64,000 nucleotides of DNA from Chamaelirium japonicum. Taxonomy: Eukaryota > Streptophyta > Magnoliopsida > Liliales > Melanthiaceae. The stretch is taken from assembly GCA_947650365.1 (NCBI GenBank), contig OX393549.1, positions 33,721,575 to 33,785,574 of the forward strand, given 5' to 3'. A program made the position numbers and the translations under genes. The stretch's first letter is position 1, and each line of letters starts with the position of its first letter. Positions 1 to 64,000 of this stretch are shown piece after piece. Under the pieces are notes generated by a model that searched no databases, was not told the DNA's origin, and saw only the letters and a list, made by a program, of their open reading frames with translations.

Positions 1-290
1 GATGTAAATCTTCTATAATTAGTTATTCCATCACCTTAGCGTCTTTGACAAAGTTCCTTTTGAAAGAGCAGAAGAGAATCTTGCGCTGACCTGGTTCAGT
101 CCATCGATCGTTGCAAATCAGCCAACGAGAACAATATGAGCTCCTTGTTGACAAAAAGTCACTGTATTTGATGAGTTCTCTTTGATCAAGAAAAGTTTCA
201 GGCTGCAAAAGTTCAAATTGTGGAAAACGATCATGTAATTGTGGAAAACGATCATGTTATCCAAATTGTGGAAAACGATCATGCAATACT
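1..290 (-). pseudogene. TOP2: TOP2 copy A, 3' fragment (DNA topoisomerase II)
   Basis: On the minus strand about 205-20 encodes a diverged piece of the eukaryotic topoisomerase II core: a LDQRELIKYSDF stretch followed by GQRKILFCSFKRNFVK, which belongs to the segment just after the TOPRIM and winged-helix part of the family. The residues between these motifs are scrambled, consistent with frameshifts. Upstream on the minus strand (210-290) the short motif ATTGTGGAAAACGATCATG occurs three times; copies B and D carry the same motif after their TOPRIM-side exon. The piece is separated from the rest of copy A (3705-5851) by unrelated sequence. No functional product is expected. Confidence 0.75.
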
Positions 291-420
291 ACAACGAATC
301 GTTTACCTCAAATTGTCGAAGCCAATTTTTCCTAGCCTCAAATTGGTGAAGCTCAATTGCATCCCCATCCTGTTCAGCCCATACAAAATCTTTCTTGTGT
401 TTGTCAGAAACCTATTTGAT

Positions 421-640
421 TAGAGTTCGTTGGATGAACTGAAGAGGAGTTATTATAAATGTGTGGGTTATATGTGAAACCAAGAAAGACTTATCATCTA
501 TCTCTCCATTCACTTCATCCAACGAGCTCTATCCAATAGGATTAGAGCTCGTTGGATGTGTCGATCACATAGCACTCCTGAAACTCCTTCACTTCATCCA
601 ACGAGCTCTAATCCTATTGGATAGATTTATCATCATTCTC
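421..640. repeat. short inverted-repeat element (MITE-like)
   Basis: The motif TTAGAGCTCGTTGGATG appears three times in both orientations (near 422, 516-558 and 595-615). Positions 516-534 and 539-558 form an almost perfect hairpin with a loop of about 4 bases. The outer copies are also inverted to each other. This looks like a foldback or MITE remnant; no flanking duplication was recognised. Confidence 0.45.
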
Positions 641-689
641 TCTGTAGTGTAGACCCAAGATACCAAAAACAATTGAAATAATGTAGTTC

Positions 690-1180
690 TTAGCCATTAA
701 TTATGAAAGGGGCTTCATTATCATTATTATTTTTTATGAAAACTGCATGACATATATTTCTTTTAGTTCTACTAATTGTTAAAATCTTCTCTTCTAAAGT
801 CTTCCTCCATAATTCCAATTTAGCATTTAACCCTACCCCTGTATCATCTGCAAATAACACCATCAATAGAGAGGTGCTTTGTGAAAACTTCTTCATTATC
901 ATAAAGGACTGCATCCTATCATTTGTGATAAGTTTTTGTATTTATTTTCAGAACTCTTATCAAGGTTTGTTATGCTCTTTCCTAGCATTTCCTAACTCAT
1001 TAACAAAATTTGAACTACTGCTTGCCGATCGTATAAATTTGTTGGACATGCCGCTCGTATCTTCTTCTATTATCCATCACCATATCCTTTATTGCACAAC
1101 TATAAGCTTCGTTAATATAAACATTTCAAAGTCTATACTCTCTAGTTTACCACAAATCCACCTCAATAATCTTATGGTTC
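690..1180 (-). pseudogene. LINE reverse transcriptase remnant
   Basis: The minus strand at about 870-760 reads LFADDTGVGLNAKLELWRKT, matching the FADD catalytic motif of plant non-LTR retrotransposon reverse transcriptases and the conserved stretch after it. Further upstream on the same strand a weak IKDM-like segment (about 1120-1050) fits the region before the catalytic motif. Stops and frameshifts interrupt it and the rest of the element is missing. This is a dead LINE fragment, lying in sequence that separates two parts of TOP2 copy A. Confidence 0.55.
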
Positions 1181-1232
1181 CAACACTTGTCAATAAAGTT
1201 TGGACCCTCTTTTTACCCACTGTTCTAACCAA

Positions 1233-1272
1233 CAAGTCCCATGCCAGCTATATATGGCTGGCATGGGACTTG
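1233..1272. repeat. perfect 16-bp hairpin
   Basis: CAAGTCCCATGCCAGC at 1233-1248 is the exact reverse complement of 1257-1272, with an 8-base AT loop. No T-run follows to suggest a terminator and no neighbouring gene explains it. Confidence 0.7.
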
Positions 1273-1527
1273 TGTGTATCAATCCTCCGACAAGATAGCA
1301 TTGAAACATAGCAGTGATCGTTGCTACTGGTCTCGATTAGCTTTAGAAATTTAGCAAAAATAGAATTACAAGCAAAATTAAATCTGTTTCATTACATCAT
1401 CAGATGAAATAGACTACAATCTAAAACATAATATCAATATACAAAAGACGAAGATATGGTTTCAAAGCAATAAATCAATTGCTGCTTTCTAGAATGGGGC
1501 ATAATTTACCTATAAGAAAAATCCTAT

Positions 1528-1590
1528 GAAGCATGGACATGGATACAAACACGAGTACGGATACGGGACACGACAAATCCTAAAAAAGTA

Positions 1591-1688
<98 letters not shown>

Positions 1689-2143
1689 ATGCATATATGA
1701 TTAAAATAGTAAAAAGTTTATACCTCTAGTCTAGATCTCCTTCACATATGAAAATAACTTGGCGTCAGGAGGTACCAAAGGCGTTGGAGTAGGCGAAGAG
1801 CTCTAACTTCGCTTTCGGAGAGCTCAAGCATCGTCTCTGAGTGGAGGTCAGGCGGTTAGTGCGTCAGATGAGTAGAGGTTGGGGGTATAAGAGGATCGGG
1901 GGGATCTCAGACCCTAGGAGGCTTCATGAGTTATAAGTGAAATCAAGTTCAGTTATGACTTCGATCCGACTTAATTTTAAGTGACTCCGACAAAAAAATA
2001 AACAAAAAAAACACCAGCCATATCCGAGCTGTATCCCTGCCGTTTCCATTTTTTTTCTTTTTATTTGGATGCTCCTCAGCCGTATCCGGTCCGTATCCGT
2101 GTCCGATACGGACACACGTCCTGTTTCGGAGTATTCATGCTTC
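1528..2143. mobile_element. TIR-bounded non-autonomous element with GAAGCATGGA ends
   Basis: The left end reads GAAGCATGGACATGGATAC and the right end is its imperfect inverse ending in CATGCTTCC. Both subterminal regions carry variants of GGATACGG/CCGTATCC. Inside are the AT dinucleotide tract and GC-richer unique sequence around 1760-1920. No transposase is present. The flanking duplication could not be fixed by eye, so the family is unassigned. Confidence 0.5.
1590..1684. repeat. (TA)n microsatellite
   Basis: About 95 bases of almost uninterrupted TA dinucleotides lie inside the TIR-bounded element. Confidence 0.98.
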
Positions 2144-2145
2144 CA

Positions 2146-3700
2146 AGGAAAAATCTCTTTACTGACAAATGTAATTGAGTTTGGCACTTCTATATAACTA
2201 TCTCCGAGCTTTACTACCATATTGACTATTAATCAAGAAAAAACAATGAATGGCCTTATCTACCCAAATCCCAATTCAAAGAAAATTAAGCAAATAAACA
2301 AATTCTAACTAAAACATCTACTTAAGCAGAAGTCTCAAATAGAATAGAATAGAAGCGAACACCAAGACATCTCAAACAGACTATTATCCCAGAAATATTT
2401 CGAAAGCTGAATGTTGCAAAAGATTCTCTGTAATCTGCTAAAAAAGCCTAATATGACTGACTCCTCCAAACAAAGTAATCACAGCTCATAAAATAGCATG
2501 GAAACCTAGTATTAAGCTATTTAGGTCACGAACAGTGGTTAACCAATGAAACTAAGTAACTAACACCAATATATGACCAAATATAGTCTGAATATCAAAG
2601 GAAATATAGATGGCCAATATCAGACTCAGGTAAAACTCCGTTCACCTGACCACTAAACTAAATCAAAGAACATGTTAATAATATCCTACCTGGAATTAGA
2701 TTTATCAGCTTCTCATTATCTTCTATATTGATTGAAAAGGTTCTTGATAAATTCCATAGGGTAGGAGAGCATCTTGGCACTGACAAGGAGAAAAATATGA
2801 TCATGGTGCGAATAGATATAGCCACTTGCAAAGAAATTCACGTTGCCCATTCATCAAAGTAAACATACACCCGATTTGCAGGGCATTAACATTCTATCAT
2901 AACAGCATACGGCTTCATCGCCTGCCAATTTTGTGGGCTCGCCCTTTTTTATTTTTATAGTAGTATCCTAGAAATAATTGATCCCTCTAAGATTCTTAGT
3001 ATTTGATCGTTTTAATGAAATCATCTGATGGCCAGATGTGTTTCAACAGTCCCTCCAAGATTATTAATACTTGGGAGTATTAAGATAATAATACTCCCTC
3101 CAAGATTATTAATACTTAGGAGTATTAAGATTATTGGTGCAAGTAATTTTGCCATTAAAATAAATTTGTAGACCATGAAGATAGTCTGTCATTGCAGCAT
3201 TAGGCCAAATCGGTGATCTTTGACTATACAACAGTATCCTAGAAATTAACACTCCCCTTTAGGATCACTGAAGATCCATTGTTTTTGCTGATTTTCTCTG
3301 ACCTTTTCATCTGTTACACCAGCAGTATGTAACTATGTGACATTTTTGGTATATTGTTTTCTGTAAATGTCCATAGGCTTGAGTGGTTGGAAAGAAACTT
3401 GCAGATTATCTCGAGCTTCTCCGATACAGACCAATTGAATGTAATGTTGGATGTCACAAATTGGGGGCATACCATTGTCAATTACTTAAATTTCAGTCAA
3501 CTATACAATGATTTAATTTGTATACATCGCTTGTCGTCTTCATCTGTTCTTCATTTTGGTCTTCCCAAACTTCCAGGTTAAGACCTAAATTATCAATTGC
3601 TTCTGTTGGCTCTTAGTCATAGACATTGGATTTTAAAAAATCAAGCGTCATGGTTCACTTTCTTCCATGAGACTTTATAAAAAATATAAGCTCTCTAAAT
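2146..3700. other. non-coding stretch with a 45-bp tandem repeat
   Basis: No gene is recognisable. At about 3051-3135 a 45-bp unit beginning CCCTCCAAGATTATTAATAC is repeated twice, and each unit contains an inverted AATACT/AGTATT pair. The motif AGTATCCTAGAAAT occurs near 2961 and 3232. The rest is AT-rich unique-looking sequence. Confidence 0.6.
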
Positions 3701-3704
3701 AAAC

Positions 3705-5851
3705 GGTTCACTAACTTTCTCTGCGATCCTGATTTGCATCAACCATGACGAGAAAAACTTTATCAAATCAATAAAAATTTAGAAACGATCAGCACAGACT
3801 CGGCTGAGTTCCTAACCTCGGAATGGAGTCGGGCCTCGATTTGGAAGCGGTTTGAAGGTAGTGGTTGACGTATTCGGCAAATGATTTTACCGGCACACGC
3901 TGTCCGTTCAGTTCGACCTTGACGGTCTTTCCGAGGGTTCATGCGAGGTCGACGACTCGCCGCGACGACATCGTCCTCAAGATGGATGGACTTGGACAAG
4001 TCAGGCTTAAACATGACCTTGTCCAGTTCTCACTTTCCTTGCATTTGGTAATGGATGGCTCAGTCTTCTTCCCCATATTGTTTGTAAAAACCTACATGTA
4101 GATGAGATCTTTATCAAAAGAAATGCTCAAAAACCCTTTCTCATAATTTCCTTAAAAGTCGGGAACAAAAAATAGATCCGAAGAATTACATAGCAAAAAT
4201 ACATAGAAAAGAATTGTAAAAAAGAGGATCTAATCCCTAAAACCCCAATCAAGATCAGGGTATTCAGTGATTTTCTAAAAAATAATTAGAATGAAAGAAT
4301 CCAAAACTCTGAATTTACTAGAAAGGGGAAAAATTAATGAGCAATAGTCGGGAACAAAAAAGAGATCAAAAGAATTACAGAACAAAAATAAAAAGAAATT
4401 CTCATAAAACCCTATCTCTACAGATTTGAGAAACTTCATAAATGCATAACCCAAACCTCTGAATTTTTCTAAATAATGGTCAGAATGAAGAACCCAAAAC
4501 TCTGAATTTATGATGGGAACAGAGGAGAGATCAAAATTATTACATAACAAAAATAACCCAAATCTATATAATGATCAGATCCACCCAAGTTATCTAAAAG
4601 AAACAAGAAAACATTTGGGAAAAAAGAATTTCAAGAGCATCAAATCAAGATCTAAGGTGACAAGATTCTGAGGACAGGGTTACTTCTTCTACCTCTTGCC
4701 ATCGGGCGGTCTGGATCACAAACTCGATGGAGAAGATGTTGGAGAGCTTGGCCCCATACCCGTTCAGCCCGCCGGTCGTCTTCTTGTTGGTGTTGTCATC
4801 ATAGTTACTGCTGGTGAGGAGATGGCAGAAGATGAACTCCGGCACGTAGACCCCCTCCTCCTGGTGGATCTCGATGGGGACTCCCTCCATCCCCGTTGTT
4901 GTAGAAGTTGATACAGTGTGCCTCGGGATCGATGTCGACCTTGACGGAATCCATGGAGGGATCCCGCTGTATGTTGTCGGCGGCATTGACGAGGATCTCG
5001 TCGAAGATCTTGTAGAGGCCCGGGACGTAGGTGACGGGGCGGTGGACCATCTCGCCACCCTCGTAGACCCAGAGGATCTGGGTATGCCTCTCGACGGAGC
5101 CGATATAGGTGTCGCCGACGATGAGCTCCGGCACGTAGACCCCCTTTCTCCTGGTGGATCTCGATGGGGACTCCATCCCCGTTGCTGTAGACGTTGATGC
5201 AGTTGGTCTCGGGATCGATGTCGACCTTGACGGAAGCCATGGAGGGATCCCGCTGCTTGTTGCGGCGGCGTTGACGAGGATCTCGTCGAAGATCTTGTAG
5301 AGGTCTGGGACGTAGGTAGGTGACGGGGCGTTGGACCATCTCGCCGCCATCGTAGACCCAGAGGATCTGGGTGTGCCTCTCGACGGAGCCGATGTAGGTG
5401 TCGGGGCGGAGGAGGATGTGCTCCAGCTGGGTCTTCTTCTTGGCCGCGGCAGTGCCGTCGGCGGCGGGGGCAGCGGCGGCGTTGTTGTGGGCGCTGCTGG
5501 ACCGGAGGTGGAGCTTCTTGTCGAGATTGTCTGTGAGAAATGGGGGTTTTAATGAGGCGCAACGGTCGAAATTTGAGTACGAGGTGATTTGAATGGAGGG
5601 TGGAGGAGGTTCGTGATGGAAGATCGGGCGGCTGACAATGATTGAGGTGGGTTTTGTTTGAATTTGCTATGAAAAGGACCATACCTTTGGATGAAATTAC
5701 ATAACGATGCCCCTATCTCGTGTGGCGTGCTGATCAGCCAACAGCCTTGTGTGCTCTGCGTGTGGTGTTCGTTGATTTCAGGGTAAACTTCTCACTCCTG
5801 GTTGTTTGGTTACGCTTCGACGTTGACAATAGTTATTGTATTGTACAATTA
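3705..5851 (-). pseudogene. TOP2: TOP2 copy A, ATPase-domain and following exons
   Basis: This is a minus-strand topoisomerase II fragment. The GHKL ATPase exon lies at about 5545-4690 and shows PDTYIGSVERHTQILWVY, YKIFDEILVNAA and a VPIEIHQE segment. It is internally duplicated: at about 5118 the first unit, reading VYVPELIVG, jumps back to DTYIGSVERH. The first unit keeps the NGDGVP reading; the second has a 4-bp insertion that breaks it. The 3' end of the exon has a stop in KRQKK and has lost its splice donor. The next exon (about 4091-3803) reads FTNNMGKKTEPSITKCKESE and FKPDLSKSIHLEDDVVA, then shifts frame. Homology stops abruptly at about 3705, at the start of a further exon. It is clearly non-functional. 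Confidence 0.85.
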
Positions 5852-5934
5852 CTAGTGCATGCCCGTGCCTGTCGGCACTGCAGCGGGCCGTCTTCGGCGG
5901 CAACACCCCCCCCCCCGGGCATCACCACCCCCAC

Positions 5935-6360
5935 CCGTCAACCCGACCCGAAGTTAGCGGGTTTGGGTTTGGTCTAAACGGGTTTGGGTCATAAACGGGT
6001 CGACCCGATTGACCCGTTTATTTAATGGGTCGGGTTTGTACTTATAACCCGATTGACCCCTTTAACAAATGGGCCGTGTCAACCTGACCCGACTCGACTC
6101 GATCCAACTCGAACCAACTCGAGCCAACCTGAACCAACCCGACCCAACCCGATCAAAACCGGCCCAATCCGACTTGTCTTGACCCAACCCGACAGGTTTA
6201 CATGGGTTCTGTTGACCCAACCCGAGCCGACACAACCAACCCGTTTAGTAAATGGGTTAAATGGGTCTATTCAGGTAAACCCGTTTATTAGGCAGGTCGG
6301 GTTTGGGTTTAAATTTTTTACCCATTTATTAAATCCGGAACTTGGACCCGACTCGAAATG
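5935..6360. repeat. degenerate ACCCG/CGGGT simple repeats (first block)
   Basis: Imperfect runs of ACCCG and ACCCGACCCG fill this part of the Helitron; similar blocks recur at about 6970-7240, 7610-7720 and 7720-8240. They generate Pro/Thr/Arg-rich open frames with no sign of real coding. Confidence 0.85.
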
Positions 6361-8949
6361 ATGCCGCTTGGTCCGACTTGGCCCAACAACTTGACTTGAA
6401 ATCTGGCTGAGTCGAGTCAAACTCAGCCATGTTATATAGATTTATTTATCTCCATCTTTCTCTCTTTTCTCTCTCTACATCTTTCCTTAACAACCCATAC
6501 ATGCAGGCCCCCCCTTTTTATTCTCTCTTTCCATCCTTTCTCTCTCTTAAATTCCCTCTTTAATCCCATTTATAACTCTCCCTCTTTTCCTTTCCAAAAT
6601 CCAATCGTAAACCGTCCATTTCATAATAACCAACCCATCACAGTTGTACATGACAGCCATGCATGCATGAATGAAACCCATTCATTCTCTCATTTCCCTC
6701 TCACCCAACCTGATCAAACGTCTCAAATCCATACACGATCTTAGCCGCTAGGATCCCTTGCATGTCTCTCACTAAGCCACACATGTATATGCACCGCTAT
6801 CGTTTTCTCTCTCTAAATCCCAGCCAATTAAATGCATCACATCCATTACTTTCCATACTCGTTTTTCTCTCTCTTGCAAAACCAATGCCAACAAATCCGA
6901 GCGAGATTCATGCATGCATGCATGACCCTATCGCGACTCCCCTCCCATATTTCTCTCTCTCTCTATTGCGACTCGATCCAACTCGAACCAACTCGAGCCA
7001 ACCTGAACCAACCCGACCCAACCCGATCAAAACCGGCCCAATCCGACTTGACTTGACCCAACCCGACAGGTTTACATGGGTTCTGTTGACCCAACCCGAG
7101 CCGACACAACCAACCCGTTTAGTAAATGGGTTAAATGGGTCTATTCAGGTCAACCCGTTTATTAGGCAGGTCGGGTTTGGGTTTAAATTTTTTACCCATT
7201 TATTAAATCCGGAACTTGGACCCGACTCGAAATGATGCCGCTTGGTCTGACTTGGCCCAACAACTTGACTTGAAATCTGGCTGAGTCGAGTCAAACTCAG
7301 CCATGTTATATAGATTTATTTAGGGAAATATTATTCATACCCCATAAATCTGTAATTAGCCCCCATTTCCAACAAACTTGAATACACCCCATTTTTTTTT
7401 TTCATACCCCATTCCTATTCCAAAAATACCCTTCCCCCTTACACCCCACCTTCAATACACCCCAGTTAAATGGCCCGCCCCAACTTGATTATACTCCAAT
7501 CAAACACATAACCCCTTAAATATACCCCAATTATATGCACTCTTGAATACACCCCACTCTTAAATAAACCCATGCAGTTGGCTGATACTTGAAGGCACAA
7601 GTAGAGTTGCAACTTGGCGGGCCAACCTGAACCCAACCCGAGTCCAACCCGAACCCAACCCGAATTTGGGCGGGCTAATCCGAGCCCAACCCGAATCATT
7701 TCTCCTCGACCCGACAGGACCCGACACGAAGTTAGCGGGTCTGGGTCAAGGCTAAACGGGTTCGGGTCGTAAACGGGTCGACACGATAGACCCGTTTATT
7801 AAACGGGTCGGGTCCGGGTTTAGGGTCTGGACACGGTAGACCCAGGAAGACCCGTTTAGTATTCAATAGGTCATGTCGGGTCGGGTCGGGTCGGGTCTAC
7901 CAGCAATCCAATACTATAATATATAAAACCAGTGGGTCTTTCGGGTCAGGTCGGGTCAAGTCAGATTGGGTCGGATCGGGTCAACTGAATAGATCCGGGT
8001 GGTAAACGGGTCTTATCGTGTCTACCTGTTTATTAGCAAGTCGGGTACGGGTTTAGGATCTAGACACGATTAGTTAAACGGGTTGGGTCCGGGTCTAGGG
8101 GTTTTGGACACGACACGAACCCGACACGACACGACTCATTGCCACCCCTAGCTGCAACTTGGGTGGGCCAACCCGAACCCAACCCGACTTTGGGCGGGTT
8201 AACCCGAACCCACCCCGCACAACCCGACGGGTTGGGCGTGGGCTAAGTTTAAACGAACATTGGGATGGGTTGGGGTACAAAAGACGCTGAGCATGGGGCT
8301 TTGGGGTTTGGGGTATAAAAAAAAGGGCATTGTTGGTATTAAAGGATTGTTGAGTAAGTTATTGAGAAACGATAGGGATACGGGGGCTAATTACAGATTT
8401 TTGGGGTATGAATAAAATTTCCCTTTATTTATCTTCATCTTTCTCTCTTTTCTCTCTCTACATCTTTCCTTAACAACCCATACATGCAGGCCCCCCCTTT
8501 TTATTCTCTCTTTCCATCCTTTCTCTCTCTTAAATTCCCTCTTTAATCCCATTTATAACCCTCCCTCTTTTCCTTTCCAAAATCCAATCGTAAACCGTCC
8601 ATCTCATAATAACCAACCCATCACAGTTGTACATGACAGCCATGCATGCATGAATGAAACCCATTCATTCTCTCATTTCCCTCTCACCCAACCTGATCAA
8701 ACGTCTCAAATCCATACACGATCTTAGCCGCTCGGATCCCTTGCATGTCTCTCACTAAGCCACACATGTATATGCACCGCTATCATTTTCTCTCTCTAAA
8801 TCCCAGCCAATTAAATGCATCACATCCATTACTTTCCATACTCGTTTTTCTCTCTCTTGCAAAACCAATGCCAACAAATCCGAGCGAGATTCATGCATGC
8901 ATGCATGACCCTATTGGGACTCCCCTCCCATATTTCTCTCTCTCTCTAT
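6092..8949. repeat. tandem duplication of a ~876-bp unit, second copy split
   Basis: The sequence 6092-6967 is repeated from 6968 onward with few differences. The second copy is interrupted at 7322/8424 by a nested TIR transposon and then resumes to about 8949. Both copies contain TCTATATAACATGG on the minus strand, resembling the Helitron 5' terminus. Confidence 0.85.
7323..8423. mobile_element. hAT-like TIR element, 1.1 kb, nested in the Helitron
   Basis: The ends are long terminal inverted repeats starting GGGAAATATTATTCATACC on the left and GGGAAATTTTATTCATACC on the right, and they match over about 42 bases with two differences. Both sides are flanked by the 8-bp duplication TTTATTTA (7315-7322 and 8424-8431), the size typical of hAT elements. 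No transposase is present. The other copy of the ~876-bp unit (near 6441) is an empty site with a single TTTATTTA. Confidence 0.8.
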
Positions 8950-9484
8950 CTAATCCTCTCATGCACGATCACAGCCGTCCGTGAACCCAGTCCCGTCCGA
9001 GACCCCTCGCCATCCTTTTCTTCCTATTTTTTCCTACAATCACAGCCGTCCGTGAACCCAGTCTCTCCTGGTTCCATATTGTCCTAGTCAGCAGAAATCA
9101 TACACGATCTTAGCCGCTCGGATCCCTTGCATGTCTCTCACTAAGCCACACATGTATATGCACCGCTATCATTTTCTCTCTCTAAATCCCAGCCAATTAA
9201 ATGCATCACATCCATTACTTTCCATACTCGTTTTTCTCTCTCTTGCAAAACCAATGCCAACAAATCCGAGCGAGATTCATGCATGCATGCATGACCCTAT
9301 TGCGACTCCCCTCCCATATTTCTCTCTCTCTCTATCTAATCCTCTCATGCACGATCACAGCCGTCCGTGAACCCAGTCCCGTCCGAGACCCCTCGCCATC
9401 CTTTTCTTCCTATTTTTTCCTACAATCACAGCCGTCCGTGAACCCAGTCTCTCCTGGTTCCATATTGTCCTAGTCAGCAGAAAT
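8713..9484. repeat. 386-bp tandem duplication
   Basis: Positions 8713-9098 are repeated at 9099-9484 almost without change. A third, partial copy lies at about 6730-6960. The unit includes several direct CATG-rich stretches such as CATGCATGCATGCATG. Confidence 0.9.
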
Positions 9485-9540
9485 CATTTGGTTCCATATT
9501 GTCCTAGTCAGCACAAAACGGCCTTAGCATGTTATATAGA

Positions 9541-9811
9541 TTGTTATTTTGTGATGAGCTACGAGTTAAATAGTCTTTTAAACTTAGCATTCTATTAAAA
9601 AATCTTAATCTTAAGGACCTTTTTGCAATTATAACATAAAAAAAAATAATGAATCTTTTTTTATTTTTAATAAATTTATAACAAATAAATATGTCTGAAA
9701 GGGGTCAAAGTGTTGTTTCAAAAATCTCAAGTTGAAAAGTGTAATAAACATAGACCTCAAGGGTCAAAGTGTAATTTGTTATAATTTTTAAGGTTTTTTT
9801 TTTTGTTAACC
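9541..9811 (-). pseudogene. TOP2 copy A, 5' flank beyond the Helitron
   Basis: This is the reverse complement of the upstream flank of TOP2 copies B (37444-37742) and D (41414-41700). Together with 5600-5851 it restores the flank that the Helitron splits. Identity ends near 9811, where copy A departs from the other copies. Confidence 0.8.
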
Positions 9812-10173
9812 TAAGCGCACACGCTATATAAGTGCTGTATTGATTTGTTATAAATATATATTTTTTCAAGTGCGTTGTATAGTCCTTCAAGTCCTAGTCA
9901 TTGATTTGTATACGTCGACTTATAATGGGTGTTGGGCGGGCAAACAAAATAAAGCACACTCGTCAACTATCCACCCTGCCCGTAATATCTACGTTGCTAT
10001 TTGTGCCCCACAAATTACTAGCACTCTTAACTTTATAAATAAAGATATGCTAGATGAATCTTTGAAGCAACCTAGGCATATCCATATGCACACCGCCAGC
10101 TCCAGCACCGAAGATGATAATCCCATTCAACTCATCGCCGCCTCCTTCCCGCTCTGGCTATCATTGACATCAC

Positions 10174-10260
<87 letters not shown>

Positions 10261-10419
10261 TAATTTGTTATATTAGCTATGGTCCCTATAAGAATACATT
10301 CGGGTTTTTTTTGTTACAACATCTAGAGAATTACATAATACCTTAAAATAATAATCTAATGAGTTCTCATATTCCTGACGTCTTACGCTTCTAAGTGAGT
10401 AATTTCTCTTGGAAAGTTA
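9812..10419. other. non-coding stretch with a (CT)n(CA)n microsatellite
   Basis: No gene is recognised. A CT tract at about 10178-10216 passes directly into a CA tract to about 10255. The remainder shows nothing distinctive. Confidence 0.6.
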
Positions 10420-10695
10420 TCACGTCTGTAAACATAGTTTTCCATGAGACTTCCTTAGTGGGCAAACCAGTCAGCTATCCGATTTTCTTCCCTCAAAATG
10501 TGTGAGGCCTCACGCTACAAAAGCTTTGCCTCATAACCACACACTCCTTTCCAAAAGGACACCCGTGTCGCCTTTGACATCGATGAGAATTAGCAAGGAG
10601 TCACCCTCCACCCATAGCTTTCTCTTGTTTACCAAAGCTTTGGCCGCTCTAAGACCTTCCCGTAGGCCCCTTCCCTCCATCTGGAATATATATTT
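10420..10695 (-). pseudogene. LINE-type RNase H domain remnant
   Basis: The minus strand reads GLREGLRAAKALVNKRKLWV followed by EGDSLLI, the characteristic strand and catalytic Asp of the RNase H-like domain at the end of many plant LINE polyproteins. A later REENRIADWFAH segment (near 10490-10450) fits its C-terminal end. A stop interrupts the two parts. It is a dead retroelement fragment. Confidence 0.65.
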
Positions 10696-10779
10696 CATTT
10701 CTTAAGAAAGAATAGACATACGTCTTCATAAAAGGGTATATATTCATCAGGAGGGACTAGAGCTAAAAGAATGGATAAA

Positions 10780-11910
10780 AATATCGATCACGGACAAATT
10801 ATCGGCTGGCCGAAAAAACGGTTCCAATCAGGTGATACGAACCGGTCCATACCGGTGTGAATTGATTTTTGATTTCAAAAAAATTTGAAAAAATAACCAA
10901 AAAATCCAGAATAATCTAAAAACTGGTTTGTAATGTTTTTTTTATTAGTAAACTAGTTATAGGTATGAACCGATTTTTTTAAGTTATAAAGTCACTGTTT
11001 TCACTGTATGATTCTAAATTGTGGAATTTGATATAGTTATTAAATTGTATGTGTTAGATTAGCCTAGTATTATGCTTAGGGATTACAAAACATAATTCAT
11101 GACCATTGCACAAACATGAATTACACAACTAATACGACTACATGAGTCAAATTTTATAATTTCACATAATAAACACAAATTCATAGTCCTAAAACTCTTA
11201 ACATGTTTAGCAAATAAAATGCAAAAAAAATAAAATGAAAATAAAAAAACTCCAAATTTGCATGAACCGATCATGCAAATTTGGATATGATACTTATAGA
11301 TCTATAGATCTAAGCTTTGATGGTATAGATATGACCCATATCAACATTTTCACCACAATTATTTGGTTTATTTTTAAAAAAAATATAAAAAAAGAAAAGA
11401 AAATTGAAAAACCCCTAAATTTGCATAAATCGATCATGCAAATTTAGAAATGATGCTTATAGATCTAAGCTTTGATGGCATAGATCTAGCCCATTTCAAC
11501 AATTTCACCATAATTATTTGATTTTAAAAAAAAATACAACAAAACAAAAGAAAATTAAAAAATATTATGAAAACATACCTTCAAATGTGATTTTGATCTT
11601 GCAAATTCAAGGTTTTTGCTTCAAATCTTCCAAATCCAGCTAGTGTGGAGCTTCACCTCATGTGGGAATGAGGAAAGATGCCCAAAAAAATAAAACCGGA
11701 ATGAAAAAATCACCTAAAACCATGCTTCATACCCGGAACCGGTTCAAACCGGGCGGTTCGAACCGGTATTTGGTCGAACCAGCCGGTATTTACGCTATTT
11801 AATCCTCGCAACCGGTATCGACTGGATACCGGTGCGGTTCGGTCCGGTTTTCGGTTTGAACCGGCCGGTACGGTTCGTACTGGCTGGTATTTTGATCATT
11901 GGCTAAAAGT
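10780..11910. repeat. ACCGGT-rich repeat element with a ~174-bp internal duplication
   Basis: Both edges are dense in GAACCGGT/ACCGGTTC motifs (10840-10860 and 11730-11890), suggesting a foldback-like repeat. The middle holds two copies of a unit of about 174 bp (from about 11250 and 11425) with AAATTTGCATGAACCGATC and TAGATCTAAGCTTTGATGG. No protein is encoded. Exact ends and flanking duplication are not resolved. Confidence 0.5.
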
Positions 11911-12387
11911 CATCTCACAAAAAAGACTTATGTCAAACTTTCCATACGTAAAATCCAAAAAAGATTGATCAATCAGCTGTAACGCACAAGACCGAGCATT
12001 GGCCATCACATAGATGACACATAGGCAGATTGCAAATTATCTCGGTGCAGAAGTCTTCGTGCCGGATTGTATTTCTGATTATCAAAAAAAAAAAAAGATT
12101 GTGTTTTAGCTCTCTACGTACCACTCTGTATTCGGAGATGTTAGTTAATCTCACACTCGTATAGGGATAACAACGGTGTGATTTATAAACCGCACCGCAG
12201 AGTACAGTTTTGGTTTGCCAAAATATGAGGTAAAGCTTCCCAGTCCTATTCCCATCTTGTGGGCTCAAAATTCAGCCCAAGTTGGGCCCAAGTTGGGCCG
12301 ACTATCACCGTAACCGAAATCCCCATCTAAATTGTTGCGGTCAAACCCCTTCCAAATCCCTGCTCTCTCTCTCTCTCTCTCTCTCGG
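11911..12387. other. region upstream of the PPR gene, with CT tract
   Basis: A CT microsatellite at about 12363-12384 lies immediately before the start codon, a common feature of plant leaders. A GGTTTGCCAAAATA motif near 12210 recurs at about 60312. No other gene is visible. Confidence 0.5.
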
Positions 12388-14519
12388 ATGGCCTTCCCTA
12401 AGCCCCTCTTCTGCCACCTCAAATCCCTAAAACCATCCCGCATCCACCGCCACCCAGCTCTCTCCGGCACTCGCCGCCACCTCTCTTTCGCCACCCCGGA
12501 AGAGGCCGCCGCCGAGAGGCACCTCCGGAAGGTCCGCCTCGGAATCAATCCCCCTCTCTCCTCCCTCCGCCACTTGCAACCCCCTCCCCCGCCTCAGCAG
12601 AGGGCCTCTCCCACCCCCAGGAACCCCAACGTCACTAAGCTGCCGGAGCCCGCCTCCGCCGTCTCCGGTGCCCGACTCGTCCTCCACAATCGGATCCTCT
12701 CCCTCATCCGGGATGACGACCTCAACGAGGCCGTCCTCCTCGTCCGCCACTCAATCTACTCCAACTGCCGCCCCACCGTCTTCACCTGCAACGCCGTCCT
12801 CGCCGCCCTCCTCGGTCGCTCCCGCCACGCCGACCTCGTCGCCCTCCACCGCTTCGTCACCCAGGCCGGTATTGCCCCCAACGTCGTCACCCACAACCTC
12901 CTCCTGCAGGCCTACTGCTACCGCAAGCGGACCGACACCACCCTCGAGCATTACCGTGTCATCCTCCGTGACTCCCCCTTCACCCCCTCCCCCACCACCT
13001 ACCGAATCCTCATCAAGGGCCTCCTGAATTGACTCCAGGCTCGATGATGCGGTGAATCTCAAGGACGAGATGACTGCCAAGGCCTTCTGCCCAACCGACC
13101 CAACCGTTTACAACCTCCTCATGTCCGGGTTCATCGAGAATGGCAACCCGGACCAGGCATTGAACTTGTGCGAGGAGCTGAAAGTGAAGCTGGGTGGCGG
13201 GTTGATCATGGATGGCGTCGTTTACGGTAATCTCATGAAGGCGTATTTCAAGAAGGGAATGGACAGGGATGCGATGGAGTGTTATCATGGGGTTGTCGGA
13301 GAGGGGTCTAAGGTTAGGTTCAAGGCTGTGAGCTATAATTCCATGCTGGATGCATTGAGCAAGAATGGGAAATTCGATGAGGCACTGAGGTTGTTCGACC
13401 GGATGATGGGCGAGCATGACCCACCGAGAGGGCTAACCATGAACCTGGAAAGCTTCACCGTAATGGTGGATGGGTTTTGCTCTAATGGGAGGTTCGATGA
13501 GGCAATTGCCATTTTCAGGAAGATGGGCGACAAGAAATGCAGCCCGGACACGTTTTCTTACAACAATTTGATCGAGCACCTTGGCAAGGAGCACATGGTT
13601 GCCGAGGCCGAGGAGTTTTACAGAGAGATGGGTGAGCGTGGCTGTAACCCAGATGAGGCAACCTATGTTCTGTTGATGGAGGCTTGTTTTGGTGTGAGCA
13701 GGATAGATGATGCAACTGGGTACTTCAAGAAAATGGTTGAAGTGGAGCTGAGGCCGAGCACAGGAGCATACAATAAGGTTATGGGAGGGTTGGTGAATGT
13801 GGGAAGAGTTGATGAGGCAAAAATGTTCTTTGACCAGATGGTGGAAAAGGAGTCGAAGCCAAATGTGACAAGTTATGAGATGCTGCTGCAGGCATTCTGT
13901 GAGGCAGGGAGGTTGGATGATGCACTTAAGACATTCAAAGACAATGGATGAAGGGGTGGTTTCGAAACCAGAGATGAAGGAGCTTATGGAGGCAATGTTG
14001 AGGAAGGACGGGAGGGAGGAAGAGTTAGGAAAGCTATTTGAGGAAGTGGAGAGGGAGAAGGGGGAGGCTTTAGCTCGTGCGGCAGAGGAGAAAGCAAGAG
14101 CTGAGGCTCATGCCAGGGAAGAAGTTGAGAGGACAAAGGCGAAGGCTGCCGCAAGGGAGGCAGCTATTGTCAGAGCAAGTGCTGAAGCTGTCGAGGCTGT
14201 TTTGGGAAGAATTTCATCTGCAAGCAGTGAGGAAAGAAAGGAGGAATCTTTGGGTTTGGGTACTAATGCTGTTTATGAGGGTGTACTGGAAGCAGTGACA
14301 AGTTGTAGTGGCTCAGGTGAAGGAACAAAGGCTGGAGTGGATACTACTAATTGGGGGGCATTGGAAGAGGTGATAAATGAAAGTGGCTCGGGTGAAGAAA
14401 CAAAGGGTGGAGATGAAAATGGTTTTGAACGGGAAGCTACTAACATGAGTGCACTGAAAGAGGTGAGGAACAATAGCTGCTCAAGTGAAGAAACGTGCCA
14501 GGATGGAGATGCGTTGTGA
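12388..14519 (+). pseudogene. NUWA/EMB1796-like PPR protein gene with two frameshifts
   Basis: The product matches the plant NUWA (EMB1796, At3g49240) family, a P-type pentatricopeptide protein of mitochondria that supports C-to-U RNA editing complexes. The N-terminus MAFPKPLFCHLKSLKPSRIH then RRHLSFATPEEAAAERH is the organellar presequence and family signature. About ten PPR units follow (roughly residues 95-515; for example KCSPDTFSYNNLIEHL), then an Ala/Glu/Arg-rich coiled coil and acidic Gly/Ser repeats. The reading frame is broken by one extra T at 13029/13030 and one extra A near 13943. Skipping both gives 709 continuous codons, close to the family length. The lesions may be real or assembly errors. 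GC at third positions falls from 5' to 3'. Confidence 0.8.
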
Positions 14520-15790
14520 GCTCGTTGCTTCTCATGTGGGGAGCACTGAATGAAGTGCGAAATGATGGTCGCACAGGCGAAGAAACAAAACTTGGAGATG
14601 GAAAAGCTTCATGAGCCTGAGCTCCTCTGAGACAGGTTTCTTTATATATCTTTATTATTAGAAAAGCTTTTGTATCCACTGGAGTAGCTTTGAATGGACT
14701 CACCGATGTCGCTTTCCATGTAGTTGTTATCATGGAAGTGGTGAAGTTCGATTGAACATTTAGGATTACAAGCATTAGCAATTGATGGGTTAGGAGATGG
14801 CCGTCTTAGCTCACAGCACATGCGGTCATTTGCAATTGAGAATGATGGAAGATGTTGGAGTTCTGTTACCATTTTGTTGTAGCCGTGTCTTAGTTCTACC
14901 TCATACATGGCACACTAGTTTACGGTTTGTTCTTGTGCTTGCATTCGCAGTCTCAAAAGACTTTCACATCTCATCGTTAGGTGTGTTTTGTGCAAATCAT
15001 CCTTGTGTTCTATTCTGTTTCATTTGGAAGCTTGGTAGCCTGAGTAAAATTTACTATACGAATCTTTTATGGCTTGTGGATTCAGGAGCAAAAATCAGTT
15101 CAGGACAAAACCAGACTCCTTTCCTCTCCTCTTCTCTTTTCTTCTTCCTCCTTTCCTCATGAACTCGGATAGGGTTCCATGGTGCTGGCTTGAGAAAGGT
15201 TTGGTTACCTCTGATAGAAAGTCCGGCTCAAGGTGAAGAAAATCGTCTACCAAGGCCCACAAGACTATTTGAGATGAAAAGATTTTTCCATAAAAATACA
15301 CCCTTCAAGAATGGTAATCTCATCCATTGGATGGTTCAGACGAGACATCCCTTTTCGATGGAAAAGGAACATGGAGCGAAAAGTCATGATCAAAGGGGAG
15401 AGGGGAAGAAGTGAAGTCCAGGTGGGGATGGGGAGAGTTCCATACATTTGCGGCTATACAGCCTATATTACGCCATGAAGCTGGTGGCCTATCTGGTAAT
15501 AGGGTTGTCCATCAGTAGAATTTAGGACTTGTCTGGTCTTGTACTCAAGCCTGAACCTTTCGTGATTACTAGTTAGTTCCGAATAGTGGTCTTGTGTAGC
15601 ATACTATCTTCTGTCTGACTTGTGTAGTCGCGATATCTTGGCCTTGACTTGGTACTTCACTTGTGTTAAAGCCTAGACAATTTTCTTGAATCGTAGACCC
15701 ATAAATGACGAACCCAATCGAGTTCTGTGAAAAACGTAGGTACTATTTTACTACATGCGAAAAAGAAAGATGTAGGAGCTATTTTACTTC
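14520..15790. other. 3' flank of the PPR gene
   Basis: The acidic repeat of the PPR C-terminus continues beyond the stop in another frame to about 14620 (GEETKLGDGK). The rest, to 15790, contains small open frames with no recognisable similarity. Confidence 0.5.
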
Positions 15791-15795
15791 AAGAA

Positions 15796-15947
15796 ATGCT
15801 ACTCAGACCGAAGGGTTTCCCGATTTCGGCGGCCCGATTGACGTGGCAGCGTGCAACTGGTGGCTGCAACGGTTTCAGCCACCAGTTGCACACTGCCACG
15901 TCAATCGGGCTGAACGAAATCGGGAAAACCTTCGGGCTGAATAGCAT
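15796..15947. repeat. long hairpin, ~70-bp arms (foldback MITE)
   Basis: The arms 15796-15866 and 15876-15947 are near-perfect inverse copies sharing ATGCTA, TTTCCCGATTTCG and CCCGATTGACGTGGCAG, with a loop of about 9 bases. The flanks 15742 and 15954 share TTTTACTACATG as direct repeats, which may mark a larger unit. It could be a MITE or yield a hairpin RNA. Confidence 0.8.
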
Positions 15948-16056
15948 TGCTCTTTTACTACATGTGAAAAAGAAGGATATGAAGATAGTCTGCCAGAGTG
16001 GCTGCATTCAGTCCATGGATCTATATATCCTGATGCTAAATTCGTTCTTACCCATG

Positions 16057-16430
16057 CATAGGGGTGCAAACGAGCCGAGCTTCGGTCTGTTTGAGCTTGG
16101 CTCGTTTATTAAATGACCCCAAACTTCAGGCTTGGGCTTGTCTTGTTTAATAATTGAGCCGAGCCGAACTTTGGTATGTTTGGGCTTGGCTCGTTTACTA
16201 ACGAGCCTATACTTCAGGCTAGGGTTGGCTCAACTAGTAATCGAACAAATTTGAACGATCCTGTATCAAGCTTGTTTGTGAACTCCAGACTCAGTCGAAA
16301 GCTTGGAATATGTATGTTAGGTCCATTCAAGCCTTTTATGAGCATACTCACAAGCTCTAAACAAGGATGTACGTGAGCCTGACCAATCCGAGCTTTGGTA
16401 TGTTTGGGTTTGGTTCAATTAGCAATTCAC
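16057..16430. repeat. GAGCCGAGC/GCTCGTTTA dispersed repeat
   Basis: Repeated variants of GAGCCGAGC, TTTGGTATGTTTGGG and GGCTCGTTTA are arranged in direct order. This resembles a common class of plant non-coding dispersed repeat; the element type is unknown. Confidence 0.5.
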
Positions 16431-16644
16431 ACCCACAGAAACATGATACATTTCCTGCCTTCACTCTCCAGGTTTAACGGCTCTGCTGTCAGCGTGTATT
16501 TTCCAGTAGTAAAGTAAAGTAAATTTGAGTGAGAACAGTGAATGTACTGAAGTCATTCACTTATTCCTAATTTCCTTTCACTTTGGGGTGGGAAATTTGG
16601 ACGTACTGCAACAGGAATAAAGTAATTCACACTTTTATAAATTC

Positions 16645-16850
16645 AAGGGACTTTTGCATATAACCCCCTAACAAATATAAATATTATTAATAACCCACAC
16701 TTTTAAAGTTTAATGAAAACACCTCACATATTCTGGGATCTATTAAATCTCAGAATGTGTGGGGTTATTCATAAAGCTTAAAAAGTGAGGGGGTCATTTG
16801 TAATATCAATATTGGTTAGGAGTTATACGTGAAACCCCCTAAAGCAAATC
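16645..16850. repeat. foldback element, ~90-bp imperfect arms
   Basis: The left arm, with TATAACCCCCTAAC, and the right arm, with GGTTAGGAGTTATA, are imperfect inverse copies centred near a TCTGGGATCTATTAAATCTC stretch. There is no coding capacity. Confidence 0.55.
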
Positions 16851-17027
16851 ACATTTGATGAGACTTTGGAATCACTAAAATTTACTTTACTGCTGGGAAA
16901 TGTAAATAGGGACTAGGGTTGCTCATAGAAACAGGCACAACAGCAGTTGAGAACTTGAGATCCACTCGCTCAGCATTCTTACAGTTTCTAAAGAATTATT
17001 CAACCAAGATTTGCATTCCGTAAGTGC

Positions 17028-17132
17028 CAGCAGTAAAGTCCCGGGGGGTTGGTACCCGAGACCTGGGATCGATTCCCGCTTGCCTCGACCCTCCTAGAGA
17101 TGAGACGCTGTGGGGTGCTAAAAAAAAAAGAA
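17028..17132 (+). mobile_element. candidate tRNA-derived SINE fragment
   Basis: GGTTGGTACCCGAGACCTGG followed by GATCGATTCCC resembles a pol III B box (GGTTCGANTCC), and the piece ends GGGGTGCT followed by a ten-base A run. The A box is poor and no flanking duplication was seen. It does not fold as a complete tRNA. Confidence 0.35.
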
Positions 17133-17526
17133 AGAGAGAATAGCATTCCTCCATATCACCCCTTAATACTGAGCTTTAGGTTGCACTCACAACACAACAT
17201 CCACCATTTCTTAGTGAGAGACAACAAGGATCTACAGGATATGATTTGGTGCATTATCTGGAGTTACTGCAGCTTACAGGTACTTGGTAGGTGCTCTAAC
17301 AAATTATAGAAGCAACCAACAATCTTTATTATACAGTTCGCATGAGCCCAAATCTCAGTATGCACATTGATCGGTGAAACAAACAACAGAGGTCAGAACA
17401 GAAAGCAAAGCACAACACAACACACACATACAAACACGCCACAAAATCACGCACCCCTTGGGACTTCAAAAGACCAAACACCCCGAAACTGCTCGCACTT
17501 CTCACTTTTCCGAAGACATTCTTCAG

Positions 17527-17874
17527 CTAACAGTGATTGGGTATACACACCCCGGAATCGGGGTTCTGCTGCTCCTTCCATATCCGGCCAGTGACCCGCA
17601 GCTTCAGCTCTTTCCTGTCACCCCCGGAGAAGAAGAGCGCCATGTTCCTCCGGTCGTGGCTGTCCCGTACCTTCCGGTGGCCGTCGCGGATGCTCCGGGG
17701 GGTGCCCTCCCATACGAGCTTCCTGCCGTTGGCCCCAACCTCAAGGCTGTAGCTGTAGTTCCTCGCCTCGTTCTCGTCTCCCATGAACCGGAGGAACGCC
17801 ATGTACACGGGGGCCCCCCCGAGCTGAAACGCCTCAAAGTGCAGGCAGAAGTACTGCCCAAAACAGTGGAAAAC
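17527..17874 (-). pseudogene. SINAT-type E3 ligase, last exon only
   Basis: The minus strand encodes VFHCFGQYFCLHFEAFQLGG, VYMAFLRFMGDENEARNY, RSIRDGHRKVRDSHD and NMALFFSGGDRKELKLRVTG: the C-terminal TRAF-like SINA domain of plant SEVEN IN ABSENTIA E3 ligases, which binds substrates and dimerises. A clean intron acceptor (TTTCTAG) precedes the exon at 17875 and the frame ends at a stop at 17527. A few residues normally found between DSHD and RNMALFF are missing. The RING and zinc-finger exons are not in this window; a CACTA terminus lies 89 bp upstream. It is either a broken gene or one with a very large intron. Confidence 0.8.
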
Positions 17875-17963
17875 CTAGAAAGAGAAATCGGACCAAAACC
17901 CAGTATTCAGTCACAAGCGGGTTGGTGTAATTTGAGGGGTCGATGCACAAATGAGTTTGACAA

Positions 17964-18480
17964 CACTACAAAAAAAACAGTTATTACCGACGGACACTAT
18001 CCGTCGGTAATATTAAAATTTCGTCGGTAATATTCTATAGCGACGGAAGGTATTTCCGTCGCTTGCTGTCGGGAAAGAAGGCGTCGGGGAAAACAATACG
18101 ACGGACCAAATATTACCGTCGGTAATAATAATTAATACCGACGGTAATATTAACGCCGTCGGTAATATTTAATCAATTTAAAACTAATATAATTTAGTAT
18201 TGCCGACGAAATATAAGAATCCGTCGGTAATATATAACCATTTTACCGACGGGTATATTTCATACTGTCGGTAATAATATATATATTACCGACACATATA
18301 TATATTACCCGTCGGTAATAATATATATATTACCGACCAAATTCATATAACCGTCGGTAATACTATATATATTACCGACGGATATTATATGCCGTCGGCA
18401 AATCATTAATAATTTAAAAAAAATAAAACTATTATTACCGACGGAATAATTAATTTCCGTCGGTAATAAGTATTTTTTTT
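17964..18480. repeat. CACTA left subterminal repeats
   Basis: More than fifteen copies of CCGTCGGTAATA or its inverse TATTACCGACGG occur, often as inverted pairs separated by short AT spacers. In this superfamily such motifs bind the accessory transposase protein. Confidence 0.9.
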
Positions 18481-18879
18481 TTTTAATAAATTTACCTAAA
18501 TAATGTTATTTAATTCCTGTGATTCAATACCACAATATATTACCACAATTTATCAAATATTACCATAATTTATAAAATATTACCTAAATTGATAAAAAAT
18601 TACAGCAAATTATCAAATATTACCACAGTTCTCGGCCGACAATTATAGACAAGAACAAAAAATAACCATATATTACAAAATAATATTTACACAATCCAGA
18701 ACTGAGAGATGATACATGTCCTATCTCAACCACCCCCGCCCGCCACCAACGCCGGTGCTCTCATCGATCCCCTGACGCCGCCCTATCTCAACCACGCCCG
18801 CCCACCACCAACGCTGGTGCTCTCATCGATCCCCTGACGCCGCCCTGCTCCTGCAATTAACATGTATTTGTTAAAAAAA
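18481..18879. other. AT-rich segment and ~62-bp GC-rich direct repeat
   Basis: Repeated ATATTACCACAATTTATCA-like units run from about 18530 to 18640. At about 18722-18850 a GC-rich unit CCTATCTCAACCAC to CCTGACGCCG is repeated twice. This may be a remnant of the transposase 3' region; no frame could be confirmed. Confidence 0.5.
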
Positions 18880-21800
18880 TGGTTTATATCTATAACTGAG
18901 TCTAAGCGTTAAAAAATGATAAGTTAGCGTGTTTCGATTTTGAAATAGGTTTGGATTCGATCCGATCGTAGAATTATCGGCATCCGATAATTCGAACTTG
19001 GAATTATTCCGTATTTCAGACTTGCGAGCGGGTTCTAATTGGATATTTGACCAATTTACGCTCCGATTCACCGATTTAGAGTCTAAGTGTTGAAAAATCA
19101 TAACTTAGCGTGTTTCGGATATCAAATAGCTAGGTTTGGATTCGATCGGATCGTCATCGGATCGGCATTCGATAATTCGAACTTGGAATTATTCCGAATT
19201 TCGGACTTGCGAGCGGGTTCTAATTGGATATTTGACCAATTTACGCTCCGATTCACCGATTTAGAGTCTAAGTGTTGGAAAATCATAAGTTAGCGTGTTT
19301 CGGATATAAAATAGGTTTGGATTCGATAGGATCGTCATCGGCTCGGCATCCGATAATTCGAACTTGGAATTATTCCGTATTTCGGACTTGCGAGCGGGTT
19401 CTAATTAGATATTTGACCAATTTACGCTCCGATTCACCGATTTAGAGTCTAAGTGTTGGAAAATCATAAGTTAGCGTGTTTCGGATATAAAATAGGTTTG
19501 GATTCGATCGGATCGTCATCGGCTCGGCATCCGATAATTCGAACTTGGAATTATTCCGTATTTCGGACTTGCGAGCGGGTTCTAATTGGATATTTGACCA
19601 ATTTACGCTCCGATTCACCGATTTAGAGTTTAAGTGTTGGAAAATCATAAGTTAGCGTGTTTCGGATATGAAATAGGTTTGGATTCGATCCGATCGTCAT
19701 CGGATAGGCATCCGGTAATTCGAAGTTGGAATTATTCCGTATTTCGGACTTGCGAGCGGGTTCTAATTGGATATTTGACCAATTTACGCTCCGATTCACC
19801 GATTTAGAGTCTAAGTGTTGGAAAATCATAAGTTAGCGTGTTTCGGATATAAAATAGGTTTGGATTCGATCGGATCGTCATCGGCTCGGCATCCGATAAT
19901 TCGAACTTGGAATTATTCCGTATTTCGGACTTGCGAGCGGGTTCTAATTGGATATTTGACCAATTTACGCTCCGATTCACCGATTTAGAGTCTAAGTGTT
20001 GGAAAATCATAAGTTAGCGTGTTTCGGATATAAAATAGGTTTGGATTCGATTGGATCGTCATCGGCTCGGCATCCGATAATTCGAACTTGGAATTATTCC
20101 GTATTTCGGACTTGCGAGCGGGTTCTAATTGGATATTTGACCAATTTACGCTCCGATTCACCGATTTAGAGTCTAAGTGTTGGAAAATCATAAGTTAGCG
20201 TGTTTCGGATATAAAATAGGTTTGGATTCGATCGGATCGTCATCGGCTCGGCATCCGATAATTCGAACTTGGAATTATTCCGTATTTCAGACTTGCGAGC
20301 GGGTTCTAATTGGATATTTGACCAATTTACGCTCCGATTCACCGATTTAGAGTCTAAGTGTTGGAAAATCATAAGTTAGCGTGTTTCGGATATAAAATAG
20401 GTTTGGATTCGATTGGATCGTCATCGGCTCGGCATCCGATAATTCGAACTTGGAATTATTCCGTATTTCGGACTTGCGAGCGGGTTCTAATTGGATATTT
20501 GACCAATTTACGCTCCGATTCACCGATTTAGAGTCTAAGTGTTGGAAAATCATAAGTTAGCGTGTTTCGGATATAAAATAGGTTTGGATTCGATTGGATC
20601 GTCATCGGCTCGGCATCCGATAATTCGAACTTGGAATTATTCCGTATTTCGGACTTGCGAGCGGGTTCTAATTGGATATTTGACCAATTTACGCTCCGAT
20701 TCGCCGATTTAGAGTCTAAGTGTTGGAAAATCATAAGTTAGCGTGTTTCGGATATAAAATAGGTTTGGATTCGATCGGATCATCATCGGATCGGCATTCG
20801 ATAATTCGAACTTGGAATTATTCCGAATTTCGGACTTGCGAGTGGGTTCTAATTGGATATTTGACCAATTTACGCTCCGATTCACCGATTTAGAGTCTAA
20901 GTGTTGGAAAATCATAAGTTTTCGGATATAAAATAGGTTTGGATTCGATCGGATCGTCATCGGCTCGGCATCCGATAATTCGAACTTGGAATTATTCCGT
21001 ATTTCGGACTTGCGAGTGGGTTCTAATTGGATATTTGACCAATGTACGCTCCGATTCACCGATTTAGAGTCTAAGTGTTGGAAAATCATAAGTTAGCGTG
21101 TTTCGAATATGAAATAGGTTTGGATTCGATCCGATCGTCATCGGATCGGCATCCGGTAATTCGAAGTTGGAATTATTCCGTATTTCGAACTTGCGAGCGG
21201 GTTCTAATTGGATATTTGACCAATTTACGCTCCGATTCACCGATTTAGAGTCTAAGTGTTGGAAAATCATAAGTTAGCGTGTTTCGGATATAAAATAGGT
21301 TTGGATTCGATCGGATCGTCATCGGCTCGGCATCCGATAATTCGAACTTGGAATTATTCCGTATTTCGGACTTGCGAGCGGGTTCTAATTGGATATTTGA
21401 CCAATTTACGCTCCGATTCACCGATTTAGAGTCTAAGTGTTGGAAAATCATAAGTTAGCGTGTTTCGGATATGAAATAGGTTTGGATTCGATCCGATCGT
21501 CATCGGATCGGCATCCGGTAATTCGAAGTTGGAATTATTCCGTATTTCGGACTTGCGAGCGGGTTCTAATTGGATATTTGACCAATTTACGCTCCGATTC
21601 ACCGATTTAGAGTCTAAGTGTTGGAAAATCATAAGTTAGCGTGTTTCGGATATAAAATAGGTTTGGATTCGATTAGATCGTCATCGGCTCGGCATCCGAT
21701 AATTCGAACTTGGAATTATTCCGTATTTCGGACTTGCGAGCGGGTTCTAATTGGATATTTGACCAATTTACGCTCCGATTCACCGATTTAGAGTCTAAGT

Positions 21801-22445
21801 GTTGGAAAATCATAAGTTAGCGTGTTTCGGATATAAAATAGGTTTGGATTCGATCGGATCGTCATCGGCTCGGCATCCGATAATTCGAACTTGGAATTAT
21901 TCCGTATTTCGGACTTGCGAGCGGGTTCTAATTGGATATTTGACCAATTTACGCTCCGATTCACCGATTTAGAGTCTAAGTGTTGGAAAATCATAAGTTA
22001 GCGTGTTTCGGATATAAAATAGGTTTGGATTCGATCGGATCGTCATCGGATCAGCATTCGATAATTCGAACTTGGAATTATTCCGAATTTTGGACTTGCG
22101 AGTGGGTTCTAATTGGATATTTGACCAATTTACGCTCCGATTCACCGATTTAGAGTCTAAGTGTTGGAAAATCATAAGTTTTCGGATATAAAATAGGTTT
22201 GGATTCGATCGGATCGTCATCGGCTCGGCATCCGATAATTCGAACTTGGAATTATTCCGTATTTCGGACTTGCGAGTGGGTTCTAATTGGATATTTGACC
22301 AATTTACGCTCCGATTCACCGATTTAGAGTCTAAGTGTTGGAAAATCATAAGTTAGCGTGTTTCGGATATGAGATAGGTTTGGATTCGATCCGATCGTCA
22401 TCGGATCGGCATCCGGTAATTCGAAGTTGAAATTATTCCGTATTT
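18880..22445. repeat. 181-bp tandem satellite array, about 20 units
   Basis: Units of 181 bp (start GATTTAGAGTCTAAGTG) repeat about twenty times with very high similarity. Two units are 174 bp because AGCGTGT is missing (near 20920 and 22180). Variant types V (GCATTCGATAATTC), S (short) and G (GGTAATTCGAAGTTGG) occur in the order V-S-G at 20705 and again at 21965, 1260 bp apart, which equals six full units plus one short unit. The period is not a multiple of three, so the repeated 68-residue open frames are artefacts. The array sits between the last recognisable transposase exon and the left terminus. Confidence 0.95.
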
Positions 22446-22582
22446 CGGACCTTTGCAAGTAATTTGATTTCGTCACTTACGTTTGATTTCTCTACCTGTT
22501 TCAGATTATGATTAATTAATATATATCATATAAGTATTAGGAAGCTTATTATAGTTTTAATGAAGTTAATATGAATGTTTAC

Positions 22583-25409
22583 CATCTCTTTAAACCATTC
22601 AGCAAATTTGTTCATGTGCTTCCGCTCAATGTTATTCACACCAGATCTCGTGATCTCCTCTACGTGCTGACTATAAACATAAAACATAATGCTCAGGCAT
22701 TTAGATGAATTAAGAATATTATTTAATGCAGTATGCTAAGTTTTTAAAAAAAACTTACTCAATATATGGAAAGAGTTCCATGCAATTCTGTAACACATAG
22801 AAGTGAGCCTGATTTATTTTAGCATTGGTAAGGAAGTACGCGCGGCCTCCTGCTATCGGACGACCGGTGGAGGAAAAAATAGACAAGGTTGCTTCAGGGT
22901 GTATCTGACCTCCATCAAAATTTCTTTCCGGCCGATTGAATCGGGTCTCGATACCACTAAGATACCTTGAACAGAATGTTAAACATTCTTCCGCGATATA
23001 CCCTTCGGCAATAGAACCTTCTGGATAATCCTTATTCCGTACGTATGACTTGAGTGTACGTAAATACCTGATAAATAAATACTTACATTATTTACGTCCA
23101 ATATATAACGGTCAAAAACAAAAATAAACTAACGATGATTGCGTCAATATATAGATTTAGTAAATGACTCACCTCTCAATAAAATACATCCATCTGTATT
23201 GAACTGGTCCACCAAGCTTATCCTCTGCTGCTAGATGAATAAGGTGGTGCATCATAATAACGAATAATGCTGGCGGAAATATTCTCTCGAGCTTGCAAAG
23301 AGTCAGAGCTATTTGGTTCTCAAGTTTTTCGAGGATGTCTAACCGCAATGCTTTCGAGCATAACTCCTTAAAGAAAATGCAAAGTTCAATTATGGCTTCA
23401 GATATGTTTTCTGGCATGAGGTCAAGTACTGCAATAGGCATAAGTTGTTGTAATAGCACATGACAATCATGACTCTTTAGACCCGAAACCTTCCGTTCGT
23501 CAAACTTGACAGAACGAGATATGTTTGATGAATAGCCGTCCGGAAATCTTATGTCCATGACAAACTGACAAAAGGCACTCTTCTCCTTTGCATTCATCGT
23601 ATAGCATGCAGCTGGCACTTTATACACATCCCCAGATTTTATTGGGTGCAGATTTTTCCTAACGCCCATATCTTCCAGGTCGAAACGAGCGTTTAAATTA
23701 TCCTTTGTTTTGTCTGCTATGTTCATCATTGTTCCGAGGATAATTTCACACACATTCTTCTCTATATGCATAACGTCAAGGTTGTGCCGCAACAAATTGC
23801 TGCTCCAATATGGCAATTCGAAAAAAATACTTTTCTTCGTCCACCCTAAGTATTTTTCTCTAGATGTCCCTTTCCTTTTCTTCCCTGGTATTTTTCCGAA
23901 TGTCACATGCGGAAGGTGCTGTAACTGTTGCAATACATCGACACCAGACAACTTTTTCGATGGAGGTCTTCTATCTGGATTGCCGTCAAATGATTTTTTC
24001 AACAAGCACCACCTATGATTAATTGGTAGGAATCTACGATGACCCAAGTAACATTGTTTTCTACTACTTTTTAGTTGTCGTGACGTAGTTTCCTCGTTAC
24101 ATACCGGGCAAGCCATCTTACCCTTGGTGCTCCATCCGGATAGATTATCATATGCTGGAAAGTCATTAATTGTCCATATCAAAGCGGCACGCAATCGAAA
24201 GTTGTTCCCAGTGTATGCATCATATGTTTCAATGCCGATTTCCCACATATCCTTCAACTCCTCAACTAAAGGTTGCATATATACATCAATTTCATTTCCA
24301 GGAGCACGAGGACCAGGAATAATCATAAACAATATAAAATTAGTCTGTTTCATGCACACCCACGGTGGTAAATTATATGGAATGAGGACGACCGACCATG
24401 TGCTGTAAGAAACACTCATGTTCCCAAATGGATTCATCCCGTCACTTGCTAGACCAAGTCTAACGTTTCGTGAATCAGAAGCAAACTGCTCATGAAGTTG
24501 GTCAAAATTCTTCCATGCCTCTGAGTCTGCTGGATGCCTCATTACACCATCATCAACACGTTGTTCCTGATGCCATCGCATATCTTCAGCTGTCTTTTCT
24601 GACATAAATAGTCGTTGCAGTCTCGGCTTCAATGGAAAATAACGTAGGGATTTATCTGGGATTTTTTTACCATTCTCTTTCCATCTGCATTGACCACATA
24701 TTGGACAATGGGTCTTTGAGGCATTATCCTTCCAGTACAGTATGCAATCATTTTTGCATGCATCTATTTTAATGTAATCAAGGCCAAGGTCACGAATTAT
24801 TTTCTGACACTGGTTGTAATCAGAAGGCAGTGTGTGACCATCAGGGAGAGCATCGGTAAGCAGCTCAAGTAGCATCTTAAAGGATTTAATGCTCCAACCA
24901 TTTAGACATTTTATGTGTAGTAGTTTAACGATGAATGACAATGTCGTGAATTTATTACAACCAGGGTATAGCTTCTGAGATGCATTATTAAGAATTCTTG
25001 TATACCTATCTGTATCCGCATCTATCCGATCTTCACCATGTATAGCGGGTTCATCATCCATGACATCTTCAAATATATTTGGCAATCCTAAGGCAGCATC
25101 TATTAACCCATGCATGTCATCTATTTCTGTTTCAGTTTCACTAGATATTTGAGGTGGAACATAAGTTTCCTCTGGCATCTTCCATGTTCTATAACCTGGT
25201 TCTATACCAAATTGAAATAAATCAGCAATTACATCATCCCGGGATTGATATTGGATAGTTCTGTGGCGTTTACAAGGACAACGAATCATATCCCCAAGTG
25301 TTTCTCTGCTAAATAGATAGTTGACAAAATGATTGACCCCATTCCTATAATCCGCACTGGCTCTATTACTGTCAACCCAACTCATATCCATAGCGTAAGG
25401 TACCTTCAA
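22583..25409 (-). CDS. TNP2-type CACTA transposase, 3'-truncated
   Basis: This is the DDE-type transposase of En/Spm elements, which cuts at CACTA ends. Exon 1 (25409-23173) starts with a transposase-associated domain (MDMSWVDSNRASADYRNG, then CPCKRHRTI), followed by the Transposase_21 core: CPICGQCRWKENGKKIPDKS, LRYFPLKPRLQRLF, MSEKTAEDMRWH, NPFGNMSVSYSTW, GPRAPGNEIDVYMQPL, NDFPAYDNLSGWSTKGK and LLRHNLDVMHIEKN. The splice sites give exon 2 (23067-22759; a DUF4218-like segment with PEGSIAEGYIAEECLTF) and exon 3 (22670-22583; HVEEITRSGVNNIERKHM). The introns have GT/AG borders and join in frame. After exon 3 the satellite array begins and no C-terminal exon is visible. The reading frames are intact. 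Confidence 0.9.
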
Positions 25410-28049
25410 TTAAAATATAAAGATTAATAAATATTAGAGATAGAACCATATGCGATATATCAGCCAAAGTTTAAACAGGAAAAATAGCAAAAGACAAATT
25501 GATGTATACTGCAAAATTACAAGGCCTAAGAAATCAAGTAACAACAAAATTCAAACATTAATTCAATAATTCAGTGCAGTTGGAATCATGCTGAGTCAAT
25601 GTCAAATAGAGAGGATTTACAAGTGTTATATGAGGGTCGGAATAGGTATGGAATGAGAGAGAGAGAGGTGTAGGAATAGGTTTGGAACGAAAGAGAAGGC
25701 CAATAAGGATATAAATACAGTACCGGGTAATATACTAAGTTGTAAACCAAATATTTGTTTAAACATTAAATAAATACAAATATCCTAAAAGTCAATTAAA
25801 AATAGGAATATTTATCAGTCATATGATGTGACTAATAAATTTAAGTTGAACTAGGCTAAACACAGGTGAACCAGACTCAACAGGTGGGTTGCACTACTGA
25901 CTGAAGTGGGCTAAACTACTCCAAAGAGGTGGGCTGCACACACACCATGCACTGCTCGCTGTGATACCAGGACTGAAGTTTCTTGACAGGTTCCTCCCTT
26001 ACCAACCTAATCTTGATGTGACAAGACTTGGATAACGATGTTGATTGCTTTTTAAGTTGTACAAAATTGTGTCCACGAAGTCCAAAAGTTACCCTCAAGG
26101 ATTGTTTTGAAGATAATTTGTTCCTTGTTTTGGAATAGGTATGGATATTGTCCACTCTAATTTGTAGAGAATAAAAATTCCTACAATGAATGACCTTTTA
26201 TTCAAAGTTCCCATCATTTTTGGTTGTCCATTAGCATAAGGAGAAAGGAATTTGACCCCAAAGAATCAGATCCGAGCCAACATTGGAGGATTCAGCTTTA
26301 TTAAAGCAAACAAACCAACATATATTAACATTAAAAACATGACCACCAAGTGTTATTGTATATCCTACCTTTCCATTTATCCTCAGAGCCAAATTCTACT
26401 TGGGAGAGAGAGAAGGTACATTAGCATGACCTACTGGGTTGCCTTGCCTTAAATGGCATAATGGTCTGTCACAGAGCAGGATTACTGAATAAAATTTCAG
26501 ATTTTATCTTTCTTCTTCATCTCTATCTTATTCTATCCCTGTTAGGCTAAGACTTTTGTAAAATCAGTATGGATTGAGATATCAGAGGAGCTTAAATCTG
26601 TTGTTAAATTTTACAAAAGCTTCATTTGGCCTGAGAGTTGAGATAATTTGCTTCTCCTGCTACATTGTCGAGCCAAAATTCTATTTTGACTATATCACCT
26701 CAGCTTCAGCTTCATCTTTATGCATTTTCCACCTAATCCTAAAGTCTCACTTCTTGGGAATATTGCTCTAGCTATTTTGAGCTACATGGAGGATATTTTG
26801 TATATCAGCTAATGCATTATGTGTGTGATTTAATCGAAGAATAAAAATAGTACTGTGATGCTTAAAAGGTAAATTCATTAGGCACATAGGCCATGTGGCC
26901 AGTAATACATAGGCCATGCAAACCAAAATCAGACCTCCATGTGCAGCTTAACTAGGCAGAAAATAACTTGACAGTTAATTACTGCATTATCATTGCAAGT
27001 CCATTACATGAAACATGGCATCTATCCATAGGGAGATGAAAAGGACTTGCATAACTTATTATATGGAGTTGGCATAGATTGGGTGGCATGTCATGCTTTT
27101 TTGAGAAAACAGAAATGACAAAAAAAATTTCTTAAATTTTTTTTTAAAATTTCTTAAAAATTTCGACCACGACCATTACAGACTCAGCCAGAGACTCATC
27201 TTACACCCCATAATATGAATGTCATAGAGTATGAAATCTATAAGTCATTATTGAGTATTTAGGCTCATCTTATACCCATATTAGTGCATGTTATAGCTTA
27301 TCAAATCTAGCAGATATTAGAAAGTATCTGGAAATCAACTGCCTTATGCTCAACTATAGGATAATAGGTACAAAATTAATTATCAAATATGCAAGAACTC
27401 ATGTACATGTGCGGAACTTTCAACAATCTGTAAGATTAATTAAACAAGCATAGATGAATTCTATATGTTTTTAACTCCTGCAGTAAAACGTAATTGTTCA
27501 TTGAAGAGATCTGTGAAAAAAGAGGTGCAAATCGTTTCACTAAGTAATGTATCTTCTATTTGTCTTTCAGTTATGAGAAAAACAAAATAAAGCAACAAAT
27601 TAGCAAAGGCATCAAGGTGTATGCATACAGCTTCAAGCCTTCATGAAGGCTTAAAGATCAATAGTATTATGCAAATCTTCAAGCCTTGTTCAAACAATGA
27701 TCCTTCTTTGTGGATCTCAATTCCAAATAGGGATCAAGGTGTAGAAAGTTTTTTTTTTTTTTAAAGAGAGATTTTAGATGTTTAAAGCTAGCAAAAAAAA
27801 AAAAAAGAAGAAGCAAATGGGGTTGATCACCAATCCATACATACCTCAAGCGGCAGGCGAAGGGTCCGTCACGAGCAATGAACAATCGGCAGCCGGGACA
27901 GATCATCGACGATGGGAATTTTGTAGCTAGGGTTTTGGCCTCGTTGCTGCTCGATGGAGCTGGAGACGATCGTGTGCAGTTCGCGCGCATGCAAAACTCC
28001 CAAAATTGTAAATTTTCGCGCGGCCTTAATTTCCAGATCTGGCGCCCTT
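25410..28049. other. CACTA region upstream of TNP2, no gene recognised
   Basis: The sequence is AT-rich, with short open frames of no recognised family. It should hold the transposase promoter and leader, and in complete elements of this superfamily may hold a second gene, but I could not identify one. A run of T followed by A-rich tracts lies at about 27750-27810. Confidence 0.5.
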
Positions 28050-28353
28050 GATTTGCGGCGGAGCACAACTGCAGCCGATTCCCCTATCTTTTGCGGGGGA
28101 GCACAACCGGCCGCCGATTTCATCCTACAATTCAGGCGAAGCATACCTGGCCGCCGAATTCCTAATTTCATCTGCGGCGGAGGCAAGTTTGCCGCCGAAT
28201 TCCGTCTCCAATTGAGGCGGATCGACGGTAGCCGCCGGCTTTCCATCATTCTCTGCGGCGGAGCCGAGAGGGCCGCCGATTCTGACTTCATTTGGTGCGG
28301 AGCTGCTATGGCCGCCGATTCCGCCGCCGATTCCGCTCGCTTCTGTTGTAGTG
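28050..28353. repeat. CACTA right subterminal repeats (GCCGCCGATTCC type)
   Basis: About eight copies of GCCGCCGAATTCC/GCCGCCGATT and CTGCGGCGGAG alternate up to the terminal GTTGTAGTG. The motif is only loosely similar to the CCGTCGGTAATA motif of the left end. Confidence 0.8.
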
Positions 28354-28435
28354 ATTTATTTTGAATTGTCTCTGCTTTTTATGAGTAAATTTGAACTTTA
28401 TTCAATTTTTCGTATCGCTGTTTTATACCATGGTT

Positions 28436-28501
<66 letters not shown>

Positions 28502-29231
28502 AAAAGTACTCACATTGGTGCCTGGTTTTTTTTCTTTTCCCTGCAGACCTAGGGGCCAAGGCCGGCCGACAATGCAGCAGAAGAGATATTGACCACTTAA
28601 CTTGTAAAAGTGTGAGACTATGGAAGACTTTGTCCTCTGATTTATGTTCAGCATTCCTTCACATAATTTCTTGCCCCTTCCTCATTAGTCACGAGCGAGC
28701 CATGCCATCACCGGATACATGGTGACCTTTTCCTCTTCCGGGGCACGGACAGCCATCCGGGTTCTCCTTCGCATCACCGGATACATGCCTGTTGTCCGGG
28801 CCTGAGCTACATGCAAATTCTCCTAATCTTGGATTTTTCCTAATTTTTCAACAATTTGAAGGTTTGATTCATGGATGTTGTAGCAATGGAAAGTTTTTTT
28901 TTTTGGGTGGTACATGGACCCTAGCTAGGGACCCAATAGTCATCACCACACAGATGTGCAGTTACACCACAGGAAGTCATCACCACCTGGCCCACAGGAA
29001 GCCACTGCGCCGAGTAAAGGGAGGGAGGGGCCTGCCAGCATGTGCGGGCGGAGAACGGGTGTTGAACTGCCCAGTAGAAAGGGTGACAATCTTATACAGG
29101 CATTTCTCATCATAATTTTTTTTGGGGATTTGCAAACTCATCCCAAGTCATAGGTTAATTATTGCATATACTTTTCAATAATTGCATATACTTCCACACA
29201 CAGGCTGTCTGTTTCGACGTAAGTGGCTGTA

Positions 29232-29315
29232 GAAACCGTCAGTTGTTTATTTCGAGATCAGTAGCCAAAAAGTGAGTTTTGGCTACTGATCTCGAAATAA
29301 ACAAACGACGGTTTC
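29232..29315. repeat. 39-bp-arm hairpin next to the telomere-like block
   Basis: The arms 29232-29270 and 29277-29315 are inverse copies with two mismatches and a six-base loop AGTGAG. Confidence 0.9.
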
Positions 29316-29324
29316 TAAATACTT

Positions 29325-29480
29325 TTGGCTTCAAAATCTCACTTTTTCAACGATCACTTCCAGATAGGGAAAAGGCTTCAAAATCTCACTTTTTCAACGA
29401 TTTTGAAGCCTTTTGATCTAAAAGTGAGATTTTGAAGCCTTTTTCAATGATACTTTTCCCTATCTGGAAGTGAGATTTAT
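29325..29480. repeat. second foldback with internal duplication
   Basis: CTTCAAAATCTCACTTTTTC and CTTCCAGATAGGGAAAA recur in both orientations, so that 29325-29400 pairs with 29405-29480. Confidence 0.8.
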
Positions 29481-29509
29481 GTGGTCTACATAAAACTTTT
29501 TAAGCTTTC

Positions 29510-31585
29510 TGCCCCCTAATCTGTCTAACCCTAACCCTCTAAACCCTCCTAACACTAACCTACCCCTAACCCTCTCCTAACCTCCTAACGCTAACCACTA
29601 GTACCCTAATCCTAATAACCCCTAAACGTGCCCTAACCCTCATAACGCCAGCCCTAACCCTCCTAACGCCACCCCTAACCCCTAAACCTACGCGCCACGC
29701 CTAACCACCCTACACCCCCTAACCCCTAACCCCAGCCGGCCCCTACGCCCCCTAACCCCTTAGGACCATACGCGCCCTAACCCCTAACCACCCCAACCCC
29801 GTAACCCCTAACCCCAGCCACCCCCTAACCCCCAGCTCCCTACGCCCCCTAACCCTAACCCACGCTTAACCCCTAAACCTACCCTAACCCCCTCCTAACC
29901 CCTATGCCCTACCCCTACCCTCGCTACCCTAACCCCAGCCACAGCCACCCCCCCCCCCCCCCCCTAATCCTAACCCCTACGCCCTACGCCTACCCTCCCT
30001 CGCTACCCTAACCCCAGCCACCCCCTAACTCCCCCTACTCCTACCTCCTAACCCCCCACTTCACCCCCTAACCCCCCCTAACCTAACCCACGCTACCCCT
30101 ACCTCCTAACCCCTAAACCTACCCTAACCCCCCTCAATCCTAACCCTCTACGCCTACGCCCTAACCCTAACCCACCCTACCTCCTAACCTACGCTAACCC
30201 CCCTCAATCCAAACCCTAAACCCCCTAACCCCTAATCCCTAACCCCTAACCCACCTAACCCTAACCCCAACCCCCACCTAACCCCCCCCCCCTAATCCTA
30301 ACCCCTAAACCTACCCTAACCCCCTCCTAACCCCTATGCCCTACCCCTACCCTCGCTACCCTAACCCCAGCCACAGCCACCCCCCGCCCCCCCCCCCCCC
30401 CCTAATCCTAACCCCTACGCCCTACGCCTACCCTCGCTCGCTAACCTAACCCCAGCCACCAGCCACCCCCTAACTCCCCCTACTCCTACCTCGTAACCCC
30501 CCACTACACCCCCTAACCCCCCCTAACCTAACCCACCCTACCCCTACCTCCTAACCCTAAACCTACCCCTAACCCCCCTCAATCCTAACCCTCTACGCCT
30601 ACCCCCTAACCCTAACCCACCCTACCTCCTAACCTACGCTAACCCCCCTCAATCCAAACCCTAAACCCCCTAACGCCTAACCCCTAACCCACCTAACCCT
30701 AACCCTAACCCTAACACCCACCTAACCCCCCCCCCCCCCCCCTAATCCTAACCCCAGCCACCAGCCACCCCCTAACCCACCCTACCCCTACCTCCTAACC
30801 CCTAAATCTACCCTAAACCTACCCTAACCCCTCTACGCCTACCCCCTAACCCTAACCCACCCTACCTCCTAACCCCTAAACCTACCCTAACCCCCCTCAA
30901 TCCAAACCCTAAACCCTAACCCCTAACCCTAACCCCCCCCCCCCCCCCCCCACCCACCCCTCTAATCCTAACCCCTACGCCCTACGCCTATCCTCCCTCG
31001 CTACCCTAACCCCAGCCACCAGCCACCCCCTAACCCCCCCTACGCCTACCTCCTAACCCCCCACTACACGCCCCCCTAACCCTAACCCACCCTACCCCTA
31101 CCTCCTAACCCCTAAACCTACCCTAACCCACCTAACCCTAACCCCCTACCCTTAACCCTAACCCTACCTAAACCCACCCCCTAACCCTAACCCTAAACCT
31201 ACCCCATAACCCTAACCCTAACCCTAACCCTCGCCCTCGCCCTACCTAAACCTACTACCCCCTAACCCTCCCTTCTAACCCCCTAAACCCTAACCCTACC
31301 CTAACCCTAACCCTAAACCTACCCCCTAACCCCTAAACCTACCCCTAAACCCTTCTAACCTCCTAACCCACTCCTAACCCTTAACCCCTAACCCTAACCC
31401 TAACCTCTCTAACCTCCTAAACCCTCATAACTAATCCTAACCCACCCTTAACCCTAACCCCGCCCCCCCCTAAACCCTAACCCTAACCCTAACCCTCCCC
31501 CTCCCCCTACCTAAACCCACGCCAACCTACGCCCTTAACCCTAACCCCTATCCCTAACCCTAACCAACCCTAACCCTAAACACCA
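29510..31585. repeat. interstitial telomere-like block 1 (degenerate CCCTAA)
   Basis: About 2.1 kb of degenerate CCCTAA/CCCTAAC units occur with the C-rich strand on top. Clean short runs of CCCTAA are seen near 30700, 31190-31230 and 31480, along with variable C runs up to about 20 bases and longer duplicated blocks (for example 29880-30180 resembles 30300-30640). A terminal telomere would be more regular, so this is an old or error-prone internal block. Confidence 0.9.
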
Positions 31586-31716
31586 AAATTTTATTAAAAC
31601 ATCGAGAATAAAAGAAACTATCGGTATTCATTCCCTTAAACAACCTAGTCTGTCATTATCATGAGATGGTCATATCTTAATGACGTCACATTGTCATTTC
31701 AGAAGCTTAGCCCCCC

Positions 31717-33850
31717 TCAGTGAGAACACACCTTACGTCCTACGACAGAGATTCCGGACATCTGCGAAACAAGCATACAAGGGATGAAATGTTCTAGACT
31801 AATATTCACAACGAGGGCCTTGGCTGAGAGTCTCCTATCAAAATCAAGGTACACTGGCATCGTTAGCATCTTGAGCTTTGGAATGTTGGTAAGCCTCTGT
31901 CTTTTAGTCCATCTGCTTGAAGTCTCCACAATTCCAGATTTTGCAACTACAAGTTACAAAAAGTTTGAATTAATATCGACTTGAGTACCCAAATTCAGCT
32001 TCTTAAACAATTAACAATTTTAACAAGGACTACTTCTAACCCTTATTGAGGAACTCCTGCAAGAGCTTGCACTTTGATCCGAAGCTCCCCGACGAGTAGG
32101 CAAGGTATCTTTCGTTTGTGAGTCGAATGCAGGGTTGTCGATGAGGGCATTGACAGTGTGGGCCTTGAGACACATAGCTGGTGATCAGGTTCGTAACATA
32201 CTCCACATTGCTGCCGCCCTTTATCGTTGCGATCCCATTTACGAAGCTAACCTGAATAAACACGATCACAAGTTCTTGAGGCCATTCGAGAAAGTAACTA
32301 TGCATCACATTGCTCGAAAATAACCTGCCGGAACAAGCCTCCCACCGATCATTAACTTTCTCTGCGATCCTGATTTGCATCAACCATAACGAGAAAAACT
32401 TTGTCAAATCAATAAGAATTTAGAAACGATCAGCACAGAATCTGCTGAGTTCCAATCAAACCTCGGAATGGAGTCGGGCCTCGATTTGGAAGCGGTTTGG
32501 TTGAATGAGATCTTTATCAAAAGAAATGCTCAAAAACGCTTTCTCATAATTTCCTTAAAAGTTGGGAACAAAAAAGAGATCCGAAGAATTAAATAACAAA
32601 AATACATAGAAAAGAATTGTAGAAAAGAGGATCTAATCCCTAAAACCCCTATCAAGATCAGGGTAGTATTCAGTGATTTTTCTAAAAAATAATCAGAATG
32701 AAGAACCCAAAACTAGAAAGTGGAAAAATTAATGAGCAATACAGAAGCAATAGTCGAGAACAGAAAAGAGATAAAAAGAATTACAGAACAAAAATAAAAA
32801 TAAATTCTCATAAAACCCTATCTCCACAGATTTGAGAGACTTCATAAATGCATAACCCAAAACTCTGAATTTTTCTGTGATTTTTCTAAATAATGATCAG
32901 AATGAAGAACAGAGAAGAGATCAAAATTAATTACATAACAAAAATAACACAAATCTATAGAAAGGTAATGTAGACAAGAAAATCTAATCCAATCCATACA
33001 GCCCCCAACAAGATCAAGTTCACAAGAGAGGATTAGGGTATTCGGTGATTTTTATAAATAATGATCAGATCCACCCAAGTTATCTAAAAGAAACAAGAAA
33101 AAAATTTGGGAAAAAAGAATTTCAAGAGCATCAAATCAAGATCTAAGGTGCCATCGGCGGTCTGGATCACGAACCCGGGGGAGAAGATGTTGGAGAAGCT
33201 TGGCCCCGTAGCCGTTCCGCCCGCCGGTCGTCTTCTTGGTGAGGAGATGGCAGAAGACCCCCTCCTCCTGGTGGATCTCGATGGGGACTCCCTCCATCCC
33301 CGTTGTTGTAGACATTGCTGCAGTTGGCCTCGGGATCGATGCCGACCTTGACGGAATCCATGGAGGGATCCCGCTGCTTGTTGTCGGCGGCGTTGACGAG
33401 GATCTCGTCGAAGACCTTGTAGAGGCCCGGGAGGTAGGTGACGGTGCGGTGGACCATCTCGCCGCCCTCGTAGACCCAGAGGATCTGGGTGTGCCTCTCG
33501 ACGGAGCCGATGTAGGTGTCGGGGCGGAGGAGGACATCGCTCCAGCTGGGTCTTCTTCTTGGCCGCGGTCGTCGCGGCGATGCAGTCGGCGGCGGCGGCG
33601 TTGTGGGCGCTGCTGGACTGGAGGCGGACACAGAGATTGTGTTTGTGAGTGAGACTGGAGGGGGTTTTAATGAGACACTGCTGGACTGGAAGGGGGGCTT
33701 TAATGAGGCGAGCACAACGGTCGAAATTTCAGTCGAGGGGATTTGAATGGAGGGTGGAGGAGGTTCGCGATGGGAGATCGGACGGCTGAGATTGCTCCAG
33801 GTGGATTTTGTTTGAATTTGCTATGAAATTACATAACGATATTTGTCTCG
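31717..33850 (-). pseudogene. TOP2: TOP2 copy C
   Basis: This is a minus-strand topoisomerase II fragment. The ATPase exon (about 33715-33140) reads LLRPDTYIGSVERHTQILWV, YKVFDEILVNAADNKQRDPS and NNGDGG, then carries the same 4-bp frameshift insertion as copies A (second unit) and B. The next exon is reduced to about 50 bp (near 32500-32460). A further exon (32370-32040) keeps VSFVNGIATIKGGSNVEYV and ALIDNPAFDS but lacks the 24 bases for the RNHLWVFV segment. The TOPRIM exon (about 31930-31840) is scrambled and the next (MSGISVVGR) has lost bases. The upstream flank lacks the MULE-like insertion of copies B and D. Confidence 0.85.
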
Positions 33851-33907
33851 TGTGGCATGCCGATCAGACAACATCGTCGTGTAATGCTCGGCGTGTGCCG
33901 AGCGGAT

Positions 33908-34240
33908 GAATGTGGTGTCTGCTGGTTGTCTGGATGAAGACGTTGGATCCGAAGCCGCTCCACACGATCCTCGCGTGCAGCTACTTGGATCCGAAGCCGC
34001 TCCACACGATCCTCGCATGCAGCTACTCGCCTTGCGTCACGACAAGAGTGGTCCCTCGACGCAGGCGCTGAGAAGGAAGGAATAGGTGAAGCCTAGCGCC
34101 TCTTCTTCGCATCTGATTGTACAGAAGAAGGGAGGTTGCGCCGTCCGTGACCCAGATCATCTGGTTAAAGAGGGTGGTGGTGGGCTCCACCACCTAGTCA
34201 AAAGCTTGGGCTGCGCCGCCGGTGGCCCTGATTATCTGGT
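33908..34240 (-). pseudogene. PPR gene fragment 1
   Basis: The minus strand shows SLLLYNQMRRRGA and LHARIVWSGFGS, typical of PLS-class pentatricopeptide proteins. The LHARIVWSGFGS piece is duplicated in tandem (about 33950-34020) and stops interrupt the frame. It is a diverged copy of 34958-35220. Confidence 0.7.
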
Positions 34241-34663
34241 TGAAGAGGCATGTATGCTGGAATGGGGAAGCTTAAAGATGCACACCGCCTGTTCGACGAT
34301 ATTGCACACCGCGATGCAATATGTACACTGAGCCAAATCCAAACGGGTTATGACTCGAGCTCGAGTCATTCAAAGGCAGGCTAGTAGGGCTTCCATCAGT
34401 GCATCAAGAGAGAAAAAGAGTCTTTTTCTCTCTGAAGACAGAGAGAAAAAGAATGCCAACCACTTCTTTTGCAAAAGCAACCCACTTAAAAGATCAGTAA
34501 ACTCCATTTGATTTTGAAAATTTCACAATTACCCCTAATGCATGAGCTATACACAAACAATTGATCAAAACAAGATTAGTGAATGTTACAAGGAACAATT
34601 AACCTTAAAAACGTCTCTCTACACACCCCTTCCTTTTGATTAGCTGCTCATAGTGATCTAGTG
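34241..34663. other. spacer with GAGAGAAAAAG hairpins
   Basis: There is no gene. GAGAGAAAAAGAGTC and its inverse (34405-34455) can fold into short hairpins. Confidence 0.5.
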
Positions 34664-34957
34664 ACATGCGGGGCTGAGCTCCGCGCATCAAGCTTCTTCT
34701 GGGTCCTAAGTTTCAGGTCCATAAAGTTGGGCATCAGGCCGGGCTTCGTGATCTCCAGGTTCACGTCACTCTGGCCCGCTAGCATCCTGACGACGGCAGA
34801 CATGGGCGGCCGGAGCTTTCGGGATGTCCTGCGTGGAGAGCAGGCCGACCTTCAAGAACCTGTAGGCCTCCTCCGCGTTGAAGTCGCCACTCAGGGAAGA
34901 GTCCACAATCTTGGTTAGCTCCCCGCGCTCGTACAGCGACCACGTCCACATCACTAG
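34664..34957 (-). pseudogene. receptor-like kinase C-terminal fragment
   Basis: The minus strand reads MWTWSLYERGELTKIVDSSL, FNAEEAYRFLKVGLLSTQD, then after a +1 frameshift RPPMSAVVRMLAGQSDVNLE and ITKPGLMPNFMDLKL. This is kinase subdomain XI and the tail of a CRPK1-like plant Ser/Thr kinase. Catalytic subdomains are absent. It is fused head to tail with PPR fragment 2. Confidence 0.75.
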
Positions 34958-35220
34958 AATGTGGTGTCTGCTGGTTGTCTGGACGAAGACGTTGGATCCG
35001 AAGCCGCTTGACACGATCCTCGCGTGCAACTACTCACCTTGCATCAGAAGTGGTCCCTCGGCGCAGGCATTGAGGAGGAAGGAATAGGTGAAGCTGCTGG
35101 GCGCGACGCCTCTTCTTCGCATCTAATTGTACAGAAGAAGGGAGGCGGCGCCGCCGGTGGCCCTGATCATCTGGTTGAAGAGGTGGTGGTGGACTCCATC
35201 ACCTGGTCAAAAGCTATTGG
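34958..35220 (-). pseudogene. PPR gene fragment 2
   Basis: The minus strand reads NQMIRATGGAASLLLYN, RRRGVAPSSFTYSFLLNACA and LHARIVSSGFGSNVFVQT, with two stops. This is one and a half repeats of a PLS-class PPR protein, the same gene as fragment 1. Its 3' end runs without a break into the kinase fragment. Confidence 0.75.
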
Positions 35221-35509
35221 TTATAAGTTGCTAAAACAGAGATTAAGATGCCTATTATGATTTGCAAATACCAAATTTAGAGGGCAATAAAACAAGATGC
35301 AATTAGTTATGTTTGCTAACTTTGAAAATCAGCAATGACTACAGTTCACTTTTTATCAAAGGCTAATTTATTTAGATGGATTATAGTATGGAATATTTAG
35401 ATAGAGAATCTAATTCTAGTAGCACTAGAACAAACATAGAATAACTAATTTAGCAGATAAATGTATGGAGATGAAGGGAGAGGAAATAGCCTGGGTCGAG
35501 GTGCAAGAA
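35221..35509. other. short spacer sharing ~45 bp with 41300-41345
   Basis: The stretch GTTTGCTAACTTTGAAAATC and its surroundings (about 35300-35345) recur at 41300-41345 next to TOP2 copies B and D. No gene is seen. Confidence 0.6.
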
Positions 35510-35621
35510 GCTGTCCTAAGATTGGATTTGCCCTCCTCGGTGCCGGAGAGAGCTGGATGGCGTTGGCTGCGGGATGGTTTTAGGGATATGAGGGGGCAGA
35601 AGAGGGGCTTAGGGAAGTCCA

Positions 35622-35685
<64 letters not shown>

Positions 35686-35745
35686 TTTGGAAGCCTAAGG
35701 GGGTTTGACCGCAACGATTTAGATGGGGAAGTTCGGACTCATATT
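35510..35745 (-). pseudogene. detached 5' end of the NUWA-like PPR gene
   Basis: The minus strand reads MDFPKPLFCPLISLKPSRSQ then RHPALSGT, the same start as the gene at 12388. It also includes the CT tract of the leader (here about twice as long, 35626-35680) and some of the upstream flank (GTTGCGGTCAAACCCC). Identity stops after about 30 codons. Confidence 0.85.
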
Positions 35746-37443
35746 CATTTGCCATTCCAAAGTCACGAGAGCCCGCAAACCAAACACGACCTCATATGCC
35801 AATGAAAAAAAAAATTGGGTCTTGATGGTGCTTGAAAATTAGCACCAGCCTGCCATCAAAGTACACGAGATCGTCTTTGATTTAAGAGTTCGTCCCGTAT
35901 CCCCTGGGAGTACACGAGGTCGTCCTCGATTTAAGAGTTCGTCTCGTATTCCCTGGGAGGAGTCCAGCTCACTTTAGCCTCAAACTCGAATGAACAACGA
36001 AGTCCCGGGAGGGACCCGTGTCTCGGTAAGGGACTCGCAGGGTCAGCTCACAGGTTACCCACCAACCGAAGCTGGGAAACCTGGGTCGCCAATCGCCTTG
36101 GCACGCGAGGCAACCCGCGATCAGCTCACATGCGAGGCCGCCAGTGATCGGCTCACATGGGAGGTCTTGCCTTTTGTTGGAAGCTGAAAGAACACTTCAG
36201 AAGATGCATGATCTGATCACCTACAGCTCGGATACTGGGGTCGCCCGCAAGATCGCCCACGATCGGCTCGCACGCGAGGTATCGCCTTTTGTTTGAAGCT
36301 CAAAGAACACTTTAGAAGATTCAGCACCTCCTACAGCTCGGATACTGAGGTCTCCTGCGATCGGCTCGCACACGAGTGAGCTTGCCCCACTAGGGAGATC
36401 ACCCCCTATTGTCGGTAGGTATCTCATACCATAAGGAGACTCTCACATGTCACCCGCAGGCAGCTCACCGATCGTACGTTGCCCGCAGATAGCTCGCCGA
36501 TCGCACATCGCTTGCAGCATGTCTCTCCCACGTCGCTTGCAGCTAGCTCCCCTGCGAGAGAGTTCGCTCCCTTTCTTGTCAGTAGGTGTCCCATACCGCA
36601 AGATGTCATTGGATTGACATGTGTCCTCGTCTTGGAGAAACTACGTGGACGATGGTAGGTCAAGTTCATTCTGCGCAAACCTAAATGGTTCCACGTGAAA
36701 ACCGACTCTCAATCTAGAGCCTTCCGGGGCACCACCTGGAGTGGACAAGACCGATGCATTCCCCCCCTCTCACGATCCCAGATAGCCAGCTGGCTAGCAA
36801 GATGACATAACGTATTTAACAACCCATGTGCGAACACGAAGGTGCATGCACAAAGAGACAGGCGGGCTGGCATGTTTCGATCTGCAGTGGATGAGGAAAG
36901 ACTATAAAGGTACGACCCCACCAAGCTCTTTCATGCTAGTAATAGCTCATGGGCCTTTTTTTTGACCAACAAACAATCAGGCGACGGATGGTGGCGCATA
37001 GGGCGCCTCGATCGATAAACGATGTGCGCGGGTAGTGCTAGTAATCGACATGGATGGCAGCTTGGGGATAGTGGGCAGTAGTCATTGGCTGATGTCGAAT
37101 TGTTCTGTGGACACGCATGTTGGTTGGGAGCGATCGACACGCATCTAGGAAGCACCGGAGTCGATGGTCAGTTGTATGGGACCACCGACGCAGGCGGTGG
37201 TGCCCTTATCAATATATACATGCGAGGTCTCGGAGTCAGTGACACATTCATTTTTTTTTCTTCTTAAGTTGGGCGCTCAAGTAATTTGTCGGGTGCAAAA
37301 TAAAAACACCCTAAATAAAGGCCTTTCTTGACCTTGCCCCTGGTTAATTAGGGTAATTTAAAAATTACCCCGTCAATCTTAATTTTAAAGTCTTATCACC
37401 TGTCAGCGTGATGCAATGGGAAAGTGGATTCTATGGGTAGTAA
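35746..37443. other. repeat-rich non-coding stretch
   Basis: A 51-bp unit around GATTTAAGAGTTCGTC is repeated at about 35860-35960. GATCGGCTCGCACGCGAGG-like units recur from 36110 to 36380 with TTTTGTTGGAAGCTGAAAG, which is reminiscent of a decayed LTR. No reading frame of a known family was found between 36400 and 37270. Confidence 0.45.
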
Positions 37444-40400
37444 AACTTAAAAATTAGGTTAACAACGAAAGAAAACTTAAAAATTACAACAAATTACACT
37501 TTGACCCTTGAGGTCTATGTTTATTACACTTTTCAACTTGAGATTTTCGAAATAACACTTTGACCCCTTTCAGACATATTTATTTGTTATAAATTTATTG
37601 AAAATATGATTTGTTTAAAGACATAAAAAAAGGCATTTCATTAAATTTTTTTCAAGTTATAATTGCAAAAAGATCCTTAAGATTAAGATTTTTCAATAGA
37701 ATGCTAAATTTTAAGGACCATTTAATTCGTAGCTCATCACAAAACAACAATGATTCTACAATAGCGATTGCCAACGTCGGAGAGTGACCAAACAACCAAG
37801 AGTGGAAAGTTTACCCTGAAATTATGGGTGGATCATTTCATCCAGCAAAGCTAATGCCTGTAGAGCCATTTGGAAAGATACCACAATCAATCGTTCAGCA
37901 CACGTAGAGCTTTACACGATGGTGTTGGCTGATCGGCACGCCACACGAGACAGGCATGGTTATGTAATTTCAACCAAAGCCATGGCCCTTTTCATAGCAA
38001 ATTCAAACAAAACCCGATTGGGGCTATTGGCACACCAATTTTTTCTCTCCAAACACCATATGGAGGTTTTTTTTATTATAAAATTACCCCCAGGTAAAAT
38101 GATCAAAACGATCAGTTTTTTTTTATTATGTTCGAGACACGTTCGGATGACCAGGGCCGAACAAGGTATAGTATGTTCAGCCGACCAGAGCCGAACAAAT
38201 TAACACACCAAGTATTCATTTTCACACACCATCCAGTTTTAAAATTTTATATATTTGCTCATTGCACACCTCCAATTTTTAAAAAATCATATATTACCCT
38301 TCTTCCCCAAATTACTCCACACACACATCCAAATCCTAACACCCTACCTCTACCATCAACTGCTCCGACGAGCTCGTCTCCGCTCTCCGCCCCTCTCCGA
38401 GCTCATCTCCTCTCCGAGCTCACCCGAGCTTCCCCGTCCCTCCCCGAGCTCACCTCCTCTCCAAGCTTCCCCGCCCAGATGACGAGCTCCTCTGTTCGTC
38501 GTCATCTACCGGCATCCAAACCTTACGTTCGGCCGATCAGAACCGAACATTATACAGTGCGTTCGGCCACCCAACATGGTACAGTATGTTCGACCGTGGT
38601 CGGCCGAACATATTGTACCTTGTTCGGCTCTGGTTGGCCGAAAATGTCTCGAGCATTAAAAAAAAAAATGATCCTTTTGATCATTTTATTTGGGGATAAT
38701 ATTATAATAAAAGAAACTTTCAAATGGTGTTTGGAGAGCAAATATTGTTGTCTGTCAATAGCCCCACTCCAAAACTCACCTCCATTCAAATCCCCTTGTA
38801 CTCAAATTTCGACCGTTGTGCTCGCCTCATTAAAACCCCCCATTTCTCAGACACCATCTGTGTCCGCCGACAAGAAGCTCCCCCTCCAGTCCAGCAGCGC
38901 CCGCAACACCGCCGCCGCCGCCGCCGACGGCATCGCCGCGACGGCCACGGCTCTGTCCCGACACCTACATCGGCTCCGCCCCGACACCTACATTGGCTCT
39001 GTCCAAAGGCACATCCTCCTCCTCCCTGACACCTACATCGGCTCTGTCCAGAGGCACATCCTCCTCCGCCCCGACACCTACATCGGCTCTGTCCAGAGGC
39101 ACACCCTGATCCTCTGGGTCTACGAGCGCGGCGAGATGGTCCACCGCCCCGTCACCTACGCCCCAGGCCTCTACAAGATCTATGAAGAGATCCTTGTCAA
39201 CGCCACCGACAACAAGCAGCGGGATCCCTCCATGGATTCCGTCAAGGTCGACATTGATCCCGAGGCCAACTACATCAACGTCTACAACAACGGGGATGGA
39301 GGGAGTCCCCATCGAGATCCACCAGGAGGAGGGGGTCTACGTGCCGGAGCTCATCTTCTGCCATCTCCTCACCGGCAGTAACTACGACGACGACAACACC
39401 AACAAGAAGACAACCGGCGGGCGGAACGGGTACGGGGCCAAGCTCTCCAACATCTTCTCCACCGAGTTCGTGATCCAGACCGCCGATGGCAAGAGGCAGA
39501 AGAAGTACAGGCAAGTATATTTCTTGAATCCTGTCCTCAGAATCTTGTCACCTTAGATCTTGATTTGTTGGCGGTTTTATGGATTGGATTAGATTTTCTT
39601 TTCTACATTACTTTTCTATAGATTTGGGTTATTTTTGTTATGTAATTATTTTGATCTCTTCTCTGTTCCCAACATAAATTCAGAGTTTTGGGTTCTTCAT
39701 TCTGATCATTATTTAGAAAAATTCAGAGTTTTGGGTTATGCATTTATGAAGTTTCTCAAATCTGTGGAGATATGGTTTTATGAGAATTTCTTTTTATTTT
39801 TGTTCTGTAATTCTTTTGATCTCTTTTCTGTTCCTGACTATTGCTTCTGAGTATTGCTCATTAATTTTTCCCCTTTCTGGTAAATTCAGAGTTTTGGGTT
39901 CTTTGATTCTGATTATTTTTTAGAAAAATCACTGAATACAATTCTTTTTTATGTATTGTTGTTATGTATTCTTGTCCAAGTCCATCCATCTTGAGGACGA
40001 TGTCGTCGCGCATGAAGAAGCGAGTCGTCGACCTCACAGGAACCCTCGGAAAGACCTTGGAGGTAGATGTTGCTGAATACGTCAACCTCTACCTCCAAAC
40101 CGCTTCCAAAACGAGGCCCGACTCCATTCCAAGGTTTGATTCGAACTCAGCAGATTCTGTGCTGATCGTTTCTAAATTTTTATTGATTTGACAAAGTTTT
40201 TGTCGTCATGGTTGATGCAAATCAGGATCGCAGAGAAACTTAATGATCGGTGGGAGGTTGCATGAAGGCCAGTTCCAGCAGGTATCTCTATTTTCGAGCA
40301 ACGTGATTCACAGTTACTTTCTCGAATGGCCTCAAGAACTCGTGATCGTGTTTATTCAGGTCAGCTTTGTAAATGGGATCGCAACGATAAAGGGCGGCAG

Positions 40401-41205
40401 CCATGTGGAGTACGTTATGAACCAGATCACCAGCTATGTGATGAATATTGTGAACAAAAAGACCAAGAACGTCAACCTCAAGGCCCACACTGTGAGGAAC
40501 CACTTGTGGGTCTTTGTATTGCCCTCATCGACAACCCTGCATTCGACTCGCAAATGAAAGAGACCTTGCCTACTCTCGTTAGGGGAGTTTCGGATCGAAG
40601 TGCGAGCTCTCGCAGGAGTTCCTCAAGAAGGGTTAGAAGTAGTCCTTGTTCAAATGGGTTAATTATTTAAGAAGCTGAATTTAGGGACTCAAGTCGATAT
40701 TAATTCAAACTTTTTGTAACTTGCAGTTGCAAAATCTGGAATTGTGGAGACTTCAAGCAGATGGGACTAAGAGACAGAGGCTTACTGACACTCCAAAGCT
40801 TGAGGATGCTAACTATGCCGGCGGGAGGAATGCTGATAAGTGTACCTTGATTTTGACAGAAGGAGACTTAGCCAAGGCTCTCGCTGTGAGTATTGATCTG
40901 CTCTAGTCTAGAACATTACATTGTATATACACGAGGGATGTGGTAATATCATTCCCTCGTGTATGCTTGTTTTGCAAATGGCCGGAATCTCTGTGGTAGG
41001 ACGTAACCACTATGGTGTGTTCCCACTGAGGGGTAAGCTTCTGAATGTTAGGGAAGCAAGCCACAAGAAGATAATGGAGATCGTTTTTCACAATTTGGAC
41101 GTATTGCATGATCGTTTTCCACAATTTGAATAACATGGCGGAATCTGTTTGAATTTTTGCAGCCTGGAACTTTTTCTTTATCAAGAGAAAAACTTATCAA
41201 ATACA
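37444..41205 (+). pseudogene. TOP2: TOP2 copy B
   Basis: This is a plus-strand topoisomerase II fragment with its upstream flank. The ATPase exon (about 38850-39512) has PDTYIGSVQRH repeated three times, YKIYEEILVNATDNKQRDPS, NNGDG, then the shared 4-bp frameshift, and KKTTGGRNGYGAKLSNIFST (the ATP-lid region); the donor CAA/GTATAT is intact. Then come an exon around 39975-40135 (VVDLTGTLGKTLE, with the following family segment missing), an exon around 40225-40640 (SFVNGIATIKGGSHVEYV; frameshift after WVFV), a TOPRIM exon around 40735-40890 (KCTLILTEGDLAKALA, Ser replaced by Leu), and one at 40976-41060 whose acceptor is CAA instead of CAG. Homology to copy D ends near 41205. Confidence 0.88.
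38016..38769. mobile_element. MULE-like TIR element in TOP2 copy B flank
   Basis: The ends GATTGGGGCTATTG and (complement) GAGTGGGGCTATTG continue as long imperfect inverted arms through CTCTCCAAACACCAT. The flanks are CAAAACCC (38008-38015) and CAAAACTC (38770-38777), an 8-9 bp duplication of the size found with Mutator-like elements. Copies A and C show the uninterrupted site. The interior holds inverted TTCGGCC/GGCCGAA motifs and GCTCATCTCC-like sequence; there is no transposase. Confidence 0.7.
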
Positions 41206-41343
41206 ATGGCTAGCCAAGGGTAACCTTGGGCTAGTCAAATACGGACACGCTGTCGGCACGGCACCGGGAGTTTAGTTAGGGTGGGTTGGTGTTAGTTATT
41301 AGTTATGTTTGCTAACTTTGAAAATCAGCAATGACTACAGTTC

Positions 41344-41413
<70 letters not shown>
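41206..41413. repeat. junction between TOP2 copies B and D with (GA)n
   Basis: A GA tract of about 65 bases (41348-41413) lies directly before the start of copy D homology. The preceding 45 bp match 35300-35345. Confidence 0.85.
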
Positions 41414-41416
<3 letters not shown>

Positions 41417-44400
41417 TTAAAAATTAGGTTAACAACGAAAGAAAACTTAAAAATTACAACTAATTACACTTTGACCCTTGAAGTCTATGTTTATTACACT
41501 TTTCAACTTGAGATTTTCGAAATAACACTTTGACCCCTTTCAGGCATATTTATTTGTTATAAATTTATTGAAAATATAATTTGTTTAAAGACATAAAAAA
41601 AAGGCATTTCATTAATTTTTTTTCAAGTTATAATTGCAAAAAGATCCTTAAGATTAAGATTTTTCAATAGAATGCTAAGTTTTAAGGACCATTTAATTCG
41701 TAGCTCATCACAAAACAACAATGATTCTACAATAGCGATTGCCAACGTCGGAGAGTGACCAAACAACCAAGAGTGGAAAGTTTACCCTGAAATTATGGGT
41801 GGATCATTTCATCCAGCAAAGCTAATGCCTGTAGAGCCCTTGGAAGACCATGAGAGAAAGACACCACATTCAATCGTTCGGCACACGTAGAGCTTTACAC
41901 GATGTTGTTGGCTGATCGGCACGCCACACGAGACATGCATCGTTATGTAATTTCATCCAAAGCCATGGCCCTTTTCATAGCAAATTCAAACAAAACCCGA
42001 TTGGGGCTATTGGCACACCAATTTCTGCTCTCCAAACACCATGTGAAAGTTTTATTTATTATAAAATTTCCCCCAGGTAAAATGACCAAAACGATCAGTT
42101 TTTTTTTATTATGTTCGAGACACGTTCGGATGACCAGGGCCGAACAAGGTATAGTATGTTCAGCCGACCTGAGCCGAACAAATTAACACACCAAGTATTC
42201 ATTTTCACACACACCCAGTTTCAAAATTTTATATATTTGCTCATTATTGCACACCTCCAATTTTTTAAAAATCATATATTACCCTTCTTCCCCAAAATTA
42301 CTCCACACACACACATCCAAATCCTAATACCCTACCTCCACCATCAACTGCTCCGCCGAGCTTGTCTCCGCTCTCTGCCCATCTCCGAGCTCATCTCCTC
42401 TCCGAGCTCACCCGAGCTTCCCGTTCCTCCCCGAGCTCACCTCCTCTCCAAGCTTCCCCACCCAGATGACGAGCTCCTCTGTTCGTCGTCATCTACTGGC
42501 ATCCAAACCTTACATTCGGCCGACCAGAACCGAACATTATACAGTGCGTTCGGCCACCCAACATGGTACAGTATGTTCGACCATGGTCGGCCGAACATAT
42601 TGTACCTTGTTCGGCTCTGGTTGGCCGAAAATGTCTCGAGCATTAAAAAAAAAAAAATCCTTTTGGTCATTTTATTTGGTGATAATATTATAATAAAAAA
42701 ACTTTCAAATGGTGTTTGGAGAGCAAATATTGGTGTCTGTCAATAGCCCCACCCCAAAACTCACCTCGAGCGTCGTCAGCCGCCCGATCCTTTTCGACCG
42801 TTGTGCTCGCCTCATTAAAACCCCCCATTTCTCAGATACCATCTGTGTCCGCCGACAAGAAGCTCCCCCTCCAGTCCAGCAGCGTCCGCAACGCCGCCGC
42901 CGCTGCCGCCGACGGCATCGCCGCGACGGCCACGGCTCTGTCCCGACACCTACATCGGCTCCGCCCCGACACCTACATCGGCTCTCTTCATACACCTACA
43001 TCGGCTCTGTCCAGAGGCACACCCAGATCCTCTGGGTCTACGAGGGCGGCGAGATGGTCCACCGCCCCGTCACCTACGCCCCGGGCCTCTACAAGGTCTA
43101 TGAAGAGATCCTCGTCAACGCCACCGACAACAAGCAGCGGGATCCCTCCATGGATTCTGTCAAGGTCGACATCGATCCCGAGGCCAACTACATCAACGTC
43201 GTCGCGCATGAAGAAGCGAGTCGTCGACCTCACAGGAACCCTCGGAAAGACCTTGGAGGGTAGAGATTGCTGAATACGTCAACCTCTACCTCCAAACCGC
43301 TTCCAATACGAGGCCCGACTCCATTCCGAGGTTTGATTGGAACTCAGCAGAATCTGTGCTAATTGTTTCTAAATTTTTATTGATTTGACAAAGTTTTTTT
43401 CGTCATGGTTGATGCAAATCAGGATCGCAGAGAAAGTTAATGATCGGTGGGAGGTTTGTGCGTGAAGGCCAGGTCCAGCAGGTATCTCTATTTTCGAGCA
43501 ACGTGATTCACAGTTAGTTTCTCGAATGGCCTCAAGAACTCGTGATCGTGTTTATTCAGGTCAGCATCGTAAATGGGATCGCAACGATAAAGGGCGGCAG
43601 CCATGTGGAGTACGTTACGAACCAGATAACCAGCTATGTGATGAATATTGTGAACAAAAAGACCAAGAAAGTCAACCTCATGGCCCACACTGTGAGGAAC
43701 CACTTGTGGCTCTTTGTATTGCCCTCATCGACAACCCTGCATTCGACTCTCAAACGAAAGAGACCTTGCCTACACTCGTTAGGGAAGTGCGAGCTCTCGC
43801 AGGAGTTCCTCAAGAAGGGTTAGAAGTAGTCCTTGTTCAAATGGGTTAATTGTTTAAGAAGATGAATTTAGGAACTCAAGTCGATATTAATTCAAACTTT
43901 TTGTAACTTGCTGTTGCAAAATCTGGAATTGTGGAGACTTCAAGCAGATGGGACTAAGAGACAGAGGCTTACCAACATTCCAAAGCTTGAGGATGCTAAC
44001 TATGCCGGCGGGAGGAATGCTGATAAGTGTACCTTGATTTTGACAGAAGGAGACTCAACCAAGGCTCTCGCTGTGAGTATTGATCTGCTCTAGTCTAGAA
44101 CATTTCATTGTATATACACGAGGGATGTGTTAATATCATTCCCTCGTGTATGCTTGTTTTGCAGATGGCCGGAATCTCTGTGGTAGGACGTAACCACTAT
44201 GGTGTGTTCCCACTGAGGGGGTAAGCTTCTGAATGTTAGGGAAGCAAGCCACAAGAAGATAATGGAGATCGTTTTCCACAATTTGGACGTATTGCATGAT
44301 CGTTTTCCACAATTTGGATAACATGGTGGAATCTGTTTGAATTTTTGCAGCCTGGAACTTTTTCTTGATCAAGAGAAAAACTCATCAAATACGGTGACTT

Positions 44401-44835
44401 TGTCAACAAGGAGCTCATATTGTTCTCGTTGGCTGATTTGCAACGGTCGATGGACTGAAACCGGGTCAGCGCAAGATTTATTGACGTCGATGGGAAACAT
44501 ACATGTTTAACGCAACCTATCCGTCATTCAGGTGGCCCAAGATTATGCTCGGGCTATGTTTCCGAGCATTCATGGTGAGCAGAGTTTGGCAAGTAGCATT
44601 ATTGGATGGCTCAAGATTATGTGGGTAGCAACAACATCTATCAACCTTTTGCAGCCGGGTGGACAATTTGGCACCAGGCACCAAGTGAGATGCCACAAAA
44701 TGAGTATCTGATCTCCATGGTAATCGGAATTTTGACGTTGGAGAAGGTGCAAGAACTCTGTGCCGATAAGAACAAATTAGAACACGAGGAGGTCAAGGAA
44801 TTGTGGAGTACTACCCTTTGAGATCCATTAACTAA
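41414..44835 (+). pseudogene. TOP2: TOP2 copy D
   Basis: This is a tandem duplicate of copy B that reaches further 3'. The ATPase exon (about 42830-43198) is fused by a deletion to the VARMKK-like exon (from 43200), so the NNGDG and GYGAK parts are lost. An exon at about 43430-43830 keeps GIATIKGGSHVEYVTNQITS with a frameshift after the LWLFV segment. The TOPRIM exon (43920-44072) reads EGDSTKALA, and the next exon has a good acceptor (CAG at 44162-44164). After it come EKLIKYGDFVNKELILFSLA, a stop, a scrambled HGEQSLASSIIG, MAQDYVGSNNIY and IGILTLEKVQELCADKNKLE. The large middle of the protein is missing. Confidence 0.88.
41999..42754. mobile_element. MULE-like TIR element in TOP2 copy D flank
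   Basis: This is the same element as 38016-38769, duplicated along with the flank. It is bounded by CAAAACCC (41991-41998) and CAAAACTC (42755-42762), with GATTGGGGCTATTG and CAATAGCCCC ends. Confidence 0.7.
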
Positions 44836-47519
44836 AAGGTAGCATATATCTCAATATGGGATGTTTCTAGAATTTTTTAATGGATATTGAAAGATTACAT
44901 TTGGTTCGTACTGTTTTTTTCTTCCCCAAACTCCTTTCTAGTCGAGCACATTCAAGTCCAACATCGAGTTCAAGCATCATGCTTAGACATCCGTGGTTTC
45001 TAAAATCCATACCACATGTCACTTGCTATGTTTTCTTTCTTCTATAATCCAATACGGCAAATTGTAATGCTTTTCCAAAATTAGCAATATATAAAAGAAT
45101 CCCTTAAACTCAAAACATTATGGAAATCAATATATTTGCGTGACAGAATTTTGGAATTTCAATGAGTAGATATGTAGATCTCATGAATAAGTTTCGAGAT
45201 GAACCATTCTATACTTTGAAGGAATAGGAATTTAGAGCACATGGCAACACCTAGAAAATCTCAAGTGATACATAAACCAACACGATTCAGAGAAATGATA
45301 GAAACCTTAAAGATATATAGAAGAAATAATAGAAGAACATATCAAAGAGAAGAAAAAAAACTTTGTGATAGGGCCATATCCCATATGCTCTAAGCCTTTA
45401 GCAAACTTTTCGCTCCTTGTGCTTTTATTGAGCAAGGTGAGTGCTATGAGGTGTTTACTGTTTAGTGAGAAAAAATGCCCCCAACTGCATATTGGCTAGT
45501 TGCTTGTAATGTAATCCAATTAAAGTTAGCACTGCTTTGTCTAGATAGGCCAAAACAACTAGGCACTGCTTCGTCTAGATAGGCCAAAACAACTAGGCAC
45601 TGCTTCGTCTAGATAGGCCAAAACAACTAGGCATCGCTTAGCCGCTTTGACTACACTGATATAAGGTTTTTACTAAAAAAATGTATTTTAACATGTTCTT
45701 CATACATAGAAAAATTTAACAAAATATATAAAATGATATTTTTTAGGTGCTCAAGAAGATTGGGATTATGAAATATTCACACAGATTAGAATAAAAGTTG
45801 TCGATGTAAGTAAGTTTATTGGCTTGACAACATATAGATTGCCCCACTAAATCATGAAAAACTCATAATTGGTCAGTACATCAAAATAATCCTCACAATT
45901 TTCATGAATGTTTATTTCATTTGAAGCATTAATCTTCCTATTAGAATCACCACTAACTTCAGCATATTCTTCTTCATTTGAATATTGCAAACATCTAAAG
46001 ATTGCTCGTCACCTTCATGTGTTTGTGGTTGTGTGCTTCTTCTTCCTCTTTGCCTTCGTCTTTCATTGTTTCTAGTAGCCTCAATAACAAAGATCTCATG
46101 TTAATTCATAATCATAAACACGGTCTTCGAGTGGTTGCATTTTGTCAATAAACAATACCCCGAAAAACCTAGAAAAACTACCCAGGCACCTAGACACATA
46201 GGCAGTCCAGGCGGGCCGTTCAGAAAACACCGCCCGACTAGGGGGCGCCAAGGCGTTTGGGGCTCTAAAATGCCTAGGTGCCCGGTTCAGCTCGATAAGA
46301 AGTGCCTTTAAATACAAGAGTTCATACATCATTTTGTCATAGATATTCTAGAGGCATGCATTAAGAGGATTTCAACAATAAGAAGCCATCAAGTAAATCT
46401 ACTTTCTTATCGGTCTACTAAAAGTGATATTTGATCACCAAAGAATTAGGTGAATCTCCTGAGATCATGAAATAGTGCTATTTGATCTGTTAAAATTTTT
46501 ACATTGGCTGAAGTCCCAATGGGTTTGGGTCCATCTGGCCTTCACAGGTGATTAAGAAGTGCTACTTGCACTGCTGAGCACGTGGGAGTCCTTGTAGATG
46601 TGCGCCCTCTTCCTCTTCTTAGTTGAATCTGCATCCCCCGAGCCGATGCAAAACCTTCAGCTGATTCATATATATTTCATTAAATAAGGGTCCACTTATC
46701 TGAAGCAGGAGAGAATGCAACCATGCATTCTTACATGTGCATGTAGGATTTCTGAGATATGTGGAATATAAGTTCTTTGGTAGAAGTTGACTTACTCTTT
46801 GGGATTGTTCATCTCGACTCAAAGAAACAACTAAGCTCACCAAGATTTGTAGTATGAATTACCTTTCGGGATTCGACTTTTGAGTGCCTTCTTACTCTCG
46901 TTTAATAATGAATCAATGATATTAACCACTCATTTAGGTGATCATTAAAATAATATGTGCAACTCTTGTTAGTTCAGTAAGCATGTCCTATTTAACCATG
47001 CGCGTGAGATTGCTTGATTCTATTGCTTTGTTTCAACTATAAGCTTAGCTTGCCTCTCCCGAGCAACAAATAATGTATGTTGCTCTATATAAATCTCTTC
47101 TAGTATCCTCATTTAAAATATCATTCTTCACATTTATTTTTTTGAATAACCATGTGTGATTGCTTGCAACAAATATGCACACACACACACACAAACATAC
47201 AATGTATTTTTATATTTAGCATAATTAATTATCTGGCCATCCTCACATCTTATTTCTCTTCTAACCGGTTTGTTTTTCGTTAGGTCCAACCCCCTGAATC
47301 CTCAAACCTTGGGTTATATGAATCAATAGATACCCATAGGTTTCAATATACAGTTTGTGTAGTTAAGTTTGTTGTTTTTATGAGGAACAGGAGGTCATCT
47401 TCATTATAAATTTTATAGAGTGGTTTTTCCTATTGGCTATTACTTCCAGCAATCTACTTGCAAGTTTTGGTATCATTGTGATTTTTGTTACTCAATTCTC
47501 ATTTGATCTTTCTTCACAG
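44836..47519. other. non-coding stretch with a 34-bp tandem repeat and GCCTAGGC-type repeat
   Basis: A 34-bp unit (CTAGATAGGCCAAAACAACT onward) is repeated three times at about 45541-45640. Near 46160-46290 GGCGCCAAGGCG and TGCCTAGGTGCC motifs mark a dispersed plant repeat that may end there. No ARP7 first exon or other gene was recognised up to 47519. Confidence 0.5.
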
Positions 47520-47615
47520 GCTATTAGAGAACAATTGGTGCAACTGATGTTTGAAACATTTAATATATCAGGGTTTTATGCATCTGAACAAGCAATCTTG
47601 TCACTTTATGTAGTA

Positions 47616-49101
47616 GGACGGATATCAGGATGCACTGTTGACATCGGACACTGAAAGATAGGTAGTCATTTTGGATTTTGAGTTGAATGTGTTCTAATAT
47701 TGAATAAAATTAATAGTATGTTGTAAATTGTGTTCTTTCAGATACTGATTCATTTGGTGCATGGTGAATTGATCATTTAAGAATTCAAGTAAATATTGTA
47801 TATGATAACTTGAAAATGTTATGGAAATTACACATAAAGCTTGGTTTTATAGTAAGAATTTGTGTTGAAATAAATGTGACATTGATGGAATACTTTTAGC
47901 TAATAAGGAAGCCACTGGAGATAATATAAAACATTATAGGGCCTGAGCAGGTATCTCAACAACTGTTTTGGTCTGTGAGCTGATTATTAACGTATATAAT
48001 ATCCTTTTACCAACTTTCAAACAATGAAATTGTTTTACATGTTGGGGTATTTAGGCTAATTGTTTATTAATGAATCATGAAAATGTTATTTCATTTCAGA
48101 TTTTTGGCTTATTATTTGTGCTACAAAGATGAAGGCAACTCCATTTATCATATCTTGCCTTCGACTCTCTTCATCTATTCTCTTTCCTAGTCTAGGGAAA
48201 CATTGGATGGGGTCTCCCTACACGCCATTTGGGTTTTAGGTTTCCTGGCATGCTTCTCTGACTTCTCTCTTGCCAAGTTGTCTTGGTTAGGTTTTTGGCA
48301 ATAATCTAAGCGGATCAGAAAAATTGGCACTTATAGATGACCTCATATTTTTGTTATTCTAGGACGGATATCAGGATGCACCGAACATGGAAAGATAGGT
48401 AGTCATTTTGGATTTTGAGTTGAATGTGTTCTAATATTGGATAAAATTAATAATATGTTGTAAATTGTGTTCTTTCAGATACTGATTCATTTGGTGCATG
48501 GTGAATTGATCTTTTAAGAATTCAAGTAAATATTGTATATGATAATATGAAAATGTTATGGAAACTACACATAAAGCTTGGTTTTATGGTAAGAATCTGT
48601 GTAGAAATAAATGTGACATTGATGGAATGAATACTTTTAACTAAAAAGGAAGCCAATGGGGAAATAATATAAAAAACATTATAGGACCTTAGCAGTTATC
48701 TCAACAATTGTTTTGGTCTGTGAGCTGATTATTTACGTATATAATATCCTTTTACCAACTTTCAAACAATGAAATTGTTTTACATGTTGGGGTATTTAGG
48801 CTAACTGTTTATTATTTAATCATGGAAATGTTGTGTCATTTCAGATTTTTGGCTTATTATTTGTGCTACAAAGATGAAGGCAACTCCATTTGTCATATCA
48901 TGCATTCGACTCTTTTCGTCTATTCTCTTTTCTAGTCTAGGGAAACAATGGATGGGGTTCCCCTACGTGCTAACTGGGTTTTAGGTTTCCTGGCATGCTT
49001 CTCTGAGTTCTCTCATGCCAAGTTGTCTTGGTCAGGTTTTTGGCAATAATCTAAGCGGATCATAAAAATTGGCTCTTATAGATGACCTCATATTTTTGGG
49101 A
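47616..49101. repeat. ~746-bp tandem duplication spanning an ARP7 exon end and intron
   Basis: From GGACGGATATCAGGATGCAC at 47616 the sequence repeats at 48362. The second copy of the exon end lacks nine bases but still has GGA where the first copy has the stop TGA. Confidence 0.9.
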
Positions 49102-49505
49102 TAAGACTTGGATGATGATGTTTTATTGCGTAATCATATTGTACCTATAAGTTTATTTAGGAATATTTTGTAGGATTAAGTGTTTTTTTTAGTACATAGT
49201 TCGTTATTCTATGAATTGATGCTTTACATCAACGATCTTTGTAATATTGCCAGATATCACACCAGTTTGTGAAGGTGATGTTCAGCACATCGCCCATCGC
49301 CTCAAAAAGGTTTGAGATTGGTGGAATTGATTTGACGAAGTTACTTGCCCAAGAACTTCACAAGTCCAATCCACTAGTAAACATCAACATTTCTGAGATT
49401 GAGAAATTGAAAGAGCATAATGCATGCTGTGTAGAAGATCAAGATGCCTTTGAAGAAACATATAATTCATGCTAAAAAGAGAAACACACCCTCCCAGATG
49501 GGCAG

Positions 49506-50687
49506 GTATTTTTCTATCCTAATTGTATGAAAACCACATCTTTAGCTTTTTCCCCATTATATTCATACTGACACTGATAGGATTTCCCTATCGACCTCTA
49601 CCATGTTGAGTTCCACATTTTCTTCCTTCACTTGGCCTGGGATGTGTTCATCACTAACTCTCGAGCTGCCGTCACCCTCTGATCTTCCTACTGGCAAGCA
49701 TGTATTTCAGAATGAGTAAAGGAAGAGGATTTCCCCCCAATCTTTCTGCATCTAATTTAGAGTTGTTCTTCAAATCAGTCATTTAGGTTACTCATAATCG
49801 GAGCTTGAAGAAGGGTAGGTTGATTCTGAAAAAAAAAGTCTTGAGGGTTAAGTAACTATGTTAAGTTAATTGAATATCGTACAATAACCAGTGCAATAGT
49901 ATATATCGGTTCTATTGGTTCCAGTCCTAACTCCATTGATTGAGCAATTTGGCAAACATAATTGGAATTGTTGCCTGGGAAAGTGATTTACCTCTTCTTT
50001 TGATCCCATTCTTCAATCTCTTTTGGGTAGCACAATCATACTCGTTTTTGTACCAGTAAGTGCAAGTGATTCTACCCCATGCCGATTAAAACTGCTTGAG
50101 CCTAGCTTGTTTGAGCGCGTTCATATGAAAACAAGACAAAGCTTGATCTCAAGCTTGACACCGATAATTTTATAATATTGACTTAAAACTCAAGCTTGCA
50201 ATTTGGCTTGATAAAAAACTGTTTAGGCTTGAAATTGCAATTACACTTGCTAAATGATAACAATGCATGACTGTGAATTAAAATTAACTTTTCAATTGCC
50301 AATCATTTGTTGAGCTTTGATGTAATAATCAACTTAATGAAGCTAAGCCAGGTGTAGCTTGAATTTGGCTTGTGCAGTGTAGTTTTAACTTGGTTTGTTT
50401 ACTACTCTAGCTTTAAAATCAAGTTTTACCTTAGTTTGCTAGCTAAAACATATGAGTTCACCTTGCTTAAATTTAGATCCCCAGTTCCCACTCGTCATGT
50501 ACAAAGCCACACACATAACAAAAACCAAGCCTTATTCCATATTATTTCCATCACAAACAAATACAGACAGCCACCAAAAAAAGGATCCATAAAGTGAATC
50601 CAAATGGTTGGATGATATTTTGCGGTTTCTTTATGCGACCCGAGTGTCTTTCTTGAATCTCTAAAATAAGTTTGAGGCGTGTTTCAG
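49506..50687. other. ARP7 intron, nothing else recognised
   Basis: A stretch at about 50090-50400 repeats CTTGAGC/AGCTTG-type words, as in decayed dispersed repeats. No gene is present. Confidence 0.5.
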
Positions 50688-51299
50688 GTGATAACGATCG
50701 AAAGAGAAAGGTATATTGTTGGTGAATCACTATTTCAGCCATCTATCTTGGGTTTAGAGGAGTATGGGATAGTGGACCAGCTGGTTCATAGTATCTCAAA
50801 TGTTTCCTCCGAGAACCATCGTCAGCTACATGAAAATACTAGTATGGGTTTCTTTTCCTTAGAGCCCTATTTTATATTTTTGAGGAATTATCAATAAGGC
50901 TAGAATCATAACTCTATAGTAAATGAAGTTGTTCATATTTATTTCAGCTATGGGGGTATATCCGTATATGATGGTCTATGTGGATCTTTGGATAATGCAA
51001 ATTATCTCATTTTTTATTATTGGATTTGTTTTTATTTTAATTCAAAACCTAAAAGGAAAATGCAGTTGTGGGTTTGAAGAGGAAAATGTTTACCATATTT
51101 TCATGGATCTTATCTTGACAAGGAAAACTCAACTATGGCTTTTAACATTACACCTCACCAACATGAGAAGTGCTTTTATGCTACTCTGCATTTCAAACCA
51201 ACTCCCATATTAGACATTTCCATTTCATTTTAGATGAATGCAGGCTATTAACCTTCTGACTGAACCATTTTGTGCATTTCTCTAGTGCAGTATTGGGGG

Positions 51300-51640
51300 T
51301 TTTAATAATTGTACCCATAGAATTTTAGTGTTGGGGGTTTTTTAAGGGTTTGAGATTCGGGTTTGAACTGTGTGAACAAATAAACGGTTTAGTTGGTTTA
51401 AGTGGTTTATGTTCGGGCCCAACTGTTTCTGTTGATTTTTTTTAAAAAAATGAAATGTGGATTTGATTTAACCAATTCAGGTTTAGTTGGTTTGAGTGGT
51501 TTATGTTCGGGCCCAACTGTTTCAGTTGATTTTTTTAAAAAAAATAAAATGTGGATTTGATTCAACCAATTCAGGTTTGATTTAATTGATTCGACTTATT
51601 TGGTCCAATTCGAGCTTGATTTAGTTGAATCGGGTCTAAT
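51300..51640. repeat. tandem ~86-bp repeat in the ARP7 intron
   Basis: A unit with GGTTTATGTTCGGGCCCAAC and AATGTGGATTTGATT is repeated at about 51400-51485 and 51488-51575, followed by related partial copies. Confidence 0.75.
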
Positions 51641-52414
51641 TCAGCTTTGCTCGACTGTGATGTGACCGAATCGGATTCGAACAATGCAAACCAAATCCGA
51701 CCCAGGCTGAACCGGCTAACCGATTCCGAATCGAGACGTATTTTGCGTTCGTCTGGTGCTTCAGTTTTTATTGGCCAAAACCCAAATCGGTTCGATGGTT
51801 CAATTCGAGCTCGGACAAATGGTCAACCATGTTTTCATTACACTCTACAAAGAACAACTCTTCTTTTAGGGAGCAGAGAGAATATCTGCATGTCTTCAAA
51901 ATTCGAAAACCTTTAAGAGGATAAATTTGATAAATGTTTCTAGTTCAATCCAAGTTGTACTGATACTTGGTCCGCTGGTACCAACTCAGGCTTCTTTCCA
52001 TTTTGAGGAATCCTTCTTGTTTATTGTATTATACCTTCTTGTTCATAAGTTCTTTCTTGTACCCTAACTGTAGAATTTATTGTTTTTCGATCATGTGCCA
52101 ACATTATCTTTTCTTTTGTCCTTTTTCTGTATCATGCTTATTTTTTTACCCTTAAAAAGATCGCATACACTTATGAACTCACGTGGAGTGCATGCTTAAG
52201 TAAAAAGGCTTTCTTTATTTCAGTTCAATAGTAACGGCAGCCAATGGCATGGTTCCAAGTTGCTTCAGCTCCTGAGATGCAAATATCCTGTTAACACTGA
52301 GAGATCTCGAATGCTCTCTTTTATGATTACTGTATTATGTACCCTACAATCCTTGTACCAAGACTACCAACCCTTCTTATTAATAATGGATGGACCTTCT
52401 GCTCTTCTATGTTA

Positions 52415-55149
52415 GGGTGTGTTTGGCATTGGTTTTGGAGACCTAGTTTTGCGTCAAAACTAGTTCCACTTGCCAAACTGGTTTTGGTATAAGATTTTAG
52501 TGCGTTTGGGATTCGATTAGAAAATTGGTTTTCCAAAACCAAAACCAGAAAATCATCAAAACCCAAAAGCAGAAATTTTCTGCTTTTGGGTTCTTCTTTT
52601 TGGTTCTTGAGGCAAGAAGGCAAAACAATAATTAAAAAAAATTATTGTGAATAACATATATGTTGTAGAGAGAAACTATTGTAAAGAGAAAAAATTAAAA
52701 CCGGGAGAATATATACATATCATATTGTAGAGAGAAAATTATTATAGAGAGAATACTTTAGAGAAAATATATGATATATATAAAAATATTATAGAGAGAG
52801 AAAATTCTAAAGAGAAGAATATAGATAGAGTATTAAATAAATAAATATGTAGTGAGAGAAAATATTGAAGATAAAAAATATTATAGAGAAGAAATATTAT
52901 AGAGAGAGAAAATATTGTAGAGAGAAAATATTATAGAAAAAGAAAATATTGTAGTGAGAGAAAATATTATAGAAAAAGAATATTTTAGAGAGAAAATATT
53001 ATAGAAAGATAATATTTTAGAGAAAGAATATGTTATAGAGAGTAGTTTAGATAGAAAATATTTTAGAGAGAAAAAAACATAGAGGAGAAAAATAATAATA
53101 ATAGAGAGAGAAGATATCATAGAGAGAGAAAATATAATAGAAATATAATATTTTAGAGAGAATATATTATAAAAAGAGAATATTTTAGAGAGAGAAATGT
53201 TATAGAGCAGAAACTTTGTAGAAATAGGATGTTTTAGAGAGAGAATATTGTAGAAAGAGAATATTTAGAAAGAAAAAATATTGTAGAGAGAATATTATAG
53301 AAAGAGAATATTTTATAGAAATAGAATATTTTAGAGAGAGAATATATTATAGAGAGAAATTTTGAAAAAAAATATTATAGAGAGAGAAAATAACGTAGAG
53401 GGGAGAAAAATATTAATTATAGAGAGAGAAGATATCATAGAGAGAGAAAATATTCAAGAGATAAAATATTATAGAAAGAATATTTTAGAGAGAGAAAATA
53501 GTATACAAAGAGAATATTTTAGAGAGAGAAATGTTGTAGAGAGAAAACATTGTAGAATATGATATTTTAGAGAGAAAATTTTATAGAAAGAGAATATTTT
53601 AGAGAGAGAAAATTTTATAGAAAGAAAATATTTTAGAGAAAGAAAATATTATAGAAAGATAATATTTTAGAGAAAGAATATGTTATAGAGAGTAGTTTAG
53701 ATAGAAAATATTGTAGAGAGAGAAAAAAATAAAGAGAGAAGAAAAATATTAATAATAGAGAGAGAAGATATCATAGAGAGAGAAAATATAATTGAAATAG
53801 AATATTTTAGAGAGATAAAATATTATAAAAAGAGAATATTTTAGAGAGAGAAATGTTATAGAGCAGAAACTTTGTAGAAATAGGATATTTTAGAGAGAAA
53901 ATGTTATAGAAAGAGAATATTTTAGAAAGAAAAAATATTATAGAGAGAGAAAATATTATAGAAAGAGAATATTTTATAGAGATAAAATATTATAGAAAGA
54001 GAATATTTTAGAGAGAGAATATATTATAAAGAGTAAAATTTAGAAAAGAAATATTATAGAGAGAGAAAATAACATAGAGGGGAGAAAAATATTAATTATA
54101 GATAAAGAAGATATCATAGAGTAAGAAAATGTTCAAGAGAGAAAATATTATAGAAAGAATATTTTAGAGAGAGAAAATAGTATACAAAGAGAATATTTTA
54201 GCGAGAGAAATATTATAGAGAGAAAACATTGTAAAATATGATATTTTAGGGAGAAAATTTTATAGAAAGGAAATATTTTAGAGAGAGAAAATATTATAGA
54301 GAGAATATTTTAGAAAGAGGAAATATTGTAGTGAGAGAAAATAAGATAAAGAGGAAAAAATATTATACAGAGGAAATATCATAGATAGAAAAATGGGATA
54401 GAAAAAAAATATTGTTGAAAAAGATCGAATATATTGCAGATAGAAAAAATGTTATAGAAAGATAATATTTTATAAAGAGAAAATATTGTAAAGAGAAAAT
54501 ATTATAGAAGGAGAATATTATAGAGAGAGAAAAAATATTGTACAAAAAAAATATTTTAGAGAGAGAAAATATTGTAAAGACAAAATATTTTAATGAGCAA
54601 ATATTTAAAGAGAAACTGAATGAGAGAAAATATTATAGAGAGAAAATATCATAGAGAGAAAAAATGGGGTAGAGAGAGAAGAAATAATATTGTAGAGAGA
54701 AAATATTAGAGAAAGTGTTATAGAGAGAATATTTTTAGAGAGAGAAAATCTAGAGAGAGAAAATCTTGTAGCAAAAGAATATTTTAAAGAGAGAAAATAT
54801 TATAGAATGAGTATATTGTAGAGAGAAAATATTATAGAAGGAGAGTATTTTAGATAAAAAATGACGTAGTGAGAAGAGAAAATATTATAGAGAAAATATC
54901 ATAGAGGTAATGTTGGAGAGAATATTATACAAAGAGAAAATATCGTAGATAGAAAATATTGGAGAGAACATTTTAGAAAAATAACTGCAAAACTAGTTTT
55001 AGGGTCAAAACTGTTTTTATTGCCAAATGCTTAAATGTTGATAATTCTAGAACTGGTTTTCGATAAGCTAAAATTGGTTTTGCAAAAAACTAGTTCTTGG
55101 TATTCCAAAATCAAAACCTAAAATTTCAAAACCAATGCCAAACGCACCC
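52415..55149. mobile_element. PIF/Harbinger-like non-autonomous element, 2.7 kb
   Basis: The left end GGGTGTGTTTGGCATTGG and the complement of the right end GGGTGCGTTTGGCATTGG are terminal inverted repeats that continue with TTTTG-rich similarity. Both sides carry the trinucleotide TTA (52412-52414 and 55150-55152), the target duplication of PIF/Harbinger elements. The interior is almost wholly an AT-rich repeat array; there is no transposase. It lies in an ARP7 intron. Confidence 0.85.
52640..54990. repeat. GAGAGAAAATATTATAGA minisatellite array
   Basis: About 2.35 kb of imperfect 16-22 bp units (AGAGAGAAAATATTATAGA and AGAGAATATTTTAGAGAG) fill the Harbinger-like element. Longer blocks repeat as well: about 52970-53220 resembles 53640-53880, and 53380-53560 resembles 54055-54240. 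Confidence 0.95.
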
Positions 55150-55578
55150 TTAGTCTGTTGCCAAGGGAGTAATTGCGCTTTGTATCATATATTATTTCAC
55201 CATGCAGTTCACCATGTCTGTGGAGAACTAGTTATCATCTCATATAGTTGTTGCATCATTCAGGTTTCGAAGAGCGCTTCCAGAAAGAAGCCAATCTATG
55301 CTCTTCGTACGTCCGTCCGTCTTTAGTAAAGGTATCTTCTATTCTCTATAATCTGACTTTCCATTGCTATCACCCAATCGTCGCATTGGAAGGACATGAT
55401 ATGGATATTGTATTCCTTCTTTCAGCCTCCTGAATACATGCCTGAGAATGTGTCGAGGAACTCAGCCTGGATGGGGGGTGCTATACTTGCTAAAATTGTT
55501 TTCCCTCAAAACCAGCACATCACTAAGGTAGACTACGACGAGACAGGACCTGCAATCGTTCACAGGAAGTGCTTTTGA

Positions 55579-56165
55579 AACCTGCGAGTTAATATGGAAT
55601 ATGGAGACATCACCTTATCCATCATGTGAAATATTTTCCTGGTAAATATCAAGAAATGTCTTATACATTTTACTGCCTATAACCTATTTTAAGTTCATAT
55701 AGTCTTCTATCCTATCCCATTTTTTCAGGTTGGTCCATTTCCTTACTATCAAAATTTCAAAGAAGAGGGAACTTATTACTCCAGCTCGATAAACTTTCCC
55801 AAACATATGAAGATTTGAAATATTCCTTCAACTTGATAAACTTCCCCAACCATATGGAGGTTTGAAATCTTTTGTAACAGTTGACTTTTATATTACTCGA
55901 AGCTTCTGTGTTTTCTCAAAGAGAAAACATAGGACAAATAGGTGGAAGGGGTGGCTACTGGTATATTACAATGACATAATGTTTGTCTATTTTTTTATTT
56001 TCTTTCTTTGTACTACTTTTCAGTTTTATTCCAAATGATCGAGTCTGCGTTTTCAGGTTCTTATTTGAAGTCGAGTCTGATAGGCTTTCATACGCATTAG
56101 AGCGTGACACTAATTATTATTCCCATTTTTTGAAGCAAGATTGGGATATCCCACTGTTTTTCTAC
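55579..56165. other. 3' flank of the ARP7 pseudogene
   Basis: A motif AACTTCCCCAACCATATG/AACTTTCCCAAACATATG occurs twice (55790-55860). No gene is recognised. Confidence 0.5.
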
Positions 56166-56284
56166 ATGGATTTATTTTGAATTGTGTCTGCTTTTAAATA
56201 AAGTATGAGTAAATTTCAACTTTATTCAATTTTTCATATCAATCCTTGATTTCAGCCTGGAATTTGCTGTTTTGTACCATGGTT

Positions 56285-56353
<69 letters not shown>

Positions 56354-57180
56354 ACACACACAAAAGTACTCACATTGGTGCCTTGTTTTTTTTCTTTTCC
56401 CTGCAGAGACATAGGGCCAAGGCCGGCCGACAATGCAGCATTGCATGGCCGAACTGATCCTTCACTTCATTTTTGAGCTTTCGATTCTAGGCCGTCCGTC
56501 CGGCTCCATCCGGGTTCTCCTTCGCATCACCAGTAAGATACATGCTGGTGATGGTGACCTTTTCCTCTTCCGGGGCACGGACAGCCTTGAACTCTTCCAT
56601 GTCCCACATAAAATTCTTGTTTAGATCGATGTTTATCTGCTTGTTGTCCGGGCAAATTCTCCTAATCTTGGATTTTAGGTTATAATGTGTGATTAGTATC
56701 AGTTCATGGATGTTGTAGCAATGGAAAGTTTTTTTTTTTGGTGGTACATAGTGGGGCCCCTAGACCCAATAGTCACCACACAGTACAGTAGTTACACATC
56801 CACAGGGGCCAGAAGTCGCTGCGCTGACGTGCGGGAGCGCCACACTGAGCGGAGAATGGGTGTCGAACTGCCCAAAGCAGTGGTAGTAGAAATGGAAAGT
56901 TGTGACAATCTTATACTTCCACACACAGGCATGACCTAGGATCCACTGAATAATATCACAATTTTTTGGGGGGATATTTGAAAACAAAGGGGCTGTTTGG
57001 GGATATTTGTATCACAATTTGTTTCGACGTAATGTAGAAACCGGCGAAGTGGTGGAACTCAAGCAATTCAGTAGCAGAGTGGGACTTTGGTTAACCCTCC
57101 GGCGGCTCCTTTTTCAACTGCCCGATTTCGAAGCTTTTAGATCTAAAATAAGACTTTTATCAACACTTTCGAAGCTTTTT
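56166..57180. repeat. subterminal segment, duplicate copy 2 (pairs with 28354-29509)
   Basis: This shares ATTTATTTTGAATTG, the CT/CA microsatellite (56290-56362), GGCCAAGGCCGGCCGACAAT, CTTTTCCTCTTCCGGGGCAC and CTTCCACACACAGGC with copy 1, in the same order, and likewise runs into CCCTAA repeats. It lacks the perfect hairpin of copy 1. Confidence 0.8.
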
Positions 57181-57287
57181 AATCCTAACCCTAACCCCCC
57201 CACCCCACCCCCAAACCCACGCCCCCATCCCCCTCCACTAAACCCTAAACCCTCCTAACCCTAACCCACGCCCTCCTAAACCCTCGC

Positions 57288-57318
<31 letters not shown>

Positions 57319-58560
57319 GCCTTAACTCTAAACCATCCTAACCCCATTCCTAACCCTAGCCTAACCCCCCCTAATCCCTAAACCCTCCTAACTCTAAACC
57401 AACTCCTAACCCTAACCCGCCCCTCCTAACCCTAACCCTCTAACCCTCCTCCTAACCGGCCTAAACCCTCCTAACCCTAAGCCCTAATTAAACCCTCCTA
57501 ACCTAACCCCCAAACCCGCCCCTCCTAACCCTAACTACGCCTAACCCGCCCCCTCCTAACCCTAACCCTAATGCCCCCTCATAACCTAACCCCCCCCCCC
57601 CCCCCTAAAACCCGTACCCAAAACCCTCCTAACCCTAACCCACGCCTAATCCTAAACCCTCCTAACCCTAACCCTAACCCCCTCCTAAACCCTCCTAACC
57701 CGCCTAACCCCCTAACCCGCCCCCTCCTACCCCTAACTCGCCCCATCCTAACCCTAACCTAACCTACCCCCTAAACCCTCCTAACATGACCTACGCCCAT
57801 CCTAATAACACCTAACCCCCTAACGCACCCCTAACCCACCCTTCCTAATCCTAACCCAACACCCCCCCAACCCCCTAACCCCCCTAACCCCTGAACCCTC
57901 CTAACCCCTAACCCACCCCGCTCCTAACCCTAACCCACCCCTAATTAACCCTCCTAACCCTAACCCTACCCTACCCTAACCCTAACCCTCCTAGTAACCC
58001 CTACCTACCCCCAAACCCCTCGCCCAACCCCTGAACCCTCCTAACCCGCCTCCTAACCCTAACCATCCCTAATCCTAAACGCTCCTAACCCCGCTCCTAA
58101 CCCTAACCCACCTTTAATTACCCTCATAACCCTAGCCCCCTAACCCTAAACTACCCACCTAACCTAACCCCTATAACCCTCCTAACCCTAACCCTAACCC
58201 TACCTACTACCCCTACGCCTACCCTAACACCCGTCCAAACCCCTAACCCCCAACCCCTGAACCCTCCTAACCCGACTCCTAACCCTAACCCACCCCTAAT
58301 CCTAAACCCCTAACCCACCCCTAATCCTAAACCCCTAACCCATGCCCCTCCTAACCCCGCTCCTAACCTAACCCACCCCTAATTACCCTCATAACCCTAG
58401 CCCCCTAATTACCCTCCCAACCTACCCACCTAACCCTAACCTACGCTCCTAACCCTACCCTACGCTACTGCCCTAACCCTAACTACCCTACCCCTACGCC
58501 TATGCCTGTGTACCCCCTACCCCCTACGCCATACGCCATACGCCCTACGCTACCCCCCTA
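57181..58560. repeat. interstitial telomere-like block 2 (degenerate CCCTAA)
   Basis: About 1.4 kb of degenerate CCCTAA/CCCTAAC/CCTCCTAAC units, C-rich on top, include a poly-C run of about 25 bases near 57290-57318. The block ends in a palindrome at 58544-58572. Confidence 0.9.
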
Positions 58561-58811
58561 GGGTAGCGTAGGTAGGGGTAGGGGTCAGGGTAGGGGTAGG
58601 GGTAGGGGGGAAGAGTGGGTGGGTAGGTGTATGTTTGTGGGTGCGTGTGGAGAAGGGAGTGTAGGTGTGGGTGTGTAAGTGGGTAGGTGTTTGTTTGTGG
58701 GTATATGGGTGAGTAGGTGTGGGTGGGTGTAGCTATATGAGTGGGAGGCTAGGTAGGTTGGTGGGTATGTGGGTGAGTATATATGGGTGCATATGTAGGT
58801 ATATGTAGGTA

Positions 58812-58909
<98 letters not shown>

Positions 58910-59570
58910 GTGGGTGTGGGGGGAGTGAAAGTGTGGGTGGGTAAGTGTAGGTGAGTAAAAGAGTGGGTATTTTGGAGGGTGGATATGGGTAGGAGGGCAC
59001 GTGGGTGTGTTTATATGGGTATGGGAGGGTATGTGTGTAGGTGGGTGAATTTGTTGTTAGGTGTGGGTGGGTGGGTGATGTTGGGATAGTGGGTGAGTGG
59101 GTGAGTGGGTGTGGGGGTGGGTGTATGCGTGGGTAGGTGTGAGTGTGTGGGTGGGTGTGTATAAGTGGGTGAGTCGGTGTATGTGGTTTTGGGTAGGTAT
59201 GGATGAGTAGGTGTATGTGGGGGTGGGTGCATGGGCGAGTATGCGGGTGTTTGTGAGGGGGGGGGGGGTATTGTGTGTATGAAGGTGTGTGTGTGGGAGG
59301 GTAGGTGTGGGTATGCGGCTGTGTGTGTGTGTGTGTAGTTGGGTGGGTGGATGGGTATATGGGGGTGTAGATGGGTAAATATTGGGTAAGTGTGGGGTGG
59401 GCGGGTGGGTGGGTTGGTGGGTATGTCTTTGTGGGTATGTGGGAGGGTAGGGTGTGTGTATCTTTGTGTATGTTTGTATGTATGTATGTATGGTTGGGTC
59501 GTGGGTGGTGGGGAGGGGGTGTTAGTGTGTGGGTTGGTAGATGTGGGTGGGTGGGTCAGAGTGTAAGTTT
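58561..59570. repeat. GT-rich array, part 1
   Basis: After the strand switch the top strand is nearly pure G and T with some A (GGGTAGGGG then GTGGGTGGGTAGGTGT units), including a (GT)n run at 58815-58900. Its complement gives Thr/His/Pro open frames that I regard as artefacts. Confidence 0.95.
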
Positions 59571-59745
59571 TTTCATGTCCCTTGTATCGCCTGCATTACA
59601 CACCCTCTATTTGATACAAGTATGTCGATCATCCCCTTTCTTTAGGGCTCTCGATATAACGTTAACCTGTCTAATAGCTGAGGATAAATAATATCAACTA
59701 AGGATGAAGATAGGTTTCCTATTTCCTTAATACTCTGAATGAATG
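59571..59745. other. unique interruption in the GT-rich array
   Basis: Ordinary-composition sequence (CATGTCCCTTGTATCGCC onward) breaks the array. No gene. Confidence 0.7.
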
Positions 59746-60049
59746 GGTTAGTAGGTGGGTGTGGGTATATGAGTGTGTATGTTAGTGGGCGGGTGGGTGT
59801 AGGAGGGTAGGTGGGTGGGTGTGTGTGTATAGGTGAGTGTGATTAGTGGGTGTGCGTGGGTGGGTATGGGTGTATGTTCTTGGTTGTGTGGGTATGTAGT
59901 TATGGGTGGGTGTGGGTGTGAGGGTATAGGGGTTGGGTGTGTGGGGCGGGTATGTGGGGGTGGGCGGGTATGTGGATGTATGTGGGGGTGGGCTGGTGTG
60001 TGTGTGTATGTGTGTGGAATGATGGGTGTGGGTGGGTGGGTGGTGTGTA

Positions 60050-60085
<36 letters not shown>

Positions 60086-60245
60086 CAAATATGAGTATAT
60101 GAGTGGTAGATGTGGGTGGGTGTGGGTGCATGAGTAGGTTTGGCTATGTGAATAGGTGGATGGGTGGGTGGGCGATGGTGGTTGATGTGTATGTATGAAA
60201 GGGTATGGGGGTATGATTGGGTACATATGGGTGGGTGTGGGTGTG
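59746..60245. repeat. GT-rich array, part 2
   Basis: GGGTGGGTGTGGGT-type units continue, with a GT run at 60050-60080. Confidence 0.95.
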
Positions 60246-60565
60246 TCAGAAGGTGGCAGCGATGCAGTTTAAAACTAAAAGAGTAGTGAGCCACACCCCA
60301 TGGTGCGGTTTTGGTTTGCCAAAATACAATATCGTGGTGCGGTGCGGTGCGGTTTTGGTTTTGACCAAAACCGCATAAACAACACCATTTAGGTCATTAT
60401 AATGATAAACCATTGTGCACCATACCGCACTAAAGGGTGTGGTTTTTGTTTACACATTGGTAGACTATCACGGTACAATACGATTTTGGTATGCCGGTCG
60501 GTGTTGCGATACGATTTTGGTTTTTTCCAAAACCGCATCGAAACCACATTGTTGCCATCTTAAGG
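60246..60565. repeat. GGTGCGGTTTTGG dispersed repeat inside the array
   Basis: GGTGCGGTTTTGGTTTTG and CAAAACCGCA motifs in both orientations mark a dispersed plant repeat inserted in the GT array; related motifs lie near 12185-12220. Confidence 0.6.
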
Positions 60566-61410
60566 TGGGTGGAAGGGTATGGGTATGTAGGTGGGTGGGT
60601 GTTTGTGGATATTGATATGGGTAGGTATGGGATGGTGGGTGGGTGTGTGGGTGGGTATGTGTGTGTGTGTGTGGGTGATTGGGTAGGTATGGGTGGGTGG
60701 GTATGTGTGTATGTGTTGAGGTGTTGGTTTATGTGTGTACGAGTTGGTGGGTGTTTGTGTGGGTGGTTGTATGTAGGGGGTGGGGGTATATAATTATAGG
60801 TAGGTGTGCGTGCGTGTAGGGTTGGGTGGGTATGGAGGTGGGTGGGTGCGTATAGGGGTGGGTGGGTATACAGGTGGGTGAGTGTTTGTTGGAGTAGGTA
60901 GGTGGTCGGGTGTGTGTGGGTGGGTGTGGGTGTGTGTTGGGGAGGAAGTGGGTTTGTGGCTGGGTTGGTGTTTTTGAGTGGATGGGTGTAAATGTGAGAG
61001 TGGGTGGTGGGTGTGGATGTGTTTGAGTGTGTAGGTGGGTGGGTGTTTGCGGATATGGTTGGGTGGGTATAGGTGGTGGTGTGTATGGGTGTGTGGGTTG
61101 GTAGGTGTGTATGGGGGGTGTGGAAGGGTACGTGTGGATGTGTGGGTATGTGTGTGGGGGTGCATGGGTGGATGTGTGTAGAGTTGTGGGTGGGTGTGGG
61201 TGTTGGTAGGTGGGTGCGTATGGGTATGGTGGTAGGTGTGGGTGTGTGGGCTGGTGCGTGGGTGTAGGTGGGTACATGGATGGGTGTTGGTGGATGTGGG
61301 TGGGTATGGGATAGTGGGTGGTGGTGTGTGAGGGTGGGTGTAGGATGGTGGGTGGGTGTGCGGGGATGGGTGGTTGTGGGGGGATGGTGGTTATTTGTAG
61401 GTGTGTGGAT
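60566..61410. repeat. GT-rich array, part 3
   Basis: GGGTGGGTGTGTGGGT units continue to about 61410. Confidence 0.95.
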
Positions 61411-61985
61411 AAAGGTGGAAATGGACTCTGAAAACCCGACCCGGAACATCGGCTATAAGTATAAATTTTGTACCGAAGCATGGTTTGGGTATGGTATGGG
61501 TATAGAAACTGTACCCATACCAGATTAACTTTCGGGTATAGGTATGAATACACCCATACCCGAAACCTGATTGCCCCTCTAGCTTGTGTGTATTAGTTAA
61601 TACAGTTCACTTCAAACTCATTGTCATATATCCAAATTCTAACTGAACTCATATCCCTACCCAAACTTGTACTCTCCTAAAACCACTGTAATAAGAAACC
61701 AAAAAATGGATTATAGTGTGTTCGGTCAGTTACAGATGGATTGTAGTGCCCAAGTGGATGCTCCACTTAAGCAATCTGAAGTGAGCATGAGGGCCTGCTG
61801 ATACAAGGGGTGTCTCAGTTCCCTTAGTTGTTGCTGAAGCTTTCGTTGATGTTGCGCCATCAGACTTGCGTTCGGGTGTGGCTTGATGGGAAAAACGCAC
61901 CGGCTCAACCACAAAACCGACGATCTCTTTCCCGTGAGATGAACCAAGGAGAGCAAACAACAATCCAATCACAAATGTAAAATAA
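61411..61985. other. non-coding stretch with GGGTATGGGTA palindromic motif
   Basis: GGGTATGGTATGGGTATAG and its inverse CTGTACCCATACC (61486-61560) form a short dispersed repeat. A minus-strand open frame of 86 codons at 61730-61990 has no recognised family and may lie partly in the retrotransposon LTR. Confidence 0.4.
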
Positions 61986-61989
61986 TTCA

Positions 61990-62583
61990 ATCACAAGCAA
62001 AGAAGACGACTCGGGGATTTACGTGGAAACCCTTGCGGGAAAAACCACGGTGAGCAAATGCTCGGGGGAGGGCTTCACTATCAAAGACGGCAAGCAAGAT
62101 GAGCGTACAACCCGACTCCTTCTTCTTCCTCCTTCTAGATCTACACCTTTCCCCCTTCTAGGGATCAACAAGTAGAGACCCTAGCAAGCCTCAAGGAACA
62201 TACCTCCTTGCAAGCTTAGATCCGATCTATCCGCCGAAGATCGATCCCCAAGGAAATCTTCTCCTCCCTTGTAGAAGAAAGCTCTCATTCTCCCTTAGAA
62301 AATTAGCCCTCAAAGCCCTCTCCAAGTTTTCTCAAAGCCAACCCAAGCCACTCACTAAAAGCCCCTTCAAAGAGCCTTAAAACATCCCAAAACGGGTCTG
62401 TAAAAAAATAGATCCGACCCGACTTCGCCCAAGCGGGTTTGCTGAATTTTCTGCTCATTTGTGGCTAAGGAACTCGCCTGAGCGAGTCGGATCTCGCCCG
62501 GGTGACTTGGGTGCAAGTCCGATTGGGAAGGAGCTATGCTCCCCTCCCCTTTGGGTCTCCTCCATGGGGATGGAACCCCAACA
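61990..62583 (-). repeat. copia 3' LTR (left boundary uncertain)
   Basis: Just after the pol stop the minus strand has the polypurine tract TGGAGGGGGAGAT and then TGTTGGGGTTCC, a typical LTR start at 62583. Downstream TTTCCACGTAAATCCCCGAG resembles the polyadenylation region of plant copia LTRs. The CA end of the LTR was not located. Confidence 0.65.
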
Positions 62584-62628
62584 ATCTCCCCCTCCAGACC
62601 CATGGAGAGGAAGACGTCTTCAAAGCCA

Positions 62629-64000
62629 TCAAGTGACGCCAATGAGCTCACAACAGAGCTCATGTTTATCTCGAGTCACCATCTTCGTTAGCATATCTGC
62701 CGGATTTTTGCTAGTGTGGATCTTCTCAAGCACCATTTCATCCTCTTCAAGCACTTCCCGAATCCAGTGATAACGAACTGCAATGTGCTTGGTCCTCGGA
62801 TGGTAGGTAGCATTCTTGCTTAGCTCGATCGTACTCTGGCTATCGCAATTGAGCTCATAAGCCTCTTGCTTCATCCCCAACTCTAGGAGGAACCTCTTCA
62901 ACCATAGAAGTTCCTTGCCGGCCTCATTCACGGCAATATACTCTGCTTCGGTGGTTGACAGTGCCACACACTTCTGCAAACGAGACTGCCATGACACAGC
63001 TCCCCCTGAGATGGTAAACACATAGCCAGACGTGGACCTCTTGCTATCAATGTCTCCTGCCATATCAGCATCTGTATATCCTATCAGAGTCGGACTTTCC
63101 TTGCCAAAACACAATCGGTATTTGGAAGTCCCTTTCAAATATCTAAGTACCCACTTCACAGCCTCCCAGTGCCCCTTGCCCGGATTTGACATGAATTTGC
63201 TCAACATCCCTACGGCTTGAGCAATATCGGGCCTCGTGCACGCAATGGCACACATGAGGCTATCAACGGCAAACATATATGGAATCAACTCCATCTCCTT
63301 CTTCTCCTTCACTGTCTTCGGTGATAAGGCTAAACATAGCTTGAAGTGACCTGTGAGAGGAGTACTCACAGGCTTCGCCTCCTTCATGTGGAACCTCTCG
63401 AGCACCTTCTCAACATATGCCTCTTGAGATAACCAAAGTCGTCAACCGCTGCGATCCCTCTCGATCTTCATGCCCAAAATATGCTGAGCAGGACCCAAGT
63501 CCTTCATGTCGAACGTCTTTGCCAAGTCTCGCTTTAGCTCCTTGATCAAACTAGCATCTTGTCCCACAATCAACATATCATCCACATAGAGCAGAAGAAC
63601 AATGAACTTGCCTCCTTTGAATCTCTTGATGTAGACACAGTGATCCGCCGCTGTCCGCTTATACTTCTGAGAAGCCATAAAGGAGTCAAACTTCTTGTAC
63701 CACTGACGCGGTGCTTGCTTCAACCCATACAAGCTTTTCTTCAAGCGGCACACTAAGTGCTCCTTGCCCTTCACCTCATAACCTTCCGGCTGCATCATAT
63801 AAATCTTCTCCTTCAAATCTCCGTGCAAGAAGGCAGTCTTGACATCAAGCTGCTCGATCTCCAAATCAAGACTCGCCGCTAATGCTAACACGACCCGAAT
63901 AGAAGTCATCTTCACCACGGGTGAGAAAATTTCGGTGTAGTCAATACCTTGCTTTTGCTCAAAGCCCTTGACAACCAACCTCGCCTTGTATTTTGCAACA
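62629..64000 (-). pseudogene. Ty1/copia retrotransposon pol, reverse transcriptase and RNase H
   Basis: The frame is open to the window edge. The reverse transcriptase reads QGIDYTEIFSPVVKMTSIRV, LDVKTAFLHGDLKEKIYM, LKKSLYGLKQAPRQWY and the catalytic LLYVDDMLIVG; then CTRPDIAQAVGMLSKFMSNP, YTDADMAGDIDSKRSTSGY and CVALSTTEAEYIAVNEAGKE of the RNase H domain. One in-frame TGA at 63442-63444 (between DRSG and RLWLSQEAY) splits the protein; otherwise the frame is intact to 62629. Gag, protease and integrase would lie beyond 64000. A single C-to-T change in CGA would explain the stop, so the element is recent. Confidence 0.9.

Follow-up and report, generated by a model that had tools for sequence, protein, structure and literature searches.

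Satellite arrays carried by CACTA transposons are already known. On scaffold 3389 of C. quinoa, according to the part of the published account available to us, a 16,523-bp CACTA-like element with a Transposase_21 domain and a coding part at 1676-9409 carries near its 3′ end a 5550-bp array (10098-15648) made up of 32.5 copies of a 171-bp monomer (PMC8978399). The same array was found in other elements with monomer identities of 97.7 to 98.8%, and its FISH signal was dispersed (PMC8978399). For Jozin (a CACTA element) and CficCl-61-40 of Chenopodium, the available text describes a minisatellite of ∼40 bp that starts inside tnp2 (PMC7320549). The Ogre retrotransposons of Lathyrus harbor short arrays in their 3′ part, some of which are described as having expanded into true satellites (PMC7004042), and a review, also available in part, tabulates tandem repeats that arose from mobile elements, with Jozin among the cases (PMC9659126). 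A literature search for CACTA elements with a 181-bp tandem repeat returned one match that, judged by its title, concerned gene silencing in pepper fruit. To what these sources describe, the elements reported here add a second, inverted array and a copy number.

The stretch of DNA analyzed (the window) comprises 64,000 nucleotides of the Chamaelirium japonicum contig C1 (C1:33721575-33785574), from an assembly of 1,518,659,071 bases (1.52 Gb) in 3,253 contigs. TNP2, PPR, and Sina-type genes were identified in the window. It also holds an array of 181-bp units, which is very probably a built-in, inherited passenger part of one CACTA family (family A), with the copy in the window representing a fusion between this family and a second one (family B). 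Tandem Repeats Finder placed the array at 18898..22450 on the plus strand, with a period of 181, 19.7 copies, 95% matches, 1% indels, and a score of 6475. Splitting at a recurring start motif gave 20 units with a consensus of 181 bp: 16 of 181 bp, one of 185 bp, two of 174 bp (U12 and U19), and a final unit (U20) cut to 124 bp by the joint between families A and B. A preliminary description of this DNA, made from the sequence alone, had noted about 20 near-identical units of ∼181 bp, and both analyses agreed with it. Four units were identical to the consensus. With the cut unit set aside, U1 and U2 were the most divergent, differing in 17 and 10 columns, respectively, 4 of those in U2 being an insertion. 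The length of 181 bp is compatible with that of a nucleosome-like repeat. A coding role for the unit was rejected, as a run of three units carries stop codons in each of the six reading frames. Searches for an origin of the unit within element A gave best matches of no more than 42 bases, with E values of 0.07 or worse.

Upstream of the array, a family-A CACTA left terminus beginning CACTACAAAAAAAACAG... extends over 17964..18480 (plus strand) and carries CCGTCGG/CCGACGG subterminal repeats at 17987-18457. A 417-bp link (18481..18897, plus strand) leads from these repeats to the array and contains a 62-bp unit twice (18720-18846), as identified by Tandem Repeats Finder. The trinucleotide CAA at 17961..17963, just before the left end of family A, is a candidate target-site duplication. 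Its counterpart is missing along with the right part of A, and ATT follows the right end of the window copy. On the other side of the array lies a TNP2 gene of family B (22451..25409, minus strand; exon 1 frame at 23169-25409), assigned by Pfam matches to Transposase_21 (4.6e-102), DUF4218, and Transpos_assoc and by comparison with family copies. Its 3′ part was lost at the joint, and further pieces of TNP2-B exons, read by eye, reach the edge of the array. The region between exon 1 and the right terminus (25410..27850, minus strand) is taken as the 5′ region of family B by its position in the sequence. The family-B right terminus (27851..28353, plus strand) has GC-rich subterminal repeats and reads ...TTCTGTTGTAGTG, followed by ATT. 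It was recognized from other copies, and its boundary was placed independently, as the flank from 28353 matches a repeat copy at 56169 (82% over 56 bp).

A single intact CACTA element that spans 17964 to 28353 and to which both TNP2 and the array are native is scarcely credible. Both ends begin CACTACAA, and the orientation of TNP2 would suit an element read from right to left; however, the two ends carry different subterminal repeats, and CAA precedes the left end while ATT follows the right, so that the pair does not delimit a single simple insertion. Furthermore, at the five of seven other array loci that gave a TNP2 match, exon 1 was only 64 to 66% identical to that of the window, and a 139- to 174-bp piece of the 3′ exons was 72 to 75% identical. 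The TNP2-B family comprised at least 42 rows from 40 of 199 candidates scored, the window included, and in seven of seven copies taken from as many contigs, no array was found within 2.1 to 2.2 kb on the side that faces the array in the window. In one copy, L065, the frame broken in the window continues (...NVSDEIKLLAKGPHREAKIYD...) into DUF4216 (1.6e-20); the window copy has therefore lost that domain. The possibility that the unit was derived from TNP2, considered on account of a GCAAAGG motif beside the array at 22450, was rejected because all seven family-B copies are plain at this position and the L065 frame runs into DUF4216.

The joint itself (22449..22451) lies inside an array unit, which is fused there to a coding exon of TNP2-B. 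The array ends ...TTTCGGAC and TNP2-B begins CCTTTGCAAG, with one shared base, a C, assignable to either side. Allowing up to 3 mismatches, the joint pattern matched the genome once, at the window itself (control, 0), and nothing therefore suggests that copies of the fused element have been made. That near-identical arrays were misassembled, creating the joint or setting the length of the array, is very unlikely. In favor of such an error, the joint occurs just once in the assembly, at the edge of a high-copy array; yet a misjoin between array copies would not yield a mid-unit joint between array and TNP2-B, and the array family is present at seven further loci. Moreover, an array of 3.5 kb is short relative to current long reads. 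The window copy is thus a broken family-A element fused to a piece of the unrelated CACTA family B. The preliminary description had set the array between TNP2 and the CACTA left end, inside one transposon. As geography this stands, but the left end belongs to family A and TNP2 and the right end to family B, so that the array does not lie within one element extending from the left end through TNP2.

Seven other array loci were used for comparison. All lie within 7.3 Mb of the start of C1 and head the list of 100 unit matches, which makes them a nonrandom sample; their surroundings were analyzed as 14 stretches. At each of them, the family-A left terminus (82 to 99.8% identity) and the 417-bp link (87 to 99.8%) precede an array of 3 to 8 kb, which in every case lies beside the CACTA left end. 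All seven left ends begin CACTA; CACTACAAAAAAAACAG was found in five, with L042 and L033 differing by one and two bases, respectively. Six loci share the position at which the array begins, and L042 shows small changes at this point; in all seven, the first unit can be recognized as one and the same diverged variant. This first array (array 1) measured 4.4, 4.0, 3.2, 7.4, 7.9, 5.6, and 7.3 kb, the values of 7.4, 7.9, and 7.3 kb being taken from end coordinates of arrays whose inside is partly known just as unit matches. Beyond a spacer of ∼2 kb, five of the seven loci carry a second, inverted array (array 2) of 1.1 to 1.6 kb (one size joined from two loci); within the stretches read, array 2 was not seen at L033/L034 and L043/L044. 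Compared with the spacer of L038, the four other spacers between arrays were 94 to 99% alike, and a spacer of this type was also present in L043 (98.6%) and L034 (93.3%), both without array 2.

Both ends could be read for four family-A elements, and matching 3-bp target duplications were identified in all four: ACT at C1:4566684-4585339, ACA at C1:3295965-3305182 (3.30 Mb), TCT at C1:5067226-5082965, and TGG at C1:7235504-7247591 (7.24 Mb). The four right ends finish TTGTAGTG; the stretches from the remaining three loci contain no right end. Weaker matches to the CCGTCGG/CCGACGG subterminal repeats were found at the opposite end in L035, L039, L041, and L043. To the right of the L038 spacer, the minus strand contains frames for DUF4216, DUF4218, Transposase_21 (7.7e-101), and Transpos_assoc. 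TNP2 matches were obtained at five of the seven array loci; in the parts read of the elements at 3.30 and 7.24 Mb there were none. CACTA elements have a second gene of the TNP1/TnpA type, and of the open reading frames in the L038 spacer, one gave weak, sub-cutoff coiled-coil matches and one gave no match. In the loci read, the order of family A is therefore left terminus, array 1, a spacer of ∼2 kb, often an inverted array 2, and TNP2. An eighth array, with a 182-bp unit ∼80% alike, was found at L033:1-2413; the stretch read contains no family-A left end belonging to it. Given the shared left end and the matching target duplications, family A is a CACTA (En/Spm) transposon that carries and disperses the array.

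Genome-wide, a 31-nucleotide unit probe with up to 3 mismatches gave 49,331 matches (24,522 forward and 24,809 reverse), compared with 0 for the reversed-sequence control; units with more than 3 mismatches to the probe fall outside this count. Multiplied by 181 bp, the matches amount to ∼8.9 Mb, or 0.6% of the assembly. A 32-nucleotide pattern spanning the junction between link and array matched 1,438 times (735 plus 703; control, 0), and the 100 matches listed were all on C1, between 0.5 and 107 Mb. Three left junctions at C1:89.27 Mb lie just 3.3 to 3.5 kb apart and could represent a tandem of array modules. The ratio of unit matches to left junctions (49,331/1,438) is ∼34, near the content of a single element, and a free satellite is therefore not needed to account for the number of units. 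The searches covered counts and the first listed matches, leaving room for long free arrays elsewhere. The satellite-like array in CACTA sequence that the preliminary description proposed is thus real and its unit abundant beyond the window. The accompanying suggestion that CACTA elements seed new satellites did not find support, as ∼34 units per junction fit element arrays alone.

These counts also bear on the possibility that a CACTA element captured a free centromeric or heterochromatic satellite and went on to spread it. We consider such an origin rather unlikely. The authors of the C. quinoa study, in the part of it available, judge their 171-bp CACTA array to have been most likely captured (PMC8978399). 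In C. japonicum, nothing elsewhere in element A is convincingly related to the unit, and the 182-bp array, ∼80% alike, lies near one element (L033:1-2413). Against this, no free array was identified among the loci read, and the number of units per left junction is what element arrays alone would give. The same diverged first unit in seven of seven copies places the array in their common ancestor, which remains compatible with a capture at an earlier time.

Comparison with the sister elements indicated how the window array was inherited. In its left module, the window differed from L036, L039, L044, and L037 at 3, 3, 5, and 8 of 934 sites, respectively, and from L031, L042, and L033 at 61 of 865, 63 of 888, and 84 of 863 sites. 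The unit order in L036 and L044 is that of window units 1 to 15, give or take single units: edge, V with the 4-bp insertion, two plain, G, plain, t ... t, (plain), V, S, G, plain, G. Of units of type S, defined by a 7-bp deletion, L036 has one in its array of 18 units, which was read whole, and L044 has one among 26 typed units, with none in a further 0.6 kb and ∼2.1 kb of that array outside the data. The arrays of L037 and L039 were read in part, and their unit alignments were left out. Unit splitting merged units in L031+L032, L039, L042, and array 2 of L032, gave no result for array 2 of L035+L036, and produced long merged rows for the diverged L033:1-2463; unit rows outside 100 to 200 bp were excluded from the type-order and CpG counts. 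Array length and unit order vary between close sisters.

In the window, S is found in 2 of the 20 units (U12 and U19), each flanked by V and G. The first V-S-G triplet (U11-U13) spans 20712..21247 and the second (U18-U20, with U20 cut at 124 bp) 21972..22450, both on the plus strand by the unit split, and their starts are 1260 bp apart, as the preliminary description had stated exactly. When columns 1 to 128 are compared and the deletion is counted as one event, the copies of the three units differ by 3, 0, and 4, and the mean difference between array units is 6.0, a value obtained with a different handling of gaps. Among 200,000 shuffles of unit order, 120 placed both S units between V and G, a figure that serves as a guide rather than a clean test, the type labels having been set after the pattern was seen. 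At a lag of 7 units, the mean difference was 4.62 versus 5.92 in shuffled arrays; the fraction of 0.027 is the lowest among 15 lags and that for lag 2 (0.037) the second lowest, both uncorrected. The earlier conclusion that duplication affected blocks in addition to single units is therefore upheld by the unit split and the shuffles. The same cannot be said of the seven-unit higher-order block it proposed. The seven-unit block is present as ∼1.4 copies, with no second full block, and the window array does not contain at least two complete blocks that are mutually closer than neighboring units, because only three distinctive units recur and the second block stops at the joint. The weak lag-7 signal, and the single occurrence of V-S-G in two sister arrays as far as these were read, also argue against a higher-order repeat. 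The window array thus contains one partial block (segmental) duplication and is not a higher-order array. On the simplest reading of the unit order, the array would have come with the element, after which the lineage of the window lost one plain unit and gained its second triplet through a duplication of about seven units, all of these events being recent.

The base composition of the arrays was also compared with that of neighboring regions. The observed/expected CpG ratio was 2.09 for the window array and 2.11 for the second array (array 2) of L038. Elsewhere in family A it was 3.12 (left end), 1.31 (link), 1.01 (TNP2-A), and 0.89 (spacer), and the family-B values were 0.69 (TNP2-B) and 1.25 (right end). 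Among 181 units, with the diverged L033 array left out, C>T changes were counted at 72 of 2841 CpG sites versus 40 of 2831 sites elsewhere and G>A changes at 74 of 2843 versus 93 of 4832. Strong CpG decay from long methylation was rejected, as the excess of CpG transitions is modest. Such an excess fits a young array, and an unmethylated state is not implied by it.

The arrays may conceivably be functional in the element, as a CpG-rich, paired, inverted module for protein binding, silencing, or control of transcription, although we think this improbable. The CpG ratios of 2.09 and 2.11, set against those of TNP2-A and the spacer, would favor it, as would the inversion of array 2 relative to array 1 in five of seven loci, where a read-through transcript could fold back. 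However, array 2 was absent from the stretches read at two of the seven, unit number varies widely, and the CpG richness may reflect youth and the founding sequence, given how modestly CpG transitions are raised. There is, in the same way, a small chance that family A owes some of its success to the paired arrays: the two CpG-rich arrays, inverted relative to each other on either side of the spacer next to TNP2, would then be a recurrent cis-acting module, be it a source of fold-back small RNAs, a protein-binding platform, or a boundary. If true, the element would at once be the carrier of a dispersed satellite of ∼50,000 units.

As an inherited passenger of family A, the array has parallels in the described systems. 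As in C. quinoa, a satellite array lies inside more than one CACTA element of a genome, Transposase_21 being encoded in such elements, a likeness judged from the description; the available part of that account describes one array per element and mentions no second, inverted array (PMC8978399). In C. japonicum, the left junctions number 1,438 and the unit matches 49,331, and the window copy is a truncated chimera. With Jozin, the window shares a tandem array directly attached to an incomplete tnp2 (PMC7320549). The monomer of Jozin, as described, came from tnp2, whereas the 181-bp unit has no convincing match to TNP2-A, and its contact with TNP2-B is a one-off joint. In the Ogre elements, arrays likewise sit at a fixed place in a mobile element and are dispersed with their carrier; unlike family A, Ogre is a retrotransposon, and growth into long free arrays is, going by the text available, documented for Ogre and not for family A (PMC7004042).

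At the loci read, each insertion of a family-A element plants 18 to 44 units of array 1, and under the passenger reading, transposition would scatter the array. The unit order suggests that lengths may change through unequal exchange, through slippage, or through template switching when gaps left by excision are repaired, and the single shared base at the A/B joint suggests that an element which was broken, or whose repair was incomplete, underwent end joining. The array itself would be useless to the host and of little use to the element and is probably just carried along. The fusion of two families at this locus is a warning that an array adjoining a transposase gene may belong to another element. 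The sister copies allow the gain of a block of units to be traced in order, and family A provides a case, at base resolution, of a DNA transposon family that carries and scatters a satellite-sized tandem repeat.

A 182-bp tandem array of 13.3 copies (positions 1 to 2413 of L033, a stretch fetched around another array locus of family A, the CACTA transposon family carrying the 181-bp array) was identified upstream of another family-A element. The repeat is ∼80% like the 181-bp unit of the window array and represents an older relative of it. A pattern search also found three junctions between the family-A left link and the array in one orientation, spaced 3.3 to 3.5 kb apart (genome coordinates 89270952, 89274281, and 89277790 of contig OX393549.1), which possibly represent a tandem of modules, each consisting of the left link and an array.

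In L038, a stretch around a further array locus, the spacer between the two arrays carries two ORFs on the minus strand (1207 to 1620 and 2383 to 2682), one of which has a coiled-coil-like tail. Neither had a Pfam transposase match; the two ORFs possibly represent exons belonging to a second CACTA gene.

Using Tandem Repeats Finder, several other repeats were identified in the window. Long degenerate CCCTAA-like arrays lie at 29500 to 31580, accompanied by a 445-bp repeat (29867 to 30736), and at 57390 to 58550, adjoined by long degenerate GTGG/TGTG-rich repeats (58570 to 60700). Both CCCTAA-like arrays are far from the contig end, the window starting at 33.7 Mb. A 386-bp tandem duplication (99% match; 8708 to 9487) and AT-rich degenerate repeats of the AGAGAAAATATT type, spanning 2.2 kb (52722 to 54979), were also found. 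Reading frames revealed several copies of a fragment translating to RPDTYIGSV...LWVYEGGEMVHRPVTY... (4645 to 5712 and 33084 to 33820, minus strand; 38098 to 39381 and 42686 to 43273, plus strand), which we take to resemble the start of a type II topoisomerase; it seems to be a gene piece present in multiplied copies.

A gap of ∼90 bp separates the family-A left end from the last exon of a Sina/SIAH-type gene (17527 to 17874, minus strand; limits from reading of the frame; Sina_TRAF, 3.3e−30). The upstream exons of this gene would be expected on the far side of the family-A insertion.
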